A stretch of DNA of 64,000 nt from Rhodobacterales bacterium. Lineage in GTDB: Bacteria > Pseudomonadota > Alphaproteobacteria > Rhodobacterales > Rhodobacteraceae. Numbering within the stretch: the first letter of the stretch is position 1; the number at the start of each line of letters is the position of its first letter. Position numbers and translations under genes: made by a program. The stretch covers positions 27,796 through 91,795 of the forward strand of contig PDRW01000026.1 of assembly GCA_002746935.1 (NCBI GenBank), in the 5' to 3' direction. The notes beneath the pieces are model-generated. The model saw only the letters and a list, made by a program, of their open reading frames with translations. It was not told the origin of the DNA and did not search any database. Below are positions 1 to 64,000 of the stretch, in pieces.

Positions 1-3000
1 GCTTCTGCCTTCGCGGGGGCTTCCGGCCCGGCCTTCGGCTTCGCGGCGGGCTTCGGCTTCGCCACCGGCCCGGCCTTCGGCGTCTTGGCAGGTTTGGGCC
101 TTGCCGCCGGTTTGGTCTTTGCCACCGGGCTGGCCGCGGGTTTCGGCTTTGCCGCCGGTCTGGCCTTCGGCTTCGTGGCGGGCGCTTTCGGCTTCGCCAC
201 CGGTTCTGCGGCCTGCTTCGCCGCCGGTCTGGCCTTCGGCCTCGCCGCCGGTTTCGCCTGCACCGCCGCCGCTGCGGATTTCGCCTCCGTCGGCGCGTCT
301 TCGGCGCGCGCTTCGGGCTCCTCCCCGACCACAGCATCCGCCCGTGCCACCGCCGGTTCGACAGCGGCAAGCGCTTCGGCGATGCTCTCCCCGGCGGGCT
401 CCGCCGCCGGTCCGGCGGCGGTCACCTCTGCCCGGGGCGCCCGGACACGCGCCCATCCGCTCGCCACCCGGGCCACCAGCCCCGAGGCCGCCGCGCTCAC
501 CTTGCCGAGCGACCGGGCAATGCCGCCGCCGGTGGTGGGACCACCCGGACCATCGTCCGGCCCCTGCGGCTTCGGCATCTCCGGCACCTGACCCGCTGCC
601 GGGTCGACCGGCCCGTCGATCGACGCCAGCAGCGCCTTCGACCATGTGACGCAGCCCAGCGGGATCACGATCAGCGTGAGCAACGTCGACACCAGCCCGC
701 CGAACATCAGCGAAATCGCCATGCCCTGGAAGATCGGGTCGGAGAGGATCACCGAAGACCCCGCGATCAGCGCCAGCGCGGTGATGATGATCGGCCGCGT
801 CCGGGTCTGACAGGAATAGATCACCGCATCCTGCACCCGCATGCCGGTCTTCACCGCATGCAGCGAGAAATCCACCAGCAGGATCGAGTTTCGCACGATG
901 ATTCCTGCCAGCGCGATGAAACCGATCATCGAGGTCGCGGTGAACGACGCGCCGAACATCCAGTGGCCGGGCACGATGCCGATCAGCGTCAGCGGGATCG
1001 GCGCCATCACGATCGCCGGGATGGTGAAATTGCCGAATTCCCAGACCACCAGCACATAGATCAGCAGCAGCGCCACCCCATAGGCCAGCCCCATGTCGCG
1101 GAAGGTCTCATAGGTCACGGTCCATTCGCCGGTCCATTCGAGCGCCGATTTCATCGAGACATCGGGCGGTCCGAGGTAGTTGGTCTCGACCCGCACCCCG
1201 TCGGGGGCGGTGTAGCCGTCGAGCATGTCCTCGATCTCGAAGATCGCGTAGATCGGCGCGCCGAGGGCGCCGGTGACATCGGCGGTGACGAATTCCACCG
1301 CGCGCAGGTTCTTGTGGAAGATCGGGTCGTCGAGCCGGAATTCCTCGAAGGAGCCCAGCTCCGTCAGCGGGATCATCGCCCCGGTCGCCGAGGGCACCGG
1401 CAATTGCCCGAGCCGGCCGAACTGGCCGCGCAGCGACAGCGGCATTTGCAGGTAGATATAGGTCGGCTCCACGGCGCGGTCGTTCTTCACGTCGCCCAGG
1501 ATGTAACCGCCCATCGCCATTTCCAGCTGCCGGTTGATGGTCTCCACCGAAACCCCGCGGCGCGAGGCCTTTTCACGGTCGACCACGAACCGCCAGGAGC
1601 TGTAGCTGTCCTGCATCAGCGCGTCGGCGTCGACGGTGATTTCCGCCGCGTCGAACATGTCGCGGATGTCGCGCGCCACCTGACGGCGGGTTTCGGCATC
1701 AGGCCCGTAGACCTCGGCGACCATGGTTTGCAGCACCGGCGGCCCGGGCGGCATTTCGATCACCTCGATCCGCGCGCCCATCTCGCGGGCCAGCGGGGTC
1801 AGCATCTCGCGCACCACCACGGCGAGGTCTTCCGACGACCGGTCGCGATGGTGCTTGAGGCCGATTTCCACCTGAATATCCGCCATCCACGGGCGGTTGC
1901 GCAGATAGGTATGCCGCACCAGACCGTTGAAGTTGAACGGGCTCGCGGTGCCCACATAGCTTTGCAGCGCCACCACTTCGGGGATGTCCATCAGCTTTTC
2001 GGAGAGCCGCGAGGCCACGTTGGCGGTGACCGGAAGCGGGGTGCCCTCGGGCATGTTGATGGTGACGTTGAACTCCGGCTTGTTGTCCTTCGGCAGCATC
2101 TTCACCGTCACCGACTGGGTGTAGAACAAAAACAGCGACAGGAAGAACACCACCACCAGACCGATCAGGAACGACCAGCCCGCGACCCGCTTGTGGATCA
2201 GCGGCACCAGCGTCTTCACGAAGAAGCGGTTGAGCCAGAGGGTCTGCCTGTGTTCGCTCTCCTGGCTCTTTTCCAGCGACGCCATGGAGGGGCGGATCCG
2301 CTGCGCGAGCCAGGGGGTGAACAGGAAGGCGGCGAACAGCGAGAACAGCATCGCCACCGAACCCAGCGCCGGGATCGGCGCCATGTAGGGGCCCATCATG
2401 CCGCGCACGAAGCCCATCGGCAACAGCGCCGCGATCACCGTGAAGGTCGCGAGAATGGTCGGGTTGCCGACCTCGCGCACCGCGTCGACCGAGACCGCTT
2501 CCGAGACCTCGCCATCCTCGAGCCACCTTCGATAGATGTTTTCCACCACGACAATGGCGTCGTCCACCAGAATGCCGATCGAGAAGATCAGCGCGAATAG
2601 TGACACCCTGTCGATGGTGAAGCCCAGGATCCAGGCCGAGAACACCGTCATCAGGATCACGATCGGGATCACGATCAGCACCACGATGGCGGCACGGACA
2701 CCCAGCGCCAGCCAGATCAGCAGCGTCACCGCGCCGGTCACCACGAACAGCTTGAAGATCAGCTCGTTGACCTTTTCGTTCGCGGTCTCGCCATAGTTGC
2801 GGGTGATTTCCACATGGACATTGTCGGGGATCAGGCTGCCCTTCAGCCGCTCGACCGAGGCCAGCACCGCATTGGCGACCGAGACCCCGTTGGAGCCGGA
2901 TTTCTTGGCCACCGCGATGGTCACCGCCGGGGCGCCGAGCGGGGCCAGCTCGATCTCGCCATGATCGCCGCCTTCGCCGGCTTCACCATGTTCGGCATGA

Positions 3001-3938
3001 TGGCCATAGGCCGGGCCGGTGTAGTAGCTCACCATCGAGGTGGCATCGTCGGTGCCCTGGGTCACCAGCGCCACATCGCGGATATAGGTCGGCTGGCCGT
3101 GGCTCACGCCGATCATCAGGTTTTCGATGTCACGCGCATTGCGCAGGAAGGAGCCGGTGTAGAGCGTGAACGAGCTCGTGCCCGCCTCCACCATGCCGAC
3201 GCCGCGTTCCGAATTGGCGGCGTTGATGGTCTGGGCGATCTCGTCAAGGCCGATGCCGAAGCCTGCGAGACGTTCGGGGAAGACCTCGACCTTGATCGCA
3301 TCGGAACGCCCGCCAACCACGAAGCTCTGCGAGGTGTTGGGCACCTCCTTCAGCCGCTGCATCACGTCAAGCGACAGCGAGCGCAGCGCGCCTTCGTCGA
3401 CCGTGTGGCTCCACAGCGTCAGCGTCACCACCGGCACGTCGTCCACGCCCTTGGGCTTGATCAGCGGCTGGCTGACCCCGGGCGGGATCTTGTCGAGGTT
3501 GGACTGGATCTTGTCGTTAAGCTTGACCAGCGACGGGCCCATCTCCTCGCCGACCTCGAACTGCACGGTCACCATGGCGCCGTTGCGTTCGGAGGTCGAA
3601 TAGACATGCTCGACACCGGGGATCTCGCTCATCAGCCGCTCCAGCGGGTCGGTGGCGAGCGAGGCCACCTGTTCGGCGGAAATCCCGGGGTACTGGAACA
3701 TCACGTCCACCATCGGCACCGAGATCTGCGGATCTTCCTGCCGGGGGGTAACGACGATGCCCATCAGGCCGAGCGCGAAACACGCGATCAGCAGCAGCGG
3801 CGAAAGCGGCGAGTTGATGAAGGCTTTCGCAAGGCGGCCGGCCAGGCCGAGATCTTCGCCATGCCCGTTGCCATTTTCGCTGCCGTTCACGGTGGCACCA
3901 TTGCCGGTGCCGTTCTGTTTGGCGGTCTGATCGGTCAT
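1..3938 (-). CDS. RND-family efflux permease, 3' end beyond window
   Basis: Inner-membrane proton-driven pump of the AcrB/HME superfamily, acting with the adaptor encoded upstream. 1,312 codons are visible and the frame is still open at position 1. The protein begins with a short Gly/Asn-rich leader, then TM1, a periplasmic porter region, and the TM4 acidic pair in ILVDDAIVVVEN near residue 460. The second half repeats the fold and the last TM helix (TLLTLIVIPLGC) ends near residue 1090. Two oddities: a His/Glu/Gly loop near residues 308-325, and a cytoplasmic tail of more than 200 residues rich in Lys, Ala and Pro (KPKPAAKPK-type repeats) instead of ending soon after the last helix. The start ATG at 3938 follows GGAGC. 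Substrate cannot be told; the His loop hints at metals but is not proof. Confidence 0.93.
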   Translation of the reverse strand, partial: MTDQTAKQNGTGNGATVNGSENGNGHGEDLGLAGRLAKAFINSPLSPLLLIACFALGLMGIVVTPRQEDPQISVPMVDVMFQYPGISAEQVASLATDPLERLMSEIPGVEHVYSTSERNGAMVTVQFEVGEEMGPSLVKLNDKIQSNLDKIPPGVSQPLIKPKGVDDVPVVTLTLWSHTVDEGALRSLSLDVMQRLKEVPNTSQSFVVGGRSDAIKVEVFPERLAGFGIGLDEIAQTINAANSERGVGMVEAGTSSFTLYTGSFLRNARDIENLMIGVSHGQPTYIRDVALVTQGTDDATSMVSYYTGPAYGHHAEHGEAGEGGDHGEIELAPLGAPAVTIAVAKKSGSNGVSVANAVLASVERLKGSLIPDNVHVEITRNYGETANEKVNELIFKLFVVTGAVTLLIWLALGVRAAIVVLIVIPIVILMTVFSAWILGFTIDRVSLFALIFSIGILVDDAIVVVENIYRRWLEDGEVSEAVSVDAVREVGNPTILATFTVIAALLPMGFVRGMMGPYMAPIPALGSVAMLFSLFAAFLFTPWLAQRIRPSMASLEKSQESEHRQTLWLNRFFVKTLVPLIHKRVAGWSFLIGLVVVFFLSLFLFYTQSVTVKMLPKDNKPEFNVTINMPEGTPLPVTANVASRLSEKLMDIPEVVALQSYVGTASPFNFNGLVRHTYLRNRPWMADIQVEIGLKHHRDRSSEDLAVVVREMLTPLAREMGARIEVIEMPPGPPVLQTMVAEVYGPDAETRRQVARDIRDMFDAAEITVDADALMQDSYSSWRFVVDREKASRRGVSVETINRQLEMAMGGYILGDVKNDRAVEPTYIYLQMPLSLRGQFGRLGQLPVPSATGAMIPLTELGSFEEFRLDDPIFHKNLRAVEFVTADVTGALGAPIYAIFEIEDMLDGYTAPDGVRVETNYLGPPDVSMKSALEWTGEWTVTYETFRDMGLAYGVALLLIYVLVVWEFGNFTIPAIVMAPIPLTLIGIVPGHWMFGASFTATSMIGFIALAGIIVRNSILLVDFSLHAVKTGMRVQDAVIYSCQTRTRPIIITALALIAGSSVILSDPIFQGMAISLMFGGLVSTLLTLIVIPLGCVTWSKALLASIDGPVDPAAGQVPEMPKPQGPDDGPGGPTTGGGIARSLGKVSAAASGLVARVASGWARVRAPRAEVTAAGPAAEPAGESIAEALAAVEPAVARADAVVGEEPEARAEDAPTEAKSAAAAVQAKPAARPKARPAAKQAAEPVAKPKAPATKPKARPAAKPKPAASPVAKTKPAARPKPAKTPKAGPVAKPKPAAKPKAGPEAPAKAE

Positions 3939-4025
3939 GTCAGCTCCACGATCCTGCGTGTCTCACCCAGAACGTGCCCGCGCTCATTCGCATTCATACG
4001 GGGCGCCGCTCTGTTCTTTCGTTCT

Positions 4026-4300
4026 CACATGCCGGAAGGCGCAAACCGGGGCCGATTTGCGCGGCATGCTGAGTTGTGGTCGCATGCCGGAAAGCGCAAA
4101 ACCGGGGTCCACTTTTGCGCGGCATGCTGAGTTGTGGTCGCATGCCGGAAAGCGCAAAACCGGGGTCCACTTTTGCGCGGCATGCTGAGGGTCGTCGCAT
4201 GCCGAAAGGCGCAAAACCGGTTTCCACTTTTGCGCGGCATGCTGAGGGTCGTCGCATGCCGAAAGGCGCAAAACCGGTTTCCACTTTTGCGCGGCATGCT
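4026..4300. repeat. Five tandem copies of a palindromic ~57-bp repeat
   Basis: Units begin near 4026, 4081, 4139, 4196 and 4253, with a period of 55-58 bp. Each unit is an imperfect palindrome: GCATGCCG...GCGCAAAA, a centre of CCGGGGTCCAC or CCGGTTTCCAC, then TTTTGCGCGGCATGC. The last two units differ from the first three in the same positions (CCGGTTTCC, linker GAGGGTCGT), so duplication occurred in steps. The array fills the 363-bp gap between the adaptor and the pump gene. The core resembles a palindromic intergenic repeat I recall as common in alphaproteobacteria. It would form strong hairpins in the operon mRNA and could lower or stabilise expression of the pump relative to the adaptor. 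Confidence 0.9.
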
Positions 4301-4301
4301 T

Positions 4302-5462
4302 TTAATGCCCGGAAATCAGCGACGAGGGCGGCGACAGGATCACCGTTTCGCCGCCGGACAGGCCGGAGACCACCGAAATCGACCCGTCCGCAAGCGGATA
4401 GCCCACGCGCACGATGCGCAGAGACGGCACCCCCTGGTCGAGCACGAAGACGGCCGGAAGCGAGCCGCGCCAGATCAGCGCTTCGGCCGGCACCGAGGTC
4501 TGCCCCGAGGTCGGCACGGAGGCGTCCGGCACGGTCACTTCGGCATACATGCCGGGGCCGCCGGGGGTACCGATCGGCAGGTCGAACTTGACGGTGACGG
4601 TATGGCGCCTGGCGTCGGCCACCGGATAGATCTGCGCCACCCGCGCCTCCACCGGCCCGCCGCCCGAATCGAGCCGCGCCGGCACCAGCATGCCCTCGGC
4701 CAGCCCCGCCGCGAGCCGCACCGGCACATCGGCCTCGATGCGCAGATAGTCGATGAAGGCGAAGTCGATGATCGGCATCCCCGGCTGCACGGTGTCGCCC
4801 ACCTCCACATGCTTGCGCATGATGATGCCGTCGAACTCGGCGGTGGCCTGGAAATCCTTGAGCGTCGCGTCGATGGCGTCGAGATTGGCCTGGGCGGCAG
4901 CCAGCCCGCTGGTGGCGGTTTCAACGCCGATGCCCTGGGCATAGAGGTCGGCATGGCGCTCGACGCCGCTGTCCGACTGGCCCATCATCTCCGAGAACCC
5001 TTGCGTGAAGAACTGGTCGAAGGTGGCCGGAATCCCCATGCCCGGAACCCCGGTCACCGAGTTGACCCGCGGCGAATAGATTTCGCGCGAATATTGCATG
5101 TAGGAGTTGCGCAGCGCCGCTTCCGCCTGCCGGACCTGGCTTTCGGCCGCGCGGCGTTTGGCACGAAGGTCGGCGTCGTCGATCCGCACCAGCATTTCGC
5201 CGGTCTTGGCGCGGTGGCCCTCGGAACCGGCAAGATAGGTGATCCGCCCCGGCACCTGCGCAGCAACGGTGATCTCCTTGTAGGGAATGACCGTACCGCC
5301 GACGATGGCCGAGCCGCCGACCTGCGACACCATGACCGGGGCCGTACGATACCCCTCCGCCAAGGCGGACACCGGATTGTCCTGCGACAGCGCCGCCTGA
5401 CCGGCGATGACCGCCAGAGCGAAGGCCGCAAGAACGGGTGCGATTCCAGCAGTTTTCTGCAT
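4302..5462 (-). CDS. HlyD/AcrA-type periplasmic adaptor subunit
   Basis: 386-residue membrane-fusion protein that should couple the RND pump downstream to an outer-membrane channel. It has an N-terminal Sec signal ending about residue 26 (AALSQ), a lipoyl-like half (VAAQVPGRITYLAGSEG), an alpha-hairpin segment from about residue 100 to 190, the second lipoyl half (ATAEFDGIIMRKHVEVGDTV) and a beta-barrel domain (VTVKFDLPIG). The hairpin carries an unusual Gly/Met/Phe-rich stretch (VPGMGIPATFDQFF). It shares strand and order with the pump, so one operon is inferred, although the repeat array separates them. No outer-membrane factor gene lies in the window. Confidence 0.92.
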   Translation of the reverse strand: MQKTAGIAPVLAAFALAVIAGQAALSQDNPVSALAEGYRTAPVMVSQVGGSAIVGGTVIPYKEITVAAQVPGRITYLAGSEGHRAKTGEMLVRIDDADLRAKRRAAESQVRQAEAALRNSYMQYSREIYSPRVNSVTGVPGMGIPATFDQFFTQGFSEMMGQSDSGVERHADLYAQGIGVETATSGLAAAQANLDAIDATLKDFQATAEFDGIIMRKHVEVGDTVQPGMPIIDFAFIDYLRIEADVPVRLAAGLAEGMLVPARLDSGGGPVEARVAQIYPVADARRHTVTVKFDLPIGTPGGPGMYAEVTVPDASVPTSGQTSVPAEALIWRGSLPAVFVLDQGVPSLRIVRVGYPLADGSISVVSGLSGGETVILSPPSSLISGH

Positions 5463-5632
5463 CCCTACCCCTTTGTTTCAAGTCCCGACCGGATTGGCCC
5501 GATCCGCCTCCCCGTGCCTGCGCGAAGTATATTTGGCACCTGCGGGATTTCACTACGGTTTTTCAGGCATCCACACAACATGCTATCTGAATGGTTGCAA
5601 GAGGCAGGGCACCGGGCCGGGCCGGCAGGCGG

Positions 5633-6088
5633 TCAGAACGGCGAAAACCACCCCATCGGGTTGGCCATGACATTGCCGACCCGGCTCATGTCGCGGGTCA
5701 TCCGGCTCATGTTGGCGTTGACCCCATAGATGTTGCCGACCATCGCATTGACTCCCTTGTCCATGCTCTCGATGTCGCCCGACACGGCCGCGAGCGCGCC
5801 GTCCATGGAGCCGATCGCGCCCGTCATGGTCTCCATCGTCCCGACCATGGTCTGCATCGCCAGCGTCATCTCGCCCATGTTGACGGTGAGCTTGTCCATG
5901 TTGGCCGAAATGCGGTCCATGTCGTCCACCATTTCCGCAAAATGCTGGTTCATCTCCACCATTGTGCCGGTGAGGGTATAGACCTGCCGGGCCATGCCGT
6001 AGAGCACCCAGGACAACAGAGCCATGACCACCACGATCAGAAAGGTGGTGATGACGATGAATCCACCGCTGGTTGCGCGCCGGTACAT
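5633..6088 (-). CDS. Membrane-anchored Met-rich coiled-coil protein
   Basis: 151-residue protein of unknown function. The start at 6088 is supported by GGAGG seven bases upstream; a longer in-frame start at 6184 has no such signal. After a short basic N-terminus (MYRRATSGG) comes one TM helix (VITTFLIVVVMALLSWVLY, about residues 12-30). The rest is a periodic helix with Met or Ile at regular heptad-like spacing (MDDMDRI, MDKLTVNMGEMTLAMQTM, METMTGAIGSMDGAL), predicted as a coiled coil facing the periplasm. It precedes the adaptor and pump genes on the same strand with a 170-bp gap and may be an accessory part of that efflux system; this is inference from position. Confidence 0.75.
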   Translation of the reverse strand: MYRRATSGGFIVITTFLIVVVMALLSWVLYGMARQVYTLTGTMVEMNQHFAEMVDDMDRISANMDKLTVNMGEMTLAMQTMVGTMETMTGAIGSMDGALAAVSGDIESMDKGVNAMVGNIYGVNANMSRMTRDMSRVGNVMANPMGWFSPF

Positions 6089-6459
6089 GCTGCCTCCGTT
6101 CCGATCCCATGGCCGCCCGCGCCGGTTACGCCGAAGCGCCTTGCCTGCCGGGCGGGCGGGCTTTGGGCCGCAGACATATATCAATGAAAGAATTTGTTCC
6201 AGCTAAAAAGGGTCGCATGGGGTCCGGGCTGGCAGCGGGCCCGCGCCGGAAAACGCGGAGACAGCGCGGACCCGCTGCATCATGAGTTTTTTTGCCAGGA
6301 AAACGGGTGCGCAGGGTTGGGCAGGAGATCTCCGGGCAGGGCCGGCGCATCCGGCCCCCAGGACCGGCACCGGCCGGCGGTGGAGGCATGGCGACGCGCT
6401 GGCAGGGAGCCTGCATGGCCCGCCGGGTCTGCACCGTTCAACGCCGGATCCCGCTGCTC
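6089..6459. other. 371-bp intergenic region
   Basis: No gene seen. The part next to the membrane protein (6170-6215) is locally AT-rich on the minus strand (AAATTCTTTC, GATATATG) and is the likely promoter region of the efflux operon. The part next to the reductase gene holds a GC-rich stretch without a clear terminator. Confidence 0.4.
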
Positions 6460-7269
6460 TCAGTCGACGAAAGCCTTCTCGACCACATATTCCGCCGGCT
6501 CCGAATTCGCCCCCTCGCGGAGATCCCAGCCTTCGAGGATCTCCTTGATGTCAAGGTTGAAGGCCAGCGAGCCGCAGACCATGCCACGATCCTCCGCGGG
6601 GTCGAGCCTGTCGATGCCGAGGCCAAGGTCGCGGAACACCTTGCCGGAGATCAGATTGTCGGTCACCCGGCCCTTGTGCGGAAAGTCGTCGCGGGTGGTG
6701 GTCGGGTAGTAGACCAGCTTGCCATCGACCGCATCGCCGATCAGCGGATCGTCTTTCAGGCCCTCCACCAGACGGCGACCGTATTCCAGCTCCGGCGCGA
6801 TCCGGCAGGTGTGCATCATGATCACCTGATCGTAACGCTCGTAGGTATCCGGGTCGCGCATCAGCGAGGCGAAGGGGGCGATACCGGTGCCGGTGGCGAA
6901 GAACCACAGCCGTTTGCCGGGCAGCAGCGCGTCAAGCACCAGCGTGCCGACGGGCTTCGGCCGCAGGATGATCTGGTCGCCCACCCTGATATGCTGAAGC
7001 CGCGAGGTGAGCGGGCCGTTGGGCACCTTGATCGAGTAGAATTCCAGCTCCTCGTCCCAGGCCGGCGAGGCGATGGAATAGGCCCGCAACAGCGGTTTGC
7101 CGCGGTCTTCGTCCATCAGGCCGATCATCACGAATTCGCCCGAGCGGAACCGCAGCGATTGCGGCCGGGTGCAGCGGAAGCGGAACAGACGGTCGGTATA
7201 ATGCTCGACCTCGGTGACGATCTGGGCATCGGGCAGGGTGGGCACGGGTCTGGGCTTGGTTTCGGTCAC
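6460..7269 (-). CDS. fpr: Ferredoxin/flavodoxin-NADP+ reductase
   Basis: 269-residue FAD enzyme that exchanges electrons between NADPH and ferredoxin or flavodoxin in the cytoplasm. It shows the FAD-binding RAYSIAS motif, the NADPH-binding GTGIAPF motif, the MVCGS segment near the C-terminus, and a C-terminal VEKAFVD typical of bacterial subclass FPRs. No in-frame ATG precedes the domain; GTG at 7269 (VTETKPRP) matches the family's MTETK-type start, and another GTG three codons upstream (7278) is an alternative. It is monocistronic, with the ribosomal protein genes behind it in the same orientation. A perfect 7-bp inverted repeat lies about 70 bp upstream. Confidence 0.95.
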   Translation of the reverse strand: MTETKPRPVPTLPDAQIVTEVEHYTDRLFRFRCTRPQSLRFRSGEFVMIGLMDEDRGKPLLRAYSIASPAWDEELEFYSIKVPNGPLTSRLQHIRVGDQIILRPKPVGTLVLDALLPGKRLWFFATGTGIAPFASLMRDPDTYERYDQVIMMHTCRIAPELEYGRRLVEGLKDDPLIGDAVDGKLVYYPTTTRDDFPHKGRVTDNLISGKVFRDLGLGIDRLDPAEDRGMVCGSLAFNLDIKEILEGWDLREGANSEPAEYVVEKAFVD

Positions 7270-7337
7270 GTCAGTCACGTCGGTCTCGTCATGGAAGGCA
7301 TTTCCCGGGCGATAGCAGCCCGGGGCATCGCCGAAAA

Positions 7338-7356
7338 CCTGTATATCGGATACAGG
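7338..7356. promoter_or_regulatory. Inverted repeat upstream of fpr (possible operator)
   Basis: CCTGTAT and ATACAGG are perfect 7-bp arms around a 5-bp centre (ATCGG), about 70 bp before the fpr start. The dyad size and place fit a regulator site overlapping the promoter. The regulator is unknown. Confidence 0.4.
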
Positions 7357-7467
7357 AATAATGCCAGCGCAGAATGGGCAGGCCGCACCGGCAGGGCGGC
7401 ATCGGTGAAAAGACCGCCCGGGATCTCTCCCGCGCGGCCGTGGTCTCGTGCGAGGCGCCCGTTCCCG

Positions 7468-7502
7468 GGTACCCGTCTGGGCACCCGTCTGGGCACCCGG
7501 CC
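7468..7502. repeat. Short direct repeat (12-bp unit) between rplI and fpr
   Basis: The unit ACCCGTCTGGGC occurs twice in a row, flanked by a further partial unit (ACCCGG), in the gap behind rplI. No function visible. Confidence 0.5.
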
Positions 7503-7565
7503 CCAAACGCCCGCCCGGGCGGCCGGGTGATGATCCGCCATGCGGGCACCCGGCGGGCGGGCGGG

Positions 7566-8186
7566 TCAGCCGGGCTGCTCGCCGGTATCGCCCGACTCGT
7601 CGCCAACCATCAGCCCGTCGTCGTCTTCCGAAGCGACACCGATGTCGTCGAAAAGCTCCGCGATCTCGAAATCGTGGGCCTCTTCCTCTTCGGCGGCAAG
7701 CTCCTGGATCGACTTGCCCGAAGCCTGAAGCTCGGCTTCTTCCTCGGAGCGGGCAACGTTGATGGTGATCTCGGCCTCGACCTCCGGGTGCAGGCGCACG
7801 TCGACCGCATGGAGCCCGAGCTCCTTGATCGGCGCCTTGAGCACCACCTGTTTCCGGTCAACGGAAAAGCCGCCGGCGGTGGCCACTTCGGCGGCGTCGC
7901 GCGGGGTGACCGAGCCGTAGAGCGCGCCCGAATCCGAAGCCGAGCGAATCACCACGAATTGCTGGCCTTGCAGCTTTTCGGCGAGGGCTTCGGCCTCTTT
8001 CTTCGTTTCGAGGTTGCGCGCTTCGAGCTGGGCCTTCTCGGCCTCGAAACGGGCGATGTTGGCGTCCGACGCAGTCAGCGCCTTGCCCTGCGGCAGCAGG
8101 AAGTTGCGGGCGTAGCCGGGTTTGACCTCGACCACCTCGCCCATCTGGCCGAGCTTGGCCACACGTTCGAGAAGAATGACTTGCAT
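7566..8186 (-). CDS. rplI: 50S ribosomal protein L9
   Basis: 206-residue large-subunit protein. The N-terminal rRNA-binding domain ([19 protein letters not shown], then [14 protein letters not shown]) and the central helix are clear. The C-terminal domain is followed by an acidic tail (about the last 45 residues, with [16 protein letters not shown]), longer than the ~150-residue enterobacterial form; I recall acidic tails of this kind from alphaproteobacterial L9. It is the last gene of rpsF-rpsR-rplI, 13 bp after rpsR. Start ATG follows AGGAGG. Confidence 0.98.
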
Positions 8187-8199
8187 GGGGTCGTCCTCC

Positions 8200-8427
8200 T
8201 TACTTCACGGCATAGGGCAGCAGCGCCAGGAACCGGGCGCGCTTGATCGCCCGGGCCAGCTCGCGCTGCTTCTTGGCCGAAACGGCGGTGATGCGCGAGG
8301 GCACGATCTTGCCGCGCTCGGAAATGTAGCGTTGCAGCAGGCGGGTGTCCTTGTAGTCGATCTTCGGCGCGTTGTCGCCGGAGAACGGGCAGACCTTGCG
8401 ACGGCGGAAAAACGGTTTCGCAGCCAT
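8200..8427 (-). CDS. rpsR: 30S ribosomal protein S18
   Basis: 75-residue small-subunit protein; S18 pairs with S6 on the platform of the 30S subunit. It has the characteristic KICPF-like segment ([17 protein letters not shown]) and the [22 protein letters not shown] block. Start ATG follows AGGAGC, and the gap from rpsF is 16 bp, which fits one operon. Confidence 0.98.
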
Positions 8428-8443
8428 GTGTTAGCTCCTTCTC

Positions 8444-8806
8444 TTACGACCGGTCGCGGCCGCCACGGCGGTCGCCGCGCTCTTCGCGCTTCTGCATCTG
8501 GACCGAGGGGCCCTCGTCATGGGCGTCGACCTTGATGGTGAGCACACGCATCACGTCGTCATGCAGCCGCATCAGGCGCTCCATCTCCTGCACCGCCGAG
8601 GCCGGGGCGTCGGTGCGCAGGAAGGCATAATGGCCCTTGCGGTTCTTGTTGATCTTGTAGGCCATGGTCTTGACACCCCAGTATTCGGTGCCGACGACCT
8701 TGCCGCCGTTGTCATTGAGGACGGTGCTGAAGTGCTCGATGAGGCCTTCAGCCTGCGCGTTGGACAGATCCTGACGCGCGATCATCACATGCTCATAGAG
8801 TGGCAT
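8444..8806 (-). CDS. rpsF: 30S ribosomal protein S6
   Basis: 120-residue first gene of the rpsF-rpsR-rplI operon. The start at 8806 gives the family N-terminus MPLYEHVMIARQDLS and is preceded by GGAG; an upstream extension is not family-like. Conserved parts include EYWGVKTMAYKINKNRKGHY and MERLMRLHDDVMRVLTIKV. The C-terminus is a charged Arg/Gly/Asp tail. Confidence 0.97.
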   Translation of the reverse strand: MPLYEHVMIARQDLSNAQAEGLIEHFSTVLNDNGGKVVGTEYWGVKTMAYKINKNRKGHYAFLRTDAPASAVQEMERLMRLHDDVMRVLTIKVDAHDEGPSVQMQKREERGDRRGGRDRS

Positions 8807-9115
8807 GGAATCTCCAGTTCTGCTGGCGGGCTTCAAAGGGCGGGCTCGATCCTTCCGCGCCCACCCACGAGGGGCCGCGCGGTTCACGTCTCGCGGAAGG
8901 ACGGGCCCTTATACACCGCCCCCGCCGCGATGCAAGCGGCACGGTGCCCACACTTGCGCCCCCGCCTTGCCCCTTTCCCCCGCTCCGGCAGCCACCGCGA
9001 ATATTTCGTCAAATTGCCGCGGAGTTTCGTCAAATCGCCGGAGTGATGACACATTCATACCACCGTGACGGATAGACTCCGGCCAAACGGAGCAGGCACA
9101 ACGGGGGAGCCCGCA
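8807..9115. other. 309-bp divergent promoter region
   Basis: Lies between rpsF (minus) and the gene starting at 9116 (plus) and must hold promoters for both. It contains a spaced 16-bp direct repeat at 9004-9040. No further gene seen. Confidence 0.45.
9004..9040. promoter_or_regulatory. Direct repeat with 21-bp spacing (possible operator)
   Basis: TTTCGTCAAATTGCCG (9004-9019) and TTTCGTCAAATCGCCG (9025-9040) match at 15 of 16 bases. Their starts are 21 bp apart, two helical turns, so both would face the same side of the DNA. They lie 76 bp before the plus-strand gene and about 200 bp before rpsF. Regulator unknown. Confidence 0.45.
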
Positions 9116-9766
9116 ATGGCACTCTCTGACGATCACCCCGGTCTCCGGCCCCGGCCCGGAACCGACGGCCAGGGGCCGGTCATCCGCGAGACCCCCTGGG
9201 GCTACATCATTGGCGCCAACGAGGCTGAGCCCGACATCCGCGCGGCCGGGTCCATTGCCGGACCTGTTGCGGGATCCCTGCTGCTTCTGGCCGCCGCCGG
9301 GCTGTGGCTGCTGCCGGACCCGAACCACAGCACCGGTCTCGCCGCCATCAGGATCGCCGCAACGGTTATGTTCGCGGTCACCGGCGGCTGTCTCTTCCGG
9401 GCCGGCCGCAACGCCAGGCAGCCCGAATACCGGATTGATCTGCAACGCCGCGAAATCCGCATGGCCTTTCCAGGGCGCGGGTTTCCAGGGCGCGGGCCAG
9501 GGCGCGGGCCAGGGCGCGGGACTGTCCGCCCCTCCGCCCGGGCCGGCTTCGAGGATGTCGGCTCCGTCTTTCTGCTGCGGTCGGAAGGCCTTCAGCCCAC
9601 ACGGCTGTTCCTGCGGCTTGCCGAGCCCCCCACCGAACTCGAGATCGCGCACGGAAGCCGGGCGCGGATCGAAGCCCTGAAAAACCGCCTGTCCGAAGAT
9701 CTTTCCGGCCAGGCCCGCCAACCGGTCGCGCATCAGCTCGGCCGTCACCAGCGCCTCGCCGCCTGA
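9116..9766 (+). CDS. Two-TM protein with PH-like C-terminal region, unknown function
   Basis: 216 residues; not recognised. The ATG at 9116 follows GGGGGAG. A hydrophilic N-terminus of about 50 residues is followed by two TM helices (VAGSLLLLAAAGLWLL and IAATVMFAVTGGCLF), then a soluble region (YRIDLQRREIRMAF, FEDVGSVFLL, RLFLRLAEPPTELEIAHGS, IEALKNRLSEDL). The strand-rich part ending in a helix resembles bacterial PH-like domains after a TM hairpin; that is an impression, not a match. A Gly/Arg/Pro segment in the middle comes from a DNA repeat at 9467-9520. Confidence 0.6.
   Translation: MALSDDHPGLRPRPGTDGQGPVIRETPWGYIIGANEAEPDIRAAGSIAGPVAGSLLLLAAAGLWLLPDPNHSTGLAAIRIAATVMFAVTGGCLFRAGRNARQPEYRIDLQRREIRMAFPGRGFPGRGPGRGPGRGTVRPSARAGFEDVGSVFLLRSEGLQPTRLFLRLAEPPTELEIAHGSRARIEALKNRLSEDLSGQARQPVAHQLGRHQRLAA
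9467..9520. repeat. In-frame minisatellite (15- and 12-bp units)
   Basis: Two copies of TTTCCAGGGCGCGGG are followed by two copies of CCAGGGCGCGGG inside the two-TM protein gene. They encode FPGRG, FPGRG, PGRG, PGRG. Unit lengths are multiples of three, so copy number changes would keep the frame. Confidence 0.8.
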
Positions 9767-9945
9767 CCCGGGACGCCTGCCCGCAGAGGCACCCCGACAG
9801 GCACGCGACGCGCTGATCTGCCGCCCGGCAGGCCCGAGGGCCTGCTTCGTCCCGCGCCGCATCGCCGATCTGCCCGGAGGTGCGGCGCTTTCCTTTTGGG
9901 TCCGCCTCCGCTACCAGATGCGGGAGAGACAGAAAGGGAGGGGTC

Positions 9946-10887
9946 ATGACCCGCGCATTCGTATTCCCGGGCCAGGGGGCACAGACGATCGGCATGGGCC
10001 GCGCACTGGCCGAGGCCTGTCCGGCGGCAAAGGCGGTGTTCGACGAGGTGGACGAGGCGCTCGGCGAGAGCCTGAGCGCGCTGATCTGGGAGGGCGAGCA
10101 GGAGGCGCTCACCCTCACCCGAAACGCCCAGCCCGCGCTGATGGCCACCTCGCTCGCGGCGATGCGCGCGCTCGAAGCCGAAGGCGTGGGCATCGAAGCG
10201 GCGGCCTTCGTCGCCGGCCACTCGCTTGGCGAATATTCGGCGCTGGCCGCGGCCGGGGCGCTTTCGCTCGCCGATACCGCGCGGCTGCTGCGCACCCGGG
10301 GCGAAGCGATGCAGGACGCGGTGCCGGTCGGCGAAGGCGCCATGGCGGCGCTGCTCGGGCTCGATTTCGAGGCCGCGTCGAAAATCGCGAAGGAAGCCGC
10401 TGAAGGCGAGGTCTGCCAGGCGGCAAACGACAACGACCCGACCCAGGTGGTGGTCTCCGGCCACAAGGCGGCGGTCGAACGCGCCGTCGCCCTCGCCAGG
10501 GAAAGCGGCGCCAAACGCGCCATGCTGCTGCCGGTCTCCGCCCCGTTCCACTGCGCGCTGATGCAGCCCGCCGCTGAAGCGATGGCCGAAGCGCTGTCGC
10601 ATGTGGACATCCAGCGGCCGGCGGTGCCGCTGGTCGCCAATGTACGCGCGGCGGGCCTCTCGGACCCGACCACCATCCGCTCGCTGCTGGTGGAACAGAT
10701 CACCGGCGCGGTGCGCTGGCGCGAAAGCGTGTCCTGGATGGGCGCCCATGGGGTTGAGGAAATCTGGGAGATCGGCGCCGGCAAGGCGCTGTCGGGGATG
10801 ATCCGCCGGATCAACCGCGAGATCGCCACGCGTCAGGTGGGCACCCCCGAAGAGGTGAAGGCCGCGGCCGAAAGCCTCGCGCAGTAA
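9946..10887 (+). CDS. fabD: Malonyl-CoA:ACP transacylase
   Basis: 313-residue enzyme moving malonyl groups from CoA to acyl carrier protein at the start of fatty-acid synthesis. It shows the FPGQGAQTIGMG N-terminus, the active-site serine in GHSLGEYSAL near residue 91, and the VSAPFHCALM segment with the catalytic histidine near residue 200. Start ATG at 9946 follows GGGAGG; the frame extends upstream but without family similarity. First gene of fabD-fabG-acpP. Confidence 0.98.
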   Translation: MTRAFVFPGQGAQTIGMGRALAEACPAAKAVFDEVDEALGESLSALIWEGEQEALTLTRNAQPALMATSLAAMRALEAEGVGIEAAAFVAGHSLGEYSALAAAGALSLADTARLLRTRGEAMQDAVPVGEGAMAALLGLDFEAASKIAKEAAEGEVCQAANDNDPTQVVVSGHKAAVERAVALARESGAKRAMLLPVSAPFHCALMQPAAEAMAEALSHVDIQRPAVPLVANVRAAGLSDPTTIRSLLVEQITGAVRWRESVSWMGAHGVEEIWEIGAGKALSGMIRRINREIATRQVGTPEEVKAAAESLAQ

Positions 10888-10894
10888 CTGCACC

Positions 10895-10919
10895 CCGGGG
10901 CTTTTCCCAAAAGCCCCGG
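10895..10919 (+). terminator. Perfect hairpin after fabD
   Basis: 11-bp arms CCGGGGCTTTT and AAAAGCCCCGG around a 3-base loop, 8 bp after the fabD stop. No T-run follows, so it may attenuate or stabilise mRNA between fabD and fabG rather than stop transcription. Confidence 0.45.
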
Positions 10920-10986
10920 CAAATCCGTCACCTGAAAATCCGTCACAAGGACATATCAGGATTTGCCCGCCACGGAAGGAAACACA

Positions 10987-11724
10987 ATGTTCGATCTCAC
11001 CGGCAAGACCGCTCTTGTCACCGGCGCCTCCGGCGGCATCGGCGGCGCGATCGCCCGCGCACTGCACGGCGCCGGCGCTGTCGTCGGCCTATCCGGCACC
11101 CGCGAAGCGCCGCTTCAGGCCCTCGCCGCCGAGCTTGGCGACCGCGCCCATGTGCTGCCCTGCAACCTTTCCGACCCCGAAGCCGTCGACGCGCTGCCGA
11201 AACAAGCCATCGCCGCCATGGGCGGGGTCGATATTCTCGTCAACAACGCCGGCATCACCCGCGACCAGGTGTTCATGCGGATGTCCGACGCCGACTGGCA
11301 ATCGGTGATCGACGTCAACCTCACCGCCACCATGCGGCTCTGCCGCGGCGTGATGCGGCCGATGATGAAGGCGCGCTGGGGGCGGATCGTCAATATCTCG
11401 TCGATCGTCGGCGCCACCGGCAACCCGGGCCAGGCCAATTACGCCGCCTCCAAGGCGGGCATGGTCGGGCTCACCAAGTCGATCGCCCATGAGGTCGCGA
11501 GCCGCGGCATCACCGCCAATTGCGTCGCCCCCGGGTTCATCGCCACCGCGATGACCGACAAGCTGACCGATGACCAGAAGGCCACGATCAACGCCCAGAT
11601 CCCCGCCGCCCGCATGGGCACGCCGGAGGAGATCGCCGCCGCGGTGCTCTATCTCGCCGCCCCCGAAGCGGCTTACGTCACCGGCGCCACGCTGCATGTC
11701 AACGGCGGCATGGCGATGCTCTGA
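10987..11724 (+). CDS. fabG: 3-oxoacyl-ACP reductase
   Basis: 245-residue NADPH-dependent short-chain dehydrogenase that reduces 3-oxoacyl-ACP in each elongation cycle. It has the TGASGGIG cofactor loop, the NNAG motif, catalytic Ser in NISSIVGATG, and Tyr/Lys in NYAASKAG. Start ATG at 10987 follows GGAAGG, 99 bp after fabD. Two AAATCCGTCAC copies lie in the gap before it. Confidence 0.98.
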   Translation: MFDLTGKTALVTGASGGIGGAIARALHGAGAVVGLSGTREAPLQALAAELGDRAHVLPCNLSDPEAVDALPKQAIAAMGGVDILVNNAGITRDQVFMRMSDADWQSVIDVNLTATMRLCRGVMRPMMKARWGRIVNISSIVGATGNPGQANYAASKAGMVGLTKSIAHEVASRGITANCVAPGFIATAMTDKLTDDQKATINAQIPAARMGTPEEIAAAVLYLAAPEAAYVTGATLHVNGGMAML

Positions 11725-11949
11725 GGCCCCGGAAACGGGCAGGTCGCGACAATCCGCGCGGCCGGGACAAACCGTTTGCCCCGCTCATCCAGTATGATAA
11801 AGGGGGGCAGATTTGGCCCCCTTGCCATATGAACGGGCGGGGGCCTTGTGGGTGTTGCACCCCGAAAATTTCGAAACGGCCCCTGGCCGGAGCAACCGGG
11901 CGAAAAGCCTGAAACCCGGGCCAAGAGCCTGAAAAAGTGAGGAAAGAAC

Positions 11950-12183
11950 ATGAGCGACATCGCTGATCGCGTGAAGAAAATCGTTGTCGAGCACCTCGGC
12001 GTTGAAGAAGACAAGGTTGTTGAATCGGCCTCCTTCATCGACGATCTCGGCGCCGACAGCCTCGACACCGTTGAGCTGGTCATGGCTTTCGAAGAAGAGT
12101 TCGGCATCGAGATCCCGGACGACGCGGCAGAAGGCATCCAGACCTTCGGCGATGCAGTCAAGTTCATCGGCGGAGCCGTCTGA
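11950..12183 (+). CDS. acpP: Acyl carrier protein
   Basis: 77-residue acidic carrier of fatty-acyl chains. The phosphopantetheine serine is in [19 protein letters not shown], near residue 37. SD AGGAAAG precedes the ATG. It sits 225 bp behind fabG and is followed by a strong terminator. A TATGAT hexamer near 11793 could be part of its own promoter, without a convincing -35. fabF, the usual next gene, is not here. Confidence 0.98.
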
Positions 12184-12228
12184 ACCGCCCGCATGGGCCA
12201 CCCCGGGGAAGAGCCCGGACGGAAAATG

Positions 12229-12258
12229 CGGCGTCCCGTTCGGGGCGCCGTTTTCTTT
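12229..12258 (+). terminator. Rho-independent terminator of acpP
   Basis: Stem CGGCGTCCC/GGGGCGCCG (nine pairs including one G-U) with a GTTC loop, followed by TTTTCTTT, 46 bp after the acpP stop. Confidence 0.8.
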
Positions 12259-12317
12259 GCCTTACGGCAAGCCCCCCTGCCCCGGCTGCCCCTGCTGGCC
12301 GGGCGGGCGCCCGGTTG

Positions 12318-13574
12318 TCACCCGCCCAGCCGCTCCAGCGCCGCGCGGGTCGCCACCCCGGTCACCGGCAGCCCTTCGGCCGCCTCCCAGGCGCGGATCG
12401 CGGCGGTGGTGCGGTGGCCGAACACCCCGTCAGCACCGCCGGTGTCGAACCCGGCCCGGGTGAGCCTGGTCTGCAACGCCTGACGCGCCTCGAAATCGAG
12501 TTCGGCACGGGTCGCCGCCAGCGGCTTGCCTCCGCCCAGCCGGTCGGCCAGATGCCCGACCCCGAGCGCATATTTGATCGAATCGTTATAGGCCCGCAGC
12601 ACCCTGGTATTGGCGAACAGCAGAAAGGCCGGACCGCCCGCGCCATCGGGCAGGATCAGTTCCGCCGCCCCGTGGTCCGGCACCGCGCCGCCGCCGACGC
12701 GGGTCACGCCACGGGCGCGCCATTCGGCCACGGAACGGGTCGCGAGCGGGTCGCGCCCCCCCGGCAGGCGCACCTGAAGCCCCCAGGGCGCGCCCGCCAC
12801 CCAGCCGGAGGCGCTGAGGTAGTTGGCCGCAGAAGCGAGCGCGTCCGCCGGATCCTCGCCCCGGATGTCGCGCCGCCCGTCGCCGTCGAAATCCACGCCA
12901 TGGGCGAGCCAGGTCGAGGGCATGAACTGCATGTGCCCCATCGCGCCCGCCCAGCTTCCCCTGAGCGGGCCGGGGCCGGTGTCGCCCGCCTCGACAATCC
13001 TGAGCGCCGCGAGCAATTCGCCCTCGAAATAGCTGGCGCGGCGGGCTTCGAAGGCCAGCGTCGCCAGCGCCGAGATCACCGGGGTCTTGCCGGTCATCGC
13101 GCCAAAGCCGCTCTCCATCCCCCAGATCGCCGCCAGCACCTCGCGGGGCACGCCGAAACGCGCTTCAAGACGGTCGAACAGCCGCCGGTGGCGCTTCAGT
13201 TTCGCGGCGCCGATCCTGAGCCGCTCCGGCGAGGCGGCGCGGGCGATATAGGCTTCGAGCGGGCGGCGGGGGGCGGTCTGGGCGCGATCGGTCGCGGTAA
13301 CGCGGGAAAGATATTGCACATTGGCAAAGGCGCGGTCGAAGGTGGCGGGTGCAATGCCTTCGGCCAGCGCGCGGCGGCGGAACCCGGCGACCCAGGCATG
13401 AAACCCCGGGTCTGGCCGGGGTTTCGGGCGGATCTTCGGCGGCCCCCCGGAGCGCCGGTCAGGACGCGGTTCCGGCGGTTCGCCGGCCGATGCCGCAAGC
13501 CCCGCGCGGCAACCGCAGCCAAGCCCGAAAGCGGTGAGCCCGAACGTTAGCTGTCTGCGTCCGATCTCTGCCAT
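12318..13574 (-). CDS. MltB-type lytic murein transglycosylase
   Basis: 418-residue exported enzyme that cleaves peptidoglycan glycan strands. The start at 13574 follows GGAGG. A twin-arginine-like signal (RRQLTFGLTAFGLG) opens the protein, followed by a Pro/Arg-rich linker. The catalytic glutamate lies in WGMESGFG near residue 155; GAMGHMQFMPSTW and the Asp-rich VDFDGDGRRDI turn are family features. The last 60 residues form a PG-binding-1 domain (GGADGVFGHRTTAAIRAWE). Convergent with acpP. Confidence 0.93.
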   Translation of the reverse strand: MAEIGRRQLTFGLTAFGLGCGCRAGLAASAGEPPEPRPDRRSGGPPKIRPKPRPDPGFHAWVAGFRRRALAEGIAPATFDRAFANVQYLSRVTATDRAQTAPRRPLEAYIARAASPERLRIGAAKLKRHRRLFDRLEARFGVPREVLAAIWGMESGFGAMTGKTPVISALATLAFEARRASYFEGELLAALRIVEAGDTGPGPLRGSWAGAMGHMQFMPSTWLAHGVDFDGDGRRDIRGEDPADALASAANYLSASGWVAGAPWGLQVRLPGGRDPLATRSVAEWRARGVTRVGGGAVPDHGAAELILPDGAGGPAFLLFANTRVLRAYNDSIKYALGVGHLADRLGGGKPLAATRAELDFEARQALQTRLTRAGFDTGGADGVFGHRTTAAIRAWEAAEGLPVTGVATRAALERLGG

Positions 13575-13682
13575 TGTCTGCCTCCGATCGCGGCCCCGCA
13601 GAAAGGCTAAACCAAACCGGGCGGGGCACAAGCCGCAACGGGACGGACAAGCGAAAAGCGGCGCGCCGGAACCCCGCCGCGC

Positions 13683-13707
13683 CGCCCGGGTAAGCTTTGC
13701 CCGGGCG
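13683..13707 (-). terminator. Hairpin behind ppk2
   Basis: Perfect 8-bp arms CGCCCGGG and CCCGGGCG around a 9-base loop, 26 bp after the ppk2 stop. No U-run on the minus strand, so termination is possible but unproven. Confidence 0.4.
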
Positions 13708-13732
13708 AGCGCAGCCCCCGGGACTTCCCCGG

Positions 13733-14824
13733 TTACTTCTTCTGCTTGCGCCGATGGCTCGGATGCAGGCTCGAACCCAGGATATGCTCAGCCCCGTGGA
13801 TCACCTGGCTGGCATGGCCGATGATCAGCGGATCGGGCTCGGTCACCAGCGAGGTGTTCTTTTCAGGATAGTCCAGCGTGTGCAGGAAGTGGCGGATCGC
13901 TTCGAGACGCGCGCGCTTCTTGTCGTTGGATTTCACGATGGTCCAGGGCGCGTCGGCGGTGTGGGTGTAGAAGAACATCGCCTCTTTCGCCTCGGTGTAA
14001 TCGTCCCACTTGTCGAGCGAGGCCTTGTCCACCGGCGACAGCTTCCACTGTTTCAGCGGATCATGCTCGCGCGACTTGAAGCGGCGCAGCTGCTCGTCGC
14101 GGGTCACCGAGAACCAGAATTTGTAGAGCCGGATGCCGGAACGGACGAGCATCCGCTCAAGATCGGGTGCCTGACGCATGAATTCGAGATATTCGTTGGG
14201 CGAACAGAAACCCATCACCCGCTCGACACCGGCGCGGTTATACCACGACCGGTCGAACAGCACGATCTCGCCCGCCGTCGGCAGATGCGCGAGATAGCGC
14301 TGGAAGAACCACTGGCCCTTTTCCTCGTCGGTGGGCTTGTTGAGCGCCACGACACGGGCTTCGCGCGGGTTCAGATGCTCCATGAAGCGCTTGATGGTGC
14401 CGCCCTTGCCGGCGGCGTCGCGGCCCTCGAAAACCAGCACGAATTTCTGGCCGGTGTCCTTGACCCATTTCTGGACCTTCAGAAGCTCGGCCTGAAGCTT
14501 CGCCTTCTCACGCTCGTAGCTCTTGCGGTCGAGCTTGCCTTCATAGGGGTATTCGCCGTTTTCGAAGGTCTGGCGGATGAGATCGGAGGTCACCTGCGGG
14601 AACATGCGCTTGCGTTCGGCCGCCTTTTCGCGGGCCAGTTCTTCTTCCATCTGCTTTTCTTCGGCGAGTTTCGCGCGTGCCCGGCGGCGCAGCTCTTCGC
14701 GCTCTTTCGGGGTGCGCTCGCGCTTCTTCAGCGCCTTGGCGCCGGCTTTCGCCTTTCCGGCCCCTGATTCCATGCCCCCGTTGGGCTTGGCCTTGTCGGC
14801 CGGCTTGCTGGACGGTGCTGGCAT
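13733..14824 (-). CDS. ppk2: Polyphosphate kinase 2
   Basis: 363-residue PPK2-family kinase that transfers phosphate between polyphosphate and nucleotides. Walker A is in EGRDAAGKGGTIKR near residue 135 and Walker B in VLFDRSWYNRAGVE near residue 190; the lid segment RFKSREHDPLKQWKLSP is also clear. Before the core lies a charged Lys/Arg/Glu helix of about 80 residues. ATG 14824 follows GGGAG; a GTG at 14845 is possible but less well placed. The C-terminus is basic (HRRKQKK). Confidence 0.96.
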   Translation of the reverse strand: MPAPSSKPADKAKPNGGMESGAGKAKAGAKALKKRERTPKEREELRRRARAKLAEEKQMEEELAREKAAERKRMFPQVTSDLIRQTFENGEYPYEGKLDRKSYEREKAKLQAELLKVQKWVKDTGQKFVLVFEGRDAAGKGGTIKRFMEHLNPREARVVALNKPTDEEKGQWFFQRYLAHLPTAGEIVLFDRSWYNRAGVERVMGFCSPNEYLEFMRQAPDLERMLVRSGIRLYKFWFSVTRDEQLRRFKSREHDPLKQWKLSPVDKASLDKWDDYTEAKEAMFFYTHTADAPWTIVKSNDKKRARLEAIRHFLHTLDYPEKNTSLVTEPDPLIIGHASQVIHGAEHILGSSLHPSHRRKQKK

Positions 14825-15056
14825 TTCTTCTCTCCCTTTGTTCACTTGGCAACGGTTTTATTGGAGCCTCGGGCCTTCCGCCTTGATCCGGGTCAACAAG
14901 CCCGAAGACATTCAGTTTACGGAATATCAAAGAAATGGCCGATCGACCGGAATTGTAAACAACCCTTTCGAAATACCATTCTGAAACCGCCCCCACGCCC
15001 AAATCCCGCCGCCTTTGAAAGCGAGTTTCGCCGCGCCAGCAGACGAGGAGAACACC

Positions 15057-15212
15057 ATGCCGCTTTTCGGGCTTCACAGCCTCACCGTCGATCAGGTCAT
15101 TCTTGCCATTCTGACAACCGCCGCCCTGCGCGAATTGCTTCCCGTCGTGCTTCCGGCTTCGGTGGCCGGTCCGAACGGCTGGCTGCTGCGGATCGAGGAC
15201 GACGAAGAATAG
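15057..15212 (+). CDS. Small membrane protein, 51 residues, unknown
   Basis: Short ORF with a strong GAGGAG ribosome-binding site. It encodes MPLFGLHSLTVDQ, then a hydrophobic helix (ILAILTTAALRELLPVVL) and an acidic end (RIEDDEE). It stands alone between ppk2 and lysK with no partner gene. Not recognised; the ribosome-binding site and the ordered hydrophobic/acidic layout suggest it is real. Confidence 0.5.
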   Translation: MPLFGLHSLTVDQVILAILTTAALRELLPVVLPASVAGPNGWLLRIEDDEE

Positions 15213-15393
15213 ACCCCACCGCCCGGCGCGGACAAGCGCGCCGGAAACGGGGGCTCCCCACAGCGGGATTCCCCTTCTGCCTTTCAGCGCAGCCCGCTTT
15301 CCAGCACAACCGCCGCAACCGCCGCAACCTGCCGCAGCGCAGGCCCGGTGCCGCGGGCGTACGGCGTCCGGCATCTGGCGTACGGCACCCGGA

Positions 15394-16992
15394 TCAGCCG
15401 CCCGAAGGCGCCTCCGGCCCGACCAGCTCGCCCGCCAGCGCCTTGTCGATCAGCGCCACGGTCTCGCCCACCCCGTAGAGCGCCACGAAGGAGCCGAAAC
15501 GCGGGCCCTGATCGGCGCCCAGAAGCACCTGATAGAGCGCCTTGAACCAGTCGCGCATCGGGTCAAAGCGTTCGCGCCCACAGGCGAAAACCTCCGATTG
15601 CAACGCCTCGCCATCGGCCGGGCCGTCCCACGCCGCCAGCCGGGCGCGCAGGTCTTCGAGCGCCACACGCTCCAGCGCCGTGGCCTCCCGGTAGGTCTTC
15701 GCGGGGGCCACGAAATCCTGATAATATTTCACCGCGAAACCCGCCGCCGCATCGAGGTCGGGATGGGTTTCGGGCGAGGCGTCGGGGGCGTAATTGCGGA
15801 TGAAGCCCCAGAGCACGTTCTTGTCATCGGCGCTCGCCACCGAGGCGAGGTTGAGCAGCATCGCGAAGCTCACCACCATGTTCGACGCCGGCGGGTTGGG
15901 CCCGTGGATATGGAACACCGGGTTGGCGAGGCGCTGCTTGTCGTCCTGACGCGGGAAGGCGGCGAGCTGCTGATGGTATTCGTCCACCGCTTTGGGGATC
16001 ACGTCGAAATACAGCCGCTTCGCCGTCTTCGGCTTCTGATACATGAAATATTGCAGGCTCTCGGGGGCGGCATAGGTGAGCCATTCCTCCATCGACAGGC
16101 CGTTGCCCTTCGACTTGGAGATCTTCTGGCCATGCTCGTCGTTGAACAGCTCATAGCTCAGCGTCTCCGGCGGGGTCTTGCCGAGCGCGCGGCAGATCTT
16201 CGTGCTCTGGGTCACCGAGTCGATCAGATCCTTGCCGGACATTTCGTAATCCACCCCCAGCGCCGCCCAGCGCATGCCCCAGTCGGGCTTCCATTGCAGC
16301 TTCACATGGCCGCCGGTGACCGGGATCTCGACCCGCTCGCCGTCGGGCTCTTCATAGACGATCGTGCCCCGCGCCAGATTGCGCTCCAGCGTCGGCACCT
16401 GAAGCACATGGCCGGTTTTCGGGCTGACCGGCAGGAAGGGCGAATAGGTGGCGCGGCGCTCTTCGCCCAGCGTCGGCAGCATGATCGCCATGATCTTGTC
16501 GAACCGCTCCAGCGCCACCATCAGCATCTCGTCGAACCGGCCGGAGGTGTAATATGCCGTCGCCGAGGCGAATTCGTAGTCGAAGCCGAAACTGTCGAGA
16601 AAGGCGTTAAGACGGGCGTTGTTATGGGCACCGAAGCTCTCATGGGTGCCGAAAGGGTCGCGCACGCGGGTGAGCGGCAGGTGCAGGTCTTCGGCCATCT
16701 CCGCCTGGTTCGGCACATTGCCGGGCACCTTCCTGAGCCCGTCCATATCGTCGGAAAAGCAGATCAGCCGGGTCGGGATGTCGCTGAGCAGCTCAAAAGC
16801 CCGGCGCACCATGGTGGTGCGGGCGACCTCGCCGAACGTGCCGATATGCGGCAGGCCCGAGGGGCCATAGCCGGTTTCGAACAGCACATGGCCTTTTTCG
16901 GGCGGCGCCTTGCGGAAGCGTTTCACCAGACGGCGGGCCTCTTCGAAGGGCCAGGCCTTCGAGCTTTCTGCAAGGGCGCGCAATTCGGACAT
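15394..16992 (-). CDS. lysK: Class I lysyl-tRNA synthetase
   Basis: 532-residue class I enzyme charging tRNA-Lys, the LysRS-I type found in archaea and many alphaproteobacteria instead of the class II LysS. HIGH-type motif GPSGLPHIG near residue 45 and KMSKS-type motif KISKSKGNG near residue 295 are both present. The start at 16992 ([19 protein letters not shown]) follows GGAGAG. The C-terminal alpha-helical anticodon-binding part runs to the end. Divergent from the TerB-like gene. Confidence 0.97.
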
Positions 16993-17139
16993 GTCTCTCT
17001 CCTTCGAAGTGCCGCGGGCGGGGGGCTGCGGGGTATCACGACCCCCCCCCCGGCCCCCCGCGATCACCGGTTCCTATTGAAGCCTTTCGCGGGGGTCAAT
17101 ATTCTGCGGGGAAACAGCCTGAGCGTAAAGGAGGCCGAG

Positions 17140-17568
17140 GTGCCCGACGAACCCCATGCCCTGTCGCCCGAGGATTGTCTCGTCGCGGTGATGATCGCGG
17201 TTTCCGCCTCCGACAGCGAGATCCGCACGGTCGAGCTTCTGCATATAGAGGCGAGCGTCAACAACCTGCCGGTCTTCGGCGCCTATGACGCCGACCGGAT
17301 CAAGGTGGTCGCTCAGGTGGTGTTCGACCTTCTCGGCGAGGAAGACGGGCTGGATGCGCTGTTCGGTCTGGTGCGCGAGAACCTCCCCGAACGGCTCTAT
17401 GAAACCGCCTATGCGCTGGCCTGCGACGTGGGCGCCTCGGACGGGGCGCTGCACACCCAGGAATTGCGCATTCTCGAGGAGATCCGCCATGAGCTGTCGA
17501 TCGACCGGCTGCACGCGGCAGCGATCGAACGGGGCGCGCGGGCGCGGCATCTGACGCTGGAGGCTTAG
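17140..17568 (+). CDS. TerB-family protein
   Basis: 142-residue all-helical acidic protein of the tellurite-resistance TerB-like family; family members bind metals, but the cellular role is mostly unknown. Conserved-looking helices: PEDCLVAVMIAVSASDSEI, YETAYALACDVGASDGAL, ELRILEEIRHEL. No ATG fits; GTG at 17140 lies behind AAGGAGG and starts VPDEPHALSPEDC. No other ter genes are nearby, so a housekeeping role is more likely than tellurite resistance. Confidence 0.8.
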   Translation: MPDEPHALSPEDCLVAVMIAVSASDSEIRTVELLHIEASVNNLPVFGAYDADRIKVVAQVVFDLLGEEDGLDALFGLVRENLPERLYETAYALACDVGASDGALHTQELRILEEIRHELSIDRLHAAAIERGARARHLTLEA

Positions 17569-17606
17569 GCGGCCGGCGTTGCGAGCGCACCGGGCGGTCG
17601 GGTCTT

Positions 17607-17627
17607 GAGTATTTGAGCCAAGAAAAA
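17607..17627 (+). repeat. Recurring intergenic motif, copy 1
   Basis: GAGTATTTGAGCCAAGAAAA lies behind the TerB-like gene. A similar string with GAGGTATTT and GAAGAAA occurs behind ilvC (20641-20663). Both follow a gene's 3' end. I recall similar strings in Rhodobacteraceae intergenic DNA; function unknown. Confidence 0.4.
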
Positions 17628-17737
17628 GGGGGGGTGCCGGGCTGGCGTGGTTTGGCGTCCGGCTTGACCTCGGGCAGCGATTGCGGGACATCTCGTGCAA
17701 ACCGCCGCCTGCGCGGCCCGATATTGCGGAGTGCCTC

Positions 17738-18436
17738 ATGCTCGAAGACTTCCCCATCACCCAACGCTGGCCGGCGAAAGATCCCTCCGTCATCCAGCTC
17801 TATTCCTTCCCGACCCCCAACGGGGTGAAGGTTTCGGCCATGCTGGAGGAATGCGGGCTGGCCTATGAGGCCCATGCGATCCGGTTTTCCGAGGCCGACC
17901 AGTTCACGCCTGAGTTCCTGTCGCTCAACCCCAACAACAAGATCCCCGCGATCATCGACCCCGACGGCCCCGGCGGGGCGCCGATGGGGCTGTTCGAATC
18001 CGGCGCCATTCTGGTGTATCTTGCGGAAAAGACGGGGAAATTCCTGCCCTCCGAGCCGCAGGCGCGGTATCAGGTGCTGCAATGGCTGATGTGGCAGATG
18101 GGCGGGTTCGGACCGATGCTGGGGCAGTTCGGCTATTTTCAGGCCTTCGCCGGCAAGGAGATCGAGGACCGGCGCCCCTGGACCCGGTACAAGGAGGAAA
18201 GCGAGCGTCTGCTCGACGTGCTGGACGGGCATCTCGAGGGCCGGGAATTTGTTGCGGGCGGGGAATACTCGGTCGCCGACATGGCGATCTGGCCATGGGT
18301 CCGGGTGATCGGGCTGGCCTATGAGGCCTGGGAGGTGCTGGAACTCGACAACCGCGCCAATGTGATCCGCTGGTATGAGGCCTGCGCGAACCGGCCCGCC
18401 AGCAAACGGGCGGTGAACGTGCCGCCGCGGGGGTAA
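17738..18436 (+). CDS. Glutathione S-transferase, YghU/Ure2-like
   Basis: 232-residue soluble enzyme. N-terminal thioredoxin-like domain begins IQLYSFPTPNGVKVSAMLEE, with the NKIPAIIDPDGP cis-proline and LFESGAILVYLAE glutathione-binding motifs; the C-terminal helical domain contains QWLMWQMGGFGPMLGQ and YSVADMAIWPW. That pattern is the nu-class (YghU/YfcG) type, often active as disulfide-bond reductases. Start ATG at 17738 follows GGAG. Confidence 0.93.
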   Translation: MLEDFPITQRWPAKDPSVIQLYSFPTPNGVKVSAMLEECGLAYEAHAIRFSEADQFTPEFLSLNPNNKIPAIIDPDGPGGAPMGLFESGAILVYLAEKTGKFLPSEPQARYQVLQWLMWQMGGFGPMLGQFGYFQAFAGKEIEDRRPWTRYKEESERLLDVLDGHLEGREFVAGGEYSVADMAIWPWVRVIGLAYEAWEVLELDNRANVIRWYEACANRPASKRAVNVPPRG

Positions 18437-18481
18437 GCGAGGCTTGGGAGCGGCGCCGGGCGGGACAGCCCCGCGACAGGT

Positions 18482-18937
18482 TCAGAGCGGCCCCGGCCGG
18501 CGTTCCTCGGACAGCAGCACATTCGCTTCCACCTCGCCGACCCCGGGGAGCGTCATCACCCGGCGGCGGAGGATGCGTTCGAAATCGGCGAGATCGCGGG
18601 CGACGATCCGCAGGCGGTAGTCGTAAAGCCCGAGCACATGGTGGACCAGCTGCACCTCCGGGATCGCGCGGACGGCGCGTTCGAAGTCTTCGAGGCTCAC
18701 CCGCCCCTTCCGCGCCAGTTTCACCCCGAGGAAGACCGTGACCCCGAAGCCGAGCGCCTCGCGGTCGAGGTCGATGCGCCGACCGCGCAGCACGCCCGCA
18801 TCGCTCAGCCGTTTCAGCCGCCGCCAGGCCGCCGGTTGTGACAGGCCGAACTGCCGCCCCAGCGCCCCGGCCGACAGCGTCGCATCGGCTTCGAGCGCCC
18901 GCAGAAAGCCGCGGTCGGTATCGTCGAGCCGGATCAT
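18482..18937 (-). CDS. Lrp/AsnC-family transcriptional regulator (second of pair)
   Basis: 151-residue feast/famine regulator. The N-terminal helix-turn-helix is LSAGALGRQFGLSQPAAWRRLKRL, and the C-terminal RAM effector domain includes EVQLVHHVLGLYDYRLRIVARD. Its ATG overlaps the stop of the upstream regulator by four bases (ATGA), so translation is likely coupled. The pair faces away from ilvC, suggesting control by amino acids, possibly of ilvC. Confidence 0.93.
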   Translation of the reverse strand: MIRLDDTDRGFLRALEADATLSAGALGRQFGLSQPAAWRRLKRLSDAGVLRGRRIDLDREALGFGVTVFLGVKLARKGRVSLEDFERAVRAIPEVQLVHHVLGLYDYRLRIVARDLADFERILRRRVMTLPGVGEVEANVLLSEERRPGPL

Positions 18938-19392
18938 AGCGGGAGGGCGTCGCGTTCGCTGATCACCGCCACCAGCATCAGCGCTTCGATATCGGCGATA
19001 TGCGGCAGCACAAGTATCTTTTCGCGGTAGATCTGCTGATAATGCGCCATGTCGCGGGCGATCACGTGGAGCCGCACGTCGACCCGGCCGAGAAAGGTCT
19101 GGATCTCGGTCACCTCCGGCACCTCGCGCGCGGCGGCGAGGAATTCGTCAAAGGCGCGCGGGTCGGTCTTGTCGAGGGTGAAGCGGAGCGACACCTCGAC
19201 CTCCCAGCCGAGCGCCGCCCAGTCGATCACCGCATGCTGGCCGCGGATGATCCCGCCCTTGCGCATCCGTTCGAGACGGCGGCTGCACGTGGTGGCCGTC
19301 ACCCCCGCAAGCTCCGCCAGCTCGCCCGCGCAAAGCGCCGGATTGCCCTGCAACCGCCGCAGGATCCGCCGGTCGGTATCGTTGACTTGCAT
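18934..19392 (-). CDS. Lrp/AsnC-family transcriptional regulator (first of pair)
   Basis: 152-residue feast/famine regulator. MQVNDTDRRILRRLQGNPAL opens a winged HTH (LAELAGVTATTCSRRLERM), followed by a RAM domain (VTEIQTFLGRVDVRLHVIARD). Its start lies 132 bp from the ilvC start on the other strand; AGAATTC precedes the ATG. It shares little sequence with the overlapping second regulator beyond the family pattern, so the two may form hetero-oligomers or sense different ligands. Confidence 0.94.
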   Translation of the reverse strand: MQVNDTDRRILRRLQGNPALCAGELAELAGVTATTCSRRLERMRKGGIIRGQHAVIDWAALGWEVEVSLRFTLDKTDPRAFDEFLAAAREVPEVTEIQTFLGRVDVRLHVIARDMAHYQQIYREKILVLPHIADIEALMLVAVISERDALPL

Positions 19393-19425
19393 GAATTCTC
19401 CGATATTACGGGCTTTCACGAATGA

Positions 19426-20547
<1,122 letters not shown>

Positions 20548-20640
20548 ACCGGGACGTGACGGTTTCGCCCGGGGCGCGCGCGCGCACGCATAGCGCCCGG
20601 GCGACCCGCCGGGGAGGCCAGCCCTCCCCGGACCCCTCCC

Positions 20641-20663
20641 GAGGTATTTCTGGACCGAAGAAA
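20641..20663 (+). repeat. Recurring intergenic motif, copy 2
   Basis: Starts GAGGTATTTCTGGACCGAAG, with AAA following, 94 bp behind ilvC. Same layout as the copy at 17607. The GC-rich stretch 20564-20610 before it has matching TCGCCCGGG-type arms that may form the ilvC terminator. Confidence 0.4.
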
Positions 20664-20718
20664 CAGACGGGGGGATAAAACCGCCCGCGCGACCCGGGTT
20701 TCGGCGGAGTTGGAAATC

Positions 20719-21633
20719 ATGGCCGGACAAGCGAAAGCGCAGGATTGGGCCGGGCTGATCGCCCTCAGCCTGTTCTGGGGCGCGAGTTTCATGGCGGTGA
20801 CGGTCGCGCTCGAAGGTTTCGGGCCGCTGCAACTCGCCGCCAGCCGGATCGTGCTGGGCGCATTGGTGCTGACCGGGTTCGCGCGGGCGATGGGGATCAG
20901 CCTGCCGCCGCTGTCAAACCGGCGGCTGTGGCTGCATATCGCCGGCATCGCCTTGTTTTCCAACGCAATTCCATTTTTTCTGCTCAGCTGGGGTCAGCAA
21001 CATGTGGCCAGCGGTTTCGCCGGGATCACCATGGCCGTGGTGCCATTGTTCGTGCTGCCGCTGGCGCATGTCTTCCTGCCCGACGAACCGCTGACGCCCC
21101 AAAAGGCGCTGGGGTTCGGCATCGGCTTCGCGGGCGTTGCGGTGCTGATCGGGCCCGGGGCCTGGGCGAGCACCGGGGCCTTGGGCGAAGGCTGGGCGCG
21201 GCTCGCCTGCGTTGGGGCGGCGGGGTGCTACGCGATCGGCGCGATCATCATCCGCCGCGCACCAAAGGCCGATCTCGTGGCGGTCTCGGCCTCGGCGCTG
21301 ATCGTGTCGAGCCTCGCGATCGCCCCGGTGGCGCTCGCCCTCGAAGGGCTGCCCGCCCTGCCCGGCCCCCGCGCGGCGGCGGCGATGATCTATCTCGGCC
21401 TGTTGCCGACGGCGCTGGCCACGGTGCTGCTGGTGCGGGTGATCGTCTCGGCGGGCCCCGGCTTTCTGAGCCTGGTCAATTACTTTGTGCCGCTCTGGAG
21501 CGTGGTCTTCGGCGTGGCACTACTCGACGAACAGCTGCCCGCAAGTTTCATCGGCGCGCTCGGGTTGATCCTCATGGGGCTTCTGGTCAGCCGCGGACGG
21601 GGGTCAGGGCTGGGGCTGCGGCGCGGGCCCTGA
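20719..21633 (+). CDS. EamA/DMT-family permease
   Basis: 304-residue inner-membrane transporter with ten predicted TM helices in two EamA repeats, related to exporters of amino acids and metabolites. Repeat 1 begins LIALSLFWGASFMAVTVAL; repeat 2 ends LVNYFVPLWSVVFGVALLDE and GLILMGLLVSRG. ATG 20719 has GGAG nine bases upstream; a TTG at 20710 is too close to that signal. Substrate unknown. Confidence 0.9.
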   Translation: MAGQAKAQDWAGLIALSLFWGASFMAVTVALEGFGPLQLAASRIVLGALVLTGFARAMGISLPPLSNRRLWLHIAGIALFSNAIPFFLLSWGQQHVASGFAGITMAVVPLFVLPLAHVFLPDEPLTPQKALGFGIGFAGVAVLIGPGAWASTGALGEGWARLACVGAAGCYAIGAIIIRRAPKADLVAVSASALIVSSLAIAPVALALEGLPALPGPRAAAAMIYLGLLPTALATVLLVRVIVSAGPGFLSLVNYFVPLWSVVFGVALLDEQLPASFIGALGLILMGLLVSRGRGSGLGLRRGP

Positions 21634-21675
21634 CTTCGGGCATTGACCCGGGGGGCGGAGACGCCCCCGGCCGCC

Positions 21676-23022
21676 TCAACTCGCCTCGGCCACCGCCGCG
21701 ACGATCTCTTCGACCACCTCGGTCATCAAGCCCTCGTCCTCGCATTCCGCCATCACCCGGATCAGCGGCTCGGTGCCCGATTTTCGGATCAGGAGACGGC
21801 CGGTTCCTTTCAGACGCGCCTCGCCACTCTCTATCACTTTTCGAACTTTTTCGCTCTCAAGCGGCGCGGAATCCGCCTCAAACCGCACGTTTTTCAACAT
21901 CTGCGGGATTCTGTCGAACACCTCGGACAGTTCCGAGGCGCGTTTGCCCGTGGTGACCATTTCGCCGAGATACTGTAGCCCCGACAGCAGCCCGTCACCG
22001 GTGGTGGCATAGTCGGTCATCACGATATGGCCCGATTGCTCGCCGCCGAGATTGTAGCCCCCGGCCCGCATCGCCTCGACCACATAGCGGTCGCCGACCG
22101 CGGTGCGCAGCAGCCGGAGCCCCTGCCCTTCGAGAAAGCGTTCGAGGCCGAGGTTCGACATCACCGTCGCCACCAGCGTATTCTTGTTGAGCCGTCCCTC
22201 GGCGGCCCAATGCGTGGCAAACAACCCCATCACCTGGTCGCCATCGGCGATCCGGCCCTTCTCGTCGATCAGCGTCACCCGGTCGGCATCGCCGTCGAGG
22301 CAGATGCCGAGATCGGCGCCCTCGGCCAGCACCCGGGCCACCGCAGCCTCCGGGGCGGTGGAGCCGACACCATCGTTGATATTGACCCCGTTGGGCGAAA
22401 CGCCCATGGGCACCACCTCGGCGCCGAGTTCCCAAAGCGCTTCGGGCGCGGCGCGATACCCGGCGCCGTGCGCACAATCGACCACCACCTTGAGGCCGTG
22501 CAGTTTGCGGGCCGAGGGGAAGGTGGTCTTGATGAATTCGACATAGCGGTGACGGCCCTCGTCGATCCGCGTGGCGCGGCCGATATTCGCCGGCCGGGCG
22601 AGTTCGACCGCCTGTTCGAGCAGCGCTTCGATAGCGGCTTCGTCCTCGTCCGAAAGCTTGAACCCGTCCGGCCCGAACAGCTTGATGCCGTTGTCGTGGA
22701 ACGGGTTGTGCGAGGCGGAAATCATGATGCCGAGGTCGGCGCGCATGGAATGGGTCAGATGCCCGACCGCCGGGGTCGGCACCGGCCCGAGCAGCAACAC
22801 GTTCATGCCGGTGGAGGTCAGCCCCGCGGTCAGCGCGTTTTCCAGCATGTAGCCCGACAGCCGGGTGTCCTTGCCGATCACCACCCGGTGCTCGCTGGCG
22901 CCGTCGTGGCGGCGGAAGAACTTGCCCGCGGCCTCGCCCAGTTTCAGCGCCATTTCGGCGGTCATCGGCGGGGTGTTGGCGAGGCCCCGGACCCCGTCGG
23001 TTCCAAAGAATTTGCGGCTCAT
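21676..23022 (-). CDS. glmM: Phosphoglucosamine mutase
   Basis: 448-residue cytoplasmic enzyme converting glucosamine-6-phosphate to glucosamine-1-phosphate for peptidoglycan and LPS precursors. The phosphoserine is in [15 protein letters not shown] near residue 100, the Mg2+ loop in [13 protein letters not shown], and the phosphate-binding loop in [12 protein letters not shown]. It follows folP by 4 bp and ends the folB-folP-glmM operon; folP-glmM pairing is widespread. Confidence 0.98.
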
Positions 23023-23026
23023 GCGG

Positions 23027-24067
23027 TCAGGCCTCCTCTTGCGGTTCGGCTGCGTTCAACGCCGCGAACAGCCGCAGCGCCTGTATGGTCTCGTGGGTAT
23101 CATGCACCCGCAGGATGTGAACCCCCTGCGCCGCCCCGTGCAGCGCCACGGCCAGCGATCCGCCGAGCCTGTCTTTCGCCTCGGGCGCGCCGCCGACCGC
23201 GCCGATGAAGCGCTTGCGCGAGGCGCCGAGCAGCACCGGGGCGCCGAGGTCGTGGAGCGCGGCGAGGTTTTTGAGCAGGGTGAGGTTGTGGGCTTCGGTC
23301 TTGCCGAACCCGATGCCGGGGTCGATGATGATGGCTTCGCGCGCGATCCCCTGCGCCTCGCTGTAGACAATCCGTTCCTCAAGGAAATCAAGCACTTCGC
23401 GGGTCACATCGGTATAGCTGGGGGCCGTTTGCATGGTCTCCGGGCGGCCCTGGGCATGCATCAGGATCACCGGCACCCGGCGTGTGGCACAAAGCCCGGC
23501 AAGCTCCGGATCGAAGGTGAAGGCGGCCACGTCGTTGACGATATCGGCCCCCTCGTCGAGGGCCGCTTCGGCCACCGCGGCCTTGCGGGTGTCGATCGAG
23601 ATCGGGGTGGCGATCCCGGCGGCGCGGATCTCGGCGATCAGCGGCCGGGTGCGGGCGATTTCTTCGGCCGCCGGCACCGCGCGGGCGCCGGGACGGGTGC
23701 TTTCGCCGCCGATGTCGATGATGTCGACGCCCTCCGCCGCCATCTCCCGGGCGCGGGCCACGGCGGCCTTGCGGGATGCGAAATCGCCGCCATCGGAAAA
23801 GCTGTCGGGGGTGGCGTTGAGGATGCCCATCACCCGGGGGTGGTCGAGCGGCATCCCGCAAAGCGCCGGACGCGGGCCGGAGAGCCGGGCGCGTGTGGCG
23901 GCGTCGAGGCCGGATGCGCTGAGGGGGGCGGCGCGGCTCTCGGCGGCCTCGGCGGCCTCGGCGCCGTGCCGTTCGACGCGGTCGAACCAGGCAAAGCGGG
24001 AGCCCGCGAGCAGAAGGCCCTCTGCCGTGCGGTCCCCGAGACGGGGGATCGGGCGCAAACGGGTCAT
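23027..24067 (-). CDS. folP: Dihydropteroate synthase
   Basis: 346-residue folate enzyme joining p-aminobenzoate to 6-hydroxymethyl-dihydropterin; target of sulfonamides. Conserved: [65 protein letters not shown]. About 75 residues precede the barrel, which makes it longer than the ~280-residue E. coli enzyme. The start overlaps the folB stop by four bases (ATGA), so the two are coupled. Confidence 0.97.
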
Positions 24068-25008
24068 GGCATGTCTCCCACCGCGAGGCGGCGCAGCGGC
24101 AGGCCGGTTTCGGGCCCGGTTTCAGGCCGGATTTCAGGCGCCGCGTCGCCCACGACCACCAGTTCGGTCGCCTGCATCAGCCCGGCAAACCACGCCGCAA
24201 GCGCCACCGCGTCACCGGGCGCGGCCGAGGGCCCGTCGACTGCGTCGAGGACGATTTTCGACGGCGCCCAGACGCAGATCTGCCCATGTTTCATCGCCCA
24301 GTCGAGCTCGGTCCGTGTGGCCACCACCACGCAGCGCGGGTCGCGGGCGGCGAGGGTCCAGGCGTTCTGTTCGATGGCCAGAAGGTCGATCCGGCGCTGG
24401 GTCAGCGCGTGGCCGGTCTCGGGGCGCGCGGTGTCGGGGAGGCCGACGCAGAGGATCGCGGGCTGGCCACCGGCCTCCAGCGCGTCGAGAAAGGCCGACA
24501 GCCCGGCGCCGGCAATGGCGGCGTTGGAGAGATGGACCACACGGGGGTGCGGCACATCGCCCGCATCGGCCACGGCGGGCGCGGTCTCGCCGCGGGCCCG
24601 CACGATCTCGACCCCCAGCGCCCCCGGCCCCCGGTCGAGCTTCTCGATCCGCACGAAGACCCGCAGCGCCTGCGGGGCGAGAAGAATACGGTCGGCGAGG
24701 CGTTCGGCGAGGGTTTCGAGCAGGTTCAGCCGTTCCTCGGCCAGCTCATGGGCGATGGCCTCGGTGAGGGTGTCGTAGGAAAGGATACGGTCAACATCGT
24801 CGTCAAGCGGCCCGGCATGGGGCGCGACCTCGACCACCAGATTGAAGGCCAGCCGCTGGCTGCGCCCGCGTTCCTGCTGGAAGGCGCCGATATCGGCCTC
24901 GACCACATGGTCGCGCAGCGAGATCCGGTCGGGGGGCCGGACCGGCTGGCCCGGGGCCGAAGCCCGCGCGCCCGGATGCTCGAAGGCAAGGCGGATATCG
25001 GATGTCAT
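24064..25008 (-). CDS. folB: Dihydroneopterin aldolase fused to a second domain
   Basis: 314 residues; FolB alone is about 120. Residues about 20-145 are FolB: ISLRDHVVEADIGAFQQERG, with LSYDTLTEAIAHELAEERL and VRIEKLDRGPGALGVEIVR. The remaining ~170 residues (HLSNAAIAGAGLSAF, ALTQRRIDLLAIEQNAWTL, WAPSKIVLDAVDG, GDAVALAAWFAGLMQATELV) recall the amino-acid-kinase fold, as in MfnE/aspartokinase-like proteins, but glycine-rich ATP loops are not obvious. First gene of folB-folP-glmM. ATG 25008 follows AGGAGG. Confidence 0.88.
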   Translation of the reverse strand: MTSDIRLAFEHPGARASAPGQPVRPPDRISLRDHVVEADIGAFQQERGRSQRLAFNLVVEVAPHAGPLDDDVDRILSYDTLTEAIAHELAEERLNLLETLAERLADRILLAPQALRVFVRIEKLDRGPGALGVEIVRARGETAPAVADAGDVPHPRVVHLSNAAIAGAGLSAFLDALEAGGQPAILCVGLPDTARPETGHALTQRRIDLLAIEQNAWTLAARDPRCVVVATRTELDWAMKHGQICVWAPSKIVLDAVDGPSAAPGDAVALAAWFAGLMQATELVVVGDAAPEIRPETGPETGLPLRRLAVGDMP

Positions 25009-25111
25009 CGGGGCCTCCTCTGGCGCGGAGCATGGCCTATTCGGGACGCGGGCGCCAGAGGCGTTGCTCCGCCCGACGCCAGCCGGACCTGCACCGCCCG
25101 ACGCCGGCCGG

Positions 25112-27679
25112 TCAATACATCGGCGGCGGACGTTTCGCGCCGCGGTCAAGGATCGCGAAATGCGCCGCCGCGAGGCGCGCCACCGGCACCCGGAAGGGCG
25201 AGCAGGAGACGTAATCGAAGCCCGCCCGGCGGCAGAAGGCGATCGAGGCCGGGTTGCCGCCATGTTCGCCGCAGATCGACAGCGTCAGCCCCGGTTGCGC
25301 CGCGCGGGCGCGTTCCGCCCCGATCGCCAGCAGCTCGCCGACCCCGTCCTGATCCAGCGTGTGGAACGGGTCTTCCTCGTAGACGCCCTGGCTCACATAG
25401 CCGCCCATGAACCGGCCGGCATCGTCGCGCGACAGCCCGTAGGCCATCTGGGTGAGGTCGTTGGTGCCGAAGGAGAGAAAGGCGCAATGGGGCGCGATCT
25501 GTCCCGATTGCAGCGCCGCGCGCGGGGTTTCGACCATCACCCCGAGGCGGTAGTCGAATTCCGCGCCCATCCCGATCTTCACCGCCGCCGCCACCGCGTC
25601 GATCCGGCCCTTGACGATCTCCACTTCACGCCGCGCCGAGACCAGCGGGATCATGATTTCCGGCACCACCTCGGCGCCCGACCGCGCCAGCGCCACCTGC
25701 GCCTCGAAGATCGCCCGCGCCTGCATGTCGTAGATTTCCGGCACCATCAACCCGAGGCGCACACCGCGCATCCCCAGCATCGGGTTGAATTCGGTGAGCG
25801 CCTGAGCCCGGCGGGTGACGTCGGACACGGGCAGGCCGAGCGCCTCGGCAAGCTCGCGCAGACCCTCGCGGCTCGCGGGCAGAAATTCGTGCAACGGCAG
25901 GTCGAACAGCCGGATGGTGACCGGCTTGCCGGCCATGATCTCGAACAATTCGATGAAATCGGCGCGCTGCATCGGGCCGATGCGGTCGAGGATCGAGCGG
26001 CGATCTTCCGCATCGTCGGCAAAGATCATCTCGCGCATCGCCAGCAGCCGGTCTTCGGCGAAGAACATGTGTTCGGTGCGGCAGAGCCCGACACCCTCGG
26101 CGGCGAAACGGTTGGCGGTGCGGGCGTCTTCCGGGGTGTCGGCATTGGCGCGCACGCCGATGTCGCGCGCCGCATCGGCCCAGTCGAGCAGCGATTGGAA
26201 GTTTTCGCCGAGCGCCGGCGCCAGCATCCGCGCTTCGCCCGCCAGCGCCGTACCGGCAGAGCCATCGACCGTGATCATATCGCCCTCGTGAAACACCCGC
26301 CCGTCCCCGGCGGTGAGCGTGCCCGCCTTGAGGTCGATGCCGAGCGCCGCCGCGCCGACCACGCACGGCAGGCCGAGGCCACGGGCGATCACCGCCGCGT
26401 GGCTGGTCACGCCGCCGCGTTCGGTCAGCACCGCCTGGGCCGCATGCATCCCGCGGATGTCTTCGGGCGTGGTCTCCCGGCGCACCAGAATGCAGGGCTC
26501 GTCGCGGGCAAGCGCGGCCTGGGCGGCGCGGGCCGAAAACACGATCCTGCCGATCGCCGCGCCGGGGCTTGCGGCAATGCCCTCGGCGATCACGTCGCGC
26601 GCGCCCTTGGGGTCGACCTGAGAATGCATCAGTTCCGGCAGCGACCGCGGCGGCACCCGGAGCACGGCCTCGTCTTCGGAGATGATCCCGTCCTTTGCCA
26701 GCGCCACGGCGATCCGCAGATTGGCCCGCGCCGAGCGGGCGACCCGCAGCGCGTCGAGAATGAACAGCCGGTCGTTTTCGACGGTAAACTCGATCTGCAT
26801 TTCCTCGCGCAACCGCTTGCGGGCGAGGTCGCCGTAACCCACAAGATCTGCCCAAAGCTCCGGCAGCACCTCCTCAAGCGAGGGCCCGCGCTTGTCGGCG
26901 GCGAGGTAGAGGATACGCCCGCTGCCGGTGTCGCCGCCCAGCGCATCGCGCCCCTGCGCCTGGCTCATGTAGCGGCCGCGGATCCCCGCCCGCCCGCTCT
27001 GGCTGTCGACGAACTGGATCACCCCCGAGCCCGACGCCCCGCGCCCGACCCCGAGCGCCATGCGCTGCACCACAAGGCCCAGCCCGGCATCGGCCGGGGC
27101 GCCTTTCGCCTCGCGCAACAACCGCGCCGAGGTGCCTTCCCAGGCCCGGGCCATGGAGCGCAGCACCTGGGTCAGCTGGACCGCCACATCCTGCGGAAAC
27201 GGCTCGTCGGTCTCGGCCTCATAGGCCGCGAGCGCCGCCTTCAGCGCCTCCGCCGAGGGGAGATCGACCGGCTCGAACCCGTCCGGGTCGAGCCGCGCCA
27301 CATGCACCGCATAGGCCTGGATGAAGCGCAGATAGAGCGCATTCGCCGCCGCCTGCCCGTGGTCCGCCGCAAGCCGGGCATGAAGCGCATCGTTCATGCC
27401 GATGTTGAGGATCGCCCCCGGCCCGCCCCAATGCGCGCTTTCCGAAGACGGGCGCACCGAAAGCAGCGGATCGGCGCCGAAACAGGCGAGCATCGCCCCG
27501 ACATCGGGCACCTCTCCGCGCGCCAGCCCGGAGACGGTGGCGAAATCGAGCGCCACGCTCTGCGGCACCGGCATCTCGAGACGCACCAGCCGTTGCAGGC
27601 ATTTGGCCCGGACCCCATGACGGTTCGCCGCGATGGGCGCGCTGGGGGTGATCTCGGTGCAGCCTTGGGGTTCGGTCAT
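25112..27679 (-). CDS. Divergent pyruvate phosphate dikinase-like protein
   Basis: 855 residues with the three-part PPDK layout. The swivelling domain keeps the phosphohistidine motif (TERGGVTSHAAVIARGLGLP, about residue 445). The PEP-binding barrel is well kept (GLCRTEHMFF, FLSFGTNDLTQMAYGLSRDD, ICGEHGGNP, YVSCSPFRVPVARLAAA). The N-terminal ATP-grasp part is divergent: SVRPSSESAHWGGPGAILNI stands where the family has an SVRSGA...MPGMMDT-like stretch, and GRYMSQAQGRDALGG where GEFLxNAQGEDVVAG is expected, with Glu replaced by Arg. PEP chemistry may persist while ATP use is changed or lost. Downstream of glyS on the same strand, after hairpins. Confidence 0.85.
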   Translation of the reverse strand: MTEPQGCTEITPSAPIAANRHGVRAKCLQRLVRLEMPVPQSVALDFATVSGLARGEVPDVGAMLACFGADPLLSVRPSSESAHWGGPGAILNIGMNDALHARLAADHGQAAANALYLRFIQAYAVHVARLDPDGFEPVDLPSAEALKAALAAYEAETDEPFPQDVAVQLTQVLRSMARAWEGTSARLLREAKGAPADAGLGLVVQRMALGVGRGASGSGVIQFVDSQSGRAGIRGRYMSQAQGRDALGGDTGSGRILYLAADKRGPSLEEVLPELWADLVGYGDLARKRLREEMQIEFTVENDRLFILDALRVARSARANLRIAVALAKDGIISEDEAVLRVPPRSLPELMHSQVDPKGARDVIAEGIAASPGAAIGRIVFSARAAQAALARDEPCILVRRETTPEDIRGMHAAQAVLTERGGVTSHAAVIARGLGLPCVVGAAALGIDLKAGTLTAGDGRVFHEGDMITVDGSAGTALAGEARMLAPALGENFQSLLDWADAARDIGVRANADTPEDARTANRFAAEGVGLCRTEHMFFAEDRLLAMREMIFADDAEDRRSILDRIGPMQRADFIELFEIMAGKPVTIRLFDLPLHEFLPASREGLRELAEALGLPVSDVTRRAQALTEFNPMLGMRGVRLGLMVPEIYDMQARAIFEAQVALARSGAEVVPEIMIPLVSARREVEIVKGRIDAVAAAVKIGMGAEFDYRLGVMVETPRAALQSGQIAPHCAFLSFGTNDLTQMAYGLSRDDAGRFMGGYVSQGVYEEDPFHTLDQDGVGELLAIGAERARAAQPGLTLSICGEHGGNPASIAFCRRAGFDYVSCSPFRVPVARLAAAHFAILDRGAKRPPPMY

Positions 27680-27788
27680 GGCTCGGGCTTTCTGCGCTGC
27701 GACAAACATGTACCGGCCAAGATAACGCCCCCGGGCGCTGTGGCAAGCGGGCGCGATGTCCCGGGGGGCGTGTTGCGGCGCGGGGAAC

Positions 27789-27829
27789 GCGCGCTTTGGA
27801 CAGCGCGCAAGCCCGCGTTGCGCGGGCTT
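27789..27829 (-). terminator. Two adjacent hairpins between glyS and PPDK-like gene
   Basis: First dyad AAGCCCGCG/CGCGGGCTT (27809-27829, 3-base loop) lies 6 bp after the glyS stop; second dyad GCGCGCT/AGCGCGC (27789-27808). They probably end or reduce transcription out of the glyQ-glyS operon. T-runs are weak on the minus strand. Confidence 0.55.
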
Positions 27830-27835
27830 TCCCCC

Positions 27836-30100
27836 TCAGCCCTCGATCCGCGTGAGATCCGCCACGCCAAGGCAGATGTCGCGGATCCGTGCCAGCAGGT
27901 TCAGCCGGTTGCGCCGCACCACCTGGTTGTCGGTATTGACCTGCACCGTGTCGAAAAACGCATCAATCGGGCCGCGCAGCCCCGCCATCGCCGCCATCGC
28001 CGCTTCGAAATCCTCCGCTGCCATCGCCGGGGCGATCGCCGCTTCGGCAGCGTCGAGCGCGGTGAACAACGCGGTTTCCGACGCATCCTCGGCCCATTTC
28101 GGATCGGCCCCAAAGGAATATTCCACCCCATCGGCCGCTTCCGCCTGGGTCAGGATGTTGTTGGCGCGTTTGAAACCCTGGATCAGGTTGGCGCCGTCTT
28201 CGGTTTCCAGCACCGCCTGAAGCGCGCGCGCGCGCCTCACCAGAAGCGTGAGGTCATCGTTTGCGGGCATGTTGAGGCAGGCGTCGATCACATCGTGGCG
28301 CATTCCTTCGCCGCGCAGATGCACCTTCAGCCGGTCGTGGAAAAACGCCAGCAGATCGTCGGACAGATCCGGCACCGCCTTGCCGATGCGCGCAAGATAT
28401 GTGCCCTCGGCCAGATCCGGGTCGCGCCGGTCGTCGCGGGCGCGCCAGGCCTCCAGCACCGCGTCGAAGGCCGCCCCGAAGACGCCGTGCTCCGCGATCG
28501 CCTCGACGGTTTCTTCCAGCGCCGCGATCTCTTCCGCCTCCGCATGGCCCATCCGCGCCTGGGCGATCTCGTGTTTCAGAAGCTGGCTGTCGATGAAGCG
28601 GTCGAGCCGCAGCCGGTGCCCGCCGGCAAGCACGATGCGGATGATCCCGAGCGCGGCGCGGCGCAGCGCAAACGGATCTTTCGAGCCCGTGGGCTTCTCG
28701 TCGATGGTCCAGAAACCGGTGAGCGTGTCGAGCTTGTCGGCCAGCGCCACGGCGCAGGACACCGCGCCCTCCGGCACCGCGTCCGACGGCCCGAGCGGCG
28801 CGTAATGCTCCTCGCAGGCCACGGCCACCGCCTCCGGCAGCCCCGCGGCACGCGCGTAATAGCGCCCCATGATCCCCTGCAATTCGGGGAATTCATAGAC
28901 CATTTCCGAGGCCAGATCGGTCTTGGCAACCTCGGCCGCCTGCCGCGCCAGACCGCTGTCGGCGCCCACCTCGGGCGCGATCTCGCCCGCCAGCCGCGCG
29001 ATCCGCGCGACACGTTCGGCCTGCGAGCCGATCTTCGCGTGGAAGGTGACCTGCGCCAGCTTGTCGAGCCATGGATCGAGCCCGTGGCGGGTGACACTGC
29101 GGATGTCGTTTTCCCAGAAGAACTTGGCGTCCGCCAGCCGCGCCGCCAGCACCTTGCGGTTGCCGGCAAGGATGGTCGCGCCGGCATCGGCGGTCTCGCG
29201 GTTGGCGACGGTGACGAATTTCTCGATCCGCCCGGTCTCGGGGTTGCGCACCGAGAAGAACTTCTGGTGCTCCCGCATGGAGGTTTGCAGCACCTCCGGC
29301 GGCAGTTCGATGAAGGCCGCGTCGATGTCGCCCAGCAGCACCACCGGCCATTCCACCAGCCCTGCCACCTCGGCCAGAAGCCCGCGGTCTTCGACCACTT
29401 CGAAGCCCAGCGCAAAGGCCTTCTGGCTGGCGTCGTTCCAGATGGTGTCCGCGCGCTCTTGCGGGTCGAGCATCACATATGCGGCCTTGAGCTTCTGCCG
29501 ATACTCCTCGAAGGACGTCACCGCAAAGGCCGCGGGCGCCATGAAACGGTGGCCGCGGGTGGTGTTGCCGGCCTTGAGCCCGTCGATCTCCAGCGGCACC
29601 ACCTCGGCGCCGTGGTCGTCGGTGAGAATGCAGAGGATCGAATGCAGCGGCCGCACCCAGCGCAGGCTGCCCGCGCCCCAGCGCATGGATTTCGGCCAGG
29701 GAAAGCCGCGCACGGTCTTTTCCAGCACTTCGGCGACGATCTCCGCCGCCGCCCGGCCGGGGGTCTCGATGGTGGCGAAATACACCGCGCCCTTCGGCGT
29801 GTCGCGCGCTTCGAGCTGGTCGCGGGTCACCCCGGCACCGCGCAGAAAGCCCTCGATGGCCTTGTCGGGCGCGCCCACCTTCGGCCCCTTGCGCTCCTCG
29901 CGGGTGTCGGCGCTGCGCGCGGGCAGGCCTTCGAGCGCCAGCACCAGACGCCGCGGCGTGGTGAACACCCCGGCAGACGCATAGCTCAGCCCCGCCTCCA
30001 CCAGCCCGCCGGTCACCAGGCGTTTGAGGTCTTCGCCGGCGCGGGCCTGCATCCGGGCGGGGATTTCTTCCGAGAAGAGTTCGATGAGCAGATCGGCCAT
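27836..30100 (-). CDS. glyS: Glycyl-tRNA synthetase beta subunit
   Basis: 754-residue beta subunit of the alpha2-beta2 GlyRS; it carries tRNA recognition. Family N-terminus ADLLIELFSEEIPARMQ, then TPRRLVLALEGLP, and the conserved MREHQKFFSV block; the C-terminal anticodon-binding helices end with RNRLNLLARIRDICLGVADL. It lies 6 bp behind the DUF6446-like gene. Size fits the family (about 690-750). Confidence 0.98.
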   Translation of the reverse strand: MADLLIELFSEEIPARMQARAGEDLKRLVTGGLVEAGLSYASAGVFTTPRRLVLALEGLPARSADTREERKGPKVGAPDKAIEGFLRGAGVTRDQLEARDTPKGAVYFATIETPGRAAAEIVAEVLEKTVRGFPWPKSMRWGAGSLRWVRPLHSILCILTDDHGAEVVPLEIDGLKAGNTTRGHRFMAPAAFAVTSFEEYRQKLKAAYVMLDPQERADTIWNDASQKAFALGFEVVEDRGLLAEVAGLVEWPVVLLGDIDAAFIELPPEVLQTSMREHQKFFSVRNPETGRIEKFVTVANRETADAGATILAGNRKVLAARLADAKFFWENDIRSVTRHGLDPWLDKLAQVTFHAKIGSQAERVARIARLAGEIAPEVGADSGLARQAAEVAKTDLASEMVYEFPELQGIMGRYYARAAGLPEAVAVACEEHYAPLGPSDAVPEGAVSCAVALADKLDTLTGFWTIDEKPTGSKDPFALRRAALGIIRIVLAGGHRLRLDRFIDSQLLKHEIAQARMGHAEAEEIAALEETVEAIAEHGVFGAAFDAVLEAWRARDDRRDPDLAEGTYLARIGKAVPDLSDDLLAFFHDRLKVHLRGEGMRHDVIDACLNMPANDDLTLLVRRARALQAVLETEDGANLIQGFKRANNILTQAEAADGVEYSFGADPKWAEDASETALFTALDAAEAAIAPAMAAEDFEAAMAAMAGLRGPIDAFFDTVQVNTDNQVVRRNRLNLLARIRDICLGVADLTRIEG

Positions 30101-30106
30101 CAGGGG

Positions 30107-30664
30107 TTACTCCGCATATGTCTCGTTGAGCTGGGTCCAGGCGAAGGCACGCCCGTCGGGAAACACCGCCACCACCCGGTCGACCCCGGGGTGAACATTC
30201 TGTTTCCCAAGGAAAGCAAAGGCTTCGCCCGTCTCCAGCGCGTCTCCGATGGCTCCGGCGTCAAAACAGCCGAAGCTGTCCGGCGCGGGGCCCGGGGCGG
30301 GGGTTTCGTAGTGCAGAAAGGTTTCCGACAGCGCCGGGAAGCTCATTTCCGGGGTGAAACAGGCCCGGTACCCCTCCGGCGCCGAGGCGGTGCCGGTGCT
30401 CTCGAGGCCCTCGACCCGGATGGTCTCAGGCTCGCCGGTGGCGATGTTCACCAGCGTCACGCCCACCGCCGCACCGGGGGCCTCGGGGGTGTTGGGCACC
30501 TCGGGTGCCCCGGGAGCGTTCGGCGCCTCCGCCGCCTGGGGGGAGGCACCCTCCGGCAGAGCGCGCGGCACCTCACCGGCCATGGCAACGGCCGGGAACG
30601 CCCAGACCACGCCGGACACCAGAGCGGCACCCACGCTGGCCCGCCCGGCACGCCCCAAGGTCAC
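30107..30664 (-). CDS. DUF6446-like exported protein between glyQ and glyS
   Basis: 185 residues. GTG at 30664 overlaps the glyQ stop (GTGA), which implies coupled translation. An N-terminal hydrophobic signal ([19 protein letters not shown]) is followed by a Pro/Ala/Glu linker and a globular part: [38 protein letters not shown] and [19 protein letters not shown]. This matches the DUF6446 pattern I know from other Rhodobacterales at this locus. Here the N-terminus looks like a cleavable signal plus a low-complexity linker. Function unknown. Confidence 0.8.
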
Positions 30665-31617
30665 GACTCTGCCCTCTGGCCCGCCCTCTGGTCCGCGCCC
30701 CCGCCGCCCGCCTCGGTCTGCACGAAAGCATCGGCGCAGATTTTCGCGAGCCCCCGGACGCGGCCGATATAGGCCTGGCGTTCGGTGACCGAGATCACGC
30801 CCCGCGCGTCCAGCAGGTTGAAGATATGGCTCGCCTTGATGCATTGGTCATAGGCCGGATGCGCCATGACGATGCGCTTGCCGGTCTTGGGGTCGTCGGC
30901 CGGGGCCGCGAGGATCGCCTTGCACTCGGCCTCGGCATCCTCGAAATGGCGAAACAGCGCCTCGGTATTGGCGGCATCGAAATTGTGCCGCGAATACTCC
31001 TCCTCGGTCTGGCGGAAGACGTCGCCATAGCTGAGCGCGATCGGCGCGGATGGATCGTTGAACGGCATGTCCATCACATGGTCGATGCCGAGCACATACA
31101 TCGCCAGCCGTTCGAGCCCGTAGGTGAGTTCCCCCGAGACCGGCTTGCAATCGTGGCCGCCGACCTGCTGGAAATAGGTGAACTGGCTCACCTCCATGCC
31201 GTCGCACCAGACCTCCCAGCCGAGACCCCAGGCGCCCAGCGTCGGGCTCTCCCAATCGTCCTCGACGAAGCGGATGTCGTGCAGATCCATGTCGATGCCG
31301 ATGGCTTCGAGCGAACCGAGATAGAGCTCTTGCAGGTCGGGCGGGCTGGGTTTGATCAGCACCTGATACTGATAGTAGTGCTGCAACCGGTTCGGGTTTT
31401 CGCCGTAGCGCCCGTCGGTCGGACGGCGCGAGGGCTGCACATAGGCCGCCGCCCAGGGCCGGGAGCCGAGCGAACGCAGGGTCGTCGCCGGGTGGAAGGT
31501 TCCGGCCCCCACCTCCATGTCATAGGGCTGCAACACCGCGCAGCCCTTGCCGGCCCAATAGGACTGGAGCCGCAGGACAATTTCCTGAAAACTTTTGGGG
31601 GCTTGGGTCTCGGACAT
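30661..31617 (-). CDS. glyQ: Glycyl-tRNA synthetase alpha subunit
   Basis: 318-residue class II catalytic subunit of heterotetrameric GlyRS. Recognisable blocks: [76 protein letters not shown] and [11 protein letters not shown]. Start ATG 31617 gives [11 protein letters not shown]. First gene of glyQ-DUF6446-glyS. The Cys/Gly-rich end ([13 protein letters not shown]) is poorly conserved. Confidence 0.98.
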
Positions 31618-31801
31618 GGGGCACCTCGGCCTGGAAAAGGACGCGCCCTCCATAGGGCGCGGACGGCCGGGGGTCAATCATGGCTGCAACACTGCGCAGG
31701 CCGTTGCGGCAGGGCGCGGGCAAATCCTTGACCTTGCACGGGCTTTGCGTGTTAGTGGCCCGCAAACCGAGCCTGTTCCCATGAAATGCGGGAGAAACCA
31801 G

Positions 31802-33745
31802 ATGAAACGGATCGTTTCAGCGATCGTGATGTTTGCCGCCCTGTTCGCCGCCGGGCTTGCCCAGGCGCAAAACGCCTATTGGGTGCAGCTTTCTGCCAAT
31901 GCCACCCTGCGCGAGGCCGAGGACGATGCCCGCGCCTATGCGTCACGGCTGGAGGGGGTCAACGGCTTCCGGCTGGGCAATTCCGGCTGGTACGCGGTGA
32001 CCCTCGGCCCCTTCACCGCCGAGGCGGCAACCGCCACGCTGATCGAATTGCGCGCCGCCGGGCGGATCCCGTCGGATGCCTATATTTCCGATGGCGCCCC
32101 CTACCGCCAGCGGTTCTGGCCGGTGGGCTCGACCCGGCCCGCCGCAGCGGCGGTGGCGGTGGAGCCGCTCGCGCCGGTCGCCGCGCCCCAGGCGCCTGAG
32201 GTGCCCGCGGCGCCCCCGACCCCCGAGGCCCCTGTGGCCTCCGAGGCTTCTGTGGCTCCCGAGACTCCTGTGGCCCCTGTGGCCTCCGAGACAGTGCCCG
32301 TCCCGGCGCCGCTCCCCGAAACCCCGGTGGTCGCCGCACCCGCGGCCGCGCCCGTGCCGGAACCGGCGGTGATCCCGGTTGAAGAGACCCGCAAACAGGC
32401 CCGTGCCGCTGAACGCGCGCTCGATGGCGAGGCCCGCAAGGCGCTCCAGGTCGCGCTGAAATGGGAAGGCTTCTACCGCTCCGCCATCGACGGCGATTTC
32501 GGCCCCGGCACCCGGTCCGCCATGAGCGCCTGGCAGGCCGCGAAGGGCTACGAGGAAACCGGCATTCTCACCACCCGGCAGCGCGCCGAATTGCTGGGCG
32601 GCTACAACGAGGCCATGGCCTCGATCGGCCTCGCTCAGGTGCGGGATGCCCGCGCGGGCATCCAGATGACCATTCCCGCGGCGATGGTCGGCTTTACCCG
32701 CTACGAAGCGCCGTTTGCCCATTACGAGGGCGACGAGGGCGTGCGCGTGGTGCTGATCAGCCAGCGCGGCGACAAGGCCACGCTCTGGGGGCTTTACGAC
32801 ATTCTGCAAACCCTCGCCGTGGTGCCGCCGGAGGGCAACCGCAAACGTGGCGACAAGAGCTTCACCATCGAAGGCGCGAACGAGCAGATCGTGTCCTTCA
32901 CCGAGGCGAAGCTGGTGGATGGCGCGGTCAAGGGCTGGATGCTGGTCTGGCCGCAGGGCGCCGAACAGGTGGATGCCGGGACAGGCGCCACCACCCGGAA
33001 GCCGGACCCGCGCTTCGCCGTGGTGCGCGACGCGATGCGCGAAAGCTTCGCATCGCTCGGTGAAGCAGCGCTCGACGACAACGCCGGGCTCGACAGCGCC
33101 ACCCAGTCGATCGACCTGATCTCCGGGCTGGAAATCCGCCGCCCCGCGAAATCGCGTTCGGGCTTCTATGTCTCCGACACCGGCGCGGTGCTCACCACCA
33201 CCGAGGCCGTGGAGGGCTGCCGCCGGATCACCCTCGACGAAGCCTATGACGCGCAAGTCACCGCGCGCGACGAGGGCCTCGGCCTTGCGCTGCTCATCCC
33301 GGCGCAGGCGCTGTCGCCTCTCGAGGTGGCGGCCTTTCTCGGGGCGGACCCCCGGCTGCAATCGGAACTCGCGGTGGCGGGGTATTCCTACGGCGGGCGG
33401 CTGTCGTCCCCGACGCTGACCTACGGGCGGCTCGCGGAACTTCAGGGGCTCTCGGGCGAACCGCAGATTGCCCGGCTCGAGATCAACGCCCAGGACGGCG
33501 ACACCGGCGGCCCGGTGATCGACCGCGGCGGCGCGGTGGCCGGGATGCTGCTGGCCACGCCCTCGGCCAATGGCCGGGTGTTGCCCGCCGATGTCGGTTT
33601 CGTCGCCAAGGGATCGGTGCTCGGCGACTTCCTGGCGCAGAACGGGATCGAGCCGCGCACCACCGCGATTGCCGGCGCGCTGAGCCCCTACGAGCTTTCC
33701 GGCCATGCCGCCGACCTCACCGTTCTGGTGAGCTGCTGGGAATAG
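31802..33745 (+). CDS. Exported SPOR/PG-binding protein with degenerate trypsin-like domain
   Basis: 647 residues. Sec signal to about residue 22 (AAGLAQAQ), SPOR-like domain (YWVQLSANATLREAEDDA, to about 100), a Pro/Ala linker, a PG-binding-1 domain near 220-270 (AIDGDFGPGTRSAMSAWQAA), a central region, and a C-terminal trypsin-like fold from about 450. In that fold the usual AAHVV-type His region reads LTTTEAVEGC, so His appears replaced, and the GDSGSP-type Ser loop reads DGDTGGPVID, with Thr for Ser. It should bind peptidoglycan in the periplasm but not cleave by the classical triad. Divergent from glyQ; TTGACC near 31730 is a possible -35. Confidence 0.8.
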   Translation: MKRIVSAIVMFAALFAAGLAQAQNAYWVQLSANATLREAEDDARAYASRLEGVNGFRLGNSGWYAVTLGPFTAEAATATLIELRAAGRIPSDAYISDGAPYRQRFWPVGSTRPAAAAVAVEPLAPVAAPQAPEVPAAPPTPEAPVASEASVAPETPVAPVASETVPVPAPLPETPVVAAPAAAPVPEPAVIPVEETRKQARAAERALDGEARKALQVALKWEGFYRSAIDGDFGPGTRSAMSAWQAAKGYEETGILTTRQRAELLGGYNEAMASIGLAQVRDARAGIQMTIPAAMVGFTRYEAPFAHYEGDEGVRVVLISQRGDKATLWGLYDILQTLAVVPPEGNRKRGDKSFTIEGANEQIVSFTEAKLVDGAVKGWMLVWPQGAEQVDAGTGATTRKPDPRFAVVRDAMRESFASLGEAALDDNAGLDSATQSIDLISGLEIRRPAKSRSGFYVSDTGAVLTTTEAVEGCRRITLDEAYDAQVTARDEGLGLALLIPAQALSPLEVAAFLGADPRLQSELAVAGYSYGGRLSSPTLTYGRLAELQGLSGEPQIARLEINAQDGDTGGPVIDRGGAVAGMLLATPSANGRVLPADVGFVAKGSVLGDFLAQNGIEPRTTAIAGALSPYELSGHAADLTVLVSCWE

Positions 33746-33960
33746 GCCCGGTCAGACAACCCGGCGGACGCGTTGCAGGTTTCGGCAGGTTTCTTCAGGG
33801 GCCAGCCGGGGTCTGCGGCTTTCGGCAGGGTTCTCTGGCTGCGCCACTTGCTGAAGCCCCGGGAAAGCTTCGCACCGGAAGCCCGCCGGTCCCGGCGCGG
33901 CGCGACCTCCCGGCGCGCGCCCCCCGGCCCGGGGGCGTCCGCCTCACCCCGCTCGCGCCC

Positions 33961-35409
33961 TCAGTCCCGCCAGAACCGCAGGGTAAACAGCACATAGACC
34001 GACAGCACTTCAAGCCGGCCCACCAGCATCGCCGCCGTCAGCAGCCATTTGGCGGTGTCGTTGAGGCTCTCGAAATTGCCCGACGGTCCGATGATCGGCC
34101 CGAAACCGGGGCCGACATTCGCCAGCGCCGTCGCCGCCCCCGAAACGGCGGTGATCGTGTCGAGCCCGGTCATGCCCAGCGCCACCGACAGCACCCCGAG
34201 CGACACCACGAACATGCCGAAAAAGGCCATCACCGAGGACAGGATGTCTTCCGTCACCGGGCGGCCGTTGTAACGTGGGGTGAACACCCCGTGCGGCAGG
34301 TGGATCGCCCGGATCTGGGCGCGCACCGCGGCGAACAGCAGCTGATAGCGGAAGATCTTGACCGAACAGGCCGCTGACCCGGCGCAGCCCCCGACCAGCC
34401 CGAGGAAGAAGAAGACCACCACCGGGAACGGTCCCCAGAGCTGGTAATCGGTGCTGGCGTAGCCGGTGCCGGACAGGATCGAGGTGACGTTGAACAGGCT
34501 TTCGCGAAAGGCCTGTTCGAGCGGGCCGGTGCTGTCGAAGATGCGAAAGAGCGTCATCGCCAGCACCACCACCGCTGTCAGCCCGAAAAAGGCGCGCACC
34601 TGCGGGTCTGTAAACAGCGGGCGCGCGCTGCCCTGCACCATCTGGATATACCGCACGAAGGGCAGGCTGCCGAGGATCATGAACAGCGAGGCGACATATT
34701 CAGGCGCCCCGGAAAACGCCCCGAAACTCGCGTCATGGGTCGACGAGCCCCCGGTGGCGATGGTGGTGAACGCATGGTTTACCGCATCGAACGGCCCCAT
34801 GCCGACGGCGAGATAGGCCAGCGTGTTGATCGCGGTCAGCGCCACATAGATGAGCGTAATCCGTCCGGCAATGTCGACCGCGCGGGGCAGCACCTTGCCC
34901 AGGGTATCGAACCCCTCCGAGCGGAAAATCTGCATCCCGCCAACGCGCAGTTCCGGCAGGAAGGCCATTGCCACCACGATGATCCCGACACCGCCGAACC
35001 ATTGCAGCATCGAGCGCCACAGCAACAGACCCTTGGGCAGATCGTCGAGCCCCTGAAGCACCGTCGAGCCGGTGGTGGTCAGCCCCGACATCGCCTCGAA
35101 CATGGCGTCCACCGGGCGGGCGCCGAGCGCGCCGAGCGCAAAGGGGAGCGCCGCGAATACCGGCAGCGCGATCCAGATCAGCGTGGTCAGCAGGAAGGTC
35201 TGCTGGATCGTCAGCCCCTGGCGCGCGGTGTTGAACGTTGCCAGCGCCAGGGATCCGCCAACCACCATCGTGATCGTCGCGGTGGAGAGAAACACCATCC
35301 AGTCAGGCGAGCCGAAATAGAGATCGACCAGCATCGGCACAAGCATCGTCGCGCCGAGAATGGCGGTGACGAGCCCGATCACGTAGACAATGGGGCGCAG
35401 GTCGATCAT
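33961..35409 (-). CDS. trkH: TrkH/KtrB-family potassium transporter subunit
   Basis: 482-residue membrane protein of K+ uptake, working with a TrkA-type regulator not found here. Four pore-loop filters are visible: SGLTTTGSTV, IATGGSSTHD, LSGTGYASTDY and NVGPGFGPI. The four pore-loop repeats span most of the length. The start at 35409 gives MIDLRPIVYVIGLV. Next to the RTX/Hint gene but separated by 291 bp of repeat-bearing DNA. Confidence 0.96.
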   Translation of the reverse strand: MIDLRPIVYVIGLVTAILGATMLVPMLVDLYFGSPDWMVFLSTATITMVVGGSLALATFNTARQGLTIQQTFLLTTLIWIALPVFAALPFALGALGARPVDAMFEAMSGLTTTGSTVLQGLDDLPKGLLLWRSMLQWFGGVGIIVVAMAFLPELRVGGMQIFRSEGFDTLGKVLPRAVDIAGRITLIYVALTAINTLAYLAVGMGPFDAVNHAFTTIATGGSSTHDASFGAFSGAPEYVASLFMILGSLPFVRYIQMVQGSARPLFTDPQVRAFFGLTAVVVLAMTLFRIFDSTGPLEQAFRESLFNVTSILSGTGYASTDYQLWGPFPVVVFFFLGLVGGCAGSAACSVKIFRYQLLFAAVRAQIRAIHLPHGVFTPRYNGRPVTEDILSSVMAFFGMFVVSLGVLSVALGMTGLDTITAVSGAATALANVGPGFGPIIGPSGNFESLNDTAKWLLTAAMLVGRLEVLSVYVLFTLRFWRD

Positions 35410-35614
35410 CGCCAGAGCGTTGGCGCGCGGCGCGGGCGGTGTCAAGCGGCACCGCGCATGGGAGGGGGCGGAAAGCCTGCCCCGGGGAAAGGAACAGCGC
35501 CCGGTGACCCGGAGCTGTTGCCCCCGACGCGGCAGTCAGCGAAGGGCCAGTGAAAGCGTCCGTTCCGCCGGGGGCGAGAGCGCCGCCTGCGGCCCGCGCC
35601 CGGGCATCGGCATC

Positions 35615-35820
35615 GGCCTGAGCTCTGGCCTGAGCTTTGGCCTGAGCTTTGGCCTGAGCTTTGGCTTGGGCTTCGGTCTGGGCTCGGATCGCGGCTCGGA
35701 TCAGAGCTCGGGTCGGCGTCGGGGCTCGGGTCTGGGCTTGGGTCGCGGCTCGGGTCTGGGCTTGGGTCGCGGCTTGGGTCTGGGCTTCGGCCTGGGCTTC
35801 GGCCTGGGCTTCGGGCCCGG
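35615..35820. repeat. Minisatellite spanning the 3' end of the RTX/Hint gene
   Basis: Degenerate 6-12-bp units such as GGCCTGAGCTTT (four to five in a row, 35615-35670), then GGCTCGGATC, GGCTTGGGTC and GGCTTCGGCCTG types. It covers the last ~40 codons of the RTX gene (KPRP repeats) and runs about 85 bp past its stop codon into the gap before trkH. Confidence 0.85.
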
Positions 35821-38800
35821 CTCCGATCCGGGCACCGGGCCTGGTTCCAGAACCCCTGCCAGTTCCCGCCGGGGGATCTCCCGCAGTGCCAACGGGCCAT
35901 AGATGCGCCTTGCATCGGCCTTCGTCCGGATTGCGGCAAGCACCGGAAAACGGCGAAACAATCGCGCCCGGCTCGCAGGATCGAGCGCCGCGAGCCCGTC
36001 CGGCCCCGGATAGAAGCTCTCGACCCAGGCCCCATCCGCCCGGATCAGGCCGTGTTCCGCCAGCATCAGATGGACATAGCTCACCTGCCTCTGCCCGCGG
36101 GCCACGCGGAACCGCCCGTCGCCCGCCGCGGCCAGCCAGCGGGCGGGCACAAAACCCTCTGGCGCGCCCGCCCGGCCGAGCGCAATCCGGTGTTGCGGCG
36201 AGACCAGAAGATCGCGCCAGTTGCCAAGCGCCCCCTTGCGGATGCGCACAGGCCTCAGCCGTGGGTTTGCCGCCAGCGCCTCTGCATCCAGATGCCATGT
36301 GCCGATCCAGACCACCGGCCGCACCCCGCCGCAGACGGTACTGACCGGATCGCCGGGTCTCAGCTGTTCGACCGGACGCCCGCCGTCCGGCGTGTCGATC
36401 AGCGTGCCGGCGACCAGGCAGGGAATGCCCATCGCATGCAGGGTCTGCGCCTCGAGCTGGCCGGAGCTGATGCCCTCGAGCGTCAGGCGCTCGCCGTTCG
36501 GAAAGGTCAGGACCGCATCGCCGGTACCGTCGCCCGCGGTGTCGGAGACCACCACGTCCCAGATACTGACCGGGTTGCCCTCCGCATCCGTCAATGCGGA
36601 CAGATCGAGCTGGTCGTTGGTGGTGCCGTCGCGGCCGGAAAGATCGAAATCGGTGATCGTGTCGGCCCCGTCACCATCGGAGAAGCGGAAGGTATCGTGA
36701 CCCTCACCGCCGGTGAGACTATCGTTGCCCGCCCCGCCGGTGAGCCTGTCGTCGCCCTCGCCACCATCGAGCCTGTCAGCCCCGTCACCGCCGGAAAGGC
36801 TGTCGTCACCCTCGCCGCCATCGAGGATGTCATCCCCCGCGCCGCCGGTGAGACTGTCGTCGCTCTCGCCCCCGTCGAGCCGGTCGGCCCCGTCACCGCC
36901 GGAAAGGGTATCGTCGCCCTCGCCGCCGGCAAGGGTGTCGTCCCCCTCACCGCCGGAAAGGGTATCGTCACCCTCGCCGCCATCAAGGGTGTCGTCCCCG
37001 TCGCCGCCGTCGAGACTGTCGTTGCTCCCGCCGCCGTCGAGACTGTCGGCCCCGTCACCACCGGAAAGAGCATCGGCACCCCCACCGCCATCGAGGATGT
37101 CGTCCCCGTCGCCGCCGGAAAGAACATCGGCGCCCCCGCCGCCATCGAGGATGTCGTTCCCGTCGCCGCCGTCGAGACGGTCGTCGTTCCCGCCACCGTA
37201 GAGCCTGTCGGCCCCGTCGCCGCCGGAAAGGGTATCGGCGCCCGCACCGCCGTAGAGCAAATCATCGCCACTGCCGCCGGTCAGCACGTCGTCGCCCGCC
37301 AACCCGGTGAGGGCGATGCCGCTGGTGGAGGCAGAGGCATCGACCACATCGTCGCCGCGGGATGTGAAGACCATTTCGAACCCGGCGAAACTGCCGGAAT
37401 TGGTGCCGTCGTCAAACACCCCGGCTTCGTCGCCGGTAAACGTTACCGAAACGGACGGACCGGCGCTGCCGTCGCCAACGAGGATCAGCTTGTCTCCAAT
37501 CGTCTCGCCGGTCTCACCGCCGAAAATGGTGGTGGTCGAGCCTCCGCCACCCTGGATCCTGACCGTATCGTCGCCGCTTTCGCCGTGGAGCGTGTCGTTG
37601 CCCTGGCCACCGGACATGAAATCATTACCGGTGCCGCCGAAAACGGTGTCGTCTCCCGCATCGCCGTGAAGGTAGTCGTCGCCCGCGCCGCCATGGATCT
37701 CGTCGTTGCCGGCGCCGGCGCGCACCACGTCGCCCCCCCCAAGGCTCCAGATGATATCGTCGTCGTTGCCGGCGGCATTGTCGCCGGCGTCGATCCGGTC
37801 GCCATCGGGGTCGCCTGTGTACCCCCCGGTGATCACCTCGCCCCGGTCGCTGCCTTCGACCAGATAGTCGCGCCCCCTGGGAATGCCCATCGCCACCAGC
37901 GCGTCGGGATTGTCGATCTGCGCGGGTGCGATACCGGTCAGGGTAATGCTCTCGCCACCCGGGAAGCCGAGCACCGCATTGCCGGCGCCATCGTCGCTCA
38001 CCGTCACATCGGTGGTGGTGACCGGGGTGGTGCCGCCGTCGGAGGTGAGGCCGGAGACATCGAGCCGGTCGAACCCGGTGAAACTGCCGCCGTTCTCCAC
38101 GGGCGCTTCAAACCCCGTAACGACGTCGTGCCCGGAGCCATCGTGAAGGCGGATGGTATCAGCCGCATTGTCCCCGGCGGCACCACCGCCGAGGTCGATC
38201 CGGTCGTCGCCGCCGCCCGAAACCACCGTATCGGCACCTGCCCCGGCAGCAAGGCTGAGCCCCTCCGTGCTGGCCGAGAGATCGAACCTGTCGTTGCCGG
38301 CACCGGTGCTGAACGCCTCGATCCCCTCGAAAGTGGCGGTCGGCGCCCCGCAGGACATCGTGCCCGCGCCGTCGCCGGTGAGGGTGACGCTCAGGCCGGT
38401 GGTGACTTCGCTGGCGTCGAGCGTGTCGCCCAAGGTCTCGCCGCTTTCGCCGCCGGAAACCGTGTCGTCTCCAAACCCGTTCTGGAACACGAAGGTGTCG
38501 TCGCCGGCACCGCCGTGGAGCGTATCGTTGCCGTGCCCCCCCTGGAGCCTGTCGTCGCCTTCACCGCCAAGCAGGGTATCGTTCCCGGTGCCGCCAGAAA
38601 GCGTATCGTCCCCGCCGCCGCCGGTCAGCCTGTCGTTCCCGGCACCGCCGGTCAGCCTGTCGTTGCCCGCTTCGCCGTTGAGGGCATCGTCACCCGACCC
38701 GCCGATGAGGGTATCGGCGCCTTCGCGGCCGTCGAGGGTCTGGTTTTCGGTCGAGGCGGATGCGTCGATCGTGTCATCGTGTTCGGTGCCGATGATCTGC

Positions 38801-39846
38801 TCGATCTGGCTGAAGCTGCCGGTGGTCGAGGTGGTCGTGTAGTCGAAGCTGCCGGCCTCGCTGCCGGTGAAAGTCACCTGCACCCCGGAGGTGGAGGCCC
38901 AGTTGGAAAAGACGAGGATATCGTTGTCGCCGCCTTCGTCGCCGCCGATGGCCGTGACCGTGTCGTGGTCGTCGGTGACCGCGATGACGTCACTGCCGGT
39001 GCCGCCATCAAGCACATCTGTGCCCTGGCCGCCGCTGAGGTGATCGTTGCCAGCGCCGCCATGGAGCGCGTCGTCGCCGGCGCCGCCGATCAGCGTGTCG
39101 TTGCCGCCCTCGCCGTAGAGCCTGTCGTCGCCGGTCTCCAGCGACCAGTCGCCGATGGTGTCGTCTCCGTCACCGCCATGGACCGTGTCGTTGCCGTCAC
39201 CGCCGACGATCCGGTCGTCGCCGGCACCGCCGTCGATCGTGTCACTGCCGCCATTGCCGCGGATGGTGTCGTCCCCCGCGCCGATGCTGTCGCCATCGGC
39301 GTCGGTGTGGCCGGCGTTCATCACATCGTCATCGGGCGTACCATCGACGCTCGGAAGAGTGGCGAAATCGGCGGCCACGCGGTCCGCCACGAACGCGGTG
39401 CCGGAAATCGAATCGTTGACGTGTATCTTTTCGATCGGCCTGGCTTCCAGCGCCGCCTGATCGTCATTGGCGCTGGTTTCGGGGGCGAGATAGAGGTTGC
39501 CCCCGGTGTCCTGGAAGGCAAGGGCGGTGATCGGGGCCGTGGTGCCATCGGTATAGGTCAGCGTGAGGGAATAGACATGGCAGCTGTCCATCACCTGATC
39601 GGCGCCGCCGTCGATGGAGAAGGTGTCGTTCGAAAGGGTGTTGTCGGTGTCGTAGGATCCGGGCGAACCGCCGCCGTAGCCGGTGCTGCCGGGCGCAAAG
39701 CTGTGGATATGCCAGTGCAGCGGGTCGGTGGAACTGCCGAAGTCATGCCCGACGATACTGGTTGCATCCTCGACCTTGCCGTTGCCTTCGGCCGGGTCGA
39801 GATCGGCGATCTTGCCAAGGAAAATGACATCGAAGGTGGTCGCCAT
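35701..39846 (-). CDS. RTX calcium-binding protein with C-terminal Hint domain
   Basis: 1,381 residues, probably secreted by a type I system. The first ~180 residues are globular (MATTFDVIFLGKIADLDPAE, WHIHSFAPGSTGYGGG). Two blocks of GGxGxDxLx nonapeptides follow, about residues 190-470 and 690-1090; the second has near-identical 27-bp DNA units. A Hint domain begins near residue 1143 with a Cys (PCLVAGTLIDTPDGGRPVEQ) and has the LLVSPQHRIAL histidine block, an arrangement common in Rhodobacterales RTX proteins. The tail is (KPRP)n, about 50 residues. ATG 39846 follows GGAGG. No T1SS genes are in the window. Confidence 0.92.
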   Translation of the reverse strand: MATTFDVIFLGKIADLDPAEGNGKVEDATSIVGHDFGSSTDPLHWHIHSFAPGSTGYGGGSPGSYDTDNTLSNDTFSIDGGADQVMDSCHVYSLTLTYTDGTTAPITALAFQDTGGNLYLAPETSANDDQAALEARPIEKIHVNDSISGTAFVADRVAADFATLPSVDGTPDDDVMNAGHTDADGDSIGAGDDTIRGNGGSDTIDGGAGDDRIVGGDGNDTVHGGDGDDTIGDWSLETGDDRLYGEGGNDTLIGGAGDDALHGGAGNDHLSGGQGTDVLDGGTGSDVIAVTDDHDTVTAIGGDEGGDNDILVFSNWASTSGVQVTFTGSEAGSFDYTTTSTTGSFSQIEQIIGTEHDDTIDASASTENQTLDGREGADTLIGGSGDDALNGEAGNDRLTGGAGNDRLTGGGGDDTLSGGTGNDTLLGGEGDDRLQGGHGNDTLHGGAGDDTFVFQNGFGDDTVSGGESGETLGDTLDASEVTTGLSVTLTGDGAGTMSCGAPTATFEGIEAFSTGAGNDRFDLSASTEGLSLAAGAGADTVVSGGGDDRIDLGGGAAGDNAADTIRLHDGSGHDVVTGFEAPVENGGSFTGFDRLDVSGLTSDGGTTPVTTTDVTVSDDGAGNAVLGFPGGESITLTGIAPAQIDNPDALVAMGIPRGRDYLVEGSDRGEVITGGYTGDPDGDRIDAGDNAAGNDDDIIWSLGGGDVVRAGAGNDEIHGGAGDDYLHGDAGDDTVFGGTGNDFMSGGQGNDTLHGESGDDTVRIQGGGGSTTTIFGGETGETIGDKLILVGDGSAGPSVSVTFTGDEAGVFDDGTNSGSFAGFEMVFTSRGDDVVDASASTSGIALTGLAGDDVLTGGSGDDLLYGGAGADTLSGGDGADRLYGGGNDDRLDGGDGNDILDGGGGADVLSGGDGDDILDGGGGADALSGGDGADSLDGGGSNDSLDGGDGDDTLDGGEGDDTLSGGEGDDTLAGGEGDDTLSGGDGADRLDGGESDDSLTGGAGDDILDGGEGDDSLSGGDGADRLDGGEGDDRLTGGAGNDSLTGGEGHDTFRFSDGDGADTITDFDLSGRDGTTNDQLDLSALTDAEGNPVSIWDVVVSDTAGDGTGDAVLTFPNGERLTLEGISSGQLEAQTLHAMGIPCLVAGTLIDTPDGGRPVEQLRPGDPVSTVCGGVRPVVWIGTWHLDAEALAANPRLRPVRIRKGALGNWRDLLVSPQHRIALGRAGAPEGFVPARWLAAAGDGRFRVARGQRQVSYVHLMLAEHGLIRADGAWVESFYPGPDGLAALDPASRARLFRRFPVLAAIRTKADARRIYGPLALREIPRRELAGVLEPGPVPGSEPGPKPRPKPRPKPRPKPRPKPRPEPRPKPRPEPRRRPEL

Positions 39847-40052
39847 CTAGCGCCCTCCCCCGTCGCCCCTGCCCCCGGAATGCCGGAAGACTGCCGCCGT
39901 TGCCCGATGTTTCGCGCGATAGTCCATATCGCCCCCCAAACCGTTCGTCGGCGGGAAGCATCCGCAAAATGTGCAAACCAAGGGTTAGCCGCGCGGGACA
40001 ATCTGCGTGCAATTTGCCTCAAATGCCGGCGAACGACACCCGGCGGCCCGCC

Positions 40053-41153
40053 TCAGCCGCGATGGATCAGCGTCGAAAACAGCTTCGGGTCCAGCGATGG
40101 CGCGGTGAAGGTCTCGCCCTCGGTCAGGATCGACACCGCGTCATGGCTGTGCAGGCTCTCCTGATGGCTCGCCACCACCCGGAAATCGCCGATCCTGGGG
40201 TCGGCCTTCAGATGTTCGGTGAACAGCCGCGCCGCGTCCTCGACGAAGATCGGATTGGCGGCGTTGAGCTCGGCAAAGGCCTGTTCGTCCTCGCGTTTCA
40301 CCATCACCTGGGTCTCGGTCGGCACCGCGTCGCGGCAGAGACCGATCAGGTCTTCGAACCACAGACACGGGCTGTCGCAGGCCAGTTCGACCGAGATCCG
40401 CGCCACCGAACGCTGCGAATGCGGCGTCGCCAGCTGCCGGCGCGACTGCCGCGCATGTTCGCTGAGCTCCAGCGAACAGGGGCAGGTCGAACTGTAGACA
40501 TAGTCGAGATGGATGAATTTCCGCCGCACCCCCTTCTGCTCCACCAATTCCAGCGCAATATCGTAATATTGAAAGCCGGACAGGTCAGACCGCAGGGATT
40601 TGACCCTTAAAGGGTAGGAAAAAGACAATTCTATCCGCGCGTCAAGACTGTCGAGATCGGCCTTGCAGGCGTCGAGTGCGTGTTCGATCACCTTGAAGGA
40701 AAAGGTCTTTTCCGCATGGCCGTAGAAGCTCCGCATGATCCGGCTCATGTTGATGCCCTTCTTCTCGGCCTCGAGGCTCACCGTGCCGGTGACGGAGGTC
40801 TCGAGCGTCACCGCGCCGCCGTCGCGGATCTGGTAACGGATCGGCAGCCGGAAGTTGGAGATGCCCACATGCTGGATCTCCTGGCGTTCGCCCTGGATCA
40901 GCGAGGCGGGGCCGTTTTGCAGATCGGGCATCCGGGCCTTGTAGGCCGCATCGGGGCGGAACCCGTCCGGGTAGGTCCGGCTGAGCTCGGGGAAATTCGC
41001 CAGGGCCGCATCGGGCAGAAGCCGGGCGATGGCGGGGTCGAGCGTGGCCACTTCCACCGGGTCGGCGGCCCCGGCCCAGGCGCGCAGGGTCTCGAGCGCG
41101 GCGCGCGCTGCATCCCTGTCCGGCGCGGCGGGTCTCTTTGGCAAGTCGTTCAT
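40053..41153 (-). CDS. folE2: GTP cyclohydrolase FolE2 (type IB)
   Basis: 366-residue enzyme making 7,8-dihydroneopterin triphosphate from GTP, first step of folate synthesis. FolE2 is the metal-flexible alternative to FolE. The metal-ligand Cys lies in the family segment YVYSSTCPCSLELSEHA; FRLPIRYQIRDG and NPIFVEDAARLFTEHL are also characteristic. It provides the substrate later used by FolB and FolP at 23-25 kb. It has its own promoter candidate upstream, next to the metZ stop. Confidence 0.95.
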   Translation of the reverse strand: MNDLPKRPAAPDRDAARAALETLRAWAGAADPVEVATLDPAIARLLPDAALANFPELSRTYPDGFRPDAAYKARMPDLQNGPASLIQGERQEIQHVGISNFRLPIRYQIRDGGAVTLETSVTGTVSLEAEKKGINMSRIMRSFYGHAEKTFSFKVIEHALDACKADLDSLDARIELSFSYPLRVKSLRSDLSGFQYYDIALELVEQKGVRRKFIHLDYVYSSTCPCSLELSEHARQSRRQLATPHSQRSVARISVELACDSPCLWFEDLIGLCRDAVPTETQVMVKREDEQAFAELNAANPIFVEDAARLFTEHLKADPRIGDFRVVASHQESLHSHDAVSILTEGETFTAPSLDPKLFSTLIHRG

Positions 41154-41177
41154 CGGCTCTCCCCCATGATCTGGCGC

Positions 41178-41206
41178 TATATAGGCCCGAACCGCGCCAG
41201 GCCCAA
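41178..41206 (-). promoter_or_regulatory. Promoter candidate for folE2
   Basis: On the minus strand TTGGGC (41206-41201) and TATATA (41183-41178) are separated by exactly 17 bp, 25 bp before the folE2 start. Good sigma70-type spacing. Confidence 0.55.
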
Positions 41207-41216
41207 CCCTGCCCGC

Positions 41217-42392
41217 TCAGAGCCCGTCGAGCGCCTGTGTGAGATCGCCGAGAAGGTCGCCCGCATCTTCGAGCCCCACCGAAAGCCGCACCAGCCCCGG
41301 GGTGATTCCAAGCCGGGCCTTCTGGGCGTCGGGCAGACGATGATGGGTGGTTGTCGCCGGATGGGTGACAATGCTTTTCGCATCCCCAAGATTGTTCGAG
41401 ATCACCGGCAGCTTCAGCGCATCCATGAAGGCAAAGGCCGCGCCTCTGCCGCCCTTGAGATCCAGCGCCAGCATGGTGCCGCCATGGTCCATCTGCGCCG
41501 CCGCCACCGCATGGTCCGGATGGGTGGCAAGGCCGGGATAGATCAGCCGGGCGAGCGCCGCGTGGCCGTCAAGCGCCGTGGCGATCCGCGCCGCGCTTTC
41601 TGCCATCGCCCGCACCCGGAGCTCCAGCGTCTCCAGCCCCTTGAGATGCATCCAGGCATTGAACGGGCTCAACGCCGCGCCGGTGTGTTTGGTATAGGGC
41701 TCGACTGTGTCACGGATGAAATCCGCACCGCCGAGCACAACGCCGCCAAGTCCCCGGCCGCCGCCGTCGATATGTTTGGTGGAAGAATAGATCACCACAT
41801 CCGCCCCTTGCGCGGCCGCGGACGCGCCGACCGGGGTGGCGAAAGTGTTGTCGACCACCAGCAGCGCGCCCGCGGCTTTGGCGAGCCGGGACACCAGCGC
41901 GAGGTCGATGACGTCGAGCGTCGGGTTGGCGATGGTCTCGAGGAAGACGAGGCTGGTGTCCGGGGTCAGCGCGGCGCGCCATCCGGCTTCGGAACGGCCG
42001 TCCACATAGACCACCTCGACCCCGAATTTCTCAAGCCATTCAAGGACATAGAGACAAGAGCCGAAAAGCGCGCGGGCCGCGACGATGCGCATGCCGGGGC
42101 TTGCGGCCGCCATCAGGGTGACATGGACCGCAGCCATGCCGGACGCCACCGCGAAAGCGTCTTCGGTGCCCTCCAGCGCGGCCAGACGCTCCTCGAACAT
42201 CCGCACCGTCGGGTTTCCGTAACGGGCATAGATGAACTCGTCCGGCCCGGTCTCGACAAACCGCGCCGCGGCCTCTTCGGCGCTGCCGTAGACGAAGCCC
42301 TGGGTCAGGAACATCGCCTCCGCCACCTCGCCATAGTGCGACCGGCGGGTGCCGCCATGCACCGCCTGCGTCTTCGCTTTCCAGTCGCTCAT
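41217..42392 (-). CDS. metZ: O-succinylhomoserine sulfhydrylase
   Basis: 391-residue PLP enzyme of the Cys/Met metabolism family, making homocysteine from O-succinylhomoserine and sulfide. The PLP lysine is in VVIYSSTKHIDGGGRGLGG near residue 208; ARYGNPTV and SGMAAVH are family marks. The N-terminal KTQAVHGGTRRSHYGE and length fit MetZ; MetB- or MetC-like activity cannot be fully excluded. ATG 42392 follows AGGAGG. Confidence 0.93.
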   Translation of the reverse strand: MSDWKAKTQAVHGGTRRSHYGEVAEAMFLTQGFVYGSAEEAAARFVETGPDEFIYARYGNPTVRMFEERLAALEGTEDAFAVASGMAAVHVTLMAAASPGMRIVAARALFGSCLYVLEWLEKFGVEVVYVDGRSEAGWRAALTPDTSLVFLETIANPTLDVIDLALVSRLAKAAGALLVVDNTFATPVGASAAAQGADVVIYSSTKHIDGGGRGLGGVVLGGADFIRDTVEPYTKHTGAALSPFNAWMHLKGLETLELRVRAMAESAARIATALDGHAALARLIYPGLATHPDHAVAAAQMDHGGTMLALDLKGGRGAAFAFMDALKLPVISNNLGDAKSIVTHPATTTHHRLPDAQKARLGITPGLVRLSVGLEDAGDLLGDLTQALDGL

Positions 42393-42445
42393 CCTGCCCC
42401 TCCTTCGGCCGTGTCGGGCTTCTCCCGGACCGTCCCGGCTACGCC

Positions 42446-43072
42446 TCAGGGCGCTTTTCCGGTCTCGTCCTCCTCCACACCGTAGCGCGAGAACAGCCCC
42501 GACTGGAACATGAAGAAGGCAAAGATCGCCAGCGGCAGGCCGAAGGTCTTGAAATTGACCCAGGCGTCGGTCGACATCATGCGCCAGATCACCTCATTCG
42601 CCACCGCAAGGCCAAGGAAAAACAGCGCCAGCCGCTTGGTGAGGATCATCCAGCCCTCCGGGTTGAGCGGCACCGCCTGGTCCATCACCGCTTCAAGATA
42701 GGAGTGGCCGCGCAGGAGGCCGACGCCGAGCAGCCCCGCGAACAACAGATAGATGATCGTCGGCTTCATCTTGAAGAAGCGCTCGTCGTTGAACCAGACC
42801 GACAGCCCGCCGAAGACCACCACCAGCACCATCGTGGCGATCTGCATCTTCGAGAGATGCCCGGTGAGGTGCCATTGCAGGAAGGTGGCAAGGCCCAGCA
42901 GCGGGATGAAGATCGCCGTGACCGCCACGAAGCCCGAGTATTCCGTGCCCCCGACCAGGAAGGTCCGGTCCCTGAGCAGGAGATAGAGCAGGAAAAAGGC
43001 GATGATCGGCCCGTATTCGAGGGCGAATTTCAGCCCGGGGGTGAGTTTCTTCGCGGCCGGTTGTTCGGTCAT
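42446..43072 (-). CDS. yciB: Inner-membrane spanning protein YciB/IspZ
   Basis: 208 residues with five or six TM helices, family of intracellular septation protein A. Typical features: KFALEYGPIIAFFLLYLL at the start, KMQIATMVLVVVFGGLSVWF, a conserved FFKMKPTIIYLLFAG and the C-terminal NEVIWRMMSTDAWVNFKTFG. The role in envelope maintenance and division is known mainly from enteric bacteria. ATG 43072 follows AGGAAG. Confidence 0.95.
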   Translation of the reverse strand: MTEQPAAKKLTPGLKFALEYGPIIAFFLLYLLLRDRTFLVGGTEYSGFVAVTAIFIPLLGLATFLQWHLTGHLSKMQIATMVLVVVFGGLSVWFNDERFFKMKPTIIYLLFAGLLGVGLLRGHSYLEAVMDQAVPLNPEGWMILTKRLALFFLGLAVANEVIWRMMSTDAWVNFKTFGLPLAIFAFFMFQSGLFSRYGVEEDETGKAP

Positions 43073-43163
43073 GTCGCTTCCTCGCCTGTGCCTGAGGGGG
43101 ACATAGGGGATTGCGGGGCGCGGGCGCAAGCCGCAAAGCTTCCGCCCCCTCTCAGCCCCCCTT

Positions 43164-44066
43164 TCAGCCCCCCGCCTCCACCACCACCGCGCCCAGCGCG
43201 ATCAGCCCCATGAGCGCGATCTGCCGCGCCCCGCTGCGCTCGCCCAGCAGAAGCCAGCCGATGAGCGCGGCAAAGACCGTCGAGGTCTCGCGCAGCACCG
43301 CGGCCTGACCCACCTGATCGAGCCGCGTCGCCAGCATCACCGCGCCGAAGGAAAAGAAGGCGATCACCGCCCCGAACAGCCCGCGCCGCGCCAGCCCCTT
43401 GTATTGGCCCGGCGCCACCCGGCCCCGCCAGAAGAGCAGGAACAGCACCGGCATGGTGATGCCGTCGATCATGAAGAACCACGCAAGGAAGGTGAACGGG
43501 TCGGGCGTCGCGCGGATGCCCCAGGCGTCGGTGGTGGTGTAGAGCGCCACGAAGCCGCCGGTGACCACCGCCATCGCCAGCGCGGGGCGGAGCTTTTCGC
43601 GGCCGAATTGCCAGTGGCGCAGGTTGTGGAGCGCGAGCCCGTAGATGCCGGCGAGCAACAGCCCGACGCCGAGCCATTGCATGCCGGTGAAACGCTCGCC
43701 GAACAGCAGCCCCGCCCCCAGCACGGTGAACAGCGGCCCGGTGCCGCGGACCACCGGATAGACCACGGTATAGGAGCCGAGCGTGTAGGTGTAGCCCTGC
43801 GCCAGCTTGTAGCCGGTGTGGATCACCCAGACGAGGAGGAAGAACGGGGCCAGCGCGGCGTCGGGCCAGGGGACGACGAAAAGTGCGATGGGCGCGGCCA
43901 TGAGGCCGTAGGCGGCGTCGATCGCGGCGCGGGTCGCCCAGGGGTCGTGCCGGCCTTTCTGGAGCGCGCCGAAGAGCGCATGCAGGAAGGCCGCAAGCAG
44001 GGCGAGCGCGGTTGCCAGGCTGCTGCCGGAAGGCGTGCCCTCAAGGGAGATGATCCATTCACTCAA
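43164..44066 (-). CDS. EamA/DMT-family permease
   Basis: About 300 residues, ten TM helices in two EamA repeats, with a large central hydrophilic piece at residues 160-180. Recognisable: LATALALLAAFLHALFGALQK, PVVRGTGPLFTVLGAGLLFGE, and QAAVLRETSTVFAALIGWLLLGE near the end. No ATG fits; TTG at 44066 (read LSEWIISLEGT) is preceded by AAAGG, but the start is uncertain. A 9-bp minisatellite lies just upstream. Confidence 0.85.
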   Translation of the reverse strand: MSEWIISLEGTPSGSSLATALALLAAFLHALFGALQKGRHDPWATRAAIDAAYGLMAAPIALFVVPWPDAALAPFFLLVWVIHTGYKLAQGYTYTLGSYTVVYPVVRGTGPLFTVLGAGLLFGERFTGMQWLGVGLLLAGIYGLALHNLRHWQFGREKLRPALAMAVVTGGFVALYTTTDAWGIRATPDPFTFLAWFFMIDGITMPVLFLLFWRGRVAPGQYKGLARRGLFGAVIAFFSFGAVMLATRLDQVGQAAVLRETSTVFAALIGWLLLGERSGARQIALMGLIALGAVVVEAGG

Positions 44067-44110
44067 CGGGCGGGCCTTTCTGGGCGGAGCGATGCGGGGG
44101 GTGATACAGG

Positions 44111-44155
44111 GGCGACAGGGGCGACAGGGGCGACAGGGGCGACAGGGGCGACAGG
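44111..44155. repeat. (GGCGACAGG)5 minisatellite
   Basis: Five perfect 9-bp units with partial units on both sides, 45 bp upstream of the EamA start, in its leader or promoter zone. The minus-strand frame stays open through it (Pro-Cys-Arg repeats), but translation there is unlikely. Confidence 0.9.
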
Positions 44156-44268
44156 GGCGCGATACGGGCGAGAGGTGGTGCCGGCAAGGGCGAATTCGCT
44201 GCCTCCGTAACCTCTTCGCATTTTGTGGGCGGGCGGCAGCACGAGGGCAAAGAGGCACGGGCCGCGGG

Positions 44269-44874
44269 GGCCGGTCCTGGGGCCGGTTCTGGGCGCGGAC
44301 GGCGGGGAAGGAGGCCCCGGGAAGGAATTCCATTAGTCCGGAATACCGGATTAATGGAATTGCCGTTTTATCATTTATTATCAATATGTTATGAAGACAC
44401 CACCGGCCACTTTGGTGTTTCATTAACCCAACCCGTCCCGCCGGACCGGTCCAGGCCGCGCGTCACCGAGGACGGCCAGGTTTCAACCCGCCCAGCCCAC
44501 AAGACCAAGGCCACCAGAGCACAACAAGCCCCGGTTCGGATGAGAACGCCCCGGCGCTCAGGCCACCAGGCGGCGCGGACACCAAAGGCCGGTCCTGGGG
44601 ACGGCATTGGGCGCGGGCGGCCGGGAAGGAGACCCCGGGAAGAAAATCCATTAGTCCGGAATACCGGACTAATGGAATTGCCGTTTTATCATTTATTCTC
44701 AGTATCTTATGAAGATACCGCCGGCCACTTTGGTGTTTCATTAACCCAACCCGTCCCGCCGGACCGGCCCAGGCCGCGCCAAGGGCAGCAAAGCCAAAGC
44801 CGCCAGGGCACAGCAATCGCCCGTTTCCGTGAGACACACCCCGGGAGAGATCAGACCACCAGGCCGCGCGGGGC
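44269..44874. repeat. Tandem duplication of a ~318-bp palindrome-bearing unit
   Basis: Unit A 44269-44586 and unit B 44587-44874 align throughout, with the middle ~190 bp about 90% identical. Each starts with GGCCGGTCCTGGGG, then carries a dyad at 44327-44360 (A) and 44646-44678 (B): arms ATTAGTCCGG and CCGGACTAAT around AATA. An AT-rich block (TTGCCGTTTTATCATTTATT) follows, then a GGCCACTTTGGTGTTTCATT block. The last part of B is the 3' end of the hypothetical gene at 44851, and A ends with a degenerate copy of it. The AT-rich core stands out from the surrounding G+C. Confidence 0.85.
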
Positions 44875-45480
44875 CAGCGGGATCGCTTCAGGCAGATGCA
44901 CCGGTTCGCGCGGCACCGCCGCCGCCTGCGGCTCCCTGGGGATGACGATCCGCCCGATCGGCACCGGCATCGTTGCCTGGTCCATCCGACGGGTCGCGCG
45001 GCGGCGGGCCACGAAGGCAGAAATCTTCATCGGCCTGCGGCAGGCGTCTTCGATTTCATCGACCTCTGCGAGATCGTGCGACGCATCCGCGAGCAACCGC
45101 CAGGTCAGGCGGCGCATGAATTCGTCCGAGCGGAACGGGTCCAGCAGCCCCATTTCCACCACCCGCACCACCGAGCCCGCGCGCACCAGCGCCGCGGCAC
45201 CCACGACTTCCCAATTGGCAAACAGCACGCAGCGGGCCAGCACATCGGCCATCGCCGAATAGCCCATCTGTCCGGCCTCCGGATAGGGGTCGGAGATCGA
45301 CAGACGCCGTGCTTCGGCAACGAAGGACAGCGCCGTCCGCGTGCCCTTGAGCAGGAGGTTGTCGTAGGTCCGGCCTGTTGCCATCTTGCCCGCACCACCC
45401 GTTGCCAGCCGGCGGCCCTTCTTGCTTTTGGTGCACCATCGCACCCGGCTGGCGATAAACGGAGGCGAAACTGCGGTCAA
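44851..45480 (-). CDS. Hypothetical protein next to ftsY
   Basis: Up to 209 residues; not recognised. The frame runs from a TTG at 45480 with no well-spaced ribosome-binding site; an internal ATG at 45384 (MATGRTYDNLLLKGTRTA) is a possible start, giving about 177 residues. Visible: a basic N-terminal stretch (CTKSKKGRR), a helical middle (YSAMADVLARCVLFANWEVV, LTWRLLADASHDLAEVDEIE) and a Pro-rich C-terminus. No signal peptide or TM helix. Its 3' end lies in the tandem duplication. No known partner besides ftsY upstream. Confidence 0.55.
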   Translation of the reverse strand: MTAVSPPFIASRVRWCTKSKKGRRLATGGAGKMATGRTYDNLLLKGTRTALSFVAEARRLSISDPYPEAGQMGYSAMADVLARCVLFANWEVVGAAALVRAGSVVRVVEMGLLDPFRSDEFMRRLTWRLLADASHDLAEVDEIEDACRRPMKISAFVARRRATRRMDQATMPVPIGRIVIPREPQAAAVPREPVHLPEAIPLAPRGLVV

Positions 45481-45565
45481 CTCCCGGCGCCCGCCGTCTC
45501 CGCTTCCGCCAGCGCCCGGCCCCGCTCCGCAACGTCTTCCCGGTCGCCCCGGTTAGCCGGAGCCG

Positions 45566-46741
45566 CTATGCCCCCGTCAGCGCCCGCGCGAACTCCTCCG
45601 GATCGAAGGGCGCCAGATCGTCGATCTGCTCGCCCACCCCGATCGCATGGATCGGCAGGCCGAACCGGTCGGCCAGCGCCACCAGCACGCCCCCCTTGGC
45701 GGTGCCGTCGAGCTTGGTCATCACCAGCCCGGACACATCCGACATCTTCTGAAAGGTCTCCACCTGGCTCAGTGCGTTCTGCCCCGTGGTCGCGTCCAGC
45801 ACCAGAAGCGTGTTATGCGGCGCTTCCGGGTCCTTCTTGCGAATCACCCGGACGATCTTGGCGAGCTCCTCCATCAGATCGGCGCGGTTCTGCAACCGTC
45901 CGGCGGTGTCGATCATCAACAGATCGGCCCCTTCCTCCTCGGCCCTGGTCATCGCGTCGAAGGCGAGCGAGGCCGGGTCGGTGCCCTCGGGCGCGGTCAG
46001 CACCGGCACCGAGGCGCGGTCGCCCCAGACCTGAAGCTGTTCCACGGCGGCGGCGCGGAAGGTGTCGCCCGCGGCGATGATGACACTCTTGCCCGCGGCA
46101 CGGAACTGGCTGGCGAGCTTGCCGATGGTGGTGGTCTTGCCCGAGCCGTTCACCCCCACCACCAGCACCACCTGCGGCTTTTTCGCATAAAGCGGCATCG
46201 GCTTCGCCACCGGTTCCATGATCCGGGCGATCTCGTCTGCCAGAAGATCCTTGATCTCACCGACCGACAGCCGCTTGCCGAGACGGCCCTCGGCGATATT
46301 GGCGCTCACCCGAAGCGCGGTGTCGACCCCCATGTCGGAGGCGATCATCAGCTCTTCGAGGCTTTCGAGCATGTCGTCGTCGAGCACCCGGCGGGTCACG
46401 GCGCGCGCGTCGCGCCGTCCCAGAAGACGGCCGAAAAACCCGGGCGTGTGGGCCTCGTCGGGCGCGGCGTCGGTGTCGTCGCCGAAGCCGATGGCAAGTT
46501 CGGGCCGGGTGAAGCCGGGGGTGGCGGGCGCTTCCCCGGTGGGCTCTTCAGGCGCCGGGGCGGCCTCTGCGAGGTCAGTATCGGCCACCGCCTCCGGCTC
46601 CGCTCGCGCCGCAGGGTCGCGGTGCACCTCCGGGGCGGCCCCCTCCTCGGCGCCCCCCTCCCCGACAATCGCCTCGAGCCCCTCCTCGAGCTTCGACGAC
46701 GAGCGGGTCAGACGGTTTCTGAGCTTGGAAAAGAACGTCAT
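45566..46741 (-). CDS. ftsY: Signal recognition particle receptor FtsY
   Basis: 391-residue GTPase that docks SRP-ribosome complexes at the membrane. A basic start ([18 protein letters not shown]) is followed by an acidic Ala/Glu/Pro linker of about 90 residues, the N domain, then the G domain: [44 protein letters not shown], and a C-terminal [24 protein letters not shown] 46741 gives the family N-terminus. Confidence 0.98.
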
Positions 46742-46801
46742 GTGGCCTCCGGGTCCGTTGCCCCCCACCTAATGCCGTTCGCGACGTTTTGAAAGCCTCG
46801 G

Positions 46802-47452
46802 TCAGGCCGAGAGATAGGTGATCACCCCCACCAGGATCATCGCCTGACCCGCGATATAGAGACACCACAACAGCCACCCGGCCCGCCCGGCCAGCGGATC
46901 GTCAGGCCCCATACGGAAATCGCGATAGGCAAGGATGACGTCGGACGCGACGAACCAGACCGCGCCGATGGCAATCGCCCCAAGCGGCAGGGTCAGCGCC
47001 GCAAGCACCATCAGGGTGATCACAAGCACATAGACCCGAACCGGCCATTTCAGGGTCTTGCCCACATGGGGCACCAGCCAGATCTCGACCGAGGCCGCCA
47101 CCCAGGCGAGAAACAGCGCCAGCAGCGTGTGGTCGACAAAGGCCATATAGGGGGCCCGGCCCGACATCATGGTGAACAGCACCGTGTAGAACAGATGCGC
47201 CACGGCAAAAGCCGCCATCCCGCCCGTGAAGGCGCGCGGCCCCGGACGCGACAGGGCGAAATCGCCCAGCGCCGAGAGCGCCAGCGCAAGCGCCAGAAGA
47301 ACCGGCCCGCCGGCGCTGAAGGCGGCAAGGGCAAAGGCCACCAGAGGCACCGTTTTCGCGAGGCTCCGCCCCGGGTTCGGCGGGTTCTCGCTGAACGGCA
47401 GGTAGATGACGGCGGCAAAAATGCCGAACCAGAGCAGAATAGCGGGCAACAT
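46802..47452 (-). CDS. Lysoplasmalogenase-family membrane protein (YhhN/TMEM86)
   Basis: 216 residues, about eight TM helices. KTVPLVAFALAAFSAGG, LSALGDFALSRPG, AFAVAHLFYTVLF, and the C-terminal FVASDVILAYRDFR are YhhN-family motifs with the two conserved Asp residues. Family members hydrolyse lysoplasmalogens in animals; the bacterial substrate is unsure. The start at 47452 follows AAGGAG; an upstream ATG at 47482 has none. Confidence 0.88.
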   Translation of the reverse strand: MLPAILLWFGIFAAVIYLPFSENPPNPGRSLAKTVPLVAFALAAFSAGGPVLLALALALSALGDFALSRPGPRAFTGGMAAFAVAHLFYTVLFTMMSGRAPYMAFVDHTLLALFLAWVAASVEIWLVPHVGKTLKWPVRVYVLVITLMVLAALTLPLGAIAIGAVWFVASDVILAYRDFRMGPDDPLAGRAGWLLWCLYIAGQAMILVGVITYLSA

Positions 47453-47612
47453 GCGGGGGGCACTCCTTGTCGCGGCGATCATCGCCGCAGCCGCTCCCGG
47501 GTCAACCCCCCGCGTGGCCAAGAGGCGGCGCATTGTGCCCGCTCTGCCCAGGAAATGGGCATTTCCGCCATCGCCCGAATGACATTAGACTGGCCCCAAC
47601 AGGAGACCCGCC

Positions 47613-48641
47613 ATGCCCGCTGCCCCAAGCTTCGCCATCGTATCCCTCGCCGCGGCGGGTCTGGTCGCACTTGCCGCAATGCTCGGAGGCGGATGGATCT
47701 GGGCGGCGCTCGGGTACATGACGCTGATCGCCTGGGGGTTCGACAAGCTCTTGCCGCAGCGCGTGAGCCCCGTGGAGGACGCGCGCGGAGCCGATGCGCT
47801 GTCGGCCACGCTGGCACTGGTGCATTTCCCGCTGCTCGGCCTCGTGGCGGGCAGGCTCGCCTCCGGGGGCTCCGGCTTCGCGGACTGGCTCGGAGTGTTC
47901 GTGGCGGCGGGGCTGTTCTTCGGTCAGGTCTCCAACGCCAATGCCCACGAATTGATCCACCGCGGCAACCGGGTTTTGTTCAACCTCGGCAAATGGGTCT
48001 ATATCAGCCTGCTTTTCGGGCATCACACCTCGGCGCATCTCAAGGTCCACCACCGCTTTGCCGCCAGCGACGAAGACCCCAATACCGCCCGCCCCGGCGA
48101 AAGCTTCTACGCTTTCGCGCCGCGCGCCTGGCGGGGGTCGTTCCGGCGCGGCTACGAGATGGAGCGCGCCGATATCATCCGGCGCGGCACCGGCGGCGCG
48201 ACGCCTTATGTCACCTATGTTTTCGGAGGGCTGGGATTTCTGGCGCTGGCGCTCGCGGCCTTCGGGCTGGCGGGAGCCGCGGTGCTGCTGGCGCTTGCGG
48301 CCCATGCCCAGACCCAGCTTCTGCTTGCCGACTATGTGCAGCACTACGGGCTCACCCGCGCCCGCCGGGCGGACGGCAAGCTCGAACCGATGGGTCTTGC
48401 CCACAGCTGGAACGCGGGCGAAAGCTTCACCCGCCGGCTGATGCTGAACGCGCCCCTGCATTCGGACCACCACGCCCATCCGGCGCGCCGCTATCCGGCG
48501 CTTGCCCTGCCCGCCCGCAGCGAGGCCCCGCGCCTGCCCGCCTCGCTGCCGGTGATGACGAGTCTCGCGCTCTATCCGCCCGGATGGCGGCGGGTGATGG
48601 GCCGTGCGCTCGCGCGCTGGCAGCAGGAAAGCGGCGGATGA
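47613..48641 (+). CDS. alkB: AlkB-type alkane 1-monooxygenase
   Basis: 342-residue membrane di-iron monooxygenase that hydroxylates alkanes at the terminal carbon. Histidine boxes are present: NAHELIHRGN (near residue 110), HHTSAHLKVHH (near 140) and PLHSDHHAHP (near 295), plus YVQHYGL. SD AGGAG precedes the ATG. No rubredoxin gene is adjacent. The divergent gap to the lysoplasmalogenase gene (160 bp) would hold its promoter. Related xanthorhodopsin/fatty-acid hydroxylases share the boxes, but the HYGL motif favours AlkB. Confidence 0.92.
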   Translation: MPAAPSFAIVSLAAAGLVALAAMLGGGWIWAALGYMTLIAWGFDKLLPQRVSPVEDARGADALSATLALVHFPLLGLVAGRLASGGSGFADWLGVFVAAGLFFGQVSNANAHELIHRGNRVLFNLGKWVYISLLFGHHTSAHLKVHHRFAASDEDPNTARPGESFYAFAPRAWRGSFRRGYEMERADIIRRGTGGATPYVTYVFGGLGFLALALAAFGLAGAAVLLALAAHAQTQLLLADYVQHYGLTRARRADGKLEPMGLAHSWNAGESFTRRLMLNAPLHSDHHAHPARRYPALALPARSEAPRLPASLPVMTSLALYPPGWRRVMGRALARWQQESGG

Positions 48642-48675
48642 TCCGGTCTGTTCAGTGCAATGGCCGTGATTTGCG

Positions 48676-49695
48676 TCATGCATTTGAACCAGATTTCATC
48701 ATGCCGAAAATTTCTGCGCTCAGAGGCGCGATCTTGCGATCTTCAACACAGCCAGGACGGTGCCAGCACATTTCCTCTATCTCGGCCGAAATTGCTGGCG
48801 ACCTGGCAAGCTCGACACGAAATACCTGCGCCTCAACAACATGGTTTGGTTCGTTGGCAGCGGGTGCGGTCAGTTGAGCAAGGAATTCAGCATTCCTGGT
48901 CTCCGCGCCCAGTTCTTCCAGCAATTCGCGTTCGAGGGATTGGCGAACGGTCTCGTTTGCTTCAATTTTTCCACCTGGCTGCATGAAGCTCTCGGTCCCC
49001 CTTTTTCTGACAAGAAGCATATTGCCAGAATCATCCATGATAACGGCCACCGCGATTTTCAGTGTCGTTTGTTGGGTCATGGAGACCGCAGCCTGGTTCC
49101 CTGAAGCTTCATAGGTCTTGCCTGCTGGCGGAACATATGCAGAAAACCGCTCCAGGATCGAGTCTGGATCGTTCTCCACGATCAGCATGTCCCGATAAGC
49201 CGGGGCCAGGAAACCTGCCTTTACCATTCCATCGACCATGTCCATCAACGGATCGAAAAACCCATCTACGTTGAGAAAGCCAATTGGTTTGGCGTGGAGT
49301 GCAATTTGCGCCCACGTCCATTGCTCGAAAGCTTCTTCCAGTGTGCCGGCGCCGCCCGGAAGAACGAGAAAGCCATCGGCCAAATCGCTCATCCTGGTTT
49401 TACGTTCATGCATTGTCTCGACGATCAGGAGTTCGGTCAGCCCGTTGTGCGATATTTCCCGCTCGACGAGATGCCTGGGCATGACGCCGACAACTTCACC
49501 GCCACGACTGAGCGCGGCGTCAGCGACTGCACCCATAAGTCCGACCTTTCCACCGCCATAGACGAGTTTGAGGCTTTGCTTCGAAAGAGCCTCCCCGGCT
49601 TTCCTGGCTGCGTGCAAGAAAACCGGATCATGCCCTGACGCTGATCCGCAAAAAACGCAAACTGTGCGCAAAGTGTGAGGTGGTGCTGCAATCAT
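48676..49695 (-). CDS. LOG-family phosphoribohydrolase fused to a NUDIX hydrolase
   Basis: 339 residues in one frame. Residues about 10-190 are a TIGR00730/LOG protein, the family that frees bases (e.g. cytokinins) from nucleoside monophosphates: VCVFCGSASG, VYGGGKVGLMGAVADAAL and VLPGGAGTLEEAFE. From about 210 a NUDIX domain follows, with the complete box GKIEANETVRQSLERELLEE then LGA. ATG 49695 follows AGAGG. Codon use is more AT-rich than in flanking genes, suggesting transfer. The fusion implies linked nucleotide clean-up reactions. Confidence 0.88.
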   Translation of the reverse strand: MIAAPPHTLRTVCVFCGSASGHDPVFLHAARKAGEALSKQSLKLVYGGGKVGLMGAVADAALSRGGEVVGVMPRHLVEREISHNGLTELLIVETMHERKTRMSDLADGFLVLPGGAGTLEEAFEQWTWAQIALHAKPIGFLNVDGFFDPLMDMVDGMVKAGFLAPAYRDMLIVENDPDSILERFSAYVPPAGKTYEASGNQAAVSMTQQTTLKIAVAVIMDDSGNMLLVRKRGTESFMQPGGKIEANETVRQSLERELLEELGAETRNAEFLAQLTAPAANEPNHVVEAQVFRVELARSPAISAEIEEMCWHRPGCVEDRKIAPLSAEIFGMMKSGSNA

Positions 49696-49975
49696 GCGCA
49701 ACCTCTAAACCAACGCGTGGAATCATGGAAGGCGTCAGATGTTCCTTTTCTTCAAATGCATTCGGTCAGGCAGACGTTAGCGCAGCCGCAGCAAAACCGC
49801 CCTTCACCCACACAGCCGACTGTGGCGTGAAATCCCAAACACTTGTGATCACTGTGCGCTCTCCTTGCCCGTTCACCCCGCATCTGCCAAACGCATCCCA
49901 TCCTGCCACCGCGGCAATCTCCTGCGGCCTGTCTGATGTGTTGCCTGCAAACCATCTGTTGACAAGAGGCTTCCC

Positions 49976-50155
49976 GTGTTTCTCGTTCTTCCGGTCATCT
50001 CGCTGACCGTGGCGCTGCATTTCATTGCGTTCCGGTTTGCGGTTTTCGCACTGCCGGTGAGAACGGCGATTGCATCGTTTCAATATCTGGTGGATCTGGG
50101 CCGGAGTATTTCGGGCTGTATTTTCGGCACGGCGGGGGCAAAGGTGCCATGCTGA
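49976..50155 (+). CDS. Short membrane ORF, possible gene fragment
   Basis: 59 residues from GTG 49976, preceded by AGAGG with six bases between. VFLVLPVISLTVALHFIAF is a plausible TM segment, followed by FALPVRTAIASFQYL. It resembles small membrane proteins I know from mobile elements of this group, but the end (GTAGAKVPC) looks cut. It is inside the low-GC insert, so a remnant is likely. Nothing else was seen in 49696-50282. Confidence 0.35.
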   Translation: MFLVLPVISLTVALHFIAFRFAVFALPVRTAIASFQYLVDLGRSISGCIFGTAGAKVPC

Positions 50156-50282
50156 GCCTCCTGCCCGCAGGCATCATCGTTCTGCCCGAAACCGGCATTC
50201 AGAAAAACCTCGCCAACAAACCCCGCAAGATGGGCCCTGGATCACGCATGCTGCACGCCAATATAAATGGCAGCTTTCTGTC

Positions 50283-51857
50283 TCAAAGCGTAATACGGCG
50301 CCGGGCCCCGATCCGGTCCAGAAACGCCGGGTCATGGCTCACCACAAGGATCGCACCGCCATAGGCGTTCAGTGCCGCTTCAAGGGTTTCCACCGCGTCA
50401 AGATCGAGATGGTTGTTCGGCTCATCCAGCAACAGAAGCTGGCGCGGCTGGCTGTGACCCAGGGTGCAGGCCAGCCCGGCACGCATCTTTTGCCCGCCGC
50501 TGAGGGTGGCTGTTTTTTTGTTTGCATCCTCCCCGCGAAACAGAAAGCGGGCGAGCGTGGCGCGGCGGTCATTTTCTGTGGCCTGCGGGTCAAGGCGGGC
50601 AAGCGCGCTTCGCACCGTTTCGTCGGGGTCAAGGAAACTGACATCCTGATCAATCAGCGCGGCCGGAACCCCGACAGTCACGGCGCCGGTCTGCGCCCGA
50701 AGCTGCCCGGCAATGCAGGCCAGCAGGGTCGATTTTCCGGCGCCATTCGCGCCCTCTATCGCGACGCGTTCGGGGCCACGCAGGGAGAACGAAACATCCC
50801 TGAAGATGGGCGCCGCAGGACGATACCCGAACCCGAGATGCTCGACCTCCAGCACAGGGCGCGTCGCAGTCAGGCCGCAGGGCCGAATATCCATCACCAG
50901 CGGTTCGAGCGCCTCGACCGCCGCACGGGCGGCCTCCAGCGCGGCCTTGGCCTCCTGCCCCTGCCGGTCGCGCAGCCGCGCTGCCGAGCCGCCAGACCCT
51001 TCGCTGCGCTCCTTCGCGGCATCGAGCAACAGCTTCGACTGGCTGCCCGCTGCGCGAAGCTGCCTGCCCTGCCGGTCCGTGCGCGCCTTGCGTTCCGTCG
51101 CCCGCTGCGCCCGCGCCTGCGTGTGCGCAACCGCCCGCTGCGCACGGGCCACGGCCTCTTCGGCAGCCGCCAGTTCTGCCTCCCTGGCGGCGCGACAGGC
51201 ACTATATGGGCCGCCGTAGCTCCTGGCGCCCAGGCTTGTCAGTTCAACGATCGCGTCCATCTCGTCAAGCAGAACCCGGTCGTGGCTGGCGACGACAACG
51301 CAGCCCGGCCAGCCCCGCAAGGCCTCGATGACATGGGTCCGGCCCGCGCGATCAAGGTGGTTGGTCGGTTCATCCAGCAACAGAACGTCATGGTCGGCAA
51401 AGATGAGCGCGGCCAGGCTCGCCCGCGTCCTCTGTCCGCCGGACAGGGTGCTGAGCGGGGTATCTGGCGGCTGATCCAGCCCCAGCCTGCCCAGCGCGCC
51501 CTGAAGCCGCGCCTCCAGCGTCCAGTCTGCCTGCGCCAGATCCTCGGCCGTCGCATCCCCGCGTTCCGCCCGCGCGAGGAGGGCCAGCGGCGCCGCCACG
51601 CCGAACAGATCGGCAATCGTGGCTCCCGTCGCCCGTTCCGGGTTCTGCCGCAGAAACCCGATGGAAGGCGGGGCGGTGATCCTCCCGGCCGAGGGGGTCA
51701 ACTCCCCGGCGATCAACCGCAAGAGCGTGGTCTTTCCGGTCCCGTTGCGGCCAACAAGGCCGGTGCGCCGGGGGCCGAAGGTCAGGCTGAGATCGGTGAA
51801 GAGGGGATCATTGGTCGGGCTGTGCCAGCTGAGGCCGACGATGGAAACGGACTGCAT
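50283..51857 (-). CDS. ABC-F family ATPase
   Basis: 524-residue soluble protein with two ABC domains and no membrane part: Walker A GRNGTGKTT and GANGAGKST, signatures LSGGQRTRASLAAL and LSGGQKMRAGLAC, Walker B VLLLDEPTNHLD and LLLLDEPNNHLD. The linker (residues about 215-320) is Ala/Arg/Gln-rich. ABC-F proteins act on ribosomes, as translation factors or antibiotic-resistance proteins; which type cannot be told. It lies in the insert next to an IS remnant, so resistance is worth considering. A small ORF lies 31 bp upstream. Confidence 0.93.
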   Translation of the reverse strand: MQSVSIVGLSWHSPTNDPLFTDLSLTFGPRRTGLVGRNGTGKTTLLRLIAGELTPSAGRITAPPSIGFLRQNPERATGATIADLFGVAAPLALLARAERGDATAEDLAQADWTLEARLQGALGRLGLDQPPDTPLSTLSGGQRTRASLAALIFADHDVLLLDEPTNHLDRAGRTHVIEALRGWPGCVVVASHDRVLLDEMDAIVELTSLGARSYGGPYSACRAAREAELAAAEEAVARAQRAVAHTQARAQRATERKARTDRQGRQLRAAGSQSKLLLDAAKERSEGSGGSAARLRDRQGQEAKAALEAARAAVEALEPLVMDIRPCGLTATRPVLEVEHLGFGYRPAAPIFRDVSFSLRGPERVAIEGANGAGKSTLLACIAGQLRAQTGAVTVGVPAALIDQDVSFLDPDETVRSALARLDPQATENDRRATLARFLFRGEDANKKTATLSGGQKMRAGLACTLGHSQPRQLLLLDEPNNHLDLDAVETLEAALNAYGGAILVVSHDPAFLDRIGARRRITL

Positions 51858-51888
51858 GTGTTACGCTCGCAATAGAAACCAAAAGGGG

Positions 51889-51918
51889 TCAGTCGGCGAG
51901 GGCGTAATCCATGTTCAT
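51889..51918 (-). CDS. Possible leader peptide upstream of the ABC-F gene
   Basis: Nine-codon ORF (MNMDYALAD then TGA), GGAG three bases before its ATG, ending 31 bp before the ABC-F start. TTGTCA at 51963-51968 (minus strand) could be the -35 of their common promoter. Several ABC-F resistance genes are controlled by translated leaders, which makes this ORF plausible; the spacing of its ribosome-binding site is tight. Confidence 0.3.
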   Translation of the reverse strand: MNMDYALAD

Positions 51919-52096
51919 TGGCTCCGTTTCACTGTGCCATACCTAGCAACGGCCCGGCAGAATGACAAGCGTCACGGAACCAGGGGCAAGAGTGGCCATG
52001 GGCAGAACCGCAGCGAGGGGCACTGCCCGTTTTGCCGCGCGGTGCATTCGATCCGAAGTATGGCCAAACGGCAAATTCATGATACTGTTCACTTAT

Positions 52097-53145
52097 GACC
52101 CATCCGATTGCCTTTCGCCGCCATGTCCTTTCCATCCGGGAAAGGGAAGGGCTGAGCTTTGAAGAAACCTCAGAGCGGTTTGGCGTGGGGTTTGCCTCAG
52201 GCAAACGCTGGTCGAAACGTATCTCCCCAAAGTCCTATGAGCGCGGGAAAATACCAGGATCGACCTGACGAAGCTTGCCCAGGACGTCCGCGACCACCCC
52301 GACGCCTGCCAATACGAATGCGCCGCCCGGTTCTGGGTGTGCCTGAACAGATCCGGCAGACGTTGCAAAAACTCGACGTGACGCACAAAAGGCCCTGCGC
52401 CATCCAGTAGCGGACGCCGCAAAACGTCGCAGTTTCCGCGAGAAGATCAAGGCGCATGAGGCTGCCGGGCGGCGCATTGTATATTATTGATGAAAGTGGC
52501 TTTGCGGCGGATATGCCGCGCACCTCTACGGCTACGCGCCGCGTGGAACCCGTTGTTTGGTGTGCAAGACTGGAATGCACGTGGGCGAGTGAATGCGATT
52601 GGCGCACGTCTTGCGGGGGCCTTGGTCAGCGTTGGGTTATCCACCGCGAACGTCGATGCAGACATCTTCAGCCTTTGGCCTGAACACGATCCGATCCCGA
52701 AACTTCCGGCGGGGCGGTGCTGGTCATTGACAACGTGACCATTTACCGGCGCGCGGACATAGTCGGGATTGGCGCCCGGTCCGGACACAGCCCAGGGCGT
52801 TATGCGAAAAACCTGACTCACCTGACGCTGCCTGAAATCATGGATTTGGGGCGCGTCAGGTGATGCTCTTTGTATCAGGTATTTCGTCAAACGCTCTAGA
52901 ATATGGCCAAACCACACAAGTCTGATTGTGCCTTTTGGCTACAGGTCTTTGGCCTTACGCTGATGCTTCACGGATTTCGGGATCAGGATCCACCCCTGTC
53001 AGCTGTACCTGCCACCCTTCAGCCCCGACCTGAACCCGATCGAGCCAAATGGGCTCTGGCAAGGACTCTGCGGCGAAAAACCACAGTAACCGTGGATGAA
53101 CTGTTTCGGAATCAGTTTTTGTCGTTTGGCTATACTTCACCCAAG
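52097..53145 (+). pseudogene. Decayed IS630-family transposase
   Basis: Pieces of one transposase occur in two plus-strand frames. 52097: MTHPIAFRRHVLSIREREGL, with helix-turn-helix LSFEETSERFGVGFASGKRW, stopped by TGA near 52266. About 52473: LYIIDESGFAADMPRT in another frame. 52553-52738: FGVQDWNARGRVNAIGARL back in the first frame. 52717: VLVIDNVTIYRRAD. 53003: LYLPPFSPDLNPIE. The three DDE acidic residues survive (DESGF, IDN, NPIE) but in frames that cannot be read together, so it is dead. No terminal inverted repeats could be assigned. Confidence 0.85.
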
Positions 53146-53416
53146 ACAAAGAGCGGGCGCGCCCTTCGGGGCGGCGGGAAGGCTCGGGAGGAGGAGGGCA
53201 CGGGACACGCCACCTTCCGGAGGCACGGCCGGGAGGCGGGGCCCTGTTCTGAAGCCAAAGCCGGGCGGTCAGGCCGGAAGGTTCTGGGCGGAGAACACCT
53301 TTCGACCGCCGCCCGCCCGACATGCTGGCGGGTTTCTCACGCTGGCCGGTCTGTTGCCGCTGACCCGGCCGGGCCCGCCGGCAAGGCTTGTGCCGGAACC
53401 ACGCCCGGTGGAAGCG
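53146..53416. other. Intergenic DNA between the IS remnant and hisA
   Basis: 271 bp, G+C returning to the genome level. No hisF or other gene seen. It probably contains the junction of the insert. Confidence 0.4.
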
Positions 53417-54139
53417 TCAGGCCGAAAGCAGCGCCAGCGCCTCGCCCAGATCCATCGCCCCGTCGTATAGCGCGCGGCCGGAGATGGCGCCGTTGAGCGG
53501 GGCGCCGCAGGTCATGAGGGCACGCAGATCGTCGAGCGAGGCGATGCCGCCGGAGGCGATCACCGGGATCGTCACCTCGTGGGCCAGCGCCGCGGTGGTC
53601 TCCACATTGGGCCCGGCCATGGCCCCGTCGCGGTTGATGTCGGTATAGACGATCGCGGCCACACCCGCGTCTTCGAAACGATGCGCCAGATCGGTGATTT
53701 GCACGTCGGTTTCCTCGGCCCAGCCCTTGGTCGCCACCCGCCCGTCGCGCGCGTCGATACCGACCGCGATCTGACCGGGGAAGGCGCGCGCCGCTTCGCG
53801 CACCAGCGCCGGGTTTTCCACCGCCGCAGTGCCCAGAATGATCCGTTCCAGCCCCCTGGACAGCCAGCGCTCGACGGTGGCCATGTCGCGGATGCCGCCG
53901 CCAAGCTGGGCAGGCACCCTGACCGCAGCCAGAATGGCCTCGACCGCCGCGGCATTGACCGGCTCCCCCGCAAAGGCACCGTTGAGATCGACGAGATGGA
54001 TCCATTCGCAGCCCGCCGCCTCGAAGGCAAGCGCCTGGGCGGCGGGGTCGTCGTTGAACACCGTCGCCGCGTCCATCTCGCCGCGCAGCAGGCGCACGCA
54101 CTGGCCGTCTTTCAGATCAATGGCGGGGTAGAGGATCAT
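53417..54139 (-). CDS. hisA: HisA isomerase
   Basis: 240-residue TIM barrel, 1-(5-phosphoribosyl)-5-[(5-phosphoribosylamino)methylideneamino] imidazole-4-carboxamide isomerase, fourth step of histidine synthesis. Catalytic Asp in [17 protein letters not shown], phosphate loop [16 protein letters not shown], second Asp in [14 protein letters not shown], and [16 protein letters not shown] 54139. hisF normally follows in this order but is absent here. Confidence 0.97.
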
Positions 54140-54605
54140 CGCTGGCATCCTTTTGGCTTTGGTGTTTGTCGCACGGGGAGGGATGGGCGTCCAGTGGGAG
54201 ATGCGAAGGGCGCGGTTGGGCAACTGGGCGGCTGGCCGCGCAGGCAAGGGCAGGGTTTCCGGCGGCTGGGGGGTGGCGGAAGGACCGTGGACAAGCGCGG
54301 GCCGGTCGGTTCAGCCCGAAACAGGCTTGCGAAGCGCGGGGTTCGGGCCTTGCCGGGGCAGCCTGCCCGGCCAGCCCCCGACCCGCCACCAGCCTCTGCG
54401 GTGCCCTGGCGTGGCAAGCCCGGGGCCAGGATTGCCGCGCCGGGCCTGACGCCCGCCCCGGCATGGCGCCCCGGGCGTTGTCCGCCTGTGCGAGGCCCGC
54501 CAGTGTGATGCCCGCCTGTGCGCGGCACAGGCCCCCCGCCCGCCGCAGGCGGCGCATCAGCGCAAACGACCCGCCGCAGGCGGCACGTCAGCAAACCCGC
54601 CCCGC
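54140..54605. other. 466-bp GC-rich gap between hisH and hisA
   Basis: No credible gene on either strand. It contains two identical palindromes CCGCCGCAGGCGGC (54540-54553 and 54571-54584), a repeated CGCCTGTGCG, and several other short dyads. Such a long gap is unusual inside a his operon and could carry a promoter or attenuator for hisA. Confidence 0.5.
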
Positions 54606-55244
54606 TCAGGGCTTCCAGCGCAGGAAATTCGCGATCATCTTCAGCCCGGCGGCCTGGCTCTTTTCCGGGTGGAACTGGGTGCCGAAAATGGTGTCGCGCC
54701 CGACAATGGCAGTGATGTCGCCGGCATATTCCGCATGGGCCAGCCGGTGCGCATCCTCCGCCACCCGGAAATGGTAGGAATGGACGAAATAGGCGTGGTC
54801 GCCGGTGGCAATGCCCGCGAGCACCGGGTGGGGATGGTCGATCACGAGGTCGTTCCAGCCCATATGCGGCACCTTGAGGCTCTTGTCGGCCGGGTCGATA
54901 TGCACCACCTCGCCGCCGATCCAGCCGAAACCCGGGGTCTCGCCGCGCTCCAGCCCACGGCTCGCCAGCATCTGCATGCCGATGCAGATGCCGAAGAACG
55001 GCACCCCGCGCCGCATCACCGCTTCGTCGAGCGCTTCGAACAGGCCGGAATGGTCGAACAGCGCCCGCCGGCAGGCCGGGAAGGCCCCGTCGCCCGGCAG
55101 CACCACCCGGTCGGCCCGCGCCACCGCCTCCGGCTCGCCCGAGACCAGCACCTCGCCCGCCCCGGTCTCCTCCGCCATCCGCTGGAAGGCCTTCTCGGCC
55201 GAATGGAGATTGCCGCTTTCGTAGTCGATCAGAACGGTCAGCAT
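54606..55244 (-). CDS. hisH: Imidazole glycerol phosphate synthase, glutaminase subunit
   Basis: 212-residue class I amidotransferase that hands ammonia to HisF. Nucleophile Cys in FFGICIGMQMLASRG near residue 85, His/Glu in FGTQFHPEKSQ near the end, and LPGDGAFPACRRALFD. Start ATG 55244 gives MLTVLIDYESGN. It lies 9 bp behind hisB. Its partner hisF is not in the window. Confidence 0.98.
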   Translation of the reverse strand: MLTVLIDYESGNLHSAEKAFQRMAEETGAGEVLVSGEPEAVARADRVVLPGDGAFPACRRALFDHSGLFEALDEAVMRRGVPFFGICIGMQMLASRGLERGETPGFGWIGGEVVHIDPADKSLKVPHMGWNDLVIDHPHPVLAGIATGDHAYFVHSYHFRVAEDAHRLAHAEYAGDITAIVGRDTIFGTQFHPEKSQAAGLKMIANFLRWKP

Positions 55245-55253
55245 GGGGTCTCC

Positions 55254-55841
55254 TCAGAGGGCGCCCTTGGTAGAGGGGATGGCGTCGGCCTTGCGCGGGT
55301 CGGTCTCGACCGCATCGCGCAGCGCCCGCGCCACCGCCTTGAAGGCGGCCTCGGCGATGTGATGGGCGTTGAACCCGTGCAGACGGTCCACATGCAGGGT
55401 GATGCCGCCGTTGCCCGCAAAGGCGGTGAAGAACTCGCGCACCAGTTCGGTGTCGAAGGTGCCGATCTTGGGGCTCGGAAAATCGACGTTCCACACCAGA
55501 AAGGCACGGCCCGAGAGATCGAGCGCGGCGCGCACCTGGGCCTCATCCATCGGCAGATGGCATTCGCCATAGCGCCGGATGCCGCGCTTGTCGCCCAGCG
55601 CCGCCTTCAACGCCTGACCGAGCGCGATGCCGGTGTCTTCGACGGTGTGATGGTCGTCGATATGCAGATCGCCCACCGCGCGCACCTTCATGTCGATCAG
55701 CGCATGGCGGGCAAGCTGGTCGAGCATGTGGTCGAAAAAGCCCACCCCGGTCCGGTTGTCATAGCTGCCGGTGCCGTCGAGGTCGATTTCGACGGTGATC
55801 TCGGTTTCCGCCGTCTTCCGGCTGATCCTGGCCTGGCGCAT
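55254..55841 (-). CDS. hisB: Imidazoleglycerol-phosphate dehydratase
   Basis: 195-residue Mn-dependent enzyme of histidine synthesis. The two metal motifs are [18 protein letters not shown] and [18 protein letters not shown], plus [16 protein letters not shown]. This is the monofunctional form without the phosphatase domain. First gene of hisB-hisH-hisA; ATG 55841 follows GGAGAA. Confidence 0.98.
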
Positions 55842-56377
55842 GGTGTTCTCCCCGGGTCTGGTGGCACCCCGGGGTTATAGGCAGGCGGAGGGTAGGTGAA
55901 AAGAGGGAGGGGGTGCGCGCAGCCTCGTGGCTCTTGCGAAAGACCCGGCCTGCCCCGGCGCGCGCTCCACACCCGGAGTTTCGGCAGCCGCCGCATGGAA
56001 CGGGATCGCGAACACGAACGCGCGCGCGCCGCACCCGGGGTTGTGGCAGCCGATTCGCCAACCGGTCTGCCCGCTTTCCGTTACCATTCGGTTAATCCCC
56101 GGCACAAAACCGCCAACGCCGCACGACTGTCGCCCAGGCGTGACCGGCTATTGTCCGGGTCCAGTCAACAGTTCCAGCCGCTCACCGGGGGTTGTTCCCG
56201 AACCCGAATATATACGCCCCGCGCGGGCCTTGCGTGTTCCCAATACGCGGCTTTCGCGCTATCCCGTCGAACGTGGGCTCCGGACGACCGGAGCAGTCCG
56301 GGGGGCTGGCGTGGCGTGTCGCACGCGACATCGTAACTTGCTGGTCGCACTAATTCTTGTTGCCACAGGAGGGTACC
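55842..56377. other. 536-bp divergent region, hisB and RTX gene
   Basis: Promoter space for hisB (minus) and the RTX gene (plus). CATTCGGTTAATCCC (56086-56100) and AATATATACG (56208-56217) are the AT-richest spots and the best promoter candidates for the RTX gene. Two related strings (CACCCGG...GGCAGCCG) occur near 55970 and 56030. No gene seen. Confidence 0.4.
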
Positions 56378-57373
56378 ATGGCAGTCCTTAACGCTTATTT
56401 TGCGTTCAACTTCGATAATCTGGACTGGAACTTCTATATCCAGAACTTCAACCGCGACTGGCTTGCCGAAGACTGGGAAGATATGTCGGACGACCGTTAT
56501 TCGGTCTTCTCTACCAACGATGACCGCGCCTTCGTCCAGCAGGGCACCGGCTTCGCCACCGACGACATGGGCCAGATGACGATCGGCACCACCGAATACA
56601 TCAGCGAATGGGTCTGGGAGGACGATCAGCCAGCCGAACTCAGCTACCGCTTCAGCGACATCAGCGTCTCCGCCGCGGCGGTCAATGACGCGCTTCGCAG
56701 CGAAAACCCCGCGGACGAGCGCGGCCTGCTGGCCGGCCTGCTGTCGGGCGACGACGAATTCAACCTGTCGGCCGGAGCCGACCTCGCGCGCGGCTTTGCC
56801 GGTGCGGACACCATGCGCGGCGGCAAGGGCGCCGATGTGCTCTATGGCAACCAGGGGGCGGATTTCCTCTCCGGCGGCGGCAACCGGGATACGCTCTATG
56901 GCGGCAATGGCCGTGACACGGTCTATGGCGGCAAGGGCAACGACAAGCTTTACGGCGGCAACGGCAACGATACGCTTTACGGCGGCACCCACAATGACAA
57001 GCTCTACGGCAACCAGGGCCGGGACGCCCTCCGTGGCCAGAACGGCAACGACATGCTGTTCGGCGGCAAGGGCCACGACCGGCTGCACGGCGGCAAGGGC
57101 AACGACACGCTCACCGGCGGCAGGGGCCACGATACCTTCGTGTTCAAATCCGGCGACGACGCCGAAACCGTGAAAGATTTCACGCTCGCCGGAAACCACA
57201 GCGACAAGGTGGACCTCAGCGGCATGGCGTCAATCACCGGCTGGAACGACCTCAAGGGCAATCACATGACCCAGAACGGTGCCGACGTGGTGATCGACGC
57301 GGGCAATGGCGACGTGATGACGCTGGAGAACGTGACCCTGGCCGATCTCGCGCAGGATCACTTCATCTTCTGA
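56378..57373 (+). CDS. Small RTX calcium-binding protein
   Basis: 331 residues. The N-terminal ~130 residues are acidic and aromatic (FNFDNLDWNFYIQNFNRDWL, YISEWVWEDDQPAEL) with no known domain. Then RTX nonapeptides from about residue 140 to 255 (GKGADVLYGNQGADFLSGG, GKGNDKLYGGNGNDTLYGG), with many Lys and Tyr compared with the large RTX protein. The end (DVMTLENVTLADLAQDHFIF) is the hydrophobic type I secretion signal style. ATG 56378 follows AGGAGGG. No transporter genes nearby. Confidence 0.9.
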   Translation: MAVLNAYFAFNFDNLDWNFYIQNFNRDWLAEDWEDMSDDRYSVFSTNDDRAFVQQGTGFATDDMGQMTIGTTEYISEWVWEDDQPAELSYRFSDISVSAAAVNDALRSENPADERGLLAGLLSGDDEFNLSAGADLARGFAGADTMRGGKGADVLYGNQGADFLSGGGNRDTLYGGNGRDTVYGGKGNDKLYGGNGNDTLYGGTHNDKLYGNQGRDALRGQNGNDMLFGGKGHDRLHGGKGNDTLTGGRGHDTFVFKSGDDAETVKDFTLAGNHSDKVDLSGMASITGWNDLKGNHMTQNGADVVIDAGNGDVMTLENVTLADLAQDHFIF

Positions 57374-57551
57374 TCGGCGCTTTCGGCCCCTTCGGGATCC
57401 TGCGCCTTCGGGCCACAGGATCGTTCAAAACATCGTTCAAAACACTGCGGCGCGACGGGGCAACCCGCCGCGCCCTTTGCTTTGCGGGTGCTTTGCGGGC
57501 GGGGCGGGACTGGCGGGGCTCAACCGCCACACCCTTCACCGCTCAACCCGC

Positions 57552-58283
57552 TCAGAACGACAGTTTCTTGAAGATCCGTTCCGGCACCAGCTTGATGATG
57601 GTCATGATCAGCCACCAGAAGCCGGGGGCGTAGATCACGTTGCGCTTTTTCTTCACCGCGCGCAGGATGCGTTTCGCAACCGCCTGCGGTGTGGCGACGA
57701 GGAACATCCCCTCGACCCCCCAGGTCATCGAGGTGTCGACGAACCCGGGCTTCACCGTCACCACATGGGCGCCGGACCGCCCCAGACGGTTGCGCAGGCC
57801 CGAGAGATAGGTGGCGAAACCCGCCTTGGCGGAGCCGTAGACATAGTTGGAAAACCGCCCGCGGTCGCCGGCGACGGAGGTGACCCCGACCACATTGCCG
57901 CCGCGCGCTTCGATGAGCGGTGCAAGCTCATGCAGAAACCTTGCGGGGCCGGTGTAATTGGCCGCCGCCACCCGGTCGATCAGCGCGGGATCGGCGTCGA
58001 TCTCGGCCTGACCCGGCATCCAGCCGACGAAAACCGCCGCGCTCACCGGGCCTTCGGTCTTGCCCATGGCATCGATAACGGGGCCGAAGCTCGCCGCATC
58101 TTCCGCATCGAAGAACAGCGCCTGCGACGCCGGCGCGCCGCGGGCCTTCAGATCGGCCGCCAGGGCCTGCAAATCCGCCATGTCGCGGCCCGCGACCAGC
58201 ACCGCTTCACCGGCCTCGGCCAGGTCGCGGGCAAAGGCGCGCGCCATCGACGAGGTTGCGCCAAGAATGATCCAGTTGCTCAT
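57552..58283 (-). CDS. DprE2-like short-chain dehydrogenase
   Basis: 243-residue SDR. NAD(P)-binding IILGATSSMARAFARDLAEA, catalytic Ser in GVTSVAGDRGR, Tyr/Lys in NYVYGSAKAG. The C-terminal PGFWWLIMTIIKLVPERIF is a membrane-near helix. It resembles DprE2, which reduces decaprenylphosphoryl-2-keto-ribose to the arabinose form. Its ATG overlaps the stop of the DprE1-like gene by four bases, so the two are coupled, matching the two-step epimerase in mycobacteria. Other SDR roles remain possible. Confidence 0.85.
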   Translation of the reverse strand: MSNWIILGATSSMARAFARDLAEAGEAVLVAGRDMADLQALAADLKARGAPASQALFFDAEDAASFGPVIDAMGKTEGPVSAAVFVGWMPGQAEIDADPALIDRVAAANYTGPARFLHELAPLIEARGGNVVGVTSVAGDRGRFSNYVYGSAKAGFATYLSGLRNRLGRSGAHVVTVKPGFVDTSMTWGVEGMFLVATPQAVAKRILRAVKKKRNVIYAPGFWWLIMTIIKLVPERIFKKLSF

Positions 58284-59602
58284 TGAACCGCCTCCCGAAG
58301 TCCGAGCCTGCGCACGATGTCGGTGATCAGCGCCCCTTTGGGGTCGGCCTTGCGGGCCTCATCCGCCCATGCCTCCCATTCGGGATACATCGCCTTGATC
58401 CTGTCGCCCGTCGCCAGCGCATCCTTGCCGAGGTAGAGCCGCCCCTTGGCCTCCAGCGTCATCGCCTCAAGCTCGGCGATCAGCGCCTCGGCCCTGTCAC
58501 GGGCGGGAAAGTCGATGGCGAGCGTATAGCCCTCCATCGGGAAACTCAGCATGCCCGCACGCCCCGGCCCCATGCGCTTGATCACCGCCAGCGGGCTCGC
58601 CAGCCCCGAATGCGCGATCTTCTGAACGATCTCCCTGAGGACGGAGGCATTGTTCAGCGGCACCACGCATTGGAACTGATGAAACCCGCGTTTGCCATAG
58701 AGCCGGTACCACTCATGAAGCTTGTCGAGCGGAAACACATGCCGGGCGATCGGCATCACATGGGTGCGGCCGCGCCCTGGCACCTTGCGCCAGTAGAGCG
58801 CGTTGAACACCTTCACCGTGGGGCCGGAGAGCGCAAAGCCCGGCAGGTTGAAGGGCACCGTCACCGCCGGAAGCCCAGGCGACCTTTCCGGACCGCCGGT
58901 CAGTTCCGCCTCTTCGAGAATACCCCGGCCAAGCGCCGCCCCGGTGGCGGTGCCGTCGATCCAGCCGACGTTGTAGCGGTATTGCGACCCGTCGAGCAGC
59001 GCCAGGAAACTGTCGAAATCCTCGACCCTCGTTTCCTTCACCCGCATGCCGTTGCCCGGAGTCGGGATCATCTGCAACTTCGCCGAGACGATCACCCCGG
59101 TCTGGCCGATACCGCCCATGGTGGCGCGAAACAGCGCCGCGTCGCTCTCGGGCGTCACCTCGACCACGGCCCCGCCCGGCTGCACCAGCGTCACCGCCAG
59201 CACATGCTGGCCGAAGGAGCCGAGCACATGGTGGTTCTTGCCGTGGATGTCATGGGCGATGGCGCCGCCGACGGTCGGAAAGCCGGTGCCCGGCACCACC
59301 GCGGGCACCCAGCCGCGCGGGGCGAACAGCCGGATCAGATCGCCGAGCTGCACCCCGGCTTCAAGCTCGATCACCCCGGTTTCGCCGTCGAAAGCCAGGA
59401 TCTTGTCCATCCGGCTCATGTCGATGGCCCGCCCGCCATCGTTCAGCGGGGAGTCGTTATAGCTTCGGAGCATCCCGAAGGCGGGCGCGGGGCTGTCGTG
59501 CATCAACCTGTCGAGCCCGGCGCGGCGTTCGGGGCGCGCGACCTGCCCCCGGGCCTTGTGAACCTGCGCCCAACCGGCGTAGTCGGTGTTTTTCCAGAGC
59601 AT
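58280..59602 (-). CDS. DprE1-like FAD-dependent oxidoreductase
   Basis: 440 residues of the VAO/FAD-binding-4 family. FAD domain: VELEAGVQLGDLIRLFAP-like block, GTGFPTVGGAIAHDIHGKNH near residue 105, GGIGQTGVIVSAKL. Substrate domain: FHQFQCVVPL, AVIKRMGPGRAGMLSFPMEG, YTLAIDFPA, KGRLYLGKDAL, MYPEWEAW and the final DIVRRLGL. These blocks align from memory with mycobacterial DprE1, which oxidises decaprenylphosphoryl-ribose at C2. It starts 1 bp behind the flippase-like gene. Confidence 0.88.
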   Translation of the reverse strand: MLWKNTDYAGWAQVHKARGQVARPERRAGLDRLMHDSPAPAFGMLRSYNDSPLNDGGRAIDMSRMDKILAFDGETGVIELEAGVQLGDLIRLFAPRGWVPAVVPGTGFPTVGGAIAHDIHGKNHHVLGSFGQHVLAVTLVQPGGAVVEVTPESDAALFRATMGGIGQTGVIVSAKLQMIPTPGNGMRVKETRVEDFDSFLALLDGSQYRYNVGWIDGTATGAALGRGILEEAELTGGPERSPGLPAVTVPFNLPGFALSGPTVKVFNALYWRKVPGRGRTHVMPIARHVFPLDKLHEWYRLYGKRGFHQFQCVVPLNNASVLREIVQKIAHSGLASPLAVIKRMGPGRAGMLSFPMEGYTLAIDFPARDRAEALIAELEAMTLEAKGRLYLGKDALATGDRIKAMYPEWEAWADEARKADPKGALITDIVRRLGLREAVQ

Positions 59603-59603
59603 G

Positions 59604-60596
59604 TTACTTTCTCAGTGAGTGGCGTTCGGCAAAGGGGAAGACCGCAAGGCCGATCAGGATTGCAAACCAGAGCGTGGTGACGCGGATGATCGCGGTGGCG
59701 GGCACCGAGGCTTCGAGCGGCACGCCTTCGAGGGCAAGCAGCGCCACCATTGCCGCTTCCGCGCCCCCTACCCCGCCCGGCGCCCCGGTGAGCCCCCCGG
59801 CAAGGTTGGCAAAGACGAATATCGCCACCGCCTTGGCAAGGCCGATGTCGGCGCCCATCCAGCCGAGCAGCAGATGAAAGGCATAGCCCTCCGCAAACCA
59901 GCCGACCACGCCAAGAATGCCCGCAAGCCCGATCGCAACCGGCGAGGAAAACGCCGACAACGCCCGCGCCGCACGGCGGATCTTCGCGAAAAACCTCGGG
60001 AACCTGCCGGTCGTGCGGTGGCCCCATATGGCAATGGCACCGAGCAGCTTCGGCCGGGTGGAAAGCACCGCGCCGGCCAGCGCCAGCAGCGCGACCGGCA
60101 GACCAAAGGCGATGCCGGTGGCCGAAAAGGCGAGGCCGATGCCCAGCAGAAGGCCCAGCGCCGCAAGGTCGGAGGCGCGGTCGACCAGCACCAGCGGCGC
60201 GGTGCGCTCGAAACGCCAGCCGGTCTTGCGCCCGATCCAGCGCATCCGCACCAGTTCGCCCAGCCGCCCCGGGGTGACGCTCATGGCAAAGCCGCCGAGA
60301 AAATGGAGGAACGACACCGCATAGCCGAGCGGAAGCCCGAGATGGGCGGAAAACATATGCCAGCGCAGGCCACGAAGCAGGTAGTTGGTCAGCGACAGGG
60401 CCAGCAGAACGAGCACCTGCCATGGGCGCAGACGCGAAATCTGCGCCAGCGTCTCTTCCCAGCCGGTGGCCGCGGCAAGGCCCGCAAGACCGCCAAAGAC
60501 CATGACCACAAGGCCAGGCACCACCAGCCTGTCGCGCAGGCGGCGTTTCGGGCCCATGGGGGCTGGTGGAATCGGATCGGTGCTCGACATCGCCAT
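59604..60596 (-). CDS. Lysylphosphatidylglycerol synthase TM-region (UPF0104) protein
   Basis: 330 residues with about eight TM helices, only the membrane domain of the family (no transferase domain). LLALSLTNYLLRGLRWHMF, GGFAMSVTPGRLGELVRMRW and NLAGGLTGAPGGVGGAEAAM are characteristic. Such stand-alone proteins are proposed lipid-linked-sugar flippases or membrane-lipid handlers. It is 1 bp ahead of the DprE1-like gene, so flipping of a polyprenyl-phosphoryl pentose is a reasonable idea. ATG 60596. Confidence 0.88.
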   Translation of the reverse strand: MAMSSTDPIPPAPMGPKRRLRDRLVVPGLVVMVFGGLAGLAAATGWEETLAQISRLRPWQVLVLLALSLTNYLLRGLRWHMFSAHLGLPLGYAVSFLHFLGGFAMSVTPGRLGELVRMRWIGRKTGWRFERTAPLVLVDRASDLAALGLLLGIGLAFSATGIAFGLPVALLALAGAVLSTRPKLLGAIAIWGHRTTGRFPRFFAKIRRAARALSAFSSPVAIGLAGILGVVGWFAEGYAFHLLLGWMGADIGLAKAVAIFVFANLAGGLTGAPGGVGGAEAAMVALLALEGVPLEASVPATAIIRVTTLWFAILIGLAVFPFAERHSLRK

Positions 60597-60675
60597 TTTT
60601 GCCGGATTACTGGTCTATTGCGGCGAGATTATGAAATTGTTGCACAAAGACGAACAGCTTGCAGAAAAGGCGCAT

Positions 60676-60706
60676 GGGCTGGCCGGGGCTGGCCGGGGCT
60701 GGCCGC
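60676..60706. repeat. GGGGCTGGCC direct repeat in operon gap
   Basis: Three 10-bp units in the 130-bp gap between the HAD-UbiA gene and the flippase-like gene. No function visible. Confidence 0.7.
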
Positions 60707-60726
60707 GTCTGACCGGGCGGCGCCCC

Positions 60727-62157
60727 TCACCCCAGCCAGGCCCGCCACAGCCCGGCCGCCTGAAACATGATCGCCAGCGCGATCAGCAAAATGCCGATGC
60801 CGCGCTTGTCGCGCATGGCGAAAACGATCGGGTCATAATCCTGCCGCCCCTGCCAGCCCATGCGGATCATCCGCAACAGCCACCAGAAGATCGGCCCCAG
60901 CGCCACCCACAGCAGCCAGCGCGTGGGGTAGAGCGAGACGGCCTGATCGGTGAAGGAATAGCCCAAAAAGGCGAGCAGCGCGCCGACCATGCCAATCACC
61001 GCGACATTGAGCAGATCGCCCCGGTCGGCCCGTCCGTAGCCGCGCCCCGGCAATCGCGCATCGGAGGGCGCGAGCGTCAGTTCGGTGATTCGCTTCACCG
61101 AGCCAAGCGCGATGAACACCGGGTAGATGAACACCAGCAGATAGCCGGAAATCCCGATGCCTGAGGCCAGCGCCCCCGCCACCACCCGGATGGTGTAGAG
61201 CGCCGCCAGCGTGGCGATATCGATCCAGCGCAGCCGTTTCAGCCGCAGCGAATAGCCCAGCGAAAGTGTCATGTAGAGCGCAAGCACGCCGAAGAAGCCC
61301 CAGCCGATCAGCGCCGCGATGCCAAGCGCCGCGGCCCCTGCCCCCAGCCCTGCCGCCATGCCGACGCCGATCGGCACCCGGCCGGAGGCGAAGGGACGGC
61401 GGCATTTGGTGGCGTGCAGACGGTCGGCTTCGAGGTCGAGAAGGTCGTTGACCACGTAGATCGCCGAGGCCCCGAGCGAAAACGCCAGCGCGCCGAGAAG
61501 CGCCATCAGCCAGGGCCAGGGCAGAAACACATGGCCTGCGAGCAGTGGCACGAACAGCAACGCGTTCTTGACCCATTGGTGCGGGCGCAGGGCCTTGACG
61601 ATCCCGGCCACGCTCCAGCCGCCCGCGATCCGGGTGACCGGCTTGCCCGCGGCCTCCAGCGCATCCGCCGAAGCGGTATCGTTCACCACCAGCGCCCGGT
61701 CGGCATGGACCCATATCTTGCGGTCCACCGCCTCGTTTCCGGCATAGTCGAACCCACCCTCGCCGAACGCCGCGACGAGCGCCGCCGCCTTGGCCTCGCC
61801 CTTGAGGTTCACACCCGGCGCCGAGGCAAAGACCCGCTCCGACAGCCCGTGGCCGGCGGCAAGCCGTTCCACCAGCCCCCGGTCCGAGGCCGAGGCCAGC
61901 ACCACCTCGCGGCCCGCGGCCCGCGCCGCCTCCACCTCCGCCAGAACCGCGCCGTTGACCGGCAGAAGATCGGTGCGGATCGCGCCGATCCGGGCCAGCT
62001 CCGCCTTCAGCGCCGGACGGTCGCCGATCAGCGTGACCGCCGCCCTGAGCGTTGCCAGCGGGTCGCGCCCGAGCCCGGCCCAGAAGCATTCGAGCAGCAT
62101 GTCGGTTTTCAGAAAGGTGCCGTCCACATCGAGCACCAGCGGTTTCAGCTCAGCCAT
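60727..62157 (-). CDS. HAD phosphatase-UbiA prenyltransferase fusion
   Basis: 476 residues. Residues about 1-190 form a HAD-type domain (LVLDVDGTFLKTDMLLECFW with the DxDGT motif, VVLASASDRGL, LKGEAKAAAL, LVVNDTASADAL). Residues 195-476 are a nine-helix UbiA prenyltransferase: LRPHQWVKNALLF, the Asp-rich VVNDLLDLEADRLHATKCRR, and the second YGRADRGD-type motif. This type matches decaprenyl-phosphate phosphoribosyltransferase (Rv3806c-like), which joins PRPP to polyprenyl phosphate; the HAD part could remove the 5-phosphate. First gene of the four-gene block. Confidence 0.9.
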   Translation of the reverse strand: MAELKPLVLDVDGTFLKTDMLLECFWAGLGRDPLATLRAAVTLIGDRPALKAELARIGAIRTDLLPVNGAVLAEVEAARAAGREVVLASASDRGLVERLAAGHGLSERVFASAPGVNLKGEAKAAALVAAFGEGGFDYAGNEAVDRKIWVHADRALVVNDTASADALEAAGKPVTRIAGGWSVAGIVKALRPHQWVKNALLFVPLLAGHVFLPWPWLMALLGALAFSLGASAIYVVNDLLDLEADRLHATKCRRPFASGRVPIGVGMAAGLGAGAAALGIAALIGWGFFGVLALYMTLSLGYSLRLKRLRWIDIATLAALYTIRVVAGALASGIGISGYLLVFIYPVFIALGSVKRITELTLAPSDARLPGRGYGRADRGDLLNVAVIGMVGALLAFLGYSFTDQAVSLYPTRWLLWVALGPIFWWLLRMIRMGWQGRQDYDPIVFAMRDKRGIGILLIALAIMFQAAGLWRAWLG

Positions 62158-62205
62158 TCCCTGCCCTTCGCTCCCGTCGTCACCACAAGCCGGACCCGCC
62201 GCCCG

Positions 62206-63237
62206 CTACCCGGAGGTCACGAAAACGCAGCCGTCGGTGATCAGCTCCGGCCAGGTGGAGCACAGCCCCCGCGCCACCCGCCAGGCGGCGAGCACCTTGG
62301 GCACATAGGCCCGCGTCTCGGCAAAGGGCGGCACGCCGCCATGTTTGGCAACCGCCCCTTCGCCGGCATTGTAGCCCGCCAGCGCCAGGATCGGATCGCT
62401 GTCGAACTGCCTGAGCAGCCAGTCGAGATAGGCCACACCGCCCTTGATGTTCTGCACCGGATCGGACGCATCCTTGACCCCGAACCGCTCGGCGGTCGCC
62501 GGAATGAGCTGCATCAGCCCCTGCGCCCCCTTGTGGCTTTCGGCCTTGGCCATGCCGCTGCTTTCCACCGAAATCAGCGCCAGAACCAGCGCCGGCGACA
62601 CCTTGGTGCCCACGGTGGCGCCGAGAATGTCGCGCCCATAGGCATCGGCGATCAGCTTGAGCGACTGAAGCCGCGGCTCGGGCAACTCCCGGCGCGTGTC
62701 CAGCGCCCGCAGAGCGCGGGCGACATTGGCGGGGCCGGCGGCGGAGGTTTCCGACGATACCGCCTCCCAGAACCATTCCCATCCATTGGCGGCAACCGTT
62801 CCGGCGGCGGCGGTGGCGGAAGCCTCCACCACCGGGGCTTCGGTGCTGCGCTTGCGCGGCTTCGCGTTGGGCCGCGCGGCGATGAAGGCCGCCTGGGCTT
62901 CCGGGTCTATCTGCACCAGCGCCCCCGGCTTTTGCCCCGGAGGGGGCGCGGGGGAAAAGTGGAAGGTGAAATCGGGATAGGCCACGGGGGTTGTGGTTTC
63001 GGTTCCGGTTTCGGGAGCCCCGGTTTCCGCGGCCGGCGCCGGGACCGCCGTTTCCACGGTTTCCGAAGGGACCGTTTCCGAAGGGACCGTTTCCGAAGGG
63101 ACTGCGGCTTCTGCGGTGGCCGCGATTTCTGCGGCACCAACCGGGGCCATCCGGCCCGTCGGGGCCGCGATTTCCGCAAACGCAGGTAATCCTGCGGCGG
63201 CGCAGGCGCATAGCGCCAGAATCGAACTGCTGCGCAT
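62206..63237 (-). CDS. Slt-type lytic transglycosylase
   Basis: 343-residue exported enzyme. Signal peptide (SSILALCACAAAGLPAFA), a linker with three SETVP units (15-bp DNA repeats at about 63057-63102), then the Slt domain from about residue 200: catalytic Glu in LALISVESSGMA near 224, AQGLMQLIPATAERFGV, ALAGYNAGEGAVAKHGG and FAETRAYVPKVLAAW. ATG 63237 gives MRSSSILALC. 48 bp ahead of the HAD-UbiA gene in the same direction, so co-transcription is possible. Confidence 0.93.
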   Translation of the reverse strand: MRSSSILALCACAAAGLPAFAEIAAPTGRMAPVGAAEIAATAEAAVPSETVPSETVPSETVETAVPAPAAETGAPETGTETTTPVAYPDFTFHFSPAPPPGQKPGALVQIDPEAQAAFIAARPNAKPRKRSTEAPVVEASATAAAGTVAANGWEWFWEAVSSETSAAGPANVARALRALDTRRELPEPRLQSLKLIADAYGRDILGATVGTKVSPALVLALISVESSGMAKAESHKGAQGLMQLIPATAERFGVKDASDPVQNIKGGVAYLDWLLRQFDSDPILALAGYNAGEGAVAKHGGVPPFAETRAYVPKVLAAWRVARGLCSTWPELITDGCVFVTSG

Positions 63238-63608
63238 CGGGTCTTGTCTCTGCCTCTTGCCCCCCGGGATGCGAGGCCCCGGGGTTGGTTTATTTATCCT
63301 TAATATCACAAATTTCACCGAAGAGGACCAGTTTTTCAGCCAGCCCAATTCCCCAGGCCGCCGGCGCCTTGGGCAATCGGTATTTCTTGTAGGGTCGATT
63401 CGATATTAATTCGTTTTGTTTCAACCGGTTACCAGAAATGTGTTAATATTGTGGCACCTCTCAAAAAACGTACGGAACTGGCCCAACTCTCGCCCCAATC
63501 GCCGTGTGTATTTGCACCATGCCAAGCAGGACGGCGGATCGGTTTCACAGGCGGTTCGGGTTTCTGTTGGCTCTGAGCAAAACGAGCTTAGCTTTCGGAG
63601 GGAAAAAC
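63238..63608. other. 371-bp AT-richer divergent region
   Basis: Between the transglycosylase (minus) and the pilin genes (plus). Markedly AT-rich around 63290-63460; TAATAT at 63444-63449 is a promoter candidate, which would leave a ~150-base leader before the first pilin. AACCGGTT at 63423-63430 is a small palindrome. No gene seen. Confidence 0.45.
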
Positions 63609-63809
63609 ATGAAACTGTTCAAGCTTGCTAAATCCTTTGTACGTGATGAAGACGGCGCCGTGACCGTTGACTGGGTCGTGCTGACCGCCGCCATCGTCGG
63701 CCTCGGCCTCGCCGTTGGCATGGCCGTGTCCGGTGCCACGGTCAATCTGGCCGGCAAGATTTCGGACGAACTCAACAGCATGAACCCGGCCACCTATCTG
63801 CAGCCGTGA
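63609..63809 (+). CDS. Flp-like (type IVb) pilin, copy 1
   Basis: 66 residues. Basic leader MKLFKLAKSFVRDEDG ending in Gly, then a hydrophobic helix (WVVLTAAIVGLGLAVGMAVS). This is the layout of Flp prepilins, cut after Gly by a TadV-type peptidase. Counting from the cut, position 5 is Asp and 6 is Trp, where Flp pilins have Glu-Tyr. The C-terminus is short (NSMNPATYLQP). SD GGAGGG precedes the ATG. No tad genes are inside the window. Confidence 0.85.
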   Translation: MKLFKLAKSFVRDEDGAVTVDWVVLTAAIVGLGLAVGMAVSGATVNLAGKISDELNSMNPATYLQP

Positions 63810-63901
63810 TCGCGACAATCCCGGCCGCCCCAAGAGCGGCCGGGACCCCACTACCAACAGAGTATTCCGGCCGGAGTGCCGGGCAAAATCGGAGAAACGA
63901 T

Positions 63902-64000
63902 ATGAAATTCCTGAACCTGATCAAGACCTTCTCGCGTGACGAAGACGGCGCCGTGACCGTTGACTGGGTCGTGCTGACCGCCGCCATCGTTGGCCTCGGC
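63902..64000 (+). CDS. Flp-like pilin, copy 2, cut by window end
   Basis: 33 codons visible: MKFLNLIKTFSRDEDG, then the same AVTVDWVVLTAAIVGLG helix start as copy 1. GGAG lies eight bases before the ATG. From 63937 to the end the DNA differs from copy 1 at only about two of 64 bases, although the leaders differ more, which suggests recent duplication or gene conversion. The gene continues past the window. Confidence 0.85.
   Translation, partial: MKFLNLIKTFSRDEDGAVTVDWVVLTAAIVGLG

Follow-up and report, generated by a model that had tools for sequence, protein, structure and literature searches.

The window (the whole stretch of 64,000 nucleotides analysed) probably encodes the donor half of a system for the arabinosylation of Tad pili, in which a membrane protein encoded elsewhere in the genome (referred to below as the orphan) would act as the transferase. 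Judged from the encoded proteins, the best reading of four adjacent genes of the window is a pathway for a polyprenyl-phosphoryl-arabinofuranose donor. DprE1- and DprE2-like enzymes would epimerise C2 to yield polyprenyl-phosphoryl-D-arabinofuranose, the UPF0104 protein would flip this lipid to the periplasm, and the orphan, a putative GT-C-like membrane enzyme, may transfer the arabinofuranose, the most probable acceptor being either the Flp pilin or some other periplasmic component of the Tad system. D-arabinofuranose is rare outside actinobacteria. What is new here is the candidate destination of the arabinose donor, i.e. the Tad pilus; Gram-negative cassettes of this kind, including the phosphatase-UbiA fusion, have already been described in PMC11127046. 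A preliminary description of this DNA singled out a mycobacterial-type cassette in a Rhodobacterales genome; among Gram-negatives the combination is no surprise, as it has been published for pilins of Pseudomonas, O antigens of Citrobacter and Nod factors of rhizobia. The features discussed are summarised in Table 1.

Table 1. Features of the cassette and of the adjoining tad region (window coordinates, except for the orphan, whose coordinates refer to contig C73 of this genome).
Feature	Position	Strand	Remarks
DprE2-like short-chain reductase, 243 aa	57552..58283	-	putative 2-keto-pentose reductase of the epimerase pair
DprE1-like FAD oxidase, 440 aa	58280..59602	-	putative polyprenyl-phosphoryl-ribose 2'-oxidase
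UPF0104 / LPG_synthase_TM membrane protein, 330 aa	59604..60596	-	proposed lipid-linked pentose flippase
HAD-UbiA fusion, 476 aa	60727..62157	-	predicted polyprenyl-phosphate phosphoribosyltransferase with N-terminal phosphoribose phosphatase domain
Lytic transglycosylase (SLT)	62206..63348	-	Pfam SLT 2.4e-25; neighbour at the tad border, with no role claimed in the sugar pathway
Flp-type prepilin, first tad gene	63609..63809	+	proposed acceptor; cleavage motif DEDG / AVTVDWVVLTAAIVGL, cut between the two; 50-aa mature form
Orphan multi-helix membrane protein	C73:11262-12896		far end of the tad operon; candidate transferase

The ORF coordinates confirm the four adjacent minus-strand genes named in the preliminary description, and the junctions of 1 to 4 bases that it claimed for the last three of them also hold: dprE2 and dprE1 overlap by 4 bases and a 1-base gap separates dprE1 from the UPF0104 gene, with 130 bases between the latter and the HAD-UbiA gene. 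The four-gene block is no chance array: in 80/80 related loci DprE2 comes immediately after DprE1, and in 71/80 the gene immediately before DprE1 is that of UPF0104 (which is absent despite sufficient room in 6/80). HAD-UbiA was detected in 46 of the 80 loci, in every case convergent to the other three genes, so the single-strand order of the window is not the usual arrangement, and the compression into one block, pointed out previously, is not special. Long-ORF clustering produced some spurious antisense ORFs; the later counts were obtained with tblastn or profiles. A search of a phage collection revealed no match to DprE1.

The cassette is located beside a Tad/Flp pilus locus. The contig carrying the window (C30) terminates at the window end and C73 begins with CpaB and extends to TadV; we infer that the two are adjacent in this genome, which is 84% complete and split at the cassette/tad locus. 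The end of C30 and the start of C73 together contain Flp, RcpC/CpaB, secretin, TadZ/CpaE, TadA/CpaF, TadB, TadC, TadD and TadV, in this order, and thus constitute a Tad locus. The prepilin, which has no Pfam match, was identified by its motif and by the homologous pilins encoded between SLT and CpaB in relatives. Of the 48 related loci whose sequence runs on for 8 kb or more past DprE2, 43 show tad genes and 5 show none. In 20 sampled DprE1-negative genomes, SLT-Flp-CpaB was present in all 20 and the complete tad order in 19, with the cassette genes and the orphan found in 0/20.

The Ser/Thr content of the Flp ends shows a weak difference (p 0.026). Pilins accompanied by DprE1 more often carry a Ser/Thr-aromatic motif at the C terminus (60/95 unique pilins vs 3/33); this was not counted as evidence, because this pattern was chosen after the sequences had been viewed and kinship was left uncorrected.

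The preliminary description left the transferase and the acceptor open, with no arabinosyltransferase visible. Searches of the own genome (84% complete) for PMT_2 and GT87 gave no match, and both were rejected as its transferase; the candidate lies outside the window. The orphan has no match in Pfam, NCBIfam or the PDB, so its putative assignment as a glycosyltransferase is based on its topology and on the genes that accompany it; it has an E-G-D motif, conserved and placed in the first periplasmic loop. Profile searches for known glycosyltransferase relatives revealed none, either for the orphan or for a second multi-helix protein. Among 295 genomes of the family, sampled one per genus, the orphan is present in 74 of the 75 with the window-type DprE1, compared with 11 of the 220 lacking it. 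Five of these 11 have a divergent DprE1 elsewhere; an orphan match accompanied by no DprE1 at E 1e-12 was found in G403, G484, G495, G604 and G646. The distance from DprE1 to the orphan is 12.4-16.3 kb in 44 of 51 same-contig pairs. In 16 of 20 further regions, mostly chosen for a far, divergent or absent DprE1, the orphan has tad genes next to it; in the other 4 it lies apart from them. Litoreibacter albidus and Maritimibacter alkaliphilus HTCC2654 are examples of culturable environmental strains that carry the module. The presence of the cassette and orphan requires at least 5 state changes on a CpaC+CpaE tree (65 loci). The gene order and the presence/absence patterns in relatives suggest that the sugar is attached to the Tad pilus by the orphan.

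A possible but clearly less probable alternative is that the same donor pathway and orphan transferase act on a glycan of the cell surface (LPS or exopolysaccharide), with the tad neighbourhood an ancestral accident. Relatives keep the SLT-tad locus whether or not they carry the module, so an apparent functional link to tad could stem from inherited gene order; however, the cassette and orphan usually flank tad, and where they are lost, both go and tad remains. The orphan is homologous to two genes that immediately follow dprE2 in a plasmid cassette of Rhizobium with no tad genes nearby, and G499 retains DprE1, DprE2 and the orphan at a place where TadD and TadV are all that remains of tad, but the orphan is still found at tad in 5/5 genomes in which a divergent DprE1 is encoded elsewhere. 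A surface-glycan acceptor would also agree with the prototype three-component pentofuranose system, which, as described in PMC11127046, decorates the O antigen.

The arabinofuranose donor reading is derived from the closest solved relatives of the encoded proteins, mycobacterial DPPR synthase, DprE1 and DprE2, and from the retention of catalytic residues. The best PDB matches of the DprE1-like protein are DprE1 (E about 1e-72, alignment residues 39-435; next family 5e-10), that of the DprE2-like protein, which retains YGSxKAG, is decaprenylphosphoryl-2-keto-beta-D-erythro-pentose reductase (E 6.7e-23; next SDR 2e-14), and HAD-UbiA matches a DPPR synthase (8j8j, E 5.6e-25). The earlier assignment of these proteins to Rv3806c, DprE1 and DprE2 is therefore upheld; the best matches are not to unrelated alditol oxidases or generic SDRs. 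Pfam recognises SDR, FAD_binding_4, LPG_synthase_TM and UbiA in the cassette, with ALO sub-threshold on the DprE1-like protein and HAD just under the cut-off at the N terminus of HAD-UbiA. The latter passes the NCBIfam model PRK08238 (490 bits; cut-off 351). The score of the DprE1-like protein with NF053785 (decaprenylphosphoryl-beta-D-ribose oxidase) is strong yet under the cut-off (375.5 vs 500 bits), a cut-off passed by none of the 385 genomes of the class that were searched. Similarly, the DprE2-like protein scores strongly yet under the cut-off with NF053786 (160.8 vs 250 bits), and better with PRK07102 (264.9 bits, just under the cut-off of 267).

The positions aligned to the catalytic residues Y60, H132 and K418 of Mtb DprE1 are retained in all 81 sequences compared (80 related loci and the window), and the position of C387 is occupied by Ala in all 81. 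With these residues and an FAD-binding fold, the window protein qualifies as a DprE1-type oxidase in the functional sense. NDxxDxxxDRxH, which includes the UbiA motif NDxxDxxxD, is present in 66/66 aligned HAD-UbiA fusions. The HAD loop I nucleophile Asp is found in 62 of these 66 proteins and the loop IV Asp in 65; at the preceding loop IV position, 45 have N (the window among them) and 15 have D. DPPR synthase was not recognisable in 7 of the 75 genomes with the window-type DprE1. The possible phosphatase role proposed earlier has a published precedent in the HAD fusion described in PMC11127046.

That the cassette yields a lipid-linked pentose different from D-arabinose (for instance ribose as the final product, or some other epimer) is improbable. 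Although the DprE1 and DprE2 scores fall under the curated cut-offs and, according to PMC11127046, Citrobacter O2 makes xylofuranose with a different epimerase, the two halves of the C2 epimerase are invariably adjacent and keep their catalytic residues, and the survey in the same report links DprE1/E2 homologues to Araf glycans. That the oxidase and the SDR are generic enzymes of a lactone or alditol route with no link to lipid-linked pentoses can practically be dismissed. The SDR and FAD_binding_4 domains are broad and match many families, but among solved structures the mycobacterial pair stand nearest, by about 60 orders of magnitude in E-value for DprE1 and 8 for DprE2, and a PRK08238 match occurs alongside DprE1 in 98/105 genomes.

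The UPF0104 protein (Pfam PF03706, 8e-46; NCBIfam TIGR00374, flippase-like) is proposed to be the flippase of the lipid-linked pentose, replacing GtrA. A further set of 45 DprE1 loci (plasmid and class-level) has UPF0104 directly 5' of DprE1 in 6 cases and GtrA there in 10, with both in none; this shared slot supports the possible flippase role noted previously.

The proposed system resembles several known ones. In Pseudomonas paraeruginosa (PSPA7_6245-6251 and TfpW), D-Araf glycan genes are likewise present in the genome and the transferase TfpW is encoded beside the pilin gene, as described in PMC12369383 and PMC11841053; however, the acceptor is a type IVa pilin and not Tad/Flp, and the phosphatase is separate (PMC11127046), unlike the fusion found here. 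The account of Citrobacter youngae O1/O2 in PMC11127046 reports a three-component pentofuranose system (ORF15 PPPRS-PRP, ORF14, ORF12 GT136) with a HAD phosphatase fused to a UbiA-type phosphoribosyltransferase, whose activity was shown enzymatically. Its final step is of the GT-C type, which is proposed for the orphan; it differs in having a MATE/EmrE-like flippase in place of the UPF0104 protein of the present cassette and an O-antigen acceptor, and is described there without DprE1/E2. The rhizobial noeCNHOP system for the arabinosylation of Nod factors comprises DPA-pathway orthologues and a dedicated transferase, NoeP, but its acceptor is a lipo-chitooligosaccharide, according to PMC5080398.

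Mycobacterial DPA synthesis (Rv3806c, Rv3807c, DprE1, DprE2; Emb/Aft transferases) has a homologous synthase and epimerase pair. In the present case, a fused HAD phosphatase takes the place of Rv3807c, Ala occupies the DprE1 C387 position, and PMT_2 and GT87 were not found in the 84% complete genome. Plasmid cassettes of Rhizobium, Ruegeria, Salipiger and Azospirillum (HAD-UbiA, GtrA, DprE1, DprE2) share the donor logic and order, but contain GtrA instead of UPF0104, with polysaccharide-type or orphan membrane genes nearby and no tad genes within about 9 kb.

The chances seem evenly balanced that Tad-pilus arabinosylation is widespread in the Rhodobacteraceae, with a D-Araf donor of mycobacterial type, UPF0104 taking over from GtrA as the flippase, and a family of glycosyltransferases as yet without a name, encoded at the distal tad end, placing D-arabinofuranose on Flp pilins, perhaps at a Ser/Thr-aromatic C-terminus. 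If so, about one quarter of the sampled genera of this family (75/295 genomes, one per genus) would sugar-coat their attachment pilus with D-arabinofuranose, with consequences for how cells attach to surfaces and are infected by phages. A transferase and a flippase family would then be open to study in harmless strains, and the two membrane families concerned, the orphan and the cassette-linked UPF0104, would gain a testable function.

All four minus-strand genes of the cassette, which the preliminary description had read as a mycobacterial-type polyprenyl-phosphoryl-arabinose cassette, were found at the positions assigned to them, and the domain calls match the results of Pfam and NCBIfam. 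The UbiA fusion is the sole pathway enzyme of the three that passes a curated equivalog cut-off of NCBIfam (PRK08238); the DprE1 and DprE2 models match the window proteins strongly, yet under their curated cut-offs. The nearest solved proteins are (i) DprE1 for the oxidase (E about 1e-72; next family 5e-10), (ii) DprE2 for the SDR (E 6.7e-23) and (iii) DPPR synthase (8j8j) for the UbiA domain (E 5.6e-25), which upholds the enzymatic reading. The positions aligned to Y60, H132 and K418 of Mtb DprE1 are conserved in all 81 sequences (80 related loci and the window), and the C387-equivalent position is occupied by Ala in every one of them; the numbering and roles of these residues are those which we take to apply in the Mtb enzyme. 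All 66 HAD-UbiA fusions that were aligned carry the motif NDxxDxxxDRxH, and 62 of them the HAD nucleophile. According to a published survey, Araf glycans are accompanied by DprE1/E2 homologues, and an enzyme of Citrobacter youngae, sharing the HAD-UbiA architecture with the window fusion, has been demonstrated enzymatically to produce polyprenyl-phosphoryl-ribose (PMC11127046).

The cassette adjoins a gene encoding an RTX-type calcium-binding nonapeptide repeat protein (56357-57373, plus strand; seven stretches of Pfam HemolysinCabind), a weak homologue of which occurs, at a distance, in only one of the 80 related loci. Downstream (53417-55841, minus strand) lie genes named hisA-, hisH- and hisB-like from reading alone; HisB- and HisH-like homologues are also found near the cassette in loci L004 and L006.

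Directly 5′ of DprE1, UPF0104 is encoded in 71 of the 80 related family loci, and no GtrA was detected in any of the 80; six loci lack UPF0104 despite sufficient room. We also inspected 45 further DprE1 loci, 5 of plasmids (L113-L117) and 40 from the class level (L120-L159), a few of them with DprE1 alone. Here the same position is taken by UPF0104 in six (L117, L128, L129, L130, L134, L138) and by GtrA in ten (L113-L116, L120, L124, L125, L131, L142, L159), while L144 and L154 carry UPF0104 and GtrA, respectively, elsewhere in the cassette; neither was seen in 27 loci. Since the two alternate 5′ of DprE1 and never occur together (0/45), UPF0104 appears to stand in for the presumed flippase, the flipping itself being inferred.

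Of the related loci, 48 extend 8 kb or more past DprE2; Tad pilus genes are present at 43 of these and were not seen in L021, L024, L047, L053 and L059. In the window, a Flp-like prepilin gene lies next to the lytic transglycosylase (SLT) gene, and contig C30 stops where the window does. The first gene on another contig of this genome, C73, is CpaB, followed by CpaC, CpaE, CpaF, TadB, TadC, two TadD-like genes and TadV; Pfam, in a scan that left out the second TadD-like gene, identified RcpC, secretin, AAA (TadZ-like), T2SSE, TadB/TadC, TPR and prepilin peptidase domains. Because of this gene order and the contig edges, we infer that C30 and C73, which were not joined, represent a single locus split by the assembly. 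The window pilin ends with ...NPATYLQP; among the pilins of L003-L082 and L160-L166, a Ser/Thr-aromatic tail, a pattern chosen post hoc, occurs in 60 of 95 unique Flp pilins at DprE1-positive loci versus 3 of 33 at negative ones.

Genes of the cassette, the prepilin and the membrane protein at the far end of the tad operon (orphan)
Feature	Position	Strand	Remark
SDR (DprE2-like)	57552-58283	minus	
FAD oxidase (DprE1-like)	58280-59602	minus	
UPF0104	59604-60596	minus	
HAD-UbiA	60727-62157	minus	
Flp-like prepilin	63609-63809		260 bases from SLT gene
Orphan membrane protein	C73:11262-12896	opposite to TadV	544 aa; after TadV

The orphan has no match in Pfam, NCBIfam or PDB searches, and hhalign revealed no relation to one GT87 and two PMT_2 proteins. 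In eight orphan sequences, including that of the window genome, E-G-D-x-x-H and H-x-D-F-x-T-P-x-G are invariant directly after the first membrane helix, where GT-C enzymes have their catalytic acid. The orphan profile matches two consecutive genes directly 3′ of dprE2 in the plasmid cassette of R. leguminosarum WSM1325 (E 1.5e-19 and 1.4e-13), the first of which was also aligned by hhalign (2.8e-14). Among the 45 further loci, only L113 shows an orphan homologue, and no tad genes were detected in the stretches retrieved. Multi-helix proteins also lie next to Dpr cassettes outside this family but within the class (L125:6754-8523, L131:7197-8780, L142:6960-8453, L140:12657-14432); they lack Pfam and NCBIfam matches and may possibly constitute further transferase families. 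A second multi-helix protein, glycosyltransferase-like by eye, lies near the tad end in genome G650 (L163:17876-19447); it has no Pfam match and weakly matches the LA_3751/LA_3752 putative glycosyltransferase model.

In the family set (295 genomes, one per genus), DprE1 was detected in 105 genomes (E 1e-60), 75 with the window type (>390 bits) and 30 with a divergent type (<313 bits), and the orphan in 85 (E 1e-10). The orphan and window-type DprE1 occur together in 74 genomes, DprE1 only in one (G504, 76% complete), the orphan only in 11 and neither in 209 (Fisher p 2e-56, the genomes being related). The orphan-only group comprises the five of the 30 divergent-DprE1 genomes that have the orphan, G452, whose DprE1 fragment was missed at the first threshold, and G403, G484, G495 (a short match), G604 and G646, in which DprE1 is absent at 1e-12. 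Both genes share a contig in 51 of the 74 genomes, 44 of them with a distance of 12.4-16.3 kb, the span of tad.

As a control, we chose 20 genomes with a good SLT match from the 190 in which no DprE1 was detected. All contain SLT-Flp-CpaB, and 19 the full tad order; only CpaB is visible in the twentieth, so the orphan site is out of view there. In 18 of the 19, the usual post-orphan gene lies directly after TadV. Neither the orphan nor cassette genes were seen at the 20 loci, and the 85 genomes with the orphan include no control. In a tree built from CpaC+CpaE for 65 loci (46 DprE1-positive and 19 DprE1-negative; two rows represent one genome), the DprE1 state changes at least five times. We also examined 20 orphan regions from 19 genomes. 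These cover a portion of the genomes in which DprE1 is distant from the orphan or lies on a different contig, 8 of the 11 orphan-only genomes, G440 with two regions, and G485 and G499, which have the orphan close to DprE1. The orphan lies next to tad genes in 16 regions, including all five genomes with divergent DprE1 elsewhere, and is away from tad in L228, L229 (a 5.8-kb contig), L230 (the second copy of G440) and L232.

PRK08238 was detected in 116 of the 295 genomes (E 1e-60), namely 98 of the 105 with DprE1 and 18 without. Against the proposed pathway, HAD-UbiA was not found at 1e-6, in a search that included no positive genome, in seven genomes with window-type DprE1 (G461, G499, G533, G540, G542, G598, G650). 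A PF01040 search revealed other UbiA members in them, among which there may be a distant DPPR synthase, and recovered the fusion in three controls. These genomes have DprE1 and the orphan without a recognised DPPR synthase. G499 has kept DprE1, DprE2 and the orphan, between which, at that place, TadD and TadV alone remain. The window genome contains a second PPPRS-like UbiA stretch (L239, C72:66000-80000; frame 3674-7138, 1154 aa), matching PRK08238 positions 189-481 with 383 bits, the HAD part of the model lying outside the match. In the class-level search (385 genomes), DprE1-model matches at E <1e-45 were a minority, the 278 reported being mostly weak FAD-domain matches. Several divergent DprE1 matches (e.g. 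G536, G581, G673, G526, G425, G564) were reported with a single internal TGA.

A study of Rhodobacterales tad genes (PMC8383342) does not contain the terms UbiA, prenyltransferase, synteny, flanking or transglycosylase, and its sole "glyco" is glycolysis. Open-licence literature on Tad/Flp with glycosylation, glycosyltransferase or arabinofuranose does not describe this system in titles or abstract starts among the matches listed, nor do the matches listed for lipid names with Rhodobacter names. TfpW is documented to put D-Araf on type IVa pilins, with a tie to phage resistance (PMC12369383, PMC11841053), and RcpC is implicated in glycosylation of the Flp pilin (PMC12307814). It is likely that the Tad pilus is the target of the predicted cassette product, and the orphan would represent an unnamed family of putative transferases.
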